A DNA stretch of 64,000 bases, from NCBI GenBank assembly GCA_022539475.1, contig VCMS01000012.1:1-64000 (forward strand). Direction: 5' to 3'. The position numbers were made by a program, and so were the translations under genes. This document shows, one piece after another, positions 1-64,000 of the stretch (within the stretch, counting starts at the first letter, position 1; every line of letters starts with the position of its first letter). The notes under the pieces were generated by a model. The model ran no database searches, had not been told where the DNA came from, and saw only the letters and a list, made by a program, of their open reading frames with translations. The DNA comes from Gracilaria domingensis. Taxonomy: Eukaryota; Rhodophyta; Florideophyceae; Gracilariales; Gracilariaceae.

Positions 1-176
1 AATCATGCTCTTCCAAATGGCTTGCATAGTGTCAAGAGTACAACTCATTCACTTCCATGTACAGTACTTCCCGCAAATACACGTGGACAGCGGCGCCACG
101 TACCGGCGCCGGGGTAGCGAAATCACTGCGCGGCGGCGTGTTTTGGAGTCCGGAAGGCACCGAATGTGGCAGAACG

Positions 177-247
177 TGCCCGCGGGCGGGGGGGTCGGTC
201 GTGTTAGGGTAGGTACCCTAACACGACCGGACCCCCCGCCGCGGGCA
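177..247. repeat. GC-rich palindrome, unit 1
   Basis: The arms start tgcccgcgggcggggggg and meet at the core gtgttagggta-gg-taccctaacac. The core carries TTAGGG on one arm and CCCTAA on the other, with a 2-nt centre. Confidence 0.9.
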
Positions 248-280
248 TAAATCGCACATTTTTCAAAATCGTCCCAAACG

Positions 281-350
281 TGCCGCGGGCGGGGGGGTCG
301 GTCGTGTTAGGGTACCTACCCTAACACGACGACCCCCCCGCCCGCGGGCA
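281..350. repeat. GC-rich palindrome, unit 2
   Basis: Same architecture as unit 1. The 11-bp core arms are identical and only the central dinucleotide differs (cc). Confidence 0.9.
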
Positions 351-451
351 TGTTCTGGCCACATTCTGGCACCCTCCGGAGACCTCCCAAAACATTCCTC
401 CGGCACTTCCTGTACCCACTGCGTCACCTTAGTGCACCATCCCGTCATCTT

Positions 452-557
452 CACCCTCCAGACACTCCCTAATTTCCGGGATGGTGCACTGAGGTGACCA
501 TCCGTCTCTCCACCCTCCAGACACTCCCTAATTTCCGGGATGGTGCACTGAGGTGAC
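452..557. repeat. 59-bp tandem repeat, two copies
   Basis: The string caccctccagacactccc begins at 452 and again at 511, each time followed by a shared stretch that ends gaggtgac. The pair sits in the axis between the two palindromic modules. Confidence 0.85.
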
Positions 558-630
558 GCAATGGGTACAAGAAGTGCCGGAGGAGTGTTTTGGGAGGTCT
601 CCGGAGGGTGTCAAAAAATCGTCCAAAACG

Positions 631-708
631 TGCCCGCGGCGGGGGGGGGGGGGGTCGGTCGTGTTAGGGTAGATACCCTAACACGACTGGACCCCCCGCC
701 CGCGGGCA
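631..708. repeat. GC-rich palindrome, unit 3
   Basis: Same core arms with central dinucleotide ga. The left arm has an expanded G run of about 13. Confidence 0.9.
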
Positions 709-744
709 CATTTTGGACGATTTTTTGAAAAATGTGCGATTTTT

Positions 745-817
745 TGCCCGCGGGCGGGGGGGTCCGGCGTGTTAGGGTACCTACCCTAACACGACCGGAC
801 CCCCCCGCCCGCGGGCA
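745..817. repeat. GC-rich palindrome, unit 4
   Basis: Same core arms with central dinucleotide cc. The first arm reads ggtccggcgtg where the others read ggtcggtcgtg. Confidence 0.9.
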
Positions 818-1007
818 CGTTCTGGTCACATTCTGGCGCCTTCCGGAGACCTCCCAAAACACTCCTCCCGGCACTTCCGGCAGTGATTTCGCTGCACACG
901 CCGTGCACATATATCAAACTAGAGAAAACTAGCGCTTCACACCCACGTGATCCGCGACTTTTAGCACAATACGGGACCCTTGCAATAGCTCCGAATCGCG
1001 ACGTGGC

Positions 1008-1049
1008 CGACACGCGACGCTATCGCTCCGACACGCGACGCTATCGCTC
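1008..1049. repeat. Perfect 21-bp tandem duplication
   Basis: cgacacgcgacgctatcgctc occurs twice head to tail. It lies in the presumed upstream region of the next gene, together with a weak TATA-like string catttaaagg at ~1128. Confidence 0.8.
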
Positions 1050-1165
1050 CGAGCGGACACGGAGACGGACGAGACTGGCAGTGCGCTGGGAGGAGCTGCC
1101 GAAAGCGGGGGTGCCCAGCGTAAGTCGCCATTTAAAGGCTCGCCTCCGTTGTTTGCGCTGAAGCG

Positions 1166-2419
1166 ATGGATTCAACCGATGTTGGAGAGGAGATACATCC
1201 TATCGACATGAGTGCTCCGCCTCCGGCGTTCCATGCATATGTCAGACTTTTCTTGGTTCTTCGCGATGCTTTGGCAAACAGCGATGGAAGTCCTGATCGG
1301 CCACGGGACGTGGGGTTTAGAGGGTTAATAGAGTTCTGCGCCGAGAACTATAAGAGTATTCCGGAGGCAAGGAAGATGTTTGAGGAGGCCACTAACTCCA
1401 AGAACCTGCAGAACTTGACACTGCAACAGCTGCGAAAGAGTGTTGTGAATAACAAACCTGTGGAACAGCGATATCTTGTAACGAAGCTTCTTGACAAGAA
1501 GGACGGGGATGAGGACCAGAGACTGCGCGATTTTTTCCTTCTCTCTATGGATATGGGTATATACCTACCGGTGCGATGCCTGGTTGGTTATTTCATGACC
1601 AGGAGAAAGCAGGTTCTGAAGACGACAGTGTTCATCCCACCAACAGCTGTGAACCCATTTGAGGTCGTTATATACTTATCATACCTCGGCCACATAATGG
1701 GAGAGAACGACAACATCCGAATGATGAAGAAGAAACAACCGAAAAAGAAACGAAAAGTGAACCATGCACCATCTGTGTACATACCCACTTTTATGTCGTT
1801 CTCCAAAGACAACTGTGATCGACTGGGATTCGCTATCAGTGAGGTCGTATGGGCATGGAGTTGTTTTGCGGCTCATCTTGGATACACGAACGTTCAGCAC
1901 ATGGTGAAACCATACATTTACATGAATATGCAGACGTTGAAGTATACAGCGCTAGAGACACGGGAGTCTGGTTATGCCCCGCCGAGCCAGAGTACTCGAT
2001 TCAACACAAAGGATGTGCCACAGAGCAGTACTAGTGGATCGGTGGAGACCTTGAGTGATGAATGCGATACAAACCTGCGAATACTGGCTAAGGAGTTTTT
2101 GACAGACCTCGAAACCATATGCACCCACGATAGCCTCTATAGCTTACGGGTTGATCAGATGAGGAACTGGATAGAGTTTTCGGAGATACGGATGGATACC
2201 GTATCTGGTTCTGACTCCGGTGAGTTGCCTGCTCGATTTCAGAAGTTTTCGGAGTTGCTATGGAAACCGATACAGGATATGCGTCATGCGGCAGGGTTCC
2301 ATGTCGGCATTCACGCGAAACCTGATATTGAACTGACGAAAACCCCTAAAACTTCCGGTAATGCCGAACCTTCAACAAACGGAATAGTGGTCACGATGTC
2401 TTCAGTGAGGAAGACATGA
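1166..2419 (+). CDS. 417-aa nuclear protein of unknown family
   Basis: One open frame from ATG, ending where the next gene begins: the stop overlaps the next ATG as ATGA. No family is recognised. Visible features are an acidic N terminus, a mostly helical middle and an exact PKKKRKV monopartite nuclear-localisation signal at residues 192-198 inside a lysine-rich run, followed by a tryptophan-containing segment and a Ser/Thr-rich tail. The methyltransferase-like domain downstream starts abruptly and lacks an upstream catalytic motif IV. This frame could therefore be spliced to it as an N-terminal region; I found no convincing splice pair that makes the frames agree. Being collinear with the next two genes suggests a joint function. 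The frame is well supported, the role is not known. Confidence 0.7.
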   Translation: MDSTDVGEEIHPIDMSAPPPAFHAYVRLFLVLRDALANSDGSPDRPRDVGFRGLIEFCAENYKSIPEARKMFEEATNSKNLQNLTLQQLRKSVVNNKPVEQRYLVTKLLDKKDGDEDQRLRDFFLLSMDMGIYLPVRCLVGYFMTRRKQVLKTTVFIPPTAVNPFEVVIYLSYLGHIMGENDNIRMMKKKQPKKKRKVNHAPSVYIPTFMSFSKDNCDRLGFAISEVVWAWSCFAAHLGYTNVQHMVKPYIYMNMQTLKYTALETRESGYAPPSQSTRFNTKDVPQSSTSGSVETLSDECDTNLRILAKEFLTDLETICTHDSLYSLRVDQMRNWIEFSEIRMDTVSGSDSGELPARFQKFSELLWKPIQDMRHAAGFHVGIHAKPDIELTKTPKTSGNAEPSTNGIVVTMSSVRKT

Positions 2420-3951
2420 TCCGTACGGCTGACTTAATAAGTTCCGCGCTTCGGTCAGGTGGGCACTTCATTATATTCTGTGCCATGGCACAGTTTCATG
2501 TGTGGCACAGGATACTTTCGGAAACGGCGAGTACGAAAGATGAAGCTGGAAGCGAAGGTAAACCAGAACTCATGCCTTCGTTTAAAGTGGATTCGAATCC
2601 ACTGGTGTTCATCCGGGATCGCAGTAATGTTGGAGGGAATCCACGGAAGTTTGGGATACAGCCCGTAATGGAGTACGCCGTTCATGGGGTGAAGCGTGGA
2701 TTGCGACCATCGGAGTAAGCCAGTCTTACTCCATTTGAGGAGAACAATTTCATTCCTTCCACTTTCCCGGCTAACAGGAATGTAATTGACCGGGTGCCCA
2801 AACCGAGAGCGGGGGAGTGGTTGACATGGAAGGTACATGAGCCAGGTAGTTCAGTACCAGGTGGGCAGTACATAAGACCGGAGCAGAAGTCGAGGGAGTT
2901 GATGAAGGAGTTGATATGTCGCTTCACAAGACCGGGTGATCTTGTCATGGACATGTTCGCGGGAACTTTTTCTACGGGTATGGCGTGCCTATCGCTGACA
3001 AAGCATAGGAAGTTCTTGGGGTGCGAGAAGAATAGGCCATGTTCCAGCCATGCGAAGCACCATCTAACAACTCTTATGGCCGAAGGTATTCGCGGGGGGA
3101 AGAATGACATCCTGGTTGAACAGGAGGTGGTGGATGCGGCTTCAACGACCTATGAACGGGTTCCACATCGGGACCGAGGTCGCCTTGAATGGGAGGCTCC
3201 ATTTGGTTACCCCCAGTACCAAGTGATGCCTGGACATATTACTCAGTTCCTAGGAAGATACTGGAAGGACTGGGACTTTGTCGAGAAGTGTGGACAGCGT
3301 ACTGTAGATCTTTGGGAGGGGAAGTACCGAGGAGCTCTGAATCTTATGGATATGCATATGCTGTTGACTGTTGAAGCCAATCGCTATCGCTTACATATAG
3401 CATCTTCTAAGATTCGACATCCCCGTGCTGGTATGGGGGTGTTCACGGAACATAAGATATTGGCTGGGGAAACTATCTGTCATTTCTATGGAACTTTGGT
3501 ATACACGGATCTGACGAACCGGAAGGAAAGACACTTAACGTATGGAAGTAGCTGTCTCGGAGCAACTCCAGTGCGGTACAAGTTGTTTTCTATGATGGTC
3601 ACTGTGACTGGTACGGAGTTTCTGCACCTGAGGAACAGACCAGGACAGGCTCAGGATAGAAAGGAGAGCGAAGTCTATATTGTCCCGGCGTCTTTTTGTA
3701 TCGGGGGCTACATTAACGACGCCGGATATCATGCCGGGGATCCCGATTTATCGAAGCCCCGGTCAAACAGGACTCGAAGTGCCAATGTGCAAGTGGTGGA
3801 AGCGAAGTCCGTGATACAGTTCAAGTCAGACCTTTCTGACTATGCTCTACTTCGTTGTAGAGCAGTAAGAGATATTGAGAGGGGCGAAGAGTTGTATTTC
3901 AACTACGGAGAGCAGTACGCCTGGGACTGGGCTCTGGCATTGGAGCAATAG
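2416..3951 (+). CDS. DNA methyltransferase-like domain fused to a SET domain
   Basis: Removing the 63-nt intron gives a 490-aa protein. Residues ~15-22 (GGHFIIFC) and the C-terminal SAM-binding motif I DMFAGTFSTG (~158-167) give the motif order of beta-class N4/N6 DNA methyltransferases. The DPPY catalytic motif that should lie upstream is not visible, so activity is uncertain. From ~315 to 482 the protein is a SET domain: GMGVF, GETICHFYG, YINDAG (in place of the canonical NHS) and GEELYFNYGEQYAW are all recognisable. SET domains methylate lysines with the same cofactor, so one chain may hold both a DNA- and a protein-methylating module. It follows the NLS-bearing gene with a 4-nt overlap and precedes the coiled-coil gene by ~260 bp. 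Domain calls are firm; substrates are unknown. Confidence 0.75.
2715..2777 (+). other. 63-nt spliceosomal intron in the methyltransferase-SET gene
   Basis: Starts GTAAGCC and ends with a pyrimidine-rich tract followed by CTAACAG, so donor, branch-like and acceptor signals are all good. It contains an in-frame TAA. Its length is a multiple of three, and its removal rejoins the frame as RPSE-NVIDRVPKPR, which reads naturally into the motif X/I region. Confidence 0.8.
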
Positions 3952-4135
3952 ATGAGTTCAGTACCGAATAGAAAGTAAATATGCTTGTGAGTGTTGCAGC
4001 TGCCTGCAATACGCGTTGTTGTACATGTACACTGGAGCTCTTCATCTGTAACGGCGATATTTGCGACCCATTGGGCACCTCAAATTCCTAAAAAGCAGGA
4101 ACTGCGGAGTCTCCCGGAATATCTGAACCATGCAC

Positions 4136-4172
4136 CCCGCCCCCCCCCCCCACCCCCTCCCCCCCCTCCCCA
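4136..4172 (+). repeat. C-rich tract upstream of the coiled-coil gene
   Basis: A nearly uninterrupted run of cytosines with a few A/T breaks, about 40 bp before the next ATG, probably in its 5' leader or promoter. Confidence 0.7.
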
Positions 4173-4208
4173 ACAATTTCGTTTCATTACCCTGTTTATC
4201 TCCACAAC

Positions 4209-6605
4209 ATGGGTATAACGCCGAGAAAGCGAAATATTACGCAGCGGAACAAGAGTGGACAGAAGAAGAGAAGAGCATCGGATGATACGAATCAGGCTAC
4301 AAGCACCGCACTTCCTAAACGGAAGTCGTCCTCGACGAAGGAGAGAGTCAGTGGGCGTCCTTCTACAGGACTCTCTCGCCCATCTCGCAGGGGAGCGTCT
4401 TCCGGGATTGCGTCAACAATTCGCGGATCAGCGAACGATGTCGTGCCGTCAACTGCCGATAATGAAAATCGTGCATCTGTCTCTGCTCCTCAAGAAGATG
4501 AGGTAACTCGGCCCAGCGGGTCAGGACAGGAGGGCATGACAACTGGAACCGAAGAGGTTCGTATGACACCAAAACCTTCATGTCCCCGGCCGATATCGAA
4601 GACCGGGGCTACTGGGGCGCGGGTTACGCCGCCCAGTGGATCTGGACAATAAGGGACAATGACGAGAAGTCGCAAGAGCCCTAGTATATTAAGATCGTCA
4701 CGTCCATCCCTGTCTTCTAGAACTGGGGCCGCTATGAATCGTATCATGCCTCGCAATGGGTCCGGACAAGGGAGAAAGACAATAAGAAATCGAGAGACAA
4801 CTGATAGACGAGTTACTTTTCGACCTTCCCCTCTTTCCAGAACGGGGGCCGTTGCAGCTCGTACGAGGCCCAATTCATCTGATATACCATGCCATGGAGG
4901 AGGACAGATACGGGAGTTGGAGCTCGGAGCCGTGCCAAGGGTGGACACAGAACGCCTGCAGCCTCTCGTGTCTAAGGCTATGGCACATGAGGATAGTTCC
5001 GATAACGAAATAACACCGAATCCTGCGGCATTACCGGGGCCTGTCGCCGAAGAAGCTAGGGAAATAACGGAAGATATCCAAACTGGTGTGAATTCAAGCT
5101 CTATGAACAGACCTGATCTTTTAAATGAACTGAATTGCTTGAAAGAAAAGGTTAAGACGCTACAAGAGGACTTGATGGTTCGTGGAATTCTAGTGAAGGT
5201 CGCCCAAGAGCAGAGTACGGCTTTGGAAAAGAGGCTTGAAGAGAAGGATCTAGTCATTGAAGGGCTAAGAGGGGCCCTGAAACAGGAGGGAGATAGGAGT
5301 ACACGTGCTGGTGAACCTGGGCAGACAGGTCGAAAGAAGCATAAAATTGAGGTGTGCGACGAGTGTCGAGGGGTTGCTCGAGCAGTGTATCACAACATGC
5401 TGACGTGGGCAAGGAGAGAAACAAGTGAGCTATGGCTCGAAGGTGAGTCGCTCACCCGAAATTGGGGTAACCGTGCCGAGAAGGTGGAAGACGCAACTGA
5501 GAGTGGGGAAGGGCTTATTGAGCCGGAGGACGGTGGTTCATACATGGTTCCTAAAAACCCTGTGGAGCTCTTGGGCAGTTTTGGCATGTTCACAACGTCG
5601 GTAGAGGGGGGGCCAGATGCTTTGCTGAAGAAAATGGTTGAAAGCGAGTTGAAGGAGTTGAGCTGGGAAGGTATTAGAAAAGCATCTCTTACCGACAGAT
5701 GTATACTGGAATTTTGTGCAGATATGTGCCTTAGGCAGAGAATGCGGCAGACCATGAGTGACGTCGTGGGCGTTCGTAAGAGAAATACGAGGGATAAACT
5801 ATTTCTGCTCCTGGGGTACGATCTGATTTGGAGAAGAACAAAGCTGGTAGAAGAGAATGCTGACGAACTCACAATGCAGTTGAAGGAAGCGCAGGAGAAC
5901 ATACTGCGTCTTGACGAAAATGGTGTACCGAACACTTCATGGTGGAGGAAAGCCCCATTTGTTCGTCTAAAGTACTCCAATGCGGACAATGTCGAAGATA
6001 TGTCGACGGAAGATCAAGACTTGTTCTTCAGAAACCGTGTCGGGGTACAAGTACTGAAGGAGTTTATTGGGTATGATGTGGAAGACAAGGATACGGGCAC
6101 CTTTTTATATTGGACAATACTGTTGCTCGCACGTTTGGACGCTTGGGTGTTGACGGTTGTGAGCCTTCTAAGTACGGATGTGTCAAGGGGTGGCCAGAGA
6201 CAGAAACTGCTTACAAAGAAGTTTGCTGAACTGCTACCTCTCTGTTTAAACAATGTTCTGGGGGATGTTGGGCAACGTGTCTTGAGGACCAATTCCAGCG
6301 AGTTTCATAATTTTGGAACGACAACGGAAGATTGGACTAAGGTTCTTGGTAATGACATGAGAGAGGCTACATTTGGATATCGAATGCCGTCGAACGGAAG
6401 ACTTTACCTCACTGTAAAAGAACAATTTTTTATTGACAGTGTGAGCCGAAGATTGGGTTCTATTAGCGATTGTTTTGTTGGTGAATGCGAGGAAGGGGAT
6501 ATGGAGTTCAAGGAAATGGACATGAACGATTTCGGAAGTAACACAGGATCAGAAGAAAAGGCACCACGAGGTGAACATGTAGAGGATGGAGCCCTTAATG
6601 TTTAA
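4209..6605 (+). CDS. Repeat-rich, coiled-coil protein (~800 codons), interrupted once
   Basis: No family recognised. The N-terminal ~270 codons are basic, Ser/Arg/Pro-rich and hold about three degenerate ~50-residue repeats, each with a TGA(T/A) element and a GSGQ-type end. A coiled coil follows (heptads around LNCLKEKVKTLQEDL), then a CDECRG cysteine pair and a helical C-terminal half with Trp/Leu-rich segments (TFLYWTILLLARLDAW) and an acidic tail. The reading frame is interrupted once near the N terminus, within the repeat section, and stays in phase. The element may therefore be slightly degraded, or the upstream part may be a separate small protein. The plus-strand order NLS protein, MTase-SET, coiled-coil suggests a functional set. 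Confidence 0.6.
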
Positions 6606-7404
6606 GGCTGTACAAGATCAACGTGCTCAGATGGTCCTTCATCTGAATCATGATAGAATCGATTGATGTAGAATCGGTGTTGAAACCATTGAAGTGGAGG
6701 ACAAAAAGGTGCAGCAGGGTAGTTTGACCGAACAACATGGACAGTTCCCTGTAGTGCAGAAGCCGGAACCATCCCGTACCAAGGAGTTAACTCTACGATA
6801 GTCTCCGCTTTGGAATGACGAGAGAACGGAAGAGTGTGGTTCTTTTCATCGTCTGTAGCCCACCGTAAAGATAGGCATTTCAATGTGTGGTCGATGTTTG
6901 TCGCGGGGGATAAAACCTCGAAATACCGGACGAATGCCACCTCTGGTGAGGTAAGTGCAGAATCAAGGAGAGATATTCGAATCAGAGCAACTACCTGGGC
7001 CACCTAAGTCTCTGTATCTTCTCCGCTTAACAATACAGTGGAAAACTTTGGCTTTCTACTGAGACCAAATGCTGGAGAAGCGAAGACTCGTTGGATGATG
7101 GGGTATTTGGGTCGTCCCAGCTTAGGGGTAGGCGATTCTGGTACTTGGTTGGGACATAGGCTGCTCTTTCGTTTATCGCATCTTGAGGTATGTTTGCTGC
7201 ATGGGCATTCTTGGTGTCCTTGGTTGTGAGTTCTCGCTTCGACACCTTTCGCGCTTTACGATGATGGTGGGCTGGTAATCTAACCGATCCCTTTCCTTCT
7301 TCTTTTTCATTTTGCGAGTTACTAGGTCCCTCGACTTTTCTAGCGCAACGTTTCTGTTTTGCTCTTATCAATGGTACGTTCCATCGCATTTCAAACGTAT
7401 CCAA
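6602..7404 (-). CDS. Convergent ORF resembling a transposase C-terminal tail
   Basis: Two minus-strand frames, a basic 125-codon segment and a 133-codon segment, are separated by a few tens of bases. They may be exons joined by a very short (~41 nt) intron or a single broken frame. The second segment has the pattern DxxxPxSALxGxVHVV...FYINRFYHDSDE, which I associate with the BAH-like tails of large DNA-transposon proteins (Plavaka/KDZ type). That is a memory-based resemblance, not a search result. It ends 4 nt inside the upstream plus-strand gene, so the two converge. Upstream coding continues weakly to ~7470. Confidence 0.4.
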
Positions 7405-7495
7405 CGGATCATTGACTAACTTATGGATACTTTCTGCTTGCGTATACAGGTAAATGACTTTTGATGCGGACGTAGCTCACGAGTTGCATGTGCAG

Positions 7496-7547
7496 GTTCC
7501 TCAAGTAGGGAACCATGCATCTGGGCATGGTTCCCTACATGAGGAAC
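7496..7547. repeat. Hairpin 1 of cluster (23-bp stem)
   Basis: gttcctcaagtagggaacca pairs with its inverted copy ggttccctacatgaggaac across a 5-nt loop, with one mismatch. Confidence 0.9.
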
Positions 7548-7548
7548 G

Positions 7549-7581
7549 GAGAGGATGAGGCGCTTCGCGCCTCATCCTCTC
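7549..7581. repeat. Hairpin 2 of cluster (perfect 15-bp stem)
   Basis: gagaggatgaggcgc, loop ttc, gcgcctcatcctctc. Begins two bases after the first hairpin. Confidence 0.95.
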
Positions 7582-7609
7582 GGAGTGCGTATTTGTTCTA
7601 CCGATACAG

Positions 7610-7674
7610 CCGATGGTGGAGGTGCAGTCTGCGGCATCTGCCGCAGATTGCGCCTACACCGGCTCCATCATGGG
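7610..7674. repeat. Hairpin 3 of cluster (imperfect long stem)
   Basis: tctgcggca-tc-tgccgcaga forms the tip. Pairing extends outward with bulges from gatggtgga to tccatcatg. Confidence 0.75.
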
Positions 7675-7680
7675 GATATG

Positions 7681-8843
7681 GTACATGTAATATAGCGAAG
7701 TAGTGGTTAGCAAAAGCGGTCGATAGAAGAATAGATACGAATAAAACGGTATGATTTCATAATGGGCATCATCTGTACTAGCACTAGTATTCCATGCGTT
7801 GCAGGGTATCATTCCGCAGAAGGTATCGTGTAATGTGCACCTTAATGGAAACTGAACCTATACTTCGCGAAATACCGTTCAGGTAGCCCTCGACTAAAGT
7901 CCTAGCATGAGTGGAAAACCCACCAGTATTTACTGCACAGCGATTCTGGACGACCCAAGCAATTATCTTCAAATTTTGAAATAATTGATCTCGACATTTT
8001 TTCAAAAAATTTACTGGACGACCCTTGCCACTTTCTGGACGACCCTCGCCAAAAACTAGCATCTGCAAGAGACAGACGTCTCAAAGGAAGGATTCTGTAG
8101 AAGATTATTTTTTGTCAAAGCGGAAACTGGCAAAGGACATGTACTGGTTCGCTGCTGCACGATGGCGCTGATCGAAGTTGCTTCAGGGGATCATATCTGA
8201 CGTCGGTCCAAGACGAAGATGGGTTACGCTGAGTTCGCTGTTCAGAACCTGGGCGTTTAGCAGACGTGCAAAACTGAAAAAAAGGTGAAACAGAAAGGCA
8301 GAAAGAAGGGCGAAGAGCGGCCGTAGAAATTGCATCGATTGTCTGTTAGTGAATGGGTTTGTATGCCCTGTTGATCGATGCGAAGCTTATAGAGTTCTGG
8401 TGGGCGACGAAGGTGGCAAGTTTCGCCTGTGTGATCCGCTTTCGCCAGGCGGAATGGGATCAGACAGGGCCAAGAGCAAGAACTGTGCAATATGTACCAT
8501 GGCGTTGGGGATCATGACATATGAAATCGCGGTCGAGGCTCGAGACTGTCGAGTCGAGAGCACACGAGTGGAGAACCGGAGCGAAACGTCGTGGGCGCCG
8601 GGACGGATTTGCACGTATTAGCAATGCACACGGACAATAATGCTGCCCAGTGCGCACTGCGCCGTGCGGAGCGAGGACACTTGCTGCCAATGACCAGACC
8701 ACGCCCGGGGCACACAGGTTGCAAACGTTTTCGAACTTTACAGAAGTTCTTATTTTGAATTCCTAAACATATTCGCGTTCACGTTTCCGTGCATTCGCGA
8801 ATGCACGCCTAGTTAAGAACGGCCCTGACTCCATCAACATACA
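7681..8843. other. No gene seen
   Basis: Mixed composition with frequent stops in all frames. The only local structure is a small inverted repeat ctgtag...ctacag just beyond its right end. Short ORFs between 8257 and 8724 overlap each other in several frames and show no conserved-looking pattern. Confidence 0.6.
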
Positions 8844-10085
8844 ATGCGCTTTTGGATCAAGTCTGTAGCACTATCTACAGCCTCTCTAATGTCCTGTAAA
8901 AATAACCTTTTGTTACATTTCTCTAAAAAAAAAGCCAAAAAGCGTTCCTACTCTACTAAATCCTATATGTCACCAGCTATTGCTCAGATTGTTTGCTATA
9001 CAAAAGGGATTCCCTACCGATTTTCGAAAATTTTACCGCATGTCCAGAGGTCTTTTTAAAAAGTTCGTTAAAAAATTGGCACCCTTAATTTCAAAAGATA
9101 AAGAAATGAGTGGAAGGGCTACGCGTCCTTTTATAGCGCCAAATACTCGGCTTCCCAAAACAATTAATATACAAGCAGAGGGTAATGTCGATACCGTTCA
9201 TCAACTGTTTCGGATCAAACGGTCTACAGTTTACCAAATTTTTAATGACACTGGCATTGCACTCAACAGAATTTTACGACTTCCATGAGTACTCGATCGC
9301 GAAATAGAACTACAGCAATTTTCAAATCGTTTCAAGATATCAAGAAGGAAATCCAGTCTGTTGACCGGTTGTGTTGGTGCGCTCGATGGAATATCTATTA
9401 AGATACGGAAGCCGAGAATGTTTCCAACGACATACTGGTGCAAAACGGGTTACTATGCTCTGCCGGTTCAAGCTGTATTGAACGCTCGAGGAAGATTTTT
9501 TGTTTGTATCAGCAATGTGTGTTGGTTCGACACATGATTCATTTGCAATGGCTGCTTCAAGACTGTCCTCCTTTCCCTGTCGTTTAGGTGAAGCCTTTTG
9601 GATTGCAGGGGATGAGGCACATGTATGCACAAATAGCCTGTTGACTCCGATACCTGCCACACAAATACGTACATGCTGAGAGAAGGCATTTAATTTTTAT
9701 TTTTCATCCATGCGTGTTCACGGTGAACAAGCGTTTGGCGGTCTGGTAGGGAGGTGGAGAATATTACAGAAGCCGTTACAATTTACTGTGACGAAGAATG
9801 CAAGTATTGTGGTTCTTTGTATGAAGCTACAGAACTACTGTATTGAAGGGGGAAGAGAGGCTACGGGGATTTTCTGTTCGTAAACTAGAAGATATGAACA
9901 AGGAGGTACGAAAATGGTACTCAGATTGTGAGGACAGCTTGAGATATATGATATCTGCGATTGGAGGGCAAGGATCTCCTTTATTTGTGGAAAGTTGTAC
10001 CAGAAAACGAGAGCAAATGGTGGAGATTATGAGGTGTCGTGAAGTCGTGCGTCCTGAAATAACCGGTGTTCCCGTTCAATTCTAA
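8844..10085 (+). pseudogene. PIF/Harbinger-type DDE transposase, decayed
   Basis: The pieces occur in order on the plus strand but in changing frames. An N-terminal helix-turn-helix-like segment (GLFKKFVKKLAPL, then FRIKRSTVYQIF) is followed by the DDE core with GCVGALDGISIKIRKP (first Asp), STHDSFAMA (second Asp), an AFWIAGDEA segment, and MRVHGEQAFGGLVGRW near the expected catalytic Glu. The last stretch (VLCMKLQNYC) is typical of the C-terminal end of Harbinger transposases. Frame changes occur near 9290 and 9530, and stops lie near 9305 and 9680, so it cannot make a full protein. Terminal inverted repeats were not found. Confidence 0.8.
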
Positions 10086-10653
10086 GCATTTCATGGCCTT
10101 ATATAAATTGCAAAGGTTACAACTGAAAGCTTCAACATTTTTAGCCTCTCCGCTTGCATCGAAGGATGCCTGTTAAGCATATCTAACGTACTGCAGTTTT
10201 TGCCATTACCAAAAGCAGCCTTGAGCATCTATCACAGCGTTGCCGCCGTTGTTGCTGCAGCTGACGGCAGATGAGGCAGTCTACGCAGCAGTAGAAACGT
10301 CTCCATCAATTCCGTCTTCGTTATCGTAATTTTGGGTAATGGGGCGTAAGAAACGGAGCGGCAGGATGGCATCGGGCATATGATGCAGGTAAGCCTCGTG
10401 CGGAGCAGAGAACGCTTCTGTTTTTCACTGTAATATCGTGAGCAGGCGGCTCTGCGTATAGCACTGTGTCTGCATGCGCATCGGAATGTCGGCTGGCACT
10501 GCGTCTGAGAAGCGCGCACTGCGGCTACCGGTTCTTTTTGCGGCGGCGTCGCCCGCGTCATTAAGGATGAGATTGAGTTGTTCCCTTTCCCCCCATGACT
10601 CTGTTCATTCTATTTCACATCGAGCTGCAAGCTGCATCTTGTCGCACAATGCA
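10086..10653. other. No gene seen
   Basis: Intergenic. GC content rises sharply after ~10450 at the edge of the GC-rich block. Confidence 0.5.
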
Positions 10654-11160
10654 TTACGTTTTTCCAGCTACTCTTCCGTATTGACTTCTCTTTCGTGGCC
10701 TGTACTTCATACCTTGCCTCACGTACTCGGGCAGGTTCGGCGTCATGTGCAACGCGGTGGCCAGCGCGCGTTGGCCGTGCCTCTCGGCACCACCGCCAGC
10801 ACGGCGTGCAGGCGCGGTATGTCGCGGATTGGGGCGGCGACGGTGCTGACAGTGCCGTCGCCGCCGCACGCTACCAACAAGCGCGCCGCCGTCCGCGAGC
10901 GCGCGGGCGGCGACGTCGTGCGCATCGGGCTTTGCGCCGGTGTGTCGCACGAGGAAACAGTCGAACTAAATGACGAGCGCCGCGTTCACGAGGCGCAAAT
11001 CGTGCGAGGAGTCACTCGTTCCGCACACGGAGTTGATGACCACGCGCGGTGGCGTGGCGATGAACGTTGTGCGGTGGAGGGCGACGTGGCGTCGGTGGCA
11101 AGCCACGATGTGTATCGCGGTGAGGGAGCGGGGGAGTAGGGAGGCGAGCAAGTATGGAAG
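10654..11160 (-). pseudogene. YegS/BmrU-type diacylglycerol/lipid kinase remnant
   Basis: Read on the minus strand the pieces line up as RVVINSVCGTSDSSHDL (the N-terminal NPxSG-like loop), DAHDVAARALADGGA, then LLVACGGDGTVSTVA with the diagnostic GGDGT, then AVVPRGTAN and ALATALHMTPNLPE. This is the family's order from the nucleotide loop through the GTxN(A) motif. The pieces lie in two or three frames, with a change between GGDG and its upstream part and another directly after GTAN, so the gene looks broken unless very short introns intervene. No C-terminal lobe is visible. The segment is much more GC-rich than its neighbours. The family phosphorylates lipid alcohols with ATP. Confidence 0.65.
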
Positions 11161-11574
11161 CCGAGAGAGTCGGAGGGCGGTAGTGCGTTGCAGGACGGGG
11201 CGCGCGCGCGTGCCCGAATATCAGCCTTCAAACAATTCCAGCGCGTTGAGGATAGCATTCCGATGGCGCGTGGGTCGAACACGTGCCGCGGTGCTCCAGG
11301 GCGCTTGTCTGCCACGCCGCCAGCAAGGCGCACTTGAACGGAGAGCACCATCAGCGCCACGCGCGTGGTGAGCCTGTGCGCGCAGCGCATGGCAACGAGC
11401 GGTCCGGCAGCCCCCTGTGCGGCGGCCGCTATGATAGCAGCTGGTGGCGCGCGGTGGCGCCCAAATGAACCGCCAAGAAAAGCACATTGCAGCGCACGTG
11501 CGAGCCCGCCGCCGCGTGCAGTGGAGGAAGCCAGCCACGTGTCGTCGGCGCACAATACGAAAAGGCGGCGCAGC
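11161..11574 (-). other. GC-rich coding-like segment cut by the copia element
   Basis: Open minus-strand frames run across this stretch, for example one with VAMRCAHRLTTRVALMVLS. None matches a family I know. It ends in gcagc, the target duplication of the inserted retrotransposon, and resumes at 18732. It probably belonged to one locus with the lipid kinase remnant. Confidence 0.4.
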
Positions 11575-11873
11575 TGATGGTCTACTTTTGGTCTGCGGTA
11601 GGCAGCAGGGATGCGGTTTGTTAGCTTAAGAAAACATATTCAAAGTCATGTGGAGACCTCTTTACTGATGCTGAAGTCCTTAGCTACTTAAGTACGCTGG
11701 AGACCGACTCCCAGTACCGGGTTATCACTAAGGTCTTCAGGGGGTTATCGACTCCTGTCGGCCTTGGCCCAGAGCTGGCTGTAGGCTGGAGTTCGTCGCG
11801 ATATGCGACAGCCGGGTGCGCGGCGTACGAACTCGCTCGCATCAAGAGCGTGCTTGGCACTCGCTGAGCGTCA
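11575..11873 (-). repeat. copia 3' LTR
   Basis: The same 299-bp length as its partner, with boundaries fixed by the pair alignment and the flanking gcagc. Confidence 0.93.
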
Positions 11874-12700
11874 GTCGCTCTTCCTCTTGTTCGCACGTTG
11901 CGCAGGTAAGGGTGAAAACACGCTCCCGTTGGCGCGCACGACCCATTGCTGGACAGGATGATTAACAACTCCGCGTTGGATAAAATCACTCAGTGCTGGG
12001 CATGGTTTTGGCTTCGTTAGCGGATTAGCGCAATTTTTGCGCCGGAGAATGTGCCCAATGTCCGAGATTTCTTCTCGTTGATAGGCCTCGCGAGCTGCAG
12101 CAAAGTCAATCATGAGCCTCTTCTCGCGTGTGTAGGAAGCCTTCGTGATTGTGTCAAAGATGGATTGGCTGTCCGTAGGCATGCAGATGCGAATGCGGCG
12201 ATTAAAGCATCTTTAAAAGTAGGTGTTGAGCGTGTATGCAGCGTCAAACGCATCAGCGAACGCGTAGATCTCTGCACCTAGAATCGAGCGAACTACGGGT
12301 TTGCTTTTGTAGCTGCGGTACGCGAGAATACTGCAATTTCCCGAATTATCACAGAGCATAATAATGTAGCCAAGCTGTGATGACAAGTCGGGGTTGTTGG
12401 CAAATGAGCCATTCGAATATACGCGAAGATAGACACTGCTAGCATCAAGGTGGTAGTGCTTGATGCTGATATCACTGTTTTTCTTCAAATGCTGTACGAC
12501 GGAGTTCAGCGAGGCAACGTGAGATGCGGTGTACTGTTCTTCAGTAACTTGCGCAAGTTGCGCGCTGCGGCATGCAGCATCTGGCCCGGTGTACACCATC
12601 CAGTTAATCTTCATCAGTAGGGATTTGAACCAGCGGAATGAGGCATTGGCATCCAACGGAGAGAAGCAGGCGATTTGCGCGCGTTGATGCAATTCGATGA
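11874..12700 (-). mobile_element. copia RNase H region
   Basis: Copia-type RNase H motifs are visible: SNGSFANN, a GYIIMLCD strand, SILGAEIYAFADAFD, then DSQSIFDTITKASYTREKRL and IGHILRRKNCANPLTK, the usual end of copia pol. Fossil coding sequence. Confidence 0.85.
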
Positions 12701-12716
12701 AGCGCGGTTCGGTGTT

Positions 12717-13105
12717 CTATAAGAAATTTTTGCGGCTTGTGGATCACGCGCGGATGTAAATTGGATGGTTTTCCAAAAATAGGAGCGCACTATGTGGTGG
12801 AAAGGAGGATTAAAATCGCCTCGTATGACCTCATTTAGGGTGCCAAAAGGGAGTGTGCTATGAGTGTAGGAAGAGTGAGAAAGGATAGTGTAAGTGTCAT
12901 AACGCACTCAAAACAGCCTATCATGCAATAAGAACAACCTAAGCACACCCTCATATGACATTCACAAAATTGAAAAAATTGATAATTTAATATGCACCGC
13001 GCCAAAATGGAGGTCGCGTGAAAGGATTAATTAATGTAATGTAAGGGTCTGCAACATCCGATTGCCTTCATGTTACGTTCACAATTTTGAAAATTTTTCT
13101 TATAG
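12717..13105. repeat. 389-bp MITE-like repeat, copy 1
   Basis: Begins ctataagaaatttttgcgg and ends caattttgaaaatttttcttatag. The ends form an approximate terminal inverted repeat (CTATAAGAAA...). No coding potential. It lies inside the copia element. No target duplication could be settled by eye. Confidence 0.85.
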
Positions 13106-13107
13106 GG

Positions 13108-13900
13108 ATGTTGATATAAATGCCGGCGTAGAGGAACGACTCGTACTGCTTCGGTTTGGAGTCGAACCGTTGTTCTGTCTTGTCCGTTAATTTCTCAAAC
13201 TCTTCAATGCCCGACTGTATGCAGTCGTCGACGTAGGTTCCTATGCATTCTTGGAAAGCATCTCCATCGTTGTGCTTAAAGAAACAGTGCATGGTCGGAG
13301 GAGGCCTTTTCCACACCGAGATCGGTGAGGGTATGCTGGGTCATGGTATGATACCAATAGTCACGTGATTCAGTGAGTCCGTATATTGTGCGGTAGAGTT
13401 TCAGGAGACTGTTAGGTGGTAAATGCAGTTCGGGGGGGGGGTCGGAGGTATACACGTCTTTGGATGGGTGCACTGGCTTGGAGGTACGCAAGAGTGATGT
13501 CACGGGACCACACGCGGAAGCGAAACGTTGCTGGGAGTGATGTGATGATGCGCACGGTTTGTAATTTGAGTGACCGGGTGTCATGTACGAGTGCACCCTT
13601 TTCGCGGTCGGAATGTCCTTGGGCAATCAATCGGGCCGTGTAGATTGGGGAGGACGTCTCAGCATTTTTGATTGTAAGAACCCATCTGTAACCGATGATA
13701 TTGGGCTTCTCACCATGAGAGAGGCACTCTGCATGCGCGTCTTCTTTGGAAACAATTGTTTCCACAGAAGACGCGCATGTTTCGAAACAATATTTTAAAC
13801 GTTTCGCGAATGCAGTCCGTCGAGCTCCTTCTGTCGGGCGGGTCCAAATTCGGGGAGAGTGGAGCGAGGATCTCTGGGCTGTATGATCTCGGTTAACAGT
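13108..13900 (-). mobile_element. copia reverse transcriptase region
   Basis: Copia RT blocks are readable: GYRWVLTIKNAE, VWSRDITLAYLQA, LLKLYRTIYGLTESRDYWY and a GTYVDDCIQSG version of the YVDD active site. Fossil sequence, bracketed by the two 389-bp repeats. Confidence 0.88.
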
Positions 13901-13912
13901 ATGGAGGGGGTC

Positions 13913-14301
13913 CTATAAGAAATTTTTGCGGCTTGCGGATCACGCGCGGATGTAAATTGGATGGGTTTTCAAAAATAGGAGCGCTCTATGTGGTGGAATG
14001 GAGGATTAAAATCGCCTTCTATGACCGCATTTAGGGTACCAAAAGGGAATGTGCTGTGAGTGTAAGAGGAGTGGGAAAGGATAGTGCAAGTGTCATAACG
14101 CACTCACAACAGCCTATCATGCAATGAGAACAACTTCAGCACACCCTCATACGACATTCACAAAACTGAAAAAATTGATAATTTAATATGCACCGCGCCA
14201 AAATGGAGGTCGCACGGAAGGCTTAATGAATGTAATATGAGGGTCTACAACATCCGATCGCCTTCATGTTACGTTCACAATTTTGAAAAATTTTCTTATA
14301 G
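13913..14301. repeat. 389-bp MITE-like repeat, copy 2
   Basis: The same length and orientation as copy 1, with scattered substitutions. The identical length in both copies argues for transposition of a defined unit. Confidence 0.85.
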
Positions 14302-15310
14302 GGGGGGCTGATGAGGTTCAGCGGACTCAGGTGTGATGAAAGCATCGCATTGGGCTTTGAACCTGCGGACAATTGCATCGTCGGCTGAGAGATCTAAAGG
14401 GATACATTGGGCAATAGAGAATTGTTGTATACCGGCGTGCGTACGGACGTGAAGTTGTTTGTCATCGACGAAAACCACACGAAAAGGGCCAATAGAGCGC
14501 TTCTGCTTCTCGCGATAAACACGGATCCAACCGCCAGGTTCAAAATTGAAACCTGCAGCGGGTGGGACGCGGGCACGGAGGGCTTCGAGAACGCGAAAGC
14601 GGGCGACAATTGTTGTGTATTCGCGGCGGGCTGTGTCGAGGGCAGCCATATGGATTCGTTGCTCTTTTTGGTTGAAGTGGGAGGCATATAGGCGAAGTAA
14701 GGTGCCAAAGACCAATAGTGAAGGGACGAGGCCGTTCGGATCCATCGTATCATTGATGGTTTTCACTGCAAGTCGGAGTCGTGTATCGCGGGCAAGGAGT
14801 GCGAAATCAATTGATATCCCATTGAAGACGGGCCGCAATGGTTCATGATATCGTTCACCCAGGCCCAGACTGTTGTGGCTTTCAACCACATAGGTGATGA
14901 GGGAGATTCCGAGAGATGCTGTCTGTTCAGTCTATGCTTTGGACGTGAAGACACTGCCTTGATCCACGTGTTGTTTGTTGGGGGCGCCGGTGTAGACTGT
15001 GAGCCAACCGAAGAGGAAGGCCTGCCATACTACTTCTGCAGATTCGCCTGGTAGAAACACGGCGATACAGAATCCGGTCTCAACGTCCACAACCTGGAGG
15101 ACTGGGTGCTTCTTCCCACGGTCACGGCGGTACATAAGATCAAGAGTGATCTTATTGTTGAAGACGATTTTGTCCGGAGGTAAGGAGACACGGAACCGTA
15201 CCCGGAGAGTGCGCAACGTCTGGCATGTTCCGCAGAAATCGGCGATGTGTCGGAGGAGTTCCTTGGTGGTGTTGTCGGTTTGTCGGAGTGAGGCACGGCG
15301 CAGGAGTTAA
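14302..15310 (-). mobile_element. copia integrase region
   Basis: Integrase core and tail: a KITLDLMYRRDRGKKHPVLQ strand, HVDQGSVFTSKA, LGLGERYHEPLRPVF and a C-terminal IGPFRVVFVDDKQLHVRT segment of the kind that follows copia integrases. Fossil. Confidence 0.75.
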
Positions 15311-16201
15311 AGTAGTTTTGCAGGTTGAAGGGTGGGAAAATTGGAGATGCAGACGGCGGAGCTCCCCTTCGGTGTAGGGGCTGGTAGCAGTGTGGAGAAT
15401 GCTAGAGGGAGACGAGATATCCCAGACGATAAAAAGATGACCGTTGAGTTTTTGAAGGTGGATAATCCAGTCAGCAGTGCCAGATTCGAGCTGCTGGAGC
15501 TTCGTGTCTAAGATAAGGTGGTGTCGGGCACCAATATCTAGCCCAAGTAGGAAAGGCACAGCGGCGTCGACGCTGTCGATGTGGAGGGCAAGAGAGGAGC
15601 CATCGGGAAGCAGAATTTGAACAGAAAAGGTACCGAGGGAGTGGTGTATGGCATTCGCGGACTTGAACGACTCATGTGAGGATTCTAAAACGGAGTGGAG
15701 ATCGCTGTTCGGTTGTTGGGTCTCATGGAGAACGATGGCTTGGGGGAGCCCAACCACGGATTTGGCGTCGCCAGAATCGATGCAGGCACAGAGGAAGGGT
15801 TGTTGCTGGGTGGCGATGTGAACGCTGGCCGTGAGCAAGGTCTCCCAAATAACGACAGATTTGGCCGCAGTATGGGAATAATGCGTGGCGTCGATGGTTT
15901 GGAAATTGGCAGTGCGAAAGACAGCAGTTGTGTCTTGATGAAGTGAAGGCTGTGTGTGTGGTGGTATGTTGGTACCGTCGGGCCGAATAGATGGTGCCGG
16001 AGGGGCCAAAAATGCGATCGCACGCAGAGGCACTCTAGATATGACGCAAGGGGTGGCAGCGGGGAGAGAAGGGTGCGAAGGTTTGGGGGCAATATCATCG
16101 AGTCGCGCGGTAGTGTGAGTGTCGAGCGCAGAAGAGATGGTGATGTTGGGCGGGGGAGTGAGGACATTTCGCCTTGGGTTGGAGACGAGTCGGCGGGTCA
16201 A
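15311..16201 (-). mobile_element. copia protease and pre-integrase region
   Basis: A protease-like active-site segment FLCACIDSGDAKSVVG is followed by a flap-like LLPDGSSLALHIDSVDA and PFLLGLDI. After it comes a pre-integrase-like stretch (LRRLHLQFSHPS). Confidence 0.75.
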
Positions 16202-16209
16202 TTCTCCTT

Positions 16210-18409
16210 TTAAAAAGGCTGGAGTAGATGGTCGGGGGCTGCAGAAGCAGTGGCGGCGTGGAGAGTTGACGAGGCCTGTAAGAAGTTCGTGAAGTTCGGA
16301 TTGATATCGAAAGGAACTTCGGCGTAATCATCCGTATTGTCCATTCGAGAGTCATGTGTCTCGTCTGGAGCAAGTGCTGCTGTAGCGGCATTTATGACAT
16401 GCTCAGGGGTTTCGTCAGCGCAATCGGCCAATGCTGCATTGAGTATGGACTGTACTGTTTCGGCGTTCTTGCCGGTGTCTTCACCCTTGGGGTTGGCGTC
16501 ATTCAGGCAGTTGTAGAGGGTCTGTGCAGCTTCTTGCCACGGCGAGAGTGAGGGCAGTCACTTTTCATGTGCCTCTTCCGCCGACAATAGTAGCACCTGT
16601 CGCTAGAGCGATAGCGTTGGTGGGACTGGTATGGTGCCTTCGACGTACGGTGTAAATAGCGAGAGCGCGTTGGACGAAAGGAAGGAAGGTGGATTGGACG
16701 CCCGTAACGCCGGTTGGCGTAGTTAATGTCAATCGTCTTATCTACATTCCCGAAAACAGCACGTTCATTCCCAGAGGCCTTCTGGATAGAACACTATCGT
16801 TGAGCGCAGTCAGCGATAGCCGTGGAGAGGGTTTAGAACGTAGGATAAGTCGTTGATGGACGGTTACATTCTATGGCACACCAGTCTTGGCCTTCTAGCG
16901 ATGCGATCAAGAGTTTCCGTTTGAGGTGTTCACCACGGAAATCATTAGGGATGCGTTCGAAGTGGGCTTGAATTTCCGCAGTCAACTTGCAGAAAGCCTC
17001 ATTGATGGACGTCGATCCATCAAAAAAGTCGGATATGCGGAGACTTTGCAGGTAATTGAGCACCCGACGCAGTTTAGCTACAGTGTCAAATCGCTCAGAC
17101 ATTAAAGCACTTGCCTCACAGAATCCTTGTGCCACAGGTACAACGTATTTGTTGTAGTGTTTGTGTTCTTCCCCTTTGATCGTGAAAGACACAACAGGAA
17201 GTGCTTCAGTGTCAGTTAGATTATAGACATCAATGACGTACTGTTGCAGCTCTTCAGCTGTTTCAGCCGAAGCTTCTGAGACTATTCCTTGGAACCGGTT
17301 GTTCTTAAAGTATTGCGAAGCGTGTTTACTGGCATTCTGCAATGTGTACTCACAGGTATTGGTGTTATACGGTTGATACGAATATGAAGGGTCAAAGTGT
17401 GGTGGTGGATGGTTAAATTGAGGATTGGGGAGAGCAGTCCGTGGGTTCGAGGTATGAGGGGCAAATTGGGTTGTAGGCCCGTGTGCTCTGTAATGGGCAG
17501 TATTGCTTGGTAGCGCAGAAGGGTTGGGGTGTGAGAACGGTTGCTGCGCCGAGGTGGGCAGCATGGACGATGATGGAACGGCAGCATTGGGAGCAGGGGG
17601 CGGAGCGGAATCGTGTCGTTCGAGGTTGAGGTTCTCGAGAGCGTGACGAAAGTTTTCGTACTGGGCGGCAATTTGCGCCTGTTGTGCTTGCATACGCACT
17701 AGAGCCTGTTGCATATTGCTCAGACAGCGCTAAGACCGGATCCTCCTGGGGAGTTGCGCATGGGCGGTGCTTGGAGCGCCAGTTTGAGGGGTAACCAGCT
17801 GATAGAGCATCGAATTCGCTTGCTGCGGAGGACGAAATTGAGTGCTTGATGCCATGGGAGTGTTGTTGCCACTGTGTCAAGGGTGCGGTCGTTTTTCGAC
17901 GTCGATTCCGTAGATGAGCTGGAAGAGATCCTATTCGTCTCCATCTTTATAAAGGGCATGGGGAAAACGCACAGTAGGGCTGTACTAAATAGTATTATTC
18001 GGAACACTTATACCAAAGGCTTGAAGCTTACTCTCCAGCGCACGGGCACAGTTCTTTCGAACCGCTGGTTCGCAGAGTAGGATTGGATCGAGATCCAATC
18101 GTAGGCGCTCCAGGGACAATTCGAGGGAGGGCTTTGTGCGGAGGATTTCGCGAACAATCGCAGCAAAGATGAGTTGTGTAGGCGACGTTACTTCAGTTCG
18201 GGGAAGAAATGGGTAGCATTTCCAACTGGAGAGGAGAGCTCATGATACGTTAGAGATTGAACCGTGTTGTTTGCGGCGGTGGCGGCAGTGTCAACGTTGT
18301 GGGAAGCGGCAGGCGGAGCAGAGGCGGTTGTGGGCGGATTGGTTGCTTGGTCGGAAAGACCGGCTTGGTCAGCAATGGATTGATTCTCGAGGTTCATTGA
18401 AGAGATCAA
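16210..18409 (-). mobile_element. copia gag region with zinc knuckle
   Basis: The N-terminal part is Ala/Pro/Thr-rich, followed by a Gln-rich helix (MQAQQAQIAAQYENF) and a capsid-like domain. Near 16560-16600 there is a CYYCRRKRHMKSDC zinc knuckle (CX2CX4HX4C). Fossil. Confidence 0.8.
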
Positions 18410-18432
18410 TTAACGAAAAGAGGTCAATCGAT

Positions 18433-18731
18433 TGATGGTCTACTATTGCTCTGCGGTAGGCAGCAGGGATGCGGTTTGTAAGGTTAGGAAAACATATTCA
18501 AAATCATGGGGAGACCTCTTTACTGATGTAGGAGTCCCTAGCTACTGAAGCACCCTGGGGACCGATTCCCAGTACCGGGTTATCGCGAAGGTTCTCAGGG
18601 GGTTATCGACTCCTGTCGGTTTCGGCCTAGAACTGGATGTAGGCTGGAGTTCGTAGCGATATGCGACAGCCGGGTGCGCTGCATGCAAACTCGCTGGCAT
18701 CAAGAGCGTGCTTGGCTCTCGCTGAGATTCA
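18433..18731 (-). repeat. copia 5' LTR
   Basis: The partner of the left copy, followed by the second gcagc target duplication at 18732-18736. Confidence 0.93.
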
Positions 18732-20150
18732 GCAGCCTGCATCACACGCTCTGGCGTCCATTTGGCCAGCAGCTGACGCAACAGCGCAACCAACTCCTGT
18801 TCACCGTCGATAAGCGTCCCGTGCATGTCGTGTACCACGCGCTGAGCAGCAGCGCGCTCAGTGGCAGCCACTCGCAGCCACAGAACGCAATGCGCTTGCG
18901 CTCACGCTCACCGCCCCCGCGCGCGCGCACTCCAGCTGCGCAGGCAGCCCTGCCCACATGGTCTGCATCTTCAGCACGTACTTGTTCACGTACGTAAAGT
19001 CTCGCGCCGCTTCAAGCATACGCTGAAGTAGCGGTCGCCGTCGCAGCCGCCGTTGCGGCCGCCGCCGTCGCCGTTGCAGCCGCCGTCGCCGCCGCAACCG
19101 TAACCGTGGCCGCCGCCGAGGCCGAAGGCGCCGTTGCCATCGCAGCCCGAGCGCGTCGCCTCCTTCTTTTCATTCTTTGCGCGGCGTGTCCGCGCGCATT
19201 GGCGCGGCGCGCCGCATCTACAAATACAGCACCTCGTTGCCGCCTGCGCGCCGCTCGCGTTTCCACCGCTTCCGCCCGACTCTTGCGCCTCTTTTGGGGG
19301 GGCTGGGTTGTGATGAGCGAGTGCTACGACCGGTTGGGACGTAGCTCGAACGACATGAGTGGGCTTTTATAGACATGATGACATCGGATCGATTGTGGCA
19401 ATATCTCGCATTTCAGATGAAGAAAGAATCGGCCAGAGCAGAGGAAGGCGAAACGTTCAAAAATGTGCTCGAAATGATGCGTTGTGACGCGAACCACAAC
19501 CGAGTGGAGCGGTGGCGCTGGGGACATGCTCCGGTGCGGCGGGGAACCGTGAAATGTTGAATCTCGTCGCGGGACGGGACTCATAGGCACGCGAGCTGCG
19601 CAAGGAGAGGCAATGAATGCGATATGAATGAATTTAGCGCGCGGAGGCGGTTGGCGCGCCTTGTTCGATTTTTGCGGCACTGGTGTGGCGGCGCCGTATG
19701 CGTTGCTGGCGTTCCACGCGCGTCTCAGAGCCGCTGCGCGCACAAGGAGCGCGCGAATATGGCTTGGGGAATGACGGGCTCGCGGCGGGTGTACGAGACA
19801 ACGGTGCAGCTGTGGAACCTCGTAACTGCCGCAGTTGTGTGGGTGAGGGCGCGGGGTGCGACAGAGAGGGGGGCGCAGCGGATTTGTCGGCGAGCGCGGC
19901 TTGTATTGTATAGCACTGAAGGTAAGAGACGCAGCAGGCGCGAACAAACGGGTAGCGACGCTGGTGAGTGGCGGCGTGACGAGGGAGAGCAGAGGGTAGG
20001 GCGAGAAAGGCTGGCGGCGAGGCTTCTGTGCGCGGCGAATTGGATATACGCGGCGCGCGCGAACGGCGAGCGCTCGCGACGACTCATCGACGCGCTCAAA
20101 CTCGTCAGCGCGGCAGCCAACTGAAAACGCCATTTTGGTGATGGCGTCGG
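18732..20150 (-). other. GC-rich segment continuing the interrupted host locus
   Basis: Minus-strand frames open here include one running through VVHDMHGTLIDGEQELVALL up to the target duplication, and another with ARDFTYVNKYVLKMQTMW. A (GCC/GTC)n trinucleotide-like tract at 19030-19110 would encode an Arg- or Ala-rich run. A long minus ORF at 19324-20349 is open probably because of high GC. I read this as the upstream part, perhaps with promoter, of the GC-rich locus whose other half is 10654-11574. No function can be given. Confidence 0.4.
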
Positions 20151-20399
20151 CGGTTACAGCCAAAGGAGGCAAAAACGATAAAAATGAAGTTTGCTCTCGT
20201 AGAGTACCAGTCCAATTGGACGAAGAAGCACTAGTCAAATATAAACTTACAGAGATATAATGCGGCAGAAGACAAGCAAACAGAACACGAACACAAAAAC
20301 AGGGAAGGAATACCAAACGATAGACAAAAAGATAAAGAAGAACAAACAAAGGTAATATATGTAATGAGATATGAATGGAAGTGTGTCAGAACTTGACAA

Positions 20400-23110
20400 T
20401 GAAAAGAGAGACCTGTGCTCTAAAAGATAGTAGTATTGCTCTTCTTTCTTCCTCGTTGATGACATGGCCAAGCAGTTTGATACGGGGCTGTGCGAAATCA
20501 CATTTGGATATTTTTATCTTCAGACTATGACTTGCAAGGATCTCGAGCACCCTGGTTAGGTCGTACAAATGTTCTTCCAGGCTTCTCGAGAAGATAACAA
20601 CGTCGTCTATATAGACGCGAGCAAACTCTACCCCATGAAGGACCGCGTTTATCATCCTTTGAAACGTGGCTGGGGCATTCATGAGACCAAAAGGTATGAC
20701 TTCAAACTGGAAGGTTCCCTGACGACAAACAAAAGTCGTCATTTCTTTGCAGTCATGGGCCATGCGCACCTGCCCGTATCCGGAGAAAAGGTCTAGGGTC
20801 ATGAAGAACGAACAACCACCCAAATCGGCAAAGATTTGTTCCATGTTTGGTAGGGGCCACCTGTCAGGCGTCGTGACCTGGTTCAGAGCTCGATAGTCGA
20901 CACAAAACCGGGGCTTTCCATCCTTCGTATATGCGATGACAACTGGGAAGGACCATGTAGAAGTAGACGGCTTGATAATCCCGGCGAACAACATTTTGTC
21001 AACCTCTTTCCGAACAACTTCGTCATGCTTTGGGGGTAGCCTTCGGACCTTTGAATGAATTGGGGTCTCGACACTCAGGTCAAACCTGTGCGTTCCCGGT
21101 ACGTCAGAGGGCCTAGGATCGTATAAGGACCACGCTATGACATCCAAGTTATCTAGGACAGCAAGGAGGTCCTCTTGTCCACCTTTCGGGAGGTGGGAGA
21201 TCCGTTCTCGGATCACCTCCTCCTTGTCGGTGTCGGGGGGGTAATCACGTCGGTCGAGTCGGTCGAGTGTGCGACCAAGTGAATCTTTCGCAATTACGTC
21301 TTGCAGAGAATACTCAATGTCCTGCGCTGTGCACGTAGGCTCAGCCACAACTCCTTCGTCACGGCTTGGGTCGTCCGGTTGTTCCCCATCTACTGGGGTT
21401 TGGGTGCTACTTTCTTCCGGAGATAGTTCTTCTTCAAATGCTATGACATAACCGCCGGAGTCATCGTCCTCCAGTATTCCTACACGTTTGAGCGTTAGAT
21501 TCTGTGCCTCTAGATGAGGGGGATGCACGGGTGACGGTACTGGATGTCGCAGTTGAACCCGCACGTCCAAGAAGTCAATAACCCACTCGCCTTCGGCTAA
21601 AGGAAGCAGAACTACTTCGTCTCTGATCGGGATAGTAAGGACAGGGTCGCGGTAGAGTGGTGAGCCAATGAGGTCTTCTTCCTCTGGTGAGGAGTCATCC
21701 TCATCGTTACTACCGTCTGGGAACTCCGCCGGGCTCTCACCTACGGGCCCACCGTCAGGAGACCGGACTTCACTGTCCTCGCTGGCCTTATTAGCCCTGG
21801 GTGCAATACTTGTAGGAATCACGACATTCACATCTTCTGGCTGTACGCTGGTATCCGGAGACTCGCTCTGGAAGGAGGAGGGATTGGGTCCGGACCTTTC
21901 TTCGATAGGGGGATCTGCCTGCACTTCTTCCTCCGCGTCTTCGAATCGTCGATCTTCGTCATCATCGTACTGGGAGATCAGCTGGAGTTGCTGACGCGGT
22001 GCTGGCCCGACTGCCACCCTTTCTACCTCTGGAGGAATCCGTGGGCCATCGGATCCGGCAATATGCACATCATTGGTATGAAGATTCTCCCCAAGCTCCG
22101 CGGTCAAACTATCCAGATGAATCTGAGTCCCGATGTACGCCAGGTGAGGTTAGGGCCGTTGGAATCTTCATCATGAGTCGGTCGAGGGGCTTGGACAGAT
22201 ACTTGGGGTCCTTCGGACGGTCCGGCTCGGGTGAGTTGCGGTGTCACATCGGCGGGTTCTTCCTGACCCTCGTTCTCCTCTTCGCCATCCTGGGATCCTG
22301 CTTCTCCATCTCTTTCCATTACTGCCACCAAGGTCACTTCGCCGCCACCAGAGGTTCGCTGCTTTGGAAGAGGGAGGTTAGCAAAGTCCTCCGACTCGTC
22401 TTCCGGATCAGACGAGATAGGATCAGAGTCTGACGTGAAATCTTCGCTATCGGTCTCAGACAACGGGACAAATGCTTCTAATCCGGAACGATCGGAGTCG
22501 AGTCCTATAAGGACGTGCTTCTTGTTGTAACTCATGGTGACTTCTTGCGTGCCAAGATCGATACAGGCATACAGCTTTTCCAGCGTAAGATTCCGGATGA
22601 TTACATTGAAGGGGGGTTTTTCGATAACAAGGAACTCGAGGCCTACTCGGAGGTCATCGAACCTTACAGGAACGCCCTCTAGAGTACCACCCATGCGGGC
22701 AACATTACCATCAGCCACTTTACTTGTCCTCTCCGTGGGGTTTGGAGTCAGTAGCAAATGGTGTGCTAGCTCTGCTGATATTACATTCGGGACAGCGCCC
22801 GAGTCCAAAAGGGCTTGGGCCATTGTCCCATATACTGTAATAGGCAAAACCCTAAGACGAGATTTTTCACGCTCGACCTGGGTAGCATTGACCTTTCTGG
22901 TCGTCGAACGGCCAGAGATGATTCGACGCAAATCTTTCTTGGCCGTATTGGCGTCCCCGCGAATGAGTTGACCGAATGTGAGCCCAGTCAGGGCATTCGC
23001 GAGCTCCTCCATCACTCTTTACTTTCCATTGTGCTCTTGGAGCATTGACTCACCAGAGAGCTTCTTTGTGGAGGTCTTCTTAGGCTTTCCAGACCGATTA
23101 CGCGGAGCTG
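20400..23110 (-). mobile_element. Ty3/gypsy fragment (gag end, protease, RT)
   Basis: Minus strand. Right to left: a short gag-like Lys-rich end, a retropepsin with ALLDSGAVPNVIS, a long acidic linker, and a gypsy RT with RFCVDYRALNQVT, MTLDLFSGYGQV, IPFGLMNAPATFQRMIN and the VYIDDVVIFS active site. The sequence ends abruptly after the RT near 20450. RNase H, integrase and LTRs are absent, so it is a truncated fossil. It abuts the truncated HAD homologue. Confidence 0.9.
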
Positions 23111-23138
23111 AGCGAATCAAGCGAAATAGAGTGTCACT

Positions 23139-23951
23139 AGCTGAAGAGACTTGGCGGAAATTTCACCCAACACCTTGTCTAAGTTCATACATGCCAATGG
23201 TTACGGTATATTAAGTTCCGTTGATGGAACGTTGAGAAGAGAAGGAGAGTCAATTCCAGAAGACGTTTTGAAGTGTATGAAGTTCATTGACGAACGTGTT
23301 GGTTTCGGACTTGTCACAGAGGGTGATGTGGGCAACGTGGAGGGGAAAATGAAAGGACTCGGAGACTACAACTTTGGTGTGTCGGCGAATCATGGTGCTT
23401 TCCTCCATTTCTCTGACGAGAGAGAAAGTAAGGCTACATTCAATGATCAGACCCTTGACCACACTGTTGGAGGACTACTGTTCCTGGCAAGGGATTTGAA
23501 TAGGAGGCATGGTATTGTAAATGATGATGAGAAGGGGTTCGTGGAGACCAGAAGTGATAGTGGCCTTCCCAATTTCGTGTACAACAAACTGTGGCAGTGG
23601 AGAGAAGAAGTGGATTCTGCTATTGGGGACCTGTTGCAGGAGATAGATGCGTTTGTTATCTATCCCGGCCATAAAAGTTGCGAGATTGTGGACAAGCGAT
23701 ACACAAAAAGAAGCGGAGGAGCAAATCTTGTAGATAATGAACCGAGATTTATTGATACGGATGACGTCGTGACGTTCAGAAGTGCTTTGAGCGACGGTCC
23801 TTTGCATAAGGTAGGTGTGTACGGCGTTTACGTAAAAGAAGAGGTGTATCCCGCGTGGAGTACAAAACCTGTTGGAAAGCGTGGAGGATGTACATTCGAC
23901 AATTATACTGGTCGCTCTGTTGTACGGCTACGAGGAAAAGCAGCACGATAA
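23139..23951 (+). pseudogene. HAD-superfamily phosphatase homologue, 5'-truncated, catalytic residues lost
   Basis: Clearly paralogous to the next gene: shared strings include DGTLRR, CMK(F/Y)I, RVGFG, DSGLPNF and SDGPL(H/Y). No ATG precedes the homologous region, and upstream sequence belongs to the gypsy fragment, so the 5' end is gone. In motif I the first catalytic Asp is replaced (SSVDGTL for SDIDGTL). In motif IV, FGNDSNDGP has become FRSALSDGP. The segment between motif III and IV is shorter than in the paralogue. The ~260-codon frame is otherwise open, so it could be young, or retained as a pseudo-enzyme. Its 3' end overlaps the end of the other copy on the opposite strand. Confidence 0.75.
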
Positions 23952-25146
23952 AACACACCAAAAATGGTAAGGGGGTATTGAGATATATACGATCCTTTTA
24001 TTACTGAGGTTCTAACTCCTAACAAACTATTAGAGACATCGTAGCACTTGAAACAAATTCCGGGAGCATTTCTAAACCATTGACACCTGCATTTTCTGTA
24101 TCCGTACAGTTCTTCCACTCTTCTGATGGTCTCATGCACGTCCTCTACCCCATCAGCAAGGTATGTTACGGCTGGTATAGGGTCGTCTCCCTTCATATGA
24201 ACTGCCAGGTTTTCCATTTCATATAGAGGACCATCATTGGAATCATTCCCGAAAGCAAGGATTAAATGTGTTTCGAACTGGCGGTCGTTTTCAACCAAGG
24301 CCAGCGCCCCACCCCTAGCAAAACCCGTTGTCATTGAATCATAATGAGGCGGTGAATGAAATTGATGCCTTTCAATAAAATGTAAGGGCATTTTCGAGGA
24401 ATTCAATTTTTTCAAAAAATCACACTCATAGAAATGTCATTGAAACAAGAACTTACTTATATTTCAATGACGTTGCTCATATTACCTTATTAAATCAGTC
24501 ATCTTGTCTGCAAGTCTACTGAAAACGCTTTTAGGTTTCCCTTAACGAGTTGTGCCTGGGCACTGTTTTTCGTGAAACGAATGTCCCCTATGTCACAGTT
24601 TTTATCTTGAGGGTACGCAGCCAAGCTTGGAAAGGATGTCAACACTTTTGTAATACCGGAGTTGACTTCTGGTTTCCGCTTCGACAGTCCATTGTACGTG
24701 AAGTTAGGGAGTCCACTGTCTTTTCTAGTGCTCACAACTGCTTCTTGACGCTCTTTGACAAGTCCATGCGATTCATTTAATGAGAGTGCAAGTCTCTCAA
24801 GTTCGGCTGCACATCTTTCGTAGCCTTCCCTGTCAAGATTTTGATCAATTTCAGTACCATTGGATAATCTCACCCGGGCACCTTGGTTTACAGAGATGCC
24901 AAAAGTGTAGCCACTCAGGTGCTCCATGAAACTCTCGACACCCTCTATACCCCGCCCAGTAGCAATTCCGAAACCAACGCGTGCATTGATGTACTTCATG
25001 CATTTGACTGTTTTGGCAGGAATGTTGTCCCCAGCTCTTCTCAGAGTACCGTCAATATCACTAATCACAGCGTAGCAATTTTCGACTATTTCGTTAGCTA
25101 GCTGCTGAGGAATTACTTTTTGGGCTCTAACTTCTGAGTTATACAT
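23903..25146 (-). CDS. HAD-superfamily phosphatase (Cof/HAD-IIB-like), two exons
   Basis: The first exon runs from an ATG at 25146 to near 24520. Motif I is AVISDIDGTLRR, followed by KYINARVGFGIATGRG (motif II region with its Thr/Gly) and a GISVNQGARVR strand. The second exon lies below ~24415 and has GFARGGALALVE and motif IV LAFGNDSNDGPLYE, then an AVHMKGDDPIPAVTYLADG segment typical of HAD-IIB caps and tails. The intron lies between about 24420 and 24520; a GTAGAC donor at 24519 fits the frame, and the acceptor was not decided. HAD-IIB enzymes dephosphorylate sugars and related small metabolites. The substrate cannot be told from the sequence. It is convergent with the truncated paralogue. 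Confidence 0.75.
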
Positions 25147-26150
25147 GTTTTGAAAGCTTTCGAAAGGGTTCGTTTTGCAAATGGGTGTGGGTATACGATT
25201 GAGAAGGATGTGATTGATGTTCACAAGGTGTTTCGTAATATAAAAAGAGTCTATGAACCACCATATACGGGTATTGTAGTACTGTTTTAAAACGTTACTA
25301 GGACGAGAAGCTTTTGCATCGATTTGCAGCAAAGAAAGGAAGATTTAGTCCTAACTTATATGTACGGGATCAAGTGGGAAAAGAAAACTATGAATATCTT
25401 CAACATGAGCTTAGAAATGAACGAGAGTAAAACGACCTCCATTAGAGGTTGAAGCCCATAAGTGGTGTACCTTACTTTATACGGGTGCCCCAAGTATTAC
25501 AAAGGCTTAGTTCTTCAGAAATATCACAATTTTTGTACTTGTTTCGTTACCAGTATCGTGCACTTTAATGATATGGAATGACCATTTTCCATCTAGCAAA
25601 AGCTTAGCGAGGTATTAGTGATAAGGGATGTAGGATTTAAAAGGGCATATTTGAACCGCAGAAGGACGAACAATATAAGTAATGTAAAAGGAACAGGTCG
25701 TTTAGATAAAGTATGTTTTATGTGCAACTATCTTCAAAAGCTTCGTCCCCACACCAATAAGGTCTAGAACACCGAAACGTAATGTGTTCTAACCTCAAAG
25801 CTGGGTGATGGGGATGGGGATAACTTTTCCTTAACAACTTTGACCTAGTTTATATGAAAAGGAGCTAGGTCACCGCCTAAGATGTTTCTTTCTTGGCGGG
25901 AAAAGTCGTAGAAGTACGCGTTCCTAAACTCAAAGTCGGAGAAAGAAGTAAGGAACCCCACGAGAGTTTTCCCATATGCAAGAAGTCGCCGAACGGTTTC
26001 TTCCAGGTTGAAAGTAGTACCTGTCTTAAGCGAAACTATCTTCAACAACTATTTCATTATTGTGAGCACAACCGTACTGCACTCCGTAGTCACTACGTTC
26101 ATAGGAATGAAACCTCTTGAGGCCCCGACGATGTTGAACGCGGACAGCCA
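25147..26150. other. No gene seen
   Basis: AT-rich intergenic DNA. A 67-codon minus-strand ORF at 25845-26048 lacks any recognisable pattern. Confidence 0.5.
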
Positions 26151-26783
26151 CTAGAGCGTCTCATAATAGCTTACGAGATATGTGTCTTCGTCGACAACCC
26201 CGCAAGTGAGACCCATAGACCTAAACCTGTCTGCGACGTTGGAGGCCCACTTTCCTGTTGCGACAGTGAGACCATCCGGACTTTGAGGAGTGACACCATC
26301 CTGTGAAGCTGCGTTTCTTGAGAGGACACCAACGTATAGAACAACTTTTGAACATTTGTCCACACCGAGCTTCGAAAGCAATGGTATGATGTCTCCATTC
26401 TGAAAGAAAACGAGATTCTCTATGAGCGAATAAGGGCAAGCCTGAACTACGGTCTCCAGGGTGTTCGTTCTTTCGCAAACTAGCATCGGTACATCAGAAA
26501 GATGAGAGGTAGCAGCCATGCTGCAGAATTATTGTGCAGAAATGACCATATCTTGTTCGTTCGCTAGCATGGTATCTATACGCTCCTTTCCAACGATAAT
26601 GGCCCGAATCCTTCGGGTCGGAGATGAGGCCTGGGGGACGTCAGAGTATCTGGGACTCGGAGACGGAGTCGGAGGCACATCGGACTGGGAGTTCATTGCA
26701 AATGTTCGATTGTTTTTGTGTGAGGATAAAGATGGAAGATACGGCGGAGAACTGCTGGGGTAAACAGTGATACTTAAGTACAA
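26151..26783 (-). CDS. Hypothetical protein, two in-phase ORFs
   Basis: On the minus strand an 84-codon Pro/Ser-rich frame ending EQDMVISAQ is followed, after a TAA and three codons, by a 122-codon ATG frame in the same phase (MAATSHLSDVPMLVCERTN, then CSKVVLYVGVLS and LVSYYETL). Either the second ATG is the true start, or the frame was once continuous with an N-terminal low-complexity tail. No family recognised. Confidence 0.35.
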
Positions 26784-27725
26784 ACGGTTGGTAAGCGCAG
26801 AACGCGATCATGGTTCACCTTGTGAAAGTGAGCGAAGTGTATGATATGTGATTGTACTGAATGAATGATAGAGCTTGTATGAGACGAGAAGCCACAAAGT
26901 GTGGTGATGTTTTATGAAAAGGAGGTGGAAGAGTAGAAAGTGTACAATGAATGAAACAGAATTCGAACCTGAGTTGTAAAGTACGAGTTACGGGTAGCTT
27001 GAGTACAGGATGAGAGGAGCCATTTTGGCTTCACACATGACGTGAACGGGTTCTATAGCTTCACTCTGATTGCCATAATCTTCTGGTTTTCGAAAGGCTG
27101 GTTAGAGACAGTAGCATAAAATTATTTTTTATTACATTGTTACCTTTATGTGTTGCCACAACTATATTCTCCGTCTCTATTGGAGATGTATTTCTCTTAT
27201 GTCACAATACGGAAAGGATGTGAGAGAACATCAATATATTCTCAGTGGATGTTGAGAGGGAGGGTGAACTACTTTACGGGCTATCATTATTACCCATCTG
27301 GTGTCGAGTGGTGACATATTCCTTTTTTTTCACAACTCACACAGGATGTGACAGAAGAAGAAGATGCCCCCAGTCGAGACGAAGGGAGAGCTACTCTAAG
27401 TACAATCACTAGTCCCCAGCTTGCCTCCACTGGCGATATCTTCCTGTTTTGCCAAAACCACCGAGTGAGGTTATGGCGGAAGAGAAAAATATCGCCGGTC
27501 GAGGCGAGGTCGGTGGAGACTATGTGAGCGTGAAGGAGGGGACAGAGGGGTGGCGTTTAAATAATGGAAGGCGCGGAGGTGTACAGTAGATGTTTTTGCG
27601 GGAATTTGGATGAGGGAAACAGGGACAATCATGGTGCTGGATATAGCCGGTGCGGTTGGACAATGGGGATGGACAGCACAGCGTAACTCGATTGCACTGT
27701 ATCGCCGAGAAAATTTCGATCCATT
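26784..27725. other. No gene seen
   Basis: AT-rich, with short homopolymer runs. Nothing structured was noted. Confidence 0.5.
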
Positions 27726-28599
27726 AACTACTTCTTCTTCTGAAGATCTCGAACGGATATGTGAAGGATGAGGAGCTGTTGGCGCTGTTGGAGGGGAAAA
27801 ACGTACCGCCGACGGCCTCACTAAGGCGGGATGAGGACATGATTACGGCGGCTGGTGGGATGTCGCAGAAGAAGGAAGTGACCGATGAAGGAAAGAAGTG
27901 TGAGACGAGGAAAGGGGATGGTGATGAGGTGGAGAAGGGGGTAGAATTGGAGGTGGAGGGGTGGCAATGGAGAGAAGGGGTGCGGTGCATTTGATTCAGT
28001 TAGAGGTTGGAGACCAGATGGAGAGTGGGGGCGGAGAGGGTCACTGGGAGATGCGGTTTGTGGGGGAGATGAAGACGAGGGTGGAGATGTTGGGGTTGGT
28101 GATGAAGGAGCGACTGGAAGATGACATTGTGGAGATTGTAACGGAAATGGGCGGTGTGGTGCTGAGTGGGGGTGGTAGTGGTGTTTCGGTTGAGGCGATT
28201 TTGAGCCTGCGGAATTCGTTGTCGGTATTGGAAGTGGAGATGAAGAATCATGTGTATGGGACAGTGAAGTGTGCGGTAAGGGAGGTTGGAGAGTTGCGGG
28301 AGGAGAATACGGTTCTGAACGAGAGGTTGGACATGCTGGAGAAGGAGGTGAAGGATCCGGGCAAGAGGCAAAGATTGGTGGAGGAGAAGACGGCTAAAGG
28401 AGGTGTGGAGGGAAAGATGGGAAAGGGAAGTGCGGGAAGGGTGGCGGTGCAGGAGGGGTCCACTGTGACACCGAAGACAAAGGATGGTGGGGTTAGGGAT
28501 GGGAAGAGCCGTCTGAAGAAGAGGCGTAAGGAGATGAAGAAGGGGCCGCGGGAGGGAGTCGGGGTTCCGGTGTTGACGGGGTTTAGGAGTGCGGCATAG
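27726..28599 (+). CDS. Hypothetical acidic/coiled-coil protein, two overlapping frames
   Basis: A 77-codon frame rich in Glu/Lys overlaps a 212-codon frame, beginning at an ATG at 27961, that has a convincing coiled coil (LREENTVLNERLDMLEKEVKD) and a basic tail (SRLKKRRKEMKK). Both are on the plus strand, and a short intron or frame change would join them. The sequence is strongly purine-biased on this strand, which keeps frames open by itself and lowers confidence. No family recognised; a retroelement gag-like role is possible but unsupported. Confidence 0.4.
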
Positions 28600-28970
28600 G
28601 TAGCGCGGACGGCGAAGGGGATTCTGAGGGGAGAGGGGGAGAGAAGGATGGGAGGGATGTGAAGCCGTTTTGGGGCGAGGCCAGTATATGAGAATGGGGA
28701 GAGTTGCCGACCTGACTTCTACAAAATGACGTTTGCGGAGACGGAGAGGGAGAATGCGAACGCGTGAGGGGCGGAAATTGGGTAAAGAGTAAGGGTGGAA
28801 TGGAATGGGAAGAATCGGTGGGATGATTGAGGTGGGATGAGTTGCGACTGGCATTGCAACATGGGAGAAAAGGGAAACGCAAACTATCACCAGCGCAGAT
28901 TTGAGAGAGGGTCGCGGAAAAGAGTGGATGGGGTGGTGCGGCGAAGTAGAACCTCTACAAAAACTAGGGG
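28600..28970. other. Purine-rich intergenic stretch
   Basis: Continues the G/A bias of the preceding ORF without an open frame on the plus strand. Leads into the right-hand gypsy fragment. Confidence 0.4.
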
Positions 28971-28972
28971 AC

Positions 28973-31900
28973 CTAAGAATGAAACTGCGCAAGATGGAAT
29001 TTAATATTCCAAAATTTCTTAATTTTTTTAGTGCCAGCCTCTGCCACCCCCTCGCGCGCCTCAAATAGCCCAAAAACTAGCTTAGTTTCCAAAGCGAACA
29101 GACAATATTCCACTTTGCAGAACACAGACGAATCTGCGTCATGGGCGGTATCTTTATCGCCCGTGATAACCGAACCTTTTCTGGAAACGCTACTCTTCGC
29201 CAGTGGAGGGCGACGTAGGTCGGCGTCGAGACCAGATTTGGAACCGATAATCGCCACTGGACGGGTGCGGTAGAAGGAAACCTTCCGGAGACCAGGGTAA
29301 ATTGCCTTCACGTATCCGTCGATGAAAGAGGTCCCAAGGAGACATTCGGCACCTATGGTAGGACAGAAAAGGAACCAAGTATGGACCCGAAGATCGCCAA
29401 TCTGTGTGCAGAGAGAAATGATTGCTTTAATATCCATTGGTCGTTTTGATGCATCAGTTATCCATGGACTCCTTCTAACCTTCACCTCGTGTTCTCAACC
29501 AGCCGGTCAAACCCTTAGATGGACCACGTTTGGCCCTGCTGTAGTGTTTAGGACGCTGGTAACGACCCGTGATCCTGAGGCAGTTAGACCAATGGTGTGT
29601 CTCACTTTGTAATTCTCGTTCCGTAGGACACGTATTGGAGAATCCGCTTCCCTGTCCAGTTCGTCACACCATAGTCCGAAACTTCTGTATTCCTTTGGTG
29701 GCATCGATGGTTGAGTATCTGGAGGCCTCTGAAACTCCATTGGACAAATTTCTTCACCTTCAGCGATAACGCTAGAATTCTGAGAGAGGCGGCGCGCCTC
29801 AAGCAGCTCCTCTATGCGGTTTCCGACTGAGCTTTTCCACCGGTGGTGTACGTGTGACCACTGGCCTGCACTTCTTCTGGAACATCCGTCCGGTGTTCTG
29901 AGGTGGCATCATCCACTGGATTCGAAATTGCAATAACTGTTAGAGCCTTCACTGGCATTTCCAATGGTGTGGAGTACCTCGACGTGCCAGCGGACGATGT
30001 ATGCCACGGAGCCTGACGGGTGAAAACTCCTTCGGATCGCCTTGCCTACGAGTTTTCGTTACTTAAGGTCATGAGTTTGTCCTTCGTTTCCTTCGGTAAA
30101 AACGTCATGCAATCGCATGGAGTAACCGTTGACCGGCAAATGTAGCAGGCGTGACGGGGGCGTTTGAAGACGTCTCTTTGAGGTTGGGTAGGAGAATACT
30201 TTGGTGTAGACTGTTCAGGAGGAGTTGTTATTCCCTTTGATGGTATGGAAGGCGCGCCTGAAGCAGCTGAACCAAAGGAAACTGCAAGAACGTTTCCGTC
30301 GTTCTCGTATAAACCGGAGGTACTGCTTTCCGAACTCTCAACCATATGGGCCTGGGAGATTTTCTGGACAGGTGTCGCTTTTTCTCTGGCGTCATTATCA
30401 GTTGACCGGCGGGAATTTCTATAGGTTTTGCCATAAACGTCGTCATAATTCACCAAATACCTGTAGGAGAGGTTGGAATGATCCGTATTGTGATTTCGAA
30501 CGTGCATCCTGATGGCAGGCAGCAATCCAGCGCTGAAGCGCTGCTTCAGTCGATTCTCGTAGAACAAATTCCCACACCTAAAGGCCTTTCTCCAAAGCTG
30601 GTCAGCGTAATCTTTCTCGGTTACGTTCGAACCTTGCCTGTAGGATATGCCTTCCTGATGGGCGTCCATAATGACTTCATCCTTCGCATATGTTCCAAAA
30701 TGTATTGCACAACCTCCGGATAGGACCTAGGGAGTTCCCGATCGGTTGCATCGACGGGATCCGTAGTTACAGAGATCTTAGAAACCACATGTTTGTACGC
30801 TTGCCCATGGAGGAAAAACTGAAAAAGATACAGAGCGGCACCCTCGTCGACGTCGTTCTGATCACAAGCCGTGCGGAACAGACTGAGAAACATAAGGATA
30901 GAAATGGAGTTCGATCCCGAAAACTTTTCCGTTATGGCTTGCTGCATCCGTTTGGCCCATCTGGAGACATTTTCGGCCACCGAGCTGGAGTATCGAGCTG
31001 ACCGATCGACCAGGTGATACGTGCGATAGTCCAATACTCTTTTTAAGAGTTCATTAGTTGTTACCAACGGTTTGAGGCGTCAAACAGCCGCCTCATCCGT
31101 CCCTGAGCCACTGGAATTCGACGAATCCGAATCGGACTCGCTACCACTGGAGTTCCTCTGACTCTTCCTCTGGTTCTTCGTCATCTTCCATATGATACTT
31201 CTCTTCTTCCTGCAGTCAGAACTTCTAGCTTCCAATGGCCCCTCTTGATCTTCAGCCTCCAAATCAATGGCTGCTCGGGGGCCCTGAACCTCGGTGTACC
31301 TTACGCGTGGCACGGTCATTAGGCCTTCTTGCCGAGCGACGTCTCTTTTGGCACCTGGATGTGCGCCCGATTGGTCTACCTGCGGTTGAACCCGGCGAGA
31401 GGCTGGCAAAGCAGCTACTACCGGTGGTTTGGAACGGGGTTGCCATACAGATACCAATGGATTACTTTGAATTACACCCACGGAGGGCGGCGGGCCTACC
31501 TGGCGACTCACCTCACTACGGATACCTAAGCCAAGCGAGTCCACGAAAGCGGCGGACTCGAGAACTTTTGGTAGGACACGTTCTGCCAGTTTTTCGGCGT
31601 GCTCAGCGAGAGTGACAGACACTCGGAGATCCACAAGGGTTTTGACTCGAGCGTGAAGCATCTCTCGAACCTTCGGCAATAAGACATCGGCAAGTCCATC
31701 GGTAATTACTGAACCAAGGGTGTCCTGCGGTTCTGCCTGTGGTGTGTTGAGTTGCGAGCGGAACTCGTCGAGCCGTTCTCGGAGTCTTCGGCCGAAGAAG
31801 CGTCACGATTAATCCTCTCGGGATTATCCACTGGTGTGAGGAGATTAACCTGTGGCTGCGAACAGGTACTCCGACGATCACTCACGTTGTCGCCAGAGGT

Positions 31901-32115
31901 CCCAGCGACATCAGCGAGCGGCGGGGGAGTTCCGATGGCTTGAGTTTCGGGTGTACGAGGGTCTTTTTGAATGGATTGATTGTTATCCATGAAGGGGGTT
32001 GCTTGCGTTACCATTCCGTCGGTAGTCCAGATCCAATTGTAGAATTCCGGTAGTTTGTCTTTAAAAGAGATCTTTCTTCACTTCCGTGCGGAATTCTAGG
32101 TCGGGAGACCAGAAA
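28973..32115 (-). mobile_element. Ty3/gypsy fragment related to the large element (gag and protease)
   Basis: Minus strand, same family as the 11.5-kb element. The gag segment matches it closely (LDYRTYHLVDRSARY versus VDYRTYRLENRQAEY; ACDQN; LFQFFLHGQA versus LFQFYLTGQA). The protease segment does too (SVLNTTAGPNVV, ECLLGTSFIDGYVKAIYP, PVAIIG). A zinc-knuckle-like CYICRSTVTPCDC lies between them. RT, RNase H and integrase are missing. A primer-binding-site-like string TGGTCTCCCGAC lies at its right end next to the LTR, as in the large element. A broken, truncated fossil. Confidence 0.85.
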
Positions 32116-33250
32116 TGTAGTATAGTGGCACGGGGCATTAACCATGGGAAGAACGGTGCAAAGGAAGAAAGGCCAATGGCGAGACCACTAGTAAAAAGGT
32201 GCAATGGGCGCGCGCTATGTGTCGTGCCTACAGGAGACGGCGGGCGACGTAGCGAAAGCTTGAAAACCTGAAAGTCTTCGGTACTTGCTAACCTATGGGG
32301 TCAGATAGTTGCCATTGGGTCTCTTACTTTGCCACAGGAGGGAGGCGCAGCTCGAGCAGTAAGTAACGGCCTCGAGACGACTCGAACTCGACCGGGGTCC
32401 ACTGTAACGTAGTGCACCACGTGAATTACCTACAATATATATGGTACAAAAAGTACTAGTTAGAAAATAGGAAACCACTGGGGCCCAACAAAGCTATACG
32501 TGTTCCACACGTAGTCATCACTACGAGCATCTCCTGCCATCCCCGAGGTGCAGGTAGATAATCCTGAGGATTCAAAATATCACAAAAAGCAACAAGAAAC
32601 ATGTACAGACAGGGCCGAGAACAACCTTGGGAACGGGAAAGAACAGAAAACAACAGAAAACAAACAATAAATATAACCGTAGGTAAACGGGAACTCTTCA
32701 GACACGCGAGGTGGATAAGTACTACCGTAGAAGGCACCGAAGCTCTTCTAGAAGAAGTCGCGATCCCTCGCAGGCGAAATACGTAGTGGCGAACACTCGG
32801 TTATCTTATCTGCTCAAGAGAGTGGCTGCAAGACCAACCCTTAAGTAACGATCATTATTATATCTTACAATACCAGCTATACCGGTACATATCCGGACAC
32901 TATACTACACGATTACCGTGCTTCCCGGTTTAGAGATAAGTCGGCGCAAGCTGACACATCCACCACCTGAAAACCTGATGTGTTCACCATCCGGGCCAAC
33001 ACACGATACTTTGCTCTGCGACCTTCAACTCAATCCTCACTATTCTGAGGCAACACTATGGGAAACCCATTAAAACTGCAAAATTCAGCGCAGGCGCGAC
33101 CAAAAATTCGGGCGCTTTGCATTACAGGTACTAACAGACATGTATGTGATGTTGGAGGATGACGAATTGATAAATATGGTGACGTGTCTGGAGACGAACT
33201 GGCGGAAGAAGAGCATGGGAGCAACGGCATCTAAGCCATTTATATAGTAC
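32116..33250 (-). repeat. Probable 5' LTR of the minus-strand gypsy fragment (outer limit unknown)
   Basis: The inner edge is defined by tgtagtatag next to the primer-binding string. A minus-strand TATATAAAT near 33240 would suit an LTR promoter. No second copy is in the window, so the outer boundary is a guess. Confidence 0.4.
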
Positions 33251-34368
33251 GGCTATGATGGCGTTCTGTACTGCTAGAGGACGCTTTTCTGAAACAAGTA
33301 ACAGCGAAATCACGTACAAAATTGGAAACGTTCATGACTTACAGTTTTTCCGAACAATATTGGCGCAAGCTAAGTCACCGATTGACGCCAAGAAAAGTTT
33401 AAACCACATCATGGATGATTTTCAACTTATTAAGAAAAACATTTCTTGTAACAAGCCGTTTTGTGCCATTAAGTTTGACGATTAAAACTTAGACGCACAT
33501 TAAATACCTCATATGTCTGACTACACCAATCAAAAAAATTAACTATCAATTTTTAAAGACGGATTGGGACTACATCGTAGTGCATTTCTGTCATTTCTTT
33601 TTTGTTTGCATCTTTCTTTTATCAGCTGGTTGTTGTTGCTTCCATGTGAATATTACTCAAAATTTCGGTCGACTTTTGTGTTGGCTATAATAATTTTTGA
33701 CTTTTGTTGTTTTTGCCTTTTCTGCGCACTAGGGGCTTGTCTCACTTGCATATTGCACATATAAAACGCACCAAATTTCTTTTCTATACCGAATCTTGCT
33801 CTCTGTGTAAGCCTATATTGCATTTCGACACATTTTAGTCATATTTATGAATGGTACTATTGAACACTTGGTTTTCATTTACAGCATCTATGCACGAGTA
33901 CTAATATTTGGTATCTCACCGCACACGACTCATTGGGTACACAAAAGGAGCTCAGAGTGTCCACAAATCAAATTTTGGTGAGCGTTCCGATTACTGGTTA
34001 GGGCAGTTTATCTTAAAATTATTAAAACGTTTTGCACTATAAACGTTAGTGTCTATACTAGTAATTTTGCAAATCATTCATTGCGCTTTTAGTAGCAGCA
34101 CACAGGGCATCTCTGATGCAGGCCTGTATTTCTGACTGACGGACCAGGGCTTAGAATGCGGTAGTCATGGCTGACTGACTACAGCAATATCGACATAGTT
34201 TAGTCAGATTATTTACAAGCTGTTGGAATCCAGTTTTGAATCATATCAGGGCGCCAAATGCGCCGTTAGCTGATCTTGTCGAACAAAAATGGCTCAGAAG
34301 ATAGCATTACTAGTAGAGAAATCATTGTGAAGCGCACATGCAACCTATTACAGAAGCATTACAGGTTA
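33251..34368. other. AT-rich, no convincing gene
   Basis: A 76-codon plus ORF at 33255-33485 ends in a polar, Lys/Asn-rich segment and has no recognisable family. The rest holds only short frames. Confidence 0.5.
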
Positions 34369-34553
34369 TTCCAGAATGCACTGTGATGGTGGGGACGTTC
34401 TAGACCTTTTGTAGAAAGTTCTAGAAGGCGTCACAAATGCCCATGATGAGATCTTAGACTGGGGTACTTTCTACATTTAAGAAGCAAAGATGCTTCTGGA
34501 AATCCCCGGATGGAATCTTTAGAAGTCTTCGGACTAATCTAGATGTTCTAGAA
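34369..34553 (+). promoter_or_regulatory. Cluster of heat-shock elements
   Basis: TTCNNGAA units at 34369-34376 (ttccagaa), 34419-34426 (ttctagaa), 34494-34501 (ttctggaa) and 34546-34553 (ttctagaa). The second is part of a perfect three-unit element GAAnnTTCnnGAA at 34414-34426. This is the binding pattern of trimeric heat-shock factor. Confidence 0.65.
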
Positions 34554-34740
34554 GGCCCCTAAAAAGATTTTAACTAGGAATCAAGGGCTACGAAATGCAG
34601 AGGAGGAACTAATAAGGCATTAGTAAGGCGACAAAGTGTCTAGAATTAATCTTGTGATAGAGTAGAAAGTAGAAACGCTTAGAAATGGTTTCTACGATTT
34701 GCTGCCTTCAAACAAAAGCTAGAATGGAGGGTAGCAATCG

Positions 34741-34751
34741 TCTATATAAAC
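34741..34751 (+). promoter_or_regulatory. TATA box downstream of the heat-shock elements
   Basis: tctatataaac. A start ~25-30 bp further on would fall just before the left LTR, so the retrotransposon appears to have landed at the start of a heat-inducible transcription unit. Confidence 0.55.
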
Positions 34752-34806
34752 AGGGTGGCAATCGAGTTGACCCTTCTTCGGTTCTCTCCAACCACCCACC
34801 ACCCAC

Positions 34807-35377
34807 TGTAGTATAGTTCGCGGGATCAACAGGGGCTCTACAAGACCCAGTGGTGACGTTTCGGGCCTCTGGGCCCGAGTGTCTACTGTACCACGTAGGA
34901 CGCTCAAGCAAAGGCATGGCAAGGACTAATTAGTTTATTTTCGTCAATTTAGAATTAATATTTACTAGGTAGTGTAGATCTGTGGCCGGGGTGGTGCACC
35001 ACAAATGCACCTCCCGGTGGCCCACGTGGCACTAGGTCCGTGAGAGCCGAAGGGGCGCTCGGGTGTACTAAACCCCCGAGACGGCAACCTCCCACACCAA
35101 ATGGTAAAGGCAAGCACCAACTAGGCTAATTTGACACCAGTTCGGTTCTACAGTCACCAATTGGTAAGTCTAGTAGTCTTCTAATAGTTTTGCTGACCTC
35201 GAGGGTTATACGTGCCTGCCGCACACCAGTGCAGGCGTATTTACCACTTGGTCTCCGTGCACCATAGGCAACGGCGGGTGCTGCCGACCTATTAGGTTTC
35301 ACGCGTTTCACTCCTCCGCAGGGTCGAGCCCACGCAGGGCTCCCCACTAGCAGCTCGCATCGATCGGTTATGCCACA
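34807..35377 (+). repeat. gypsy 5' LTR
   Basis: Begins TGTAGTATAG and ends TGCCACA. Contains three ACCANNTGGT sites (35096, 35156, 35243). Confidence 0.93.
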
Positions 35378-35510
35378 TATTTTGGTCTCCCGACTTAGAA
35401 TTTGTGGATTCCCAAGTGGTTTTTGGGAAGGGGGGATTTGGAAGTCAGGAGATACCTGAGTGGTTTGGTTCCCGTTTCCGAAGCAATTTGCTCCGACATC
35501 AGTTACCTAA

Positions 35511-37778
35511 ATGGAGAAACGAGGCGTGCGTCACCCGAAAAGGGCGCCGAGCGCTCCACCAAGTGGCCACCCCGTACGGGGTTCAGTGTCCTATCCGGTG
35601 TTGGATAACCCGGAAGACCTGATTCGGAAGGAACGCCCACCGAGGGAGAAGAAGGTAGACCGAGAGGCTGGGGGCCCCTCGACCCTTCCCCGGGCTGACC
35701 AAGTGGACGAAGGAGCAGGCTCCGCAATGGGGGAGCTCACTCCCTTAAAAACCCCAGTGGTAGACCAAATGGAGGTGCCAGTCAGGCCGCGACTGGACCT
35801 GGACGAGGTCACCCGAGTGGTAGTTGATCGAGCCTCCCAGGAGGTTCTCGACAAGGTACCCGTGGTGGTGTTACAGTACCTAGAGAACGAGGTACGAGGA
35901 CACATTGACCGATTGGTTATGCTGGCTCTGCAGCAGCAGGGGGCCAAGCTTCAACCTGAGATGGTGGCCCAGGCCGCGCTCATGAAGCAAGCCCGCCGGC
36001 CGGCAGTAGAAGCCACCAAACCACTTGGTATTCTCCATCCTACCCTTCCTACACCATCGATTGGTGAAGGATTTATCGACCGCATGGGGAAAGGGGCAGA
36101 GCCTCCGGACATGGAGGGCCCAAGGTACGTATACCTCCCCCAACCCACTGGTGTAGCTCCGTCAGGACCACGTGGTGGAGACCCTGATGGAGATTCGTCA
36201 AGCTCAGGAGACGAGCGTCGACGCAAACCAAATGGTAAGAAGAAGAAAACCAAAAGGGGAAAGAGAAAGAGTCGCCGGTCGGACTCGGACTCTTCGTCCT
36301 CAGACACCGATTCGGATTCGTCAGAAGACGACGACCGTAAAGGGTCACGATGCAAGAGGAAGGACTCTCGCCAGAAGAAAGGGAAGAATGCCTGCAAGGG
36401 TAAGACCGAAAGGTACAATGACTCGGACTCAACTTCCGACGAAGAGACTAACCTATAGGTGCTTACACCGCTCAACGATTTATTCACCAAAGCGGTTGAC
36501 TATCGTACCTATAGGTTGGAGAACAGACAGGCTGAGTATACCAAAGAGGTAGCTCAGAAGATAAAGAAGCATCATAGGAAGCTTCGTTTCCAACTGGGTG
36601 AGACTCGCTTTAGCGGGGATGACCCTATTGCGATCATTGACTTCCTTCAGAGGTTCAAGATCGCTTGTGACCAGAATGGGTTTTCAGAGGCAGCAGCCAT
36701 GTGGTTGTTTCAATTCTACCTAACTGGTCAAGCTGGAGCGTTGCTCCATAGCCGCCTCCAAGGGAACACCATGGCGGTGGACGAAGACCAAACGGAAATG
36801 TTGACGACATACCCACAGGTGGTCAACTTCCTACTGGAAACCTATGCAACCGATGAGGTTTTTCAGGAGGCGTACGCAGAGTTGCTTGCGTACCGCCAGC
36901 GCGCGGGACAAACCGAATTGGAATTCGCTCGCTTCCTATGGGCATTAGCCCCCCGCTGTGGAAGCGTCTTTACTACCAAAAGGTTGAAATCGATGTACGC
37001 CGACAACGTGGCGAAGTCTATCCGATCACCGGTTCGCAACTACCTAGCTACCAACCGCACGGTCGACTACAACGCACTAGCCCGCCATGCACAGGGATTA
37101 GGCAACACCGCTCGGTCAGGGGCCAGGAGAGACTCCGCACCACTTGGCAAACCATTGAAAGAGAAAGGAAAAACCAGGCGGTCAGTGTTTGACGTAGAGG
37201 AAGAGGAGAACACTACGGATGAGGCATCTACACAATACGCCTCCCAGGGTCACCCAGTCCACTTGGTGCATGCACAACCGACAACTCGATCGCACGGTAA
37301 CACCTCTTGGTCCAGCTCGCTATCCAACGAGCCCCCCTCGAGGCAAACCTCAGCTCCACTATCACAGGTATCCGTACCGGTCAGCCCGGTCCTAGCGGTG
37401 CCATTCAACCAATATGGTGATAGAGGACCACCCCCACAGCAACGGGGTGCAGTACCTACGGGAGGCCGTCCCCCATCGCGCGCGTCGTCGCTCGCGATGA
37501 AGGACCCCACAACCGGTAATCTCCTCTGTTGGTTCCGTTTGTCGCCTCACCACTTGGCAACAGCGTGCCCGAGCGTGGCTCCGCAGAACAGGAACGCTCT
37601 CCTCACTGCTCGCCAGCAGAACCACCAGGATATATTTGGGCCCACGACGCGGAGCGCAGGCACGGGACACGCAAATGCGCCACCCAACGCAGCCACTCCT
37701 CATCAGGTACACATCATTACGGAGCAGGGCCAAACGGTTCCCGCCCCGCAGGCGGAAAACGCCGAACAGTTGGGATAG
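35511..37778 (+). mobile_element. gypsy gag region
   Basis: An N-terminal charged part ends in a Lys/Arg/Ser/Asp tract (serine-aspartate repeats such as SDSDSSSSDTDSDSS). A helical capsid-like domain follows (YRTYRLENRQAEYTKEV, DFLQRFKIACDQNGF, LFQFYLTGQAGALL, ELEFARFLWALAPRC), then a Pro/Gln-rich tail. It matches the gag of the minus-strand fragment. The two halves are carried by adjacent frames. Confidence 0.85.
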
Positions 37779-37799
37779 AGGCCTTCCCCAACTGTCCGA

Positions 37800-40700
37800 A
37801 GACGGAAGGCCTTCCAGAACCAAGTGGTGCAAGTATGGACAATTACCCATTGGTTACAGGGGAGGAGAGCCTCATGGACGGCACCGAACTGATATGCTTT
37901 CTCAAGCATAGTAACCATAAGGTAAACGTCACCCTCGGGTTTACTTCCAACCACTTGGTACCATGCGTCACTGTCCTGGACACCGGGGCAGGACCTAATC
38001 TGGTGAATGCCAAACTACTAACTAACAGACAATTGAACAAGCTTCAGCCATGTACATTAACAAACCCACTGGTTGACGCCAATAACAGACCACTAACCGT
38101 CATGGGAGCGCTTACCATAATGGTATTGATTGACACCATGAAGGTCCGAGTTCGCTTCATAGTCGTTAACCAACTGGCAACAGACTGTATCCTTGGAACA
38201 ACCTTTATAGACCAGCACGTCAGGGCAATTTTCCCACGCTCTAAGACAGTTCTGGTCAACAATGGCCCCCGGATCGCCATTATTGGTAACCACAAGGGTG
38301 CCTCTCCGAAAGAGAACAGCACTCGACACCAACCGGTACCAGAAAATACACTCTCCAACAAGGTGCGACTGGCGAAGGCGGTAATAATACCGCCTATGAA
38401 CCACTTGGTAGTGAAGGTGACATGCCAACAGCCTGGCCTGTTATCTATTCAGAACCATTCACGGTTGGCCGAACGACATATGACCTTAATGGCGAATGGT
38501 ATAGTCAACAACATACCGACAAAACCGTTTCAGGTCTACCTGAGTAACTTCAGCAACCGCCCGGTCAAGTTGCCAAAGCACACCGTAATTGGTCTTGCCC
38601 CACCGGCTCCCCGTACGATCTTTACGATCACACCACAATGGTCCCACGAGGTCGTGGACGCTAGGAAGGGGGGGGGGCAGTGCCAATTCGTCGAATTCGA
38701 AGTCGTCGCGAACAGACCATATGGTGCAGCGACTAGCTGAGCGAGAAGACCAGAAACTAAAGCTAGACCCAGTGACCAATTGGAAGACGGAGGTGAATAT
38801 AGAACTTGAAGGGGAATAGCTCAGAGCTCGGATCCTCGGACTCTTGGAGCCATTCAGTACCATGTGGTCTGGCAAGCTGAGAGCCATTAAGGCCACCCAG
38901 CATAGGATTGACCTCAAACCGGACTCCCGTTCCATCCACCAACAGCCATACCGCGCGGGACATAAGGTACGTGAGGTAGAGCTGGAGGAGGTGGAGCGGA
39001 TGCTCCGTGAGGGGGTTATAGAACCGGCAAACTCGGAATGGGCTAGCCCTGTAGTGCTAGTCCAAAAACGAGGGGAGACCCGTATGAGGTTCTGTATTGA
39101 CTACAGAAAACTGAATGCCGTAACGGGGAGGGACTCGTATCCCATCCCGAGGATGGACGAATGCATCGACTCCCTAGGAGATGCAAACATCTTTACCACA
39201 CTGGACGCGAACTGCGGATATTGGCAGATCGAAATACCAGAGGGCGACCGTGATAAGACTGCGTTTACATGCCATGCAGGCCTGTATCGCTTCTTACGCA
39301 TGCCGTTTCGTTTACGAAACGACCCCGCTACCTTCCAAAGGGCATTAGACATTATATTGTCTAAAGTGAAGTGGACAACCGCATTGGTATATATCGATGA
39401 TGTAGTCATCTACTCAAGATCCATTGAGGAGCACTTCTCGCATGTCCAGGTGGTATTGCAGTTGCTACAGGAGGCAGGCGTAACTCTCAAACTACGAAAG
39501 TGTATGTTCTTCAACCAAGAGGTAGAGTACCTAGGGCATACAATAAGCCCCGGGAAACTCGAAGTGACCAAACGAAATATCAGAGCGGTACAGGAAGCGA
39601 AGCTCCCTACGTCACAGACGGACATACGATCCTTTATAGGTCTATGCAACGTCTACCGACGGTTCATCAAGGGGTTTGCAAAGATAGCCGCACTCCTGAA
39701 CCGGAGGTTGCAGAAGGGGCAGCCTACACACTTTGACCACTTGGAAGAAGACGAGGTAGAGGCTTTCTATATACTTAAAGCAGCGCTTCTCTCCCCACCG
39801 GTACTGGCATTGCCCAAAACGGGACTCCCGTACACACTGGATACAGATGCATCGGACGCCCAAATAGGTTGCTGCCTAATGCAGGAACAGGAAGACGGCA
39901 AACTCGCACCAATTGGGTATTGGGGTAGAGCTCTTAACCAAGCGGAGCAGAACTACACCGTAACGGAGAAGTAATGCCTAGCAGTTGTCTGGAGTATGCT
40001 CATGCTACGTCCTTACCTATATGGTGTGCGCTTCACGCTTCGAACGGATCACGACTCGTTGAGGTGGACATTAGGTTTGGCGGACGCATCGGATCGTCTG
40101 GCCCGATGGCGCCTGAGACTTTCGGAATTTGAGTATGATGTGCAGTACCGCCCTGGGGTCAAGCACCGAGTGACGGATGCAATATCTCGGTTGAATACCG
40201 AAGGATTGGACACTGACACAGTGGACGACGACATTCCATGTTTTACTATAGAACCTGCGAACCACGAGGTCAATGAAGTTCTGAAGGGATATTGGCATGA
40301 TGACAGTACGTACCAAGTGGTAGTGGAGACCCTCCTCCCTGTGGAGGAAGAGAAACACGCCCCAATCACCCGTGAGGAATTCCTACGCGAACAATCGTCC
40401 GATAGGCTGTGCAAGACGCTCGCTGACGTACTAGAAAGGAAGGATTCTCAGTTCGACGTTGACCACAATGGGTACCTCATCAGACGCTCACCTTTAGACG
40501 GAGCTCTCCAGAAGGTCGTACCTGAGTCATTAAGACAAACGGTGTTGTATCTGTCACACAACCCACGGCTTTCGGGACACCCGGGAGCCACGCGGCTGTA
40601 CTATACCCTTCGGAGGCAATTATACTGGCCGCACATGGCGAACGACGTATATACCTATGTGGCGCAGTGCAATTCGTGTATTAAGACCGGAGGTGGCGTG

Positions 40701-42071
40701 AGGAAGCACAGGAAGTACCTGAAGCTATTCCCGGCGGCGGGGCCCCTGGAATTCGTCGCGATCGATATACTGGGGCCCCTGCCTAAGACCTCGGAGGGTT
40801 ATCGCTTTGTAGTCGTCATAACCGACAGGTTCACAAAGCTAACCAGGGCTATACCTCTGAAGAACCAGACGGCAACGACACTAGCGACAGCCTTCTTGGA
40901 GAATTGGGTCTACCCATACGGTGCTCCCATGTACCTACTGACCGATAATGGTTCGAACTTAGCTTCTAAGCTCTTCGAGGCGGTTTGTACCATGCTAGGG
41001 GTCAAGCACTACTTTACCACGGCGTATCATCCGCAAACCAACGGCCAAGTGGAACGGTTCAATAAGACCCTGGTGGCTCGCTTACGGCACTATGTCGAAG
41101 AGCACCAAACCACATGGTCTGAGTATGTCCAGCCATTGACATACGCGTACAATCTCCAGGTCCACAGAGTCACTCAAACAACCCCGTTTGACCTGGTACT
41201 GTCGCGAACACCACACAGTATTATCGTCCAGCCTGGACCTGACCGCTCGGAAGCGTCCGGGACACTGACACCTGCGAAGGTGAAGAGAAACATACTCCAG
41301 AAGTTGCGCGCCGCTTTGGCTGCTGCCAAAGTTAAAATGACAGCAGCCCAAGAACGGTACAAAGCAGACTATGACCGAACGGTGAGCAGAGTGATCAAAG
41401 CGGTAGCAGGAGACATGGTCTTCCTTGACGTGCCACCAAAAGGTAAGCGACCAACCCCAGCGGAAACGGAAGAAGATATACGCCTCGAGGAGGATATCAA
41501 TTCCAAACTGCTACCCAAGTCGACGGGACCATACAAGGTAATTCGCTCCGATGAGCATACCGCTACGGTCATAATGGATGGTTTGGAGAATACGGTCTCC
41601 ATTGACAGGATTGTCAAGGCCGCACAAACGACGGCATCGAATACACAACCAATAGGTGAGCCAACTCAGCAAGAAGCGGAGAGGGAGCAAACGTCGCCCA
41701 CACCCCTTCCTCTAACAAGTCGACCGAGCGGTCAACCTTCCATCAGAGCCGTAACGGCTGACCCCACGACCCAAGCGGAACAGGAGATCGAGCCCCGGCA
41801 AGACCAACGGGTCACACCACCCATGGAGAGCCACGCACCACACGACCAAACGAAAGAGTCACCCCCTCGAGTAGATACTCAGGAGTGCGCTATTGACACC
41901 ATTGTAGGTCACGAACACACCACAAAGGGTATCCGCTACAGGGTAAGATGGTACGGATGGTCGCCAGAACACGACTCTATGGAACCACCTGGTCACATCC
42001 CTAACAACTTCATCATCCGATACTGGCGCAAACAAGGGCGTACGCCCCCACCAACTGGTACGCGTCGCTAA
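37800..42071 (+). mobile_element. gypsy pol region: protease, RT, RNase H, integrase, chromodomain
   Basis: In order: retropepsin VTVLDTGAGPNLV; RT with RFCIDYRKLNAVTGR, TTLDANCGYWQIEI and the ALVYIDDVVIYS active site; RNase H with YTLDTDASDAQIGCCL; integrase with an HHCC-like N terminus (HPGATRLYYTLRRQLYWP, CNSCIKTGG), the core VAIDILGPLP and TAYHPQTNGQVERFNKTL; and a C-terminal chromodomain (HEHTTKGIRYRVRWYGW). Chromodomains on gypsy integrases direct insertion to modified chromatin in known chromoviruses. Spread over adjacent frames. Confidence 0.92.
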
Positions 42072-42179
42072 GGAGGGGGGGGGGTGTCTAAGCCGTTGAA
42101 CGCCAAACGTCACATGGAATGCTAACTAACCTAACAGGCAAATAGAGAGAGATCATAACGTACAACGCAAGACAGTTTA

Positions 42180-45100
42180 TTAGTCGAGAAGAATCCACAA
42201 GAGCCAACCACGAGGTAAACTAGGAGACCTTGGAAGACCCACGGCCGCGTCTGCGTCCACGACTGGTTCCACGACCGCGACCACGTTCACGGGAGGTCCC
42301 GCGCGACGAAGCGGAACCTCCACTACCAGAGGAAACCGACATAGGTCCGGCGGAGCTTCCGCCCCGCCGCCAGCCGCGCTCGCTGGGGCCCCACCACTTG
42401 GTAGGGGAGCAGAAGCAACAGGCACCGCAGGGATACCGCTGCTAACCACCGGCATGGTATTCGCAGGACCAGTGGGTGGATGGAAGGAAGGAGGTAAGCT
42501 AGTCGGAGGGATACCACTAGAGGTCGGAGGAGCGAGACCACTAGACGGCCCTGCACCAGGGGTCAGACCAGAAGGTGCTCCAACTCCCGAAGGTCCAGAA
42601 CTAGTAGGCAGCATAGGAACACCGGACGACGACGGAAGCGGGACCGAACGGAAACCAGTTGAGAAACCACTTGGTGCTCCTGCCCCAGTACTTCCTGGAG
42701 GAAGAGGAACGTTGTGAGGACCAAGCAGAGTATGGAAGGACGCCGAAGGATCACCACCAAGAGGTTGATACCTACCAAGGCCACCAAAGCCTACCATTGG
42801 GGTCGCAGGATGCTGCGACGCAGGAGCGTACGGGTTGAAACTTTCCACAGGGGGGCGATGTAACGGCGCGTGGCCTTCCAAAAGGTTGCTCAACTGACCA
42901 ACATAGGCCGTCACCTCACGGTAGAGATTGCGCTGGAAGTAGTCGCGGAACTGTCGCAGCTCAGAAGTGCGCCGCTAATGGTGAGCAACCACGGGGAGCA
43001 AGTTGGTAAGAGTATCCACAGCGGTGAGGATGTCATTGGGACCAGGACGGTTGAAGTGCACCATCGAGGCGTGGTTAAGACGAGCCAGGGCGCTTCGTAT
43101 GTCGCCACTATCACCACCAAGGGGTACCGGGTTCACCGGAAGCGACTGGAAACCAACCCGAAGAGGCCCCTGAGCGGCCCGTCCGGGAGGATGAGCAGCT
43201 GCCTGAGGGTCTTTTAGACAACTTGGGACAGGCGCAGCCACGCTGGTCGGAGGAGTGGCCTGTACGGGCGCCGAAGGAGGCAACGCGGGGGACTCATAGT
43301 TCTCGGCAGCCACCATAACGGTATCGTCGTTACCAAATGGGTCTTCGCCAGCCATGTGCTGCTGTTGGAGAGGCACGATGCTATGAACCTCCGGGTCGTA
43401 GACATCCCAACCCTCTTCAGGCCCCCAACTGTGGTTACTTACCGCCGTAAGGTAGCTGTCCAACTGCTGCGCCGTATACTTGGTGCCCTCCACGATTTTG
43501 AAGAGCCCCATGGCACGAATGTCACCGACCACATCGTTGGGAATGTTGAAGATGCGACCAACTGGTTGAGTTTCGCTGATCCCAACAGACTTGTCAGGGC
43601 AGCGCGTGTCCCAAGTTACACCTTCCACGGACGCTTGAAGAGCGAGGATAGCCACCATAACGGCCCACTCGCTGCGCGCGACCGACCAAACGGCATATGC
43701 GTTGTTCCTGTCGAGGGAGATGCTACTACCAAAGTACGCAAGTACCGGCGGGGTCGGCACTTCCACCCACTGACATACTTCAAAGTGGTCCCACCAAGAA
43801 GGTCGATTGACATACCATGCCCGGCGGTTCTGGTCGCTTTGTGACCAATACTCGACGTTGTGGAACAGGAAAATTGTCCGCGTACAGTTGTTACGGTGAC
43901 GAACAGGGCTCTCGGCCATCGCGTCGGTCGCCCACCTCCCACGGTCAGTCCAATAGTTGGTCTCTAAAGGGCGCTCGAACGCGACGTAATCCAGATCGAC
44001 CTCGATATGGGTAGCAGGTTCGTCCAAGCGGTGAAGGATATCGACCAAACGGCGAAAGTAGTGGACCTCCCCATCGCAGCGGATGAAGGGGAGATCCGAC
44101 GGTATGGCCACGGGGATATAGTACAGGAACTTCGTGTGCCGCTCCCGCGCGTGGAAACACTGTTGTCGACCGAACCGGCTCTGCTTCTCGCCCTTGCGTG
44201 GTGGGGGAGGCTCCATAGGCACCGCCTCCAAGCGGCGACAATCCCAACGGGCAATCGTAATATACTGCGGGAGACCCATGTGGCGAAACCGCAAGGGACA
44301 GAAGGAGAAACTGATGTGGAAAGGCCAGTTCCCCAGAGCGACCAATTCGGCAGAGACATCGGCAAATCGTGCACCATAGTGGGCATGCGGCTGCTGCCCG
44401 TGCGTCCTGTTAAGGTCATGAGGATTCAGCTGTTGAGCTTCCACCGTACCGGCGACCGCAAGAGGATTGACGTTGCTCGGACCGGCGGCGGCCGCATAAG
44501 GATCATACCCACCGCGACCGTACGGATCTTGACGAGCGCGTGTACTCGACCGCGTGTTGGGTTTGAAGATGCCCCGGCCACGGCCGCGTGCTACCCCAGG
44601 GGTCTTGCCGGATATCCTCGACCGGGCGACAGCGGTTTCGCGGACCGCGGGTGGCCTCCGGTGAGGGGGGAACTTCAGAAGCAGAACATCCCTTTATAGG
44701 GCCGTAGCGCCGCTCCTCCAGTACCAATTGGTTGGCCACCACGGGGGCCTCAGCGCCCGAGGGAACGGACACGGGTGTACCGGCCTGGCATGGCAGACAG
44801 AGCTGCGAAGAATCAACCGAGTAGTAACTCGACTGAAACGGCGCTGTCTCCTCCCCGTGGCCTACCATACCGGAAGGGGCGGGAGCGATACTCTCTTCAG
44901 CTCCGTCTTCGCGGCGTTCGAACGTCATTGACCACCCCGTTGGGGAAGCTGGTCGTTCACCCATGGGGTATGAAAGGAGCGGGGTGGAGCGAGAGCGCGC
45001 CACGGAGGATACCAACAGCGAGGGAGAACCCCACCAATTGGACGAATAGACGAGGCCGGAAGGGTCATGGAGAACGGGCACGCGGCTCCAGCGAGCTGAT

Positions 45101-45252
45101 ACACCGTCCGAATAACCAGTTTGGTGCCCTGGCTGGGCGGGTTCCGTGGGTAGATGATGCCACAACCACCCCAGAAGGAGCCCAAGGGATGAAAAACGAC
45201 CACCAGGAACCAAGCGGAGGATCACTAAACGCCGCGCAGTCGTGTAAACCAC
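42180..45252 (-). CDS. Antisense ORF block inside the gypsy element (249, 489 and 244 codons)
   Basis: Three long minus-strand frames follow each other between the integrase end and the 3' LTR: 45252-44503, 44444-42975 and 42914-42180. The middle one looks globular, with many Trp/Tyr/Phe (ARFADVSAELVALGNWPF, RPSWWDHFEVCQWVEV, GEEGW-like loops). The last is Pro/Gly/Ser-rich and the first is Arg/Ser/Pro-rich. They may be exons of one antisense gene. Extra antisense ORFs at this site are known in some plant gypsy lineages. No family recognised. Because high GC favours chance frames, only the 489-codon one is well supported. Confidence 0.55.
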
Positions 45253-45695
45253 TCGGCTCGGCTCGTACCAACCCAGAACCCCACCGACGTGGGGGCTCTA
45301 GACCAACTGGTAAGCCGGGACTAACCCGCCCAGGGGAAGGACGAGTAGGGGAAGATGAAGTGGCGGGCTCCTCCAAGGGGGACGGAAGAGACGAAGACTA
45401 CCACGTGGTGCCAGGCGCGCGACAAGATCAACCGGAATGGTCGCGTCTCGCGGTGTCGCGCCCCAATACCACGAGGGATGCAAGGTACGATCGCACATAC
45501 CGCAGGGGAAGTACTGCGGCGCGGGTAATAGCACTGCAGTGCAGGTGGCGAACCGCCGTGCACCGCGCCGTCTTCACGCCCTCGCGAGACGCGCCGTGCA
45601 CCAGGCGATGCGCGCCGACGACCGTTTGTTGAAAGGCGGCAAGCGCCGTGGGAACTTCACAGCCACGGGGCGTGCCTGTCAGTAGGAGGGGGGTC

Positions 45696-46265
45696 TGTAG
45701 TATAGTTCGCGGGATCAACGGGGGCTCTACAAGACCCAGTGGTGACGTTTCGGGCCTCTGAGCCCGAGTGTCTACTGTACTACGTGAGACGCTCAAGCAA
45801 AGGCAAGGCAAGGATTAATTAGTTTATTTTCGTCAATTTAGAATTAATATTTACTAGGTAGTGTAGATCTGTGGCCGGGGTGGTGCACCACAAATGCACC
45901 TCCCGGTGGCCCACGTGGCACTAGGTCCGTGAGAGCCGGAGGGGCGCTCGGGTGTACTAAACCCCCAAGACGGCAACCTCCCACACCAAATGGTAAAGGC
46001 AAGCACCAACTAGGCTAATTTGACACCAGTTCGGTTCTACAGTCACCAATTGGTAAGTCTAGTAGTCCTCTAATAGTTTTGCTGACCTCAGGGGTTATAC
46101 GTGCCTGCCGCACACCGTGAAGGCGTATTTGTCACTTGGTCTCCGTGCACCATAGGCAACGGCGGTTGCTGCCGATTTATTAGGTTTCACGCGTTTCACT
46201 CCTCCGCAGGGTCGAGCCCACGCAGGGCTCCCCACTAGCAGCTCGCACCGATCTGATTTATCACA
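45696..46265 (+). repeat. gypsy 3' LTR
   Basis: Preceded by the purine tract aggagggggg. The third palindrome site of the left LTR is changed to TCACTTGGT here. Confidence 0.93.
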
Positions 46266-48337
46266 CTCACCACACCCCACATACGCAGCAACACCTGATT
46301 GTCAAACTTCCCTTCAATCTTTCCTTCCTTTCTTCTTCCTTTTAGTGTCGTGGGTTTCTTTTTCCTATTGCTACTATGGCTGCTTGGTGGTTCTGGCCTT
46401 CCCCTTACTTTTTTGTCTTTCATCAAACCTTTTGGACTACGTTTTGGGATTGGCTTTCACTTTTCTTTTATGTCTTTTTGAGTTTGTGTCTGGAGTGTGG
46501 CACAAGCTTTTGCTGTGTCTATTCAAGTCCTCGTCTGACGTTGGCGTGAGCTTCAGCCGTTTGGTTTCGAATTTTTGTCTAAAATTCGATGCAGGCTTTA
46601 GCCAAATTATTTGGAGTTCTCGTCTGGAGTTGGCGTGGGCTTTTGCCGTTTTTATTTTTTGTTCATTTTATTGTGCACATCTGCACATTGTCATTAATTT
46701 GGCTGGTATTATCTGGCACTTCCGTTAAAATTGTGACCATCGGCGTTATTCAGTTACAAAAAGATGACGTCTACAATCATGATGTCAAAATGGATATTCA
46801 GCCGACAGCTTTGATGTAGAAAGCCGCTTGTTCGTCATTACGTAAAGTGCTATATACTGTTCTTATTCTTCAATTATCTGAGCAACGTATCAGTATCTCT
46901 ACGTAGCGTACGTCACGAAATGCGGAAACAAAAATGCCATAACACATCTATGAGCACCTGTGTTTCTTTTTGTAATTATTTTGGATTTTCCGGGAACAAG
47001 GAATAGATTTATTGAAAAATTGGGTGCTGCGATTTTGATCTTTTTTAAGCAGTTTTGTCGCCAAGCAGTCTAAAAGCTGCTCATCTGGTCTGCAACATAT
47101 TGGCGGCAAACATCCTGGTTGCTGGCATTGATCGTCACGCAACTAGGAAACATACGTTGATGAGTTGCCTTTTTTTCCCACTTCCTCAAACCTGGACGTG
47201 TGATATCTTCAAGATACACATGCAGTCAGATTACTTTGTAATCTTTCTGGTGTTTTCCGTGTTTACGGAAACATCACTCTCACACCAAACAGTAAAAGGC
47301 GCTCTAGGAGCTGAACCAATATGACACAATAAAAGAATGTTGTTTGATAGATGCTAATTGTCATAATAGTTTTCTGACAAAGCTTGGGCCTAGTTTCATC
47401 CGGGTCTATTACCGCAATTCTTAGTGACTTCTTTATGACTATTTTGACTGACTTGGGGCAAACTTACATGACTCTCAACTGTCTTCTCTGCAAAATTAGT
47501 CCGTCAGTAATACGGGCCTGCTCTGACCAGAATAGAACGCCAGCTAAAGACCCCTTTCTTGCGCTCATAAATATAAAAAATCTACTGCAGAGCTTTGCGG
47601 CTTTTGACTATGTCTCTTTACTGTGCCTAAATCATTTTAAAAGTACCGTTAAAATTAATTGCAAGTTGTGATAGACTTTGAATATGAATACAATAAACCA
47701 TCGTTCGTGGGGCTCTTTGGGTTTCAAAAATTCCAGCTTTCAATTAGCTACATTTTTCTAAAAGGATGATAAGGAAAGTATCTACATAACTTGCTGTGCA
47801 TGGTTTTTGAGGTGCTTTCATGGTTACAAAGATTTCTAGCGCCTACGCTAGACAAATAAATGCGAACTTTTGGTTAGCTATATATACTGAACGCAATCAA
47901 AATGAATGCAGAATTACTGTGGTAACATAAATAATTGGGGCTCTTAAAGCGCAAATATTTTGCTGCGCAGAGGTTTTTTGTTTATTTCTAACTTAATCTG
48001 TGGTTGCACTCTGTTGCGCTCAGATTTCGTGAAACAATATAACAAATCATGTTTAAAGGTAACAAATGTGCACATAGTTCATCCAAAGACACCTACATCA
48101 ATACAGGCAGATATACAATGTGGGCCTCACTTTATGATTTTGAACAACATTTAATGTGGTACATCCTATATGTGCCCCACATTAAAATAGCTTTCCAACT
48201 TCATAAATCCGTATGTTAAATAGTTTGGCCAACTCTAATTGCGCTTTAATTGCGCTATCTTAATGTAATCAAGGAGTTCCTTTCGTTTGCGCAAAATTTG
48301 AAAATAAACAAAAAAAAGTTGCAAAAAGTTTTCTTGG
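46266..48337. other. AT-rich, no convincing gene
   Basis: Short hydrophobic frames (for example 127 codons at 46345-46728) are explained by T-rich composition and the repeat below. If the heat-shock promoter left of the retrotransposon served a gene, its body should begin here, yet no such ORF is visible. Confidence 0.5.
46489..46667. repeat. Degenerate 45-bp tandem repeat, four units
   Basis: Units start at 46489, 46534, 46578 and 46623. The clearest is tctggagttggcgtgggctt; all share a tct...ggc...gcttt...gcc skeleton. A multiple of three, so an open frame through it gains a 15-residue periodicity. Confidence 0.75.
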
Positions 48338-48454
48338 CACGAACGCGGCGTTCGTGTACGACGGTACAGGGGTACCGAAAGAGTCTTTCGGTAGCGGCTG
48401 AAAATAAATTCCATTTGGCATCTACAGACATCCGCAGGATGCAACGTCGTACAC
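48338..48454. repeat. Nested hairpin cluster upstream of an intact gene
   Basis: Outer arms gtgtacgacg (48354) and cgtcgtacac (48445) enclose ggtac-aggg-gtacc and taccgaaa-gagtc-tttcggta. Overlapping the left edge is cacgaacgc-g-gcgttcgtg at 48338-48356. It lies ~270 bp before the start codon of the next gene. Confidence 0.85.
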
Positions 48455-48717
48455 ACGGATAAAAGGATACTACATTTGTCGTACTGACCTGGCCACCTGT
48501 ATGCGCTTCCGTCAAAGTTCTGTAGCGCGTCTGGGAGAACTCGGCGTACTGCCGAGCCGAAGGAAGATATCCCGAACGTGAACGTTATTGTTTAGGTTGA
48601 GGGACGATAATCAAACCGCTCGTCCTCGCCGCCCGTCTGCCCGCTCATGAGCGCCGCCTCTACAGCGCTCACCACGAGCCTCCTACTGTCTGGGTCAGTG
48701 TCTCCAGCGTCCCAAGA

Positions 48718-50001
48718 ATGTCGCGCCCTGCCAATCCGTCTTGCTCGTCTCCGTCTCATATCCCACCTGCGCCGTCCACCCCACCACTACCACTGCCGCC
48801 GCCACAGCTGCCCCGCCTACAACCGCTTATCACCCACGCCATTGCCAAGACCCCAAATGAAACGTTACTGCCAAGAAAACGTTCGTATGCACAAGCGGAT
48901 TGGAATACCCCCACTGTCGCAACCCCGTCGTCACTACCATTCTCACAGGCGCAGCCGAGGAGCAGACAGGGAGCGCAGACTAGGAGTGTGGAGAAGGGGA
49001 TCTTGCGGGATGGCGACATACTGCGACCAAACGAAACTGAGCCTATTAGCTCTTCACTCTCATCGACCCCGCACTTCAGCAACTTGTCTCATGAAGGGAC
49101 GCAATTTCGTCCTCATGGTTCATTGCAGCGCCGCGTGGAGGGGTTCGTCAATGAGAAGGCGTTATTTTCTGCAACGCGGCGGCGCTCAACCAACTCTGAC
49201 TCGTTCGTTCAAGCTGCCGAGATGGGAGCACGCGCGCAGTCAGTACTAGACAGCGCACATGGGCGAGTGTTCGATACATACCACTTGGGGCAAAGCATAA
49301 TCTCTTGTAGTAAGTTGTATGCCAATCAACGCAGAAGCAACAGGCTTCTGCCGGGGGGCTCGGACAGTACGACTGCGGCATGCTACATGATTGGAGGCAC
49401 ATGCGATCAAACGCTACATAGCCTTCTGGAACGAATATCGCCCTGCGACCCAAGAGAGGAGCGGTGCAAGGTGGTAGAAAGAGTGCTGAAGGATAAGACC
49501 AGAGGTGCCATCTGCGCTTTGAACGGTGAGAATCCCAGAGAGGCACGCGCGGATAATTTGGCAGCGGTGAGGATCTGTGAGACTGTGGCTGACATTTTGG
49601 TGGCCTACTTGTGCAGGAAGCTGATTCAACAGCGAGATGAACTAAGCGAGAGGTTAGCAGGTCTTGAGAATAACGTCGGTTCGCTGCGAGAGGAGCTGGC
49701 AATGGAGCGCAAGAGAAGGGAGGTAACGGAACGAGACTGCTGGTGCAAAGGAAGCGCGGAGAAGAATCAGCCAAGCGTGGCGCTTTCTACGATCGCCAAT
49801 CAGAGCGTTTCAAATGTCACAGTTGGTGTGGTGACACCGCACACAATGGACATGCACTCCTTCGAGAGCAATAAGCTTTTGGTAGGACGCGGAAACCTGT
49901 CCAGCTCCGGTTTCAGAAGTCATGCGAGTGTGGGTCATAGTTTGGCGGACGCGGTGGAGAAGGAGACGCAGCAAGAGGCAAATAAATTCACGAGCCAGTA
50001 A
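48718..50001 (+). CDS. 427-aa protein with disordered N terminus and coiled coil
   Basis: A single intact exon from ATG to TAA, the cleanest host-like gene in the window. Residues 1-~100 are Pro/Ser-rich and disordered, with a PPLPLPPPQLP tract. The middle (FVQAAEMGARAQSVLDSAHGR and onward) is Cys-containing and probably folded. Residues ~305-345 form a coiled coil (LIQQRDELSERLAGLENNVGS, continuing through EELAMERKRRE). The tail is Ser/Asn-rich. No family recognised. The frame uses mixed codons with no stop over 1.3 kb, unlike the repeats around it. Confidence 0.7.
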   Translation: MSRPANPSCSSPSHIPPAPSTPPLPLPPPQLPRLQPLITHAIAKTPNETLLPRKRSYAQADWNTPTVATPSSLPFSQAQPRSRQGAQTRSVEKGILRDGDILRPNETEPISSSLSSTPHFSNLSHEGTQFRPHGSLQRRVEGFVNEKALFSATRRRSTNSDSFVQAAEMGARAQSVLDSAHGRVFDTYHLGQSIISCSKLYANQRRSNRLLPGGSDSTTAACYMIGGTCDQTLHSLLERISPCDPREERCKVVERVLKDKTRGAICALNGENPREARADNLAAVRICETVADILVAYLCRKLIQQRDELSERLAGLENNVGSLREELAMERKRREVTERDCWCKGSAEKNQPSVALSTIANQSVSNVTVGVVTPHTMDMHSFESNKLLVGRGNLSSSGFRSHASVGHSLADAVEKETQQEANKFTSQ

Positions 50002-50681
50002 GTGAAAAGTCATTTTGAATAGTGATTATACGAAGTGGGTTAAAGGGTAGGAGGGTTAGAAGTCTAGCCCTACTGGTAGATTTCTCAGTTCAGGTTCATG
50101 AAGCATAGCCCTCTTACATCTAGAAACAAGGCTCTTCAGTTCTGCAATCAAACCTTATGAGCTAGATACTTTCCTGCTGTTGACGAGTGTATCAGATGGG
50201 ATGGACTCTACGCTGGTAGATCGAACGAACGAGACCTCTATTTAAGAGCATCTGAAAACACCTTGTACTAAGTGAACACGCTGTGTGCCGCAGTGCCAGG
50301 CAATAGGCGTCGGCGATTGACGGCCACTGCGGTGTGCTGCAGTACGGTTCGCTCCAGGCCGAGCACGAAAGTGTGGTACTCGGTGGACAGGGTTTGCTCC
50401 GCGTACTCCACTCATTTACTCGGCGATACCGCGAGCAAACTGTTTCCTGCGTCTCTGAGACCTCCATGGATGTCAAAAGCGAAGGGAGTGAACTCCACGT
50501 CGTTTGCCTCACCCAGTGGTGTGCACTTCACACGTTTGGCCGCTCAGCCTTAGTGGCAGCCGCAGCTGCAATGCGTGAAGCCGCTAGCGCAAAGTTTCTG
50601 CTGCGGGGATTAACGACCGTGACATGAACACCAACGGGTGTGGGATGGAATCGTGTGTCATCAATGACGAGGTCTGAACGT
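50002..50681. other. No clear gene
   Basis: Overlapping ~95-codon frames at 50272-50627 on both strands; none stands out. Possibly a decayed gene. Confidence 0.4.
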
Positions 50682-50724
50682 CACTGCTCGCATTCGGGTA
50701 AAATTTACCCGAATGCGAGCAGTG
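50682..50724. repeat. Perfect 21-bp-arm palindrome
   Basis: cactgctcgcattcgggtaa and its exact reverse complement meet at a single A. Rich in CpG in the arms, AT in the centre. Confidence 0.97.
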
Positions 50725-50742
50725 GAAACCTCTCGTACGTGT

Positions 50743-50869
50743 GGGTTATATCAACAGCCGAGTGCAGATAACGGGGCACGAGACAGCAAAACTTGGGCCC
50801 GAGCCGAAGGCGAGGGACCAATTTTGCTGTCGAGTGACCCGGTATTGCACGAGGCTTTTGATATAACGC
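50743..50869. repeat. Long imperfect foldback, small-RNA-precursor-like
   Basis: The left arm starts gggttatatcaacagccgag and continues to gagacagcaaaacttgggcc. The right arm carries the matching ggaccaattttgctgtcgag and ends in cttttgatataacgc. The arms are ~57 nt with scattered mismatches and the loop ~12 nt (gagccgaaggcg region). It could be a small-RNA precursor or a MITE with long inverted repeats. Confidence 0.7.
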
Positions 50870-51012
50870 GCTTATTGCACGGTTGGACGCCGGAGAGCCA
50901 CTGAATTGCATGCCAGCAATCGAACGCACTGTATGCGCACGTGATGTGCACAACGTACGAAGTCTGCAGAATTTAAGTAAATTTCTTGGTTCTCCTCCAT
51001 TGCTGCCCCGAT

Positions 51013-51085
51013 TTGGTTATTGCCCTGGAAGAGGGCAATAACCAAGGCCCAATTGGTTATTGCCCTCTTCCAGGGCAATAACCAA
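51013..51085. repeat. Double hairpin made of four copies of ttggttattgccct
   Basis: Two 33-bp hairpins, each palindromic and differing only in the orientation of the loop (ggaag versus cttcc), are joined by ggcccaa, so the whole 73 bp is also palindromic. Confidence 0.95.
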
Positions 51086-51310
51086 GGACCGATCAGGTTA
51101 TCGCACATCGCTCGAGTGCAATAAAGAACCCGTCGTACATAGCTGCCCTTGGTGAAGCTTAGCTTCGAAAGCTGTGGACACAAGATGACCAAGTATGGTA
51201 AATGACATAATGACATTCGGGGTTTTTTTAGCGTAGATCTGTCGTATCAAAGAACCCGAGCATTCACCCTTTTTAGCTCTAAACTGAAAGAAACGGAAAG
51301 CCAAGCCGCC

Positions 51311-51368
51311 GGTAGTACTAGTAGTACTTAATACTCAGTACCGTAGTACGGTACTGACTCAGTACTAC
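51311..51368. repeat. Nested short hairpins
   Basis: cagtaccgt-agt-acggtactg at 51336-51356, inside outer arms ggtagtact and agtactac. Confidence 0.75.
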
Positions 51369-53073
51369 TGGGAGACGCGGGAATAGCGAAAAGTGAAGAA
51401 CTTGATAATAAATATAGTTAACTTTTAAATAATGGGTTGCATTGCTGTTAAATAGTACGCGTAGTCACGGTTTTCATTTTCGTTCTAGAAAATACGTTTT
51501 AATTTCAAAATGAAAGACTTTTGTTGGCAAAACCTGCATACGCCTCAACTTACAGTAACCCTGCGTTAATATAACCAGTTCAAGTTGAGGCATGGTTGAG
51601 GTCAACTTACATGCATAGTTAGTCTTGTTGAGCTCAGAATAAGAAATTTTTGATGATTGAGATAAAATTACGAAGCTCATTGTGATGGTATTTCCAGGTT
51701 TAGCAAGACATGCAAAGACGCTGCCAATAACCTGCATCTCAAAAGCAAATAAATGCATAAGAAAATGACCAAAACATCTCATTTTAGAGTAAAGTTCATA
51801 AGTTGTGCCACTAATATATTTGTGTTCAAAGCGCTTTAATCTAAAAATTTTGCACTAGTGTGGACATCTATTGCTAAACTAAGTTTCTGATTTGCAGTTT
51901 TTGAAACATGCTGTTCTGTGAGAAGATACTTCGAGTTTAAGATTTCAATAAGTTAGGTTTCTAGACTCAACGTTGGAGATACTTTTTTGAACCATCTTAA
52001 AATGACATACTTGTCATGCCTGACAGTTTGCATGCGATTTGCAGAAGTTTTAAAAACCGTACTGTGATTTCACGCTGACAAAACAAAAAAACCTAACGTT
52101 GCGTCAATAAATCGAAACGATGTCAATAAATCGAAACAGTAAAATAACCCGTACAGCGCACATTTGGCGCCAACTCTGAGCGCAAAATGGACTCAACCGA
52201 ACTCTATCTACTCCAGAGCCCGATTAACTTCTCCGTTGCCCACCTTTTTCGCGGCAACGCTAAGAAAAAACACTGCCAAAGCAATAGGCAATAATCGCTG
52301 CTGTTGGTAGAGCATTTGGCGGCCGCAACATGCACTTGATGCAAGCGATGCGCATCAGCCAGGTACAGAGTGCCTGAGAGCTACCAGGAAGAGGTAGAAG
52401 AATAGCTCAAAAGCTGCAAGATTTACGCCTGGCTGTGTGTTCTAGCAGCATCGCGTTGCATTTGATCGGTGAGACGAGCTCTTGAAGAGCTCGTGAGCGC
52501 TCAAAGAAGACTTCTCTGAATGGTGAGGTCGCTCAAGTGTTGATTTGCAATAAATACCGATTTATTGATTCTCGGAAAACAAGCTGTTTTTGAGGCTCAT
52601 CTTTGATGGCATGAAAGTGCGAGCTTGCTTTCAATTCATTTGAAAGTCGGCGAACACCAAAACGAGGGTCTTTTTCGCCCTCTGACGCAAGATGAGCGCG
52701 TAAGGGTAAGGAGTTTTGAAGATATGCTCATTTCTTGGAGTCAGAGTCGGCCAAAATATGACCGTTTCGATTTATTGACGGAACGTTACACGTACTGCAT
52801 TTTTGTATACTTCACAACTACAAAATTTGCTTTTACCTTTTTTCCAGATCTGTTCAATACTTCGCTTTGTCTAATTTCCCGCGTCTCCCTGAGCATAAAG
52901 TAATAGCGACTACTACCAAAAGCATTGGTACACGCACCTGCAAAGTGTGCTGTGCAGAAACATTTAGAATAGGTACTGTACAAAAAGCAGTTTTTAATTA
53001 GAAAAGTTTCACCAGAGCATTTCGTGGTTCCAATATCCTTAGATTCCTCCGATGTAACCCTTTTGAGACGGTT
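51369..53073. other. AT-rich, no gene seen
   Basis: Frequent stops in all frames. ORFs of ~90-100 codons at 51474 and 52625 are Lys/Phe-rich and look like chance. Confidence 0.55.
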
Positions 53074-53376
53074 CGCTTATGTCTAGTGAGCTAAACATAA
53101 GCGGAAAACATGATTGGCTAGCCGCTATAACCAATTAATGTCAACGTGCCACTTGTCAGCTTGGCTTATGTGTAGCTCACTAGATATAAGCAAAACATTT
53201 TTTCAAATGGCTACAAATTCAATCAGTTTGAAATTAAACCAAAAACATTTGAACTTGAGTACCACGTGTATTTCCATCAACATAATTTGTTACACTGCTC
53301 TCTCTCAGCCGCATGGTCGATTCATTTCTTTCCTTCTCATTGGCTATTTCTTATGTCTAGCTCACAAGACATAAGA
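53074..53376. repeat. Three related ~28-bp hairpins
   Basis: Positions 53074-53103, 53164-53191 and 53349-53376. All pair cttatgt with acataag (or atataag) around a loop that reads ctagtgagct or its reverse complement, so the same hairpin occurs in both orientations. Confidence 0.8.
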
Positions 53377-53710
53377 ACTTTCTATCCCAAAACGGTTAAT
53401 GACTAGGTAAATTAGCCACTACACAGATATCCTCTGTGAAGAACGTTAAATCTCTCCCCTGGTTGGTACTGCATCACACCGCCAAGCGGTCGTTTTATTG
53501 AAACAGGTACCGCTCAAAAGGACTAATTTTGTGCTCCGTCCCTTTGTTAAAGGATTACACGCACTTGCACCGTTTTTTGCAAGAGACTGTGATCATATTG
53601 TCAAAGAAAACAAAACACAATAAATATATATTGCGACAATACCAAGAACAATACAGCAATATTGCAACGCAATTATTTACATTCACAATTATTGCGAATA
53701 TGAACAACAT

Positions 53711-55421
53711 TTAACAACAGCTTTGATACCTCTTTGACAAACTCTTGTATACGTTGAAGTCTGCCTTCGCCTTTTCAATTTTTGCAAAGGCATCACTTCT
53801 CTGTATATTATCACCGGTTTTTTCTGAGCTATCGAATTTGGTATCAATTCTTTTTTCCATTCCATTTTCTGTACCAGCATCACCACCCAGCTTTCCACGT
53901 TTCAAGTCAAAACTTTCAAAACTACCCAAAATGACCTCTTGATGTCGTTTTCAATTTTTCCTCGCATGTTTTTGTAGTTCAGAAACTAATGATGATCGCG
54001 ATTACCAGAGCGTAGCGCAACCATTGCGTCTTTGAACCGTGATTCAAACAATTGATTGACAACGGTACTGCAAAGTCCATAAGTTGTCATGGGTTTGCTC
54101 AACCCAACTTCACCTATACTGTTGGTCTCAAAAGCCTTACTGACGTACCGAGATAATGTTGCCACCTAAATACATTGCGGCGCGCAAACCTTTTGAGGGT
54201 TCACACCTTTGTAGTTCACAGCGCACGAAAACTTATCCAACTGCTTTCAAAACATATTGATCAACGCCATAGATTCTTGTAGGTCTTGAAATAGGACAAT
54301 TAGACCACTCAATTGCTTTTGGTTCGAAATGAAGACCATTTTCGGCTTCGAAGTGACTCACTTCAATCTCCCCGACTGAGTTTCTGAAGCTCCATCGCAG
54401 CTGCAAATTCGAACAACAATTCGTTTAACCTGCTTGTCGCCTTCCGAAACTGTGACTACGTCCTCCAGTCGTAGCTTATGTAACTCGCTCCGACGAAAGG
54501 CAGTCATGAAAAGAAACCCGTATATAATTCGTGTAAGAAAGCCCCGACCGGTTCGTTTGGAGAGGTCCGGAGATTCATATAACGTTCGTATCTGCTCCTC
54601 TGCTGGCACATTGTGACTCTTGATACACTGCCCTTTCGACTACTCTTCACGGATTGTGTTATCCAAAACTGTGAGCAGCCCTCTATGGGGATCCGCAAAG
54701 ACGGGGCCTGAGAGAAGACTTAGGTTATATCTCCATCGCTCGGCAAAAGCCCGTTGCACTCCCGTAATGTATCACTCAATGTTGACGGCGCCAGTTCTTT
54801 CTGATCCGATGTCCTCTTACGAGTAGCAGCAAACTCGATTAGGATATTGTTGATTCGGTGCAGAGCTTCCCACGGCCAAAGTGCATTTAAGGCTGTTTTG
54901 GTTGCTTTGCGGGTGTTTTGTGGAACCCGTTTTCCAACAATTGATGGCACGTGTGATGAAAGAGAAGGGATTGTAGGCTTCTGGTTTGATTCGCTGACGT
55001 GAGGCGGAAAGTGATGATTCTCATTGTCCAGGGTGAGCACAATCTGGTCACTGGAACCTGGTAATGTAACCACCTCTTGATTGAGAGGCATGGCGTCCAA
55101 ATGATGGGCTAATTGGTCTATTTCATCAGTTCGCTGTGCCAGGGTCAAGAGCAGATTTTCTACTGTACTCCCGAACGAGGCACTTTTTAATGGCGCTATC
55201 GGCGGTGTCCCAGGAACATATTCGTGTTCGTTATCCCATGGCACAACTTCTTCCAGTTGTATTGGCGTAATGAAAGCAGTATGTACATCTCCGTCAATGG
55301 TTACTAAATTGGCGACTTTGTCATTGTCACTTGATGAAGTTTGAGGGGACAAAGAAGACATCGTTGGGCTGTGTTGCAAATCGTGGTCTTTGGCGTCTGT
55401 GCAGAAGAAGATTGCCCCCAT
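53711..55421 (-). pseudogene. Crypton-like tyrosine-recombinase DNA transposon, decayed
   Basis: Minus strand. The N-terminal part (IDQLAHHLDAMPLNQEV, a Ser/Pro linker, then TRKATKTALNALWPWEALHR) is followed by the catalytic domain. RIIYGFLFMTAFRRSELHKL carries the first catalytic Arg, and near 54000-54100 there is a VALRSGNRDHH-like stretch where the family has the HxxR/GHR box. A Lys-rich tail follows (DAFAKIEKAKADFNVYKS). The frame changes between 54720 and 54609 and contains stops near 54358, 54250 and 54180. The type is inferred from overall pattern. Confidence 0.65.
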
Positions 55422-55559
55422 TGCACTACAATGCGAGTAGTGCAGGAAGAACGCTTAGGGATTCTGAGTATACCCAACCGACGTCGCATTGTTCTAATGG
55501 TTCACTTTGTGATATCGCTTAGATAGAAACCTATCGAGTTAATTATTCATTAAGCGTGC

Positions 55560-57800
55560 CGTTATTGCGTTTGCTTCCTATTCGACAATCACGTTATTGA
55601 ATAGCGTACTCATCGAGCGATATCGTGAACCTCGGCTCAATTCTTGGCCTCGCTTGGCTCGGGCAAGCATTTCGCCTCGATCCACAATCGCTCGGTTCGG
55701 TCCTGTGCAATAACCTATACGTATCACACAAAGTGTTCTGCGGATGCGGTCATCACGTTTATCTAAATCATCTACCGTTAAAAACCGGCGAGTACGATCT
55801 GCTGGAGTAGAGCGGCTGAGCATCCAATTCTTATCGGGAGCTGAATGCCGTTTGCCTTATCTTTTCGAGCATATGCGGCTTGGAGGTCCTTCACTAGGTT
55901 ACTCTGAGTGGAGATTATCGGCCATGATGTTCATGAAACATGCAGATACCTAACAGATCTTGCGAAACATACGCCGCTGATACCTGACCCTTGTCTGAGA
56001 CAAACCCAATATAGCCCGCAACAGGGCCGTCGGAGTCCACCAGTGGCTCCATATGTTCCTGTTTACAGTACAAAAACCATTTCTTGAGCTGCACAGAACG
56101 GTTAATCCAGCTTGTCTCAGAGTACCCGTAGTTGGAGATCAAATTCGCTGCGGATGCTTCACCATCGGTCCTGCCTTCCCCGGCTGTCCGTGAGAGGACA
56201 GACTCCCGAACGCTAGATCGATACTTCGTCAGCTGCGAATCTGTCCTATCACGACGCCCCAGCTTGGGGCGTGTTGACGATCTTGTAACAAGAGGAAGGG
56301 AGGCTGAAATGAGTGCACGACGCTGAGGCGCGGCGCTATCGATCTCAGCCGGTGATTCCACTGCTGATTCGGCCAGTGAGGTTCGACAAGAACTCTGCAA
56401 TCAGATTCGGTTTCTATCTCGTGGTTTATGAGGTTCAAGAAATCGAACGGCGGGGCCCAGACGTAACACACGTTGGGATCCCAACGCTCGAGGAGATGCT
56501 TGTACAGATATTTGCGCCGAGCTGCCATTCGTTCGCCGAAGAGACGGTTCCTAACTACGTGACGATCGAACTCGTATTCGCACTTTAACGCTTGTACGAG
56601 GTGAAATGTTGCGCGGGTGTCGTGCGGGAGACGTGCGCGAGATAGGCGATCAGCTAACCTGTTCACCGCGCTTGGGAGCCTGCTCGCCTCCACAGTTATC
56701 CCTAGGCAAGTCAGCACTTGCTGCAAGTTCCGCAACTGGCCCATCATCGCTGGCGACGCCGAGAACATCGCGTTCAACTCCACCGCGACTGCCCTGTTGT
56801 CCTCGTATATGAGCAGGCGCTTGACGGATTCCAGGTGAAGGTACTTCGCTAATAGGCGGCACAATAGAAGTGGTACGGCCCGCAACTCTCTGAGTTTTAT
56901 GGATTTCTGCCTCGTTTTGCCACGCCACAATCTACGACTCTCTCACAAACCGCGACTCCAAGCAGCCTGATTGGGTCCCAGTGTACCACCGTAGCCTATG
57001 TCAAACGCTTTGCTGTGCATGGCGTACTGTGGTGGTGGAGGTTGAAGTGGTCGTCCTTCGCCCCGAGTTAATGAGCGCCAATGCCGAATGTCCCAAATGC
57101 CCTGCCGCGAAAGGCGGGCCCTCTTTTTGGTCGCATGACCACGACGGAGTGCAACGGGGATACAGTCCTACAGAGACCTGTTGTAATACCGTGCGAGTGG
57201 GTAGACGAGGGAGAGATATATGCAAACCCCGCAGAAATGCCTTAACAATGTCACGGGCGCAAGGCGCTTGTGCAGGCATGCGATGTGCAGCAATGCTTTC
57301 GCGAGTCCATGTATCCTGGCCACCTTGTGGTTCATCACGACGACCTTCATCTTCACAGTGTCGATATGAAAGCCAAGATGGTCTATGTGCTGTGATCCGG
57401 TGCATTCTCCCTTGAGAGGATGTCTCGTAATACCAAGTCGATGAAGCAAGTGGTCCAATTTTCGAGCGGCGCTTGGGCAGTCTCGTCGCGTAGAAATAGT
57501 GCCGAAGAGCGAAGGCGCGAAAAGAAAGTCATCAATGTAAGCCAACAGCCTGAAGCCGAAAGATTCGCGGATGTAACGAACCCATGGCTTCAGGAGCTTA
57601 GTAAACCAGAGTGCAGATCTACCCCAGCCAAATGGCAGCGCGAGGCAACGAAAGTATCGACCGTTGTAGTGAAACAGAAATTATTCGCACATCTGAGGAT
57701 GCAAAAAGAATGCCCTGTAACCGCCCTTAGGGGCGTTCCAGGAGTTTACGAAATCTGTAAACGAAACCTGGAAACGTGCATCCAAGCAATCAGCTGTTGA
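55560..57800 (-). mobile_element. DIRS-like retroelement fragment: RT, RNase H, recombinase N-terminal part
   Basis: Right to left: RT (ALPFGWGRSALWFTKLL, LLAYIDDFLFAPS, HIDHLGFHIDT), a DIRS-type RNase H (LLIYEDNRAVAVELNAMFS, then NRLADRLSRARLP), and the core-binding part of a tyrosine recombinase (SETSWINRSVQLKKWFLYCK). Upstream RT and gag, the catalytic part of the recombinase and the terminal repeats are missing. Broken in several places; an old fossil. Confidence 0.8.
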
Positions 57801-57933
57801 CACATTTGTGTGCTGGCAAAATGCGTCTGTTTGTTGTCTGCGAAACGTTATGTTTCCCAGTCAACGAAACAAAATCCCTTGCCACTGCATGGTCTCCTAT
57901 CTCGCAAAACTCACCAGCACCTCCTTAAAATTC

Positions 57934-59313
57934 ATGGAGTGTCCACCATCGCCACAAACCATCACTGCAAGCGCCGAGAACAACACGCGACAGCCCAACG
58001 CTGGTGTACCTCACTCTCAATCAAGTGCAACACTTCGCAATCATAGCAATCAGGCAGAAATTTCTCACACACCGTCGAATAATGACAGTGCATTCGAGAC
58101 AACAGCGGAGGCCTTGAGCGCATTGAAGATTAACCATTTCACTAACGCTAAATGCAAAGTTGCACTGAAACTGTTAAACGTTTTAGGTGCTCATAACGCC
58201 AAACATGCCACAAAAATGTGGATTCTGTCAGTTAAAATGGTGCAACGTTCCATACTGATGGCCGATTTACTTCAGGTTCTTAACAACTCCAGCGACCAAA
58301 GCAATAGGGACTTTGCAGACATCTTAAATCTGCCTTCAACAACCGTTCGCCTTCGTAAAGGTTCTGACAAAAAAGAAGAAGTATTGTGGCTCAGAGGTGA
58401 TATACCGATCTTTGAAGATGATATTGTTTTAGTGGGACAACCAAGCCAAGATGTTCAGCCTCAGCAGACGTACACGCAGGAAGAAAGACAACCAAAGTTT
58501 GAAAGCGTAGAGTACTGCCGGCTGTTACATGTTCTTGCAGACTCTCGAATGGCCTCGACGAGACAGAAGCTCACTGAATGCATGGAACGCAAAGAGCTCG
58601 ACCAGAAACAGGAAGATCCGTGGACGGAACATATAGCCCCTTTGTTTAATGATGGGCAGTTTAAGCCGGTGGCGGTTAGCGTTCTAGCTGGAGGTGTCAC
58701 GTTGAATGATATAAGTAGTCTAAATCCGGCCCGAAGACCACATATTCGGGATGCAGGGACGCTGAAACGTAAGTATGGCGCATTCAAAAGTGAATACGGA
58801 ACTGCGTTAACCCGGTACGAAGCTTCGGGGCAAGGGGATCCAGACGCGTTTGCAGAATTTGCAAATGGAAGGAGCTACATAATGTATGCCTTCTGTTTTT
58901 TGAAGGTATATCCAGCTCTGGAACCCCTTGCGACACGTGCATTAGCTTCAGATGCACGAAGGGAAGAAGGTGTGGGAGCTCCTCTTCGTGGATATGGCTT
59001 TGGAGGAAGGGATACTTGGCAGCCGCGAACAAAGCGGCAAAAAGTTTCGGGAATAGAATCCAGTCATTCTGGAGTGGACAGCTTTATAACCGCATTGAAA
59101 CCTCACAACCCTGAGGTGGCTAAAAAGTTTGAAGAGGCGGCGCGAGACAAAATGCGGTTTGAAGCATATGAAGCTGACGCGCGATTTACAAAAGCAACTG
59201 TAGAAGCCATTGCAGCCGTACGAGCACAAATGGCGAAGACAGATGACGATGAAGAACGTAGTGTTCTACAGAATAGTTTGCGGCGCTTGCTTGCCAAGCT
59301 GGGCAACAAGTAA
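57934..59313 (+). CDS. Hypothetical protein, ~460 aa, intact
   Basis: The frame is open from 57808, but the first ATGs are at 57850, 57892 and 57934. I prefer the last, since the sequence before it includes the edge of the retroelement fragment. Gln/Ser-rich start, a helical region (CKVALKLLNVLGAHNAKHA), then a compact domain with DPWTEHIAPLFNDGQF, GTLKRKYGAFKSEYG and ALTRYEASGQGDPDAF, and a C-terminal helix with acidic DDDEE before LQNSLRRLLAKLG. The middle part resembles small DNA-binding helper proteins of transposons, but I cannot name a family. It abuts and points away from the fossil on its left. Confidence 0.55.
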   Translation: MECPPSPQTITASAENNTRQPNAGVPHSQSSATLRNHSNQAEISHTPSNNDSAFETTAEALSALKINHFTNAKCKVALKLLNVLGAHNAKHATKMWILSVKMVQRSILMADLLQVLNNSSDQSNRDFADILNLPSTTVRLRKGSDKKEEVLWLRGDIPIFEDDIVLVGQPSQDVQPQQTYTQEERQPKFESVEYCRLLHVLADSRMASTRQKLTECMERKELDQKQEDPWTEHIAPLFNDGQFKPVAVSVLAGGVTLNDISSLNPARRPHIRDAGTLKRKYGAFKSEYGTALTRYEASGQGDPDAFAEFANGRSYIMYAFCFLKVYPALEPLATRALASDARREEGVGAPLRGYGFGGRDTWQPRTKRQKVSGIESSHSGVDSFITALKPHNPEVAKKFEEAARDKMRFEAYEADARFTKATVEAIAAVRAQMAKTDDDEERSVLQNSLRRLLAKLGNK

Positions 59314-59747
59314 CATGATGGATATAAACATATCTCGTTCTCTCTATCATTGCCCAAAATCTCGCCGTCAATCTGGTGTACATAGTCTGCCTCTGTCATT
59401 CCTCAAAGTTGACTCCGTTTTCTTGGATAACAGAATCCCGAGGCGAAAGAATAGGACCGACTCATACGGAAGGGAGAGGTAGCATGCTGAAGGACTAGAT
59501 TAGAAACTGATTCTCGATAGCCCTAGGACGAGAACAAGCTTACAATCACACACTTTAAGCGCCGTAATAAAGGTTGTTTCCTTCAGATGTGAAGATGCAC
59601 ACCCTGCCTCCGTTTAGAACCGTCCGTACTACCACACCGTACATTGAATCCCGAAATACCGAGACAGTGCTACAATATCGCTCTGTTTGAGTCAAGTCAA
59701 ACTCAAGTCTTCTTCAAACCAGGGTTCTCTAATAAAAAAGGAAGACT
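59314..59747. other. No gene seen
   Basis: Short intergenic stretch between two 3' ends; direct tcaagtcaaactcaagtc repeat near 59690. Confidence 0.5.
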
Positions 59748-61938
59748 TTAGTGGCATCGGCAAAATGCATAGATAGAAGACGCAATAATCAAATGAGCAA
59801 CACACTCCTGTGTGCACAAAAACATACAACGATTGGCATATCGAAAGCCTGCAGCTCGGATACTTTGACCTTCTCCTCTACTGTGCAGACTATGCATGTA
59901 CTGGTTTGAACCAGCTGATGCTGACGGTGACATTCTTCGCATATTAGATCTCGGAGTACAACAAAAACAATTCGAGGATCTGGACCTCGTCGAGGTAGAT
60001 ATCATGTCGTCATAGCGGTTAGCATTTCTGGAACGTGTCTGAGATGTTTGACTCGCCGTCCCAGTTCTAGACGGATCCTTGCGAGTACGGTGTGCGTATG
60101 CACGTCGCCACGACGCTCCCATGTCCTTGTTCGCAACTATGCCTTCGATCTTATTGTTGATGAGCAGTCATGCCTTCTGCGCTGGCGTAGGACTGCCTGC
60201 TACGACCCCTGTGCCTGTAATTCCATAGGGACCTCCAGGACCACCTCCACGATGTAGAAGTAAACGACCAGATTCAAGGTTTCTATACGAGCCATATTCA
60301 GAGCCGTCACGTCTCTGAGGTTATGGACTGGCCACGTCGGCAGCTTCAACTTTGAATCTCATATTCTTCAATATCTTCTAAACGGCGAATAGGTTCCCAT
60401 CCCTTCTTCTTCGGTAGTCGGCCTCTCGTCGTAATCTGGCACACTCGTCACTGGCCCTGGTCAATGCCTCACGCAATTCATTGATTTGCTGATGACTGAC
60501 TCCAGTAGTACTAGAGATATGGGATAGCTTATTCTGGTAGAGTAACACCTGCTGACGGAGATTCTCAGTCTCTCCGAAGTTGTCGTGAAGCTTCTTAGAG
60601 AACTCATTAACAAGCTCGACTTGTGCAATAACATGGGACATCTCGAGCTCATAGCCATGAGTGGCCTCCAACGTCTCGAGCCTCATTTCCGAATCCTCAG
60701 CCTCACAATCTCTATTTCTTTCGACAAGTTGAGATCTGGTTACATCCTAGCTCTCTGACCTTGTTCTTCTCTGCTTTCAAGTTCCTTTCGGAGAAGCTGA
60801 AGCTCCATATCTCTGTTCTCTGTCAGTTCGACCATCTTCTGTATCATTGCTCGTTGCACTTCAGCTCACAGATCTTGCATATGACTGGATATCATAGTAG
60901 TGTTCTTGTCCTGCTTTGACTCTGCTTCATCTATTCGAGTGTGCAGCTTTGCATCTCCTTCCTACATGGGCTGGTGTAGATTCTCTCCGACCCCTCCCAT
61001 GGATGGCTTCGAGGCCTGAGATGAACGATCTTGCATTGGCACATTCTTAGTAGTAGCGCTAAGCCTGCTTCGAGCTTCTTTGAGCTTCTGCTCGTGCTCA
61101 GCAAGGATCGTCTTCACGGCCTCAACAACAGATTCTGAATCTTGTCTTTCTAGAAGCAGAATCTCTTGCTGCTCAAGCCGGTGAGTCTCCGCGAAAATGA
61201 TTCGTAGTTCTTTCCGCGAGATGTCATCCCGAGCTGCAGCTAGCTTCGGCGTCAACGAGTCCAAACGGCGCTTGTCCACTCTAACATCCTGCCCATCTGT
61301 ATCTATCGCCGTTGCGCCATATTTAAACTTAGTTGATGTCATTTCTAAGTCTCGAGATCTTAGTGCCTTCGCTAGTTGCTTAAACCTCTCCGAGTCACTA
61401 CCACTGGTTGAAATAGTGTTCATGGCAGCTGACCCATCGGCCCAAGGCTTCCCAGACGTATCAACTGCGAAAGCTCCTCCTCGACCGTCACCCTGTTTGC
61501 CAACACTAGTTCCACTCGCTAGTATTTTGTCCTTTCCATCTGTGAACAAATCACCGTAACACGCCACCGATGTCCCTTCAGGAACCTCAACAACACTTGA
61601 ATGGATTTCCCCATCCCGTGACAATAAGCTCTGTGAAGCAAGTTCAAGGGTTTTGTGAGGAAGCCTGACCGCTCAAGGTCTGCTACTCCTCGAACTCTGT
61701 ACAGACGCAGACCCACGCCCAACAGCCAGCTCAGTATCACCGGATGGTAGAGTAGATTCCTGCGACCGGGATCCAGATGGTTGTAATTCTGCGGACTTCG
61801 GACTGAGTCCTCCATCCAATATGTTTGAGCGAACCAAACCCTGATCCCGGCTTTCTTCATCAGAACTTTGCCATACTGAGATCCGTTTCCGGAACAAACC
61901 GGCGGATTGCTCCATTGTTCTACTCGGCCGCTTTCCAT
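59748..61938 (-). pseudogene. Coiled-coil protein gene with in-frame stops
   Basis: On the minus strand from an ATG at 61915 (an alternative ATG at 61938 is in another frame), one phase stays coding-like for more than 1.1 kb. It has a Ser-rich N terminus, then long heptads (LAAARDDISRKELRIIFAE, EHEQKLKEARSRLSATTKN, KMVELTENRDMELQLLRKEL). In-frame stops lie at 61673-61675 (TGA), 60962-60964 (TAG) and 60866-60868 (TGA). Near 60745 the phase changes and the coiled coil continues to ~60378, followed by an Arg/Ser/Gly-rich tail. Heptads continue smoothly across each stop, so these are recent lesions or sequence errors. No family recognised. Confidence 0.6.
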
Positions 61939-61971
61939 GATCGGCGGGCTAGGGAGGCGGTGTTTGGTTGC

Positions 61972-64000
61972 CGAACTTTTTAATGAGCGTCTGTCATCAG
62001 TCGTCCATCAGAAGCTGAGTATTGGAAAACTTCATTGTCAATAGCAGACACCAAAAGGCACTCGTCATCAGGTGAAAAACACGCCCTCACGTTCTCACTC
62101 CGACTTCTCGTCGTAAACACTGGTCGTCGCCCTCCCCCAGGTCTCAATTATCACAAGTCCCATTTCTTCACACATTGGGCAAAAATCGCGGTTATGAGCA
62201 CATGAAGATTGCGATAAGCAAACTTCGTGACATTATTGCCTTGATTATGACAATCCTTCATAACCTGTACTTTTCGACCAGTGGCCAGATCGTATAAACC
62301 GACATCCCGAGTTACTCCGCTAACGGCAAATCGCGCATCACATGCACTGGTATGGATCGACGTCAAATGATCAAAGAGTTCAGACGTATACACACAGCCA
62401 CCCCTCCTCCTATCCCTCATCAAGCTAACACTAAACACATGTATAGCTCCAGCATTTGATCCCGCGAGGAACAGGTCACCCTGTTTGTTTAACCAAGACA
62501 GTACCTCACGTGCGGCAGCAGCGGCACCATTTGCATTGCGACCAAACTGTAATCTCCTTAATGAATTCGTTTTAGAGAATACAGCCCCCGGCTCACGATC
62601 TCCCAAGCCCCCCTTCAAATGACAAGAAGCCTTCACAACACCACTTTCCATATCCATCACAACCAAGTATCCTTTCTCTGTTCCATACACAAACTCGCCC
62701 GGGATTCTCGGATTGAACTGAAATTGACGACGGCGATCGCCAATCTGACACAAATATTCTATGCGAGGAGCGCCGGGTGGAGTGAGCAGAACACGCGAAA
62801 ACTGGTCTTCAAACCCGTAGTCTTGCTCGCCTTCATAGCCAGTACTCGCCTGCGCAGCAGAATCCTTTGCTCCGCGCGACGTTGGTAACAAACCACTCCA
62901 TGGTTCCGCGAGAGCGGAAGGACCATCGGTCATACGCGAGGACAACGCAGCAGCCTGAACGCGACGCATTCTTTCAATAAATGAAGCATCACGTTCGTTC
63001 GGTGTAGAGGAAGTCGCTGCCAGGGCAACGGTCAAACCCGTAGCGACGCTCAGTCTTGAACGTCCACCACCAGACTGTATACCAGCAGCAGCAACGGCAG
63101 CCATCAAATCCATGACAGGTTCTGCTTGCGAAGCAGTACGACGCCTCTTCCGTAATCTAGGCTCTGAAATGGTGCAGGAACTGCTCCGCGAAAGTCTGGA
63201 GTCATGCGAAATACCCATTTCACGATCTCGCAACAGTGACACGGTGCTCTTCCTAATTGAAACACCAGGGGGCGTCCGATGATGTTTGAAATGGTTGCGC
63301 GCAAGTTGACGAGCCTTATTAAGTTCCTCAGGGCCTATATTGACGCCATCAATCATGCGCAACGGCTTTTTTGTGACGGAAAGCAAAAACACGCGGTAGT
63401 GAGGCACGAGCGCTACGGGGGTAGGATTAACGAGAGCAATAGGAGCCCAGCCATTGGGCAGGTGACGTGCTGCATCATGCTGCGAATGATCAACCATATC
63501 GATAGGTTCTGTTACAGTGCGTCGGGGGACCGAAGGGTTTGGCGATAATGATGTGTTGATTGTGGCAGCGGTAGCAGTCACAGGGGCGGATGCAGCATTG
63601 GGCATAAGTGCATCATGACACGGCTCAGGACATGGTTGCTTTGGAGAAAAATAAGCGCAGTTGTACTGTCGTGAATGAGAATGATGTTGGCGACGGCGAA
63701 GCGAGTGCTGCGTACACATCGCAGAGTTACGTTCAGCGGCATCATGCAGATCGGTGGCAGAAGTAGAAAGTGAGCGACAGAGATTTTTCATAGAATCATA
63801 TGTAGTCAAGTCATATATGCTGCCGGCAAATAATGCAGCAACTAGAGAAGGCAAGGCATCCAGAAACTCGGCCGTTCTTCACAAGTTGGAAAACTTAGTG
63901 CAGCGGAGCGACACCCAACGCAGATCCTTAAGAAGAGCGAGAGTGTGATAATGAACGGAGGATATAGGACACGCATCCATACGCGAGCCAACGAGTTTCG
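61972..64000 (-). pseudogene. LRR/WD40-type protein gene, partial at window edge, with in-frame stops
   Basis: Runs off the right edge at its 5' side. The first part has an LRR-like KDLRWVSLRCTKFSNL. A disordered Ser/Arg/Pro-rich middle is followed by WD-type blades: YLCQIGDRRRQFQFNPRIPG, FVYGTEKGYLVVMDME, LSWLNKQGDLFLAGSNAG, TSIHTSACDARFAVSG and GNNVTKFAYRNLHVLI. The frame then reads KKWDL, TGA TAA (62148-62153), and goes on as VFTTRSRSENVRACFSPDD and LLVSAIDNEVFQYSASDGR, a further blade. Another TGA lies at 63879-63881. The blade pattern recalls plant LRR/WD40 proteins whose blades end WDLRQ. Scaffold role in a complex is likely; partners unknown. Confidence 0.65.

Follow-up and report, generated by a model that had tools for sequence, protein, structure and literature searches.

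A single LTR retrotransposon family in the red alga Gracilaria domingensis carries a dense array of the palindrome ACCANNTGGT that is unexplained by composition, codons or duplication, and the data support both its retention and its turnover in divergent copies. The copy described here lies in a 64,000-nucleotide stretch of contig VCMS01000012.1 (the window). Judged from its sequence, the array is in all likelihood a putative set of DNA-binding sites under selection.

Results

All 23 exact ACCANNTGGT sites counted in the initial annotation were recovered within positions 34807-46265, and the remaining 52,541 bases of the window contained none. Two of these sites are second-LTR duplicates, which leaves 21 independent places in 10,889 b when the LTR pair is taken as one. 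The annotated expectation of 0.2 sites is right for equal base use, while the half-site product predicts 0.96 versus the 21 independent places (Poisson P 3.6e-21). Markov nulls of order 1, 2 and 3, with 200 simulations per order, gave means of 0.24, 0.56 and 0.99 and maxima of 2, 5 and 5, and ACCANNTGGT was the top over-represented gapped word among those seen at least 4 times (1,376,256 being possible). The half-site and Markov nulls rule out chance, base composition and oligonucleotide composition as the source of the array. The count against shuffled controls and other gapped words that the initial annotation had proposed came out far above expectation, with composition and codons both considered. 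ACCGNNCGGT was present at 5 sites, with an expectation of 0.35 in 35001-45000. The one-mismatch variants that had also been annotated are in excess too, with 36 found versus 8-10 expected. Their CC-N4-GG core was intact in 35 of 36, whereas Markov sequences kept it in 382 of 626 (P 1e-6), and such a pattern is expected of degenerate sites for one factor. The middle bases of the half-sites were variable (A 17, C 15, T 6, G 4; n=42).

Fifteen of the 21 places lie in ORFs, versus a mean of 1.9 and a maximum of 7 in 2000 synonymous-codon shuffles, and all three codon phases are occupied. This rules out protein sequence as the cause, in agreement with the earlier argument from sites in LTRs, sense and antisense genes and differing codon phases. 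The flanks of the sites are unrelated (identity 0.258 vs 0.256 at random), so that there is no repeat unit, and a duplicated or tandem unit as the source is ruled out. An origin of ACCANNTGGT from ACCGNNCGGT by CpG decay is unsupported, CpG observed/expected being 0.96-1.04 in the ten copies computed. Along the window this ratio was 0.84-1.18, and CpG protection near the sites, a possible hypomethylation footprint, showed no clear trend with distance.

A Pfam search of eight ORFs, together with the LTR pair, identified a chromodomain-bearing element of Ty3/gypsy type that also has an antisense gene. Self-alignment placed the 5' LTR at 34806..35365 and the 3' LTR at 45695..46253 (forward strand, 96.4% identical); the annotated outer ends at 34807 and 46265, with TG...CA, are a possible alternative to these boundaries. 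Between them, and on the forward strand, two gag-like ORFs that were named by position and have no Pfam match (35511..36458 and 36459..37778) are followed by a protease-like ORF at 37529..38740 (weak PF13975 match of 16.8 bits, under the cut-off). An ORF at 38844..39974 encodes the reverse transcriptase and the start of RNase H (PF00078, E 2.7e-29), and another at 39996..42071 the end of RNase H, the integrase (H2C2, rve) and a C-terminal chromodomain (PF17921, PF00665, PF00385, the last at 26.5 bits with a cut-off of 25.1); the reading is broken between these two in the window copy. The domain order of reverse transcriptase, RNase H, integrase and chromodomain between the LTRs is given by Pfam matches over cut-off.

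Three ACCANNTGGT sites are located in the 5' LTR at 35096..35105, 35156..35165 and 35243..35252, of which the first two have 3' LTR counterparts at 45985..45994 and 46045..46054, and the third is altered in the 3' LTR of the window copy. Sites follow at 36020..36029, 36167..36176, 36227..36236, 37819..37828, 37950..37959, 38400..38409, 38716..38725 and 38859..38868, and then at 40312..40321 and 41109..41118, where the C4 copy has a site at each approximately matching place. The array is denser in the LTR and in non-coding DNA upstream of the antisense gene, where 6 of the 21 places occupy 1.6 of 10.9 kb.

The antisense gene occupies 42250..44615 on the reverse strand (ends approximate), as delimited by the third-position bias of changes, frame and composition. 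It is under protein-level constraint, the third-position bias being clear between ~44615 and 42675 and weaker as far as 42375. In an intact copy the gene runs for 791 codons from the presumed start. In the window copy it is broken, the presumed start being absent and an in-frame stop lying at 42975-42977. The protein is basic with RG-rich ends. A Pfam search of 793 aa at E up to 10 gave no match, a comparison with the PDB gave none below E 1, and no recognisable DNA-binding domain was found in either search. The AlphaFold model was useless (pLDDT 30.7), and among viral contigs 46 pattern matches yielded 0 relatives.

Counts in the window, in contig C1 and in the genome showed that ACCANNTGGT is strongly enriched in one transposable element family. 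The genome has 4164 ACCANNTGGT sites versus 1620 of the reversed word, with all elements pooled, and 38 distinct copies of the family average 8.29 sites per 4.4 kb versus 0.24 of the reversed word. Outside the family, where countable, ACCANNTGGT is at background: contig C1 (789,604 b) has 11 scattered sites versus ~16 expected from the reversed-word rate.

The comparison among copies covered nine places within the 3' 4.5 kb of the element, and in this 3' part the array is retained above background. The sites at 42050..42059 (33 of 33 copies aligned there), 42393..42402 (34 of 38), 42666..42675 (37 of 38) and 43557..43566 (37 of 38) are also the four window sites, all kept, in the corresponding stretch of L066, a copy that is 17% diverged. 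High retention was likewise seen at 41984..41993 (33 of 37), 44723..44732 (35 of 38), 45302..45311 (33 of 37) and 45400..45409 (35 of 36). Against CpG-free, region-matched controls, retention was 0.77 vs 0.37 and 0.89 vs 0.53; a first control that ignored CpG had given 0.80 vs 0.49 for the window copy. Retention from L005 to the oldest copy, L065, was no higher than in controls (P 0.29 and 1.0). Turnover is seen in the lineage-limited sites 44816, 45734 and 44010, and in a fifth site of L066 that is common to L065 and absent from the other copies shown.

Parsimony counts were less clear. The first test gave 5.22 changes per 8 positions at ACCANNTGGT sites, compared with 7.37 in all windows (P 0.08) and 4.96 in windows that were never CpG in any copy (P 0.63), and half-sites outside palindromes were no different (P 0.33). 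Since the never-CpG control is biased to unchanged windows, it was replaced by windows without CpG in the reference copy; changes at sites were then below controls in four classes, mostly non-significantly (P 0.06, 0.17, 0.32, 0.05). For one-mismatch sites, seven of eight comparisons gave P 0.02-0.50, and one gave P <0.0001 that rests on a single site. Among the first 100 of 217 genomic matches to the LTR site 35156, the palindrome was exact in 90 and its two middle bases were unchanged in all 100, so that the eight letters are no better kept than the spacer at this place, which is silent on selection. The conservation among family members that had been proposed as a check thus holds in the form of retention above region-matched CpG-free controls, and is weak by parsimony counts.

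Discussion

I propose that the ACCANNTGGT array would serve as targets of a dimeric, sequence-specific DNA-binding protein that reads (A)CC(A)N2(T)GG(T), and that selection on the retrotransposon lineage would have maintained these targets across LTRs, sense genes and the antisense gene. By making many contacts, the protein encoded by the antisense gene would distinguish copies of its element from other genomic DNA, and such reading could keep the copies active by self-recognition, anti-silencing or auto-regulation. The binding, the dimer, the identity of the reader and any effect on chromatin are inferred. The antisense protein is a tentative candidate reader, for which I would put the chances at slightly below even. 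An anti-silencing-like effect of the array is doubtful. Taken as a whole, a selected binding array with the antisense protein as its most likely reader and copies kept active may be the best explanation, although it falls somewhat short of an even bet.

The sites may instead be bound by a transcription factor or chromatin protein of the host, for example one of bHLH type, given the CANNTG inside the palindrome, or another dimer; the element would have gathered them as a body-wide enhancer of its own transcription. The array would be equally real under such a reading, and the higher site density in the LTR and upstream of the antisense gene speaks for it, but ACCANNTGGT is at background outside the family both in the rest of the window and on contig C1, and the 15 sites within ORFs fit it poorly. 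The middle bases of a typical bHLH site are not variable, and the variation seen here excludes a strict E-box array with a fixed middle dinucleotide. Overall, a host factor seems unlikely, while deserving serious consideration. A mark on self by methylation, in which an N6-adenine/N4-cytosine DNA methyltransferase would recognise ACCANNTGGT, is improbable. Type II methylases do read palindromes, and all 150 scored of 328 candidates in the genome matched PF01555, including one in the window at 2719-3951 that adjoins a SET domain, while an exon-by-exon search of the genome for the C5 methylase family PF00145 gave no match. However, the search of the element's eight ORFs revealed no such domain, nothing ties any such enzyme to ACCANNTGGT, and many PF01555 genes are, as inferred from their copy number, probably carried by other mobile elements.

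The spread of sites along the entire element would also suit a signal in the genomic RNA for dimerisation, packaging or Gag binding that needs many contacts. A two-base loop is unable to close as a hairpin, though, and no dimerisation signal is known to use 20 or more dimer contacts. Such a role is very improbable. Hardly any weight can be given to an absence of selection, whereby amplification would have multiplied a peculiarity, compositional or inherited, of a single founding element. Copies are indeed non-independent, parsimony shows no clear deficit of changes at sites, and LTR site 35156 is no better kept than its spacer; yet amplification cannot account for 21 independent places with unrelated flanks in one element, neither codon nor Markov nulls reproduce them, the mismatch pattern preserves the core, and some sites are lineage-limited. 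In its strict form, this explanation is refuted by the within-element statistics.

For the proposed self-reading array, the nearest parallel had already been named in the initial annotation. VANDALs are DNA transposons. Copies of VANDAL21 and VANDAL6 in Arabidopsis carry many sites of the motifs YAGTATTAY and AGTTGTCC/AC, which are highly enriched in one element family, rare in others and bound by the element-encoded VANC21 and VANC6; these motifs are gained and lost between related copies and lie mainly outside coding DNA, oriented alike and in tandem repeats (Hosaka et al. 2017, PMC5735166). The logic of the parallel holds, with a short motif at many sites per copy, enriched in one family and gained and lost between copies. 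Its anatomy does not: unlike the Mutator-like VANDALs, the algal element is an LTR retrotransposon with reverse transcriptase, RNase H and integrase, and unlike the motifs as described there, ACCANNTGGT is palindromic and so has no orientation, lies mostly in coding sequence and is not in tandem repeats. The antisense protein, a predicted reader, is without a Pfam match, although a remote relation to VANC is conceivable. The algal element resembles VANDAL/VANC in logic without being a member.

By domain order, the element is like the Ty3/gypsy chromodomain LTR retrotransposons (chromoviruses), with their LTRs, reverse transcriptase, RNase H, H2C2/rve integrase and C-terminal chromodomain, but differs in adding an antisense gene of ~790 codons and the palindrome array; I know of no chromovirus with such an array. 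The antisense genes of plant LTR retrotransposons lie in the 3' part, as in the algal element, and none with a linked palindrome array is known to me. The TnpA-type protein of CACTA elements reads many short subterminal motifs in the element that encodes it, and it can lift methylation. Those arrays sit near the ends of a DNA transposon, whereas the ACCANNTGGT array spans a whole retroelement.

The boldest reading is that the antisense strand of an LTR retrotransposon in a red alga encodes a new kind of predicted DNA-binding protein whose palindrome is written at least 20 times through the coding and non-coding DNA of the element, for a self-recognition or anti-silencing that arose independently of VANC. 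With many N6/N4 methylase genes and no C5 methylase match in the genome, the silencing countered may then not be 5-methylcytosine. I regard this reading as rather unlikely to hold in full. The pair of one protein and one ten-base palindrome is directly testable, and may offer a sequence-specific chromatin tool. Should a protein of the element itself prove to read the array, this would be a second, independent solution to transposon self-recognition, in a retroelement and in a lineage far from land plants, and would show that an element is able to inscribe a code of binding sites in the DNA that specifies its proteins.

Results

In the window (C12:1-64000 of the 77.9 Mb genome), the gapped palindrome ACCANNTGGT was counted 23 times, every time inside the LTR retrotransposon at 34806-46253 (or 46265), which agrees with the number given in the initial annotation. 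Counting one LTR only left 21 independent places against 0.96 expected from the half-site product, and ACCANNTGGT had the top significance among words seen at least four times in a space of 1,376,256 words (four letters, gap, four letters). Markov simulations of order 1, 2 and 3 gave mean counts of 0.24, 0.56 and 0.99 and none exceeded 5, while synonymous shuffling gave 1.9 sites in the ORFs (maximum 7 in 2000) versus 15 observed. The count was thus far above expectation after allowing for composition and codon bias, and since ORF sites also occupied codon phases 0, 1 and 2, the earlier view that protein sequence cannot account for them held up. Five of the seven ORF segments reached P ≤0.0065 when shuffled individually; the RT segment showed no significant excess (P 0.31), and one segment contained no site. 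Overall, the excess within the element is the strong line of evidence. Other gapped palindromes were in excess at 1-10000 and 15001-25000 (CCGC-N2-GCGG, 6 versus 0.11; GCGC-N11-GCGC, 8 versus 0.44).

The element also contained 36 one-mismatch words (expected means 8.45 and 9.57), and in 35 of these the CC..GG core was intact, the change falling on an outer or inner A/T. The core was intact in 382/626 one-mismatch words of Markov sequences and in 16/31 from the rest of the window. Because mismatches spare the core and the middle bases, read inward, favour A or C (32/42, P 0.0009), the symmetrised motif can be written ACCAMKTGGT, in which CC-N4-GG is nearly invariant. Degenerate sites of one dimeric protein would give such a pattern.

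The LTR pair was 96.4% identical, and pol encoded RT, RNase H, an integrase (H2C2, rve) and a chromodomain, a domain order that puts the element in the chromodomain Ty3/gypsy class, its closest known kind. A second reverse transcriptase stretch lay on the minus strand at 19324-24203 (PF00078 in 20386-22107), and locus L001 on contig C1 was 92% identical to 23145-24203. The pol frame was broken in the window copy, as was the antisense gene (minus strand, ~42250-44615) between integrase and the 3' LTR; intact copies of the latter, with open frames, were present among family matches elsewhere. Substitutions among copies concentrated at every third position, a bias that was clear between ~44615 and 42675, fainter as far as 42375 and absent upstream of 44625; at 43725-43874, for instance, the values were 1.02, 0.18 and 0.46 changes per position. 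Such a pattern is that of a protein under constraint. The intact gene had 791 codons from its presumed start and a pI of 9.5; its first part was basic and RG-rich, and RG repeats were frequent at its end. A Pfam search with the 793-aa protein gave no match, a 488-aa part alone gave one weak match below the cut-off (E 0.66), no PDB match fell below E 1, and structure prediction returned no usable model.

Searching the genome with the antisense protein gave 91 matches including fragments, the most distant at 55% identity (87 of 1032 candidates were scored). I then compared the 3' 4.4 kb of 38 distinct copies, window copy included, and one further stretch, L066; representatives diverged 4.5-32% from the window copy. 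The 38 copies carried 8.29 sites on average (range 3-10; reversed word 0.24), and nine places were each common to 26-37 copies. Place 44816 held an exact site in 26/38, with L006-L010 reading ACCGCGTGGT there. Among the matches listed, the copy on contig C4 had a site at all 12 window places between 40312 and 46054 plus three extra, nine of the 12 lying within stretch L013 and three being matched by approximate position and spacing. L065, the copy furthest diverged (about 32%), kept an exact site at only one window place, 42666, with one-mismatch sites at 42393 and 43557 and exact sites at 44010 (also in L066) and 45734 (also in the L011 group). L066 (83% identity) kept 4/4 window sites in addition to 44010. 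The array therefore predates these lineage splits and turns over. A repeat at 28580-29130 also adjoined family copy L007 on contig C121 (91% identity).

Conservation among family members, proposed as a check in the initial annotation, was borne out in part. One representative was taken for each of 13 lineages, with region-matched controls that were CpG-free in the reference. In the fast-changing region the five window sites were retained at 0.77 and controls at 0.37 (P 0.0008); in the antisense coding sequence the three window sites reached 0.89 and controls 0.53 (P 0.004). With each of the 13 lineages as reference, 25/26 comparisons over the two regions gave P <0.05, although these comparisons are not independent. 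From L005 to L066, 3/3 coding sites were kept versus 0.21 in controls (P 0.009), as was 1/1 in the fast region (P 0.47); from L005 to L065, retention was no better than control (P 0.29, 1.0). Parsimony changes were only marginally fewer at sites in all four classes (P 0.06, 0.17, 0.32, 0.05), and a first parsimony comparison, with a biased control, showed no difference. LTR site 35156 was exact in 90 of the first 100 matches listed, but its middle bases did not change in any of the 100. Taken together, retention across copies is moderate evidence for selection.

The host genome gave 11 matches to chlorophyll-binding proteins and 14 to phycobilisome linkers, four of the latter on contig C680. 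These matches identify the host as a photosynthetic eukaryote and, by implication, a red alga, with C680 as its probable plastid genome.

Discussion

The element has probably written sites for a dimeric DNA-binding protein along its whole length, and an array along the whole body fits self-recognition better than a promoter role. The reader would most likely be the antisense protein, a candidate because it is the product of the sole extra gene beyond gag and pol, is constrained and basic, and because the motif is at background outside the family where countable (zero in the rest of the window; 11 listed sites in 789,604 b of contig C1).

The parallel to VANDAL transposons of Arabidopsis and their VANC anti-silencing proteins (PMC5735166) stands as a likeness of logic; element class, motif form, motif placement and protein all differ, and the element is no member of that system. 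A 5mC-based mechanism like that of VANC is unlikely in detail, since no C5 methylase (PF00145) match was found in the genome, all 150 N6/N4 methylase (PF01555) candidates scored, of 328, were matches, and CpG depletion was seen neither in family copies nor in the window. The number of PF01555 genes is a striking expansion for a eukaryote, and in an ORF at 2719-3951 (+) the end of an N6_N4_Mtase domain is fused with a SET domain.

In the family copy at G000:C91:147547-156211, the LTR sites were 8.6 kb rather than 10.9 kb apart and the integrase zinc-finger match lay about 2.25 kb closer to the 3' LTR. This copy is perhaps without the antisense gene, and if so, it would be useful for asking whether the array persists in its absence.
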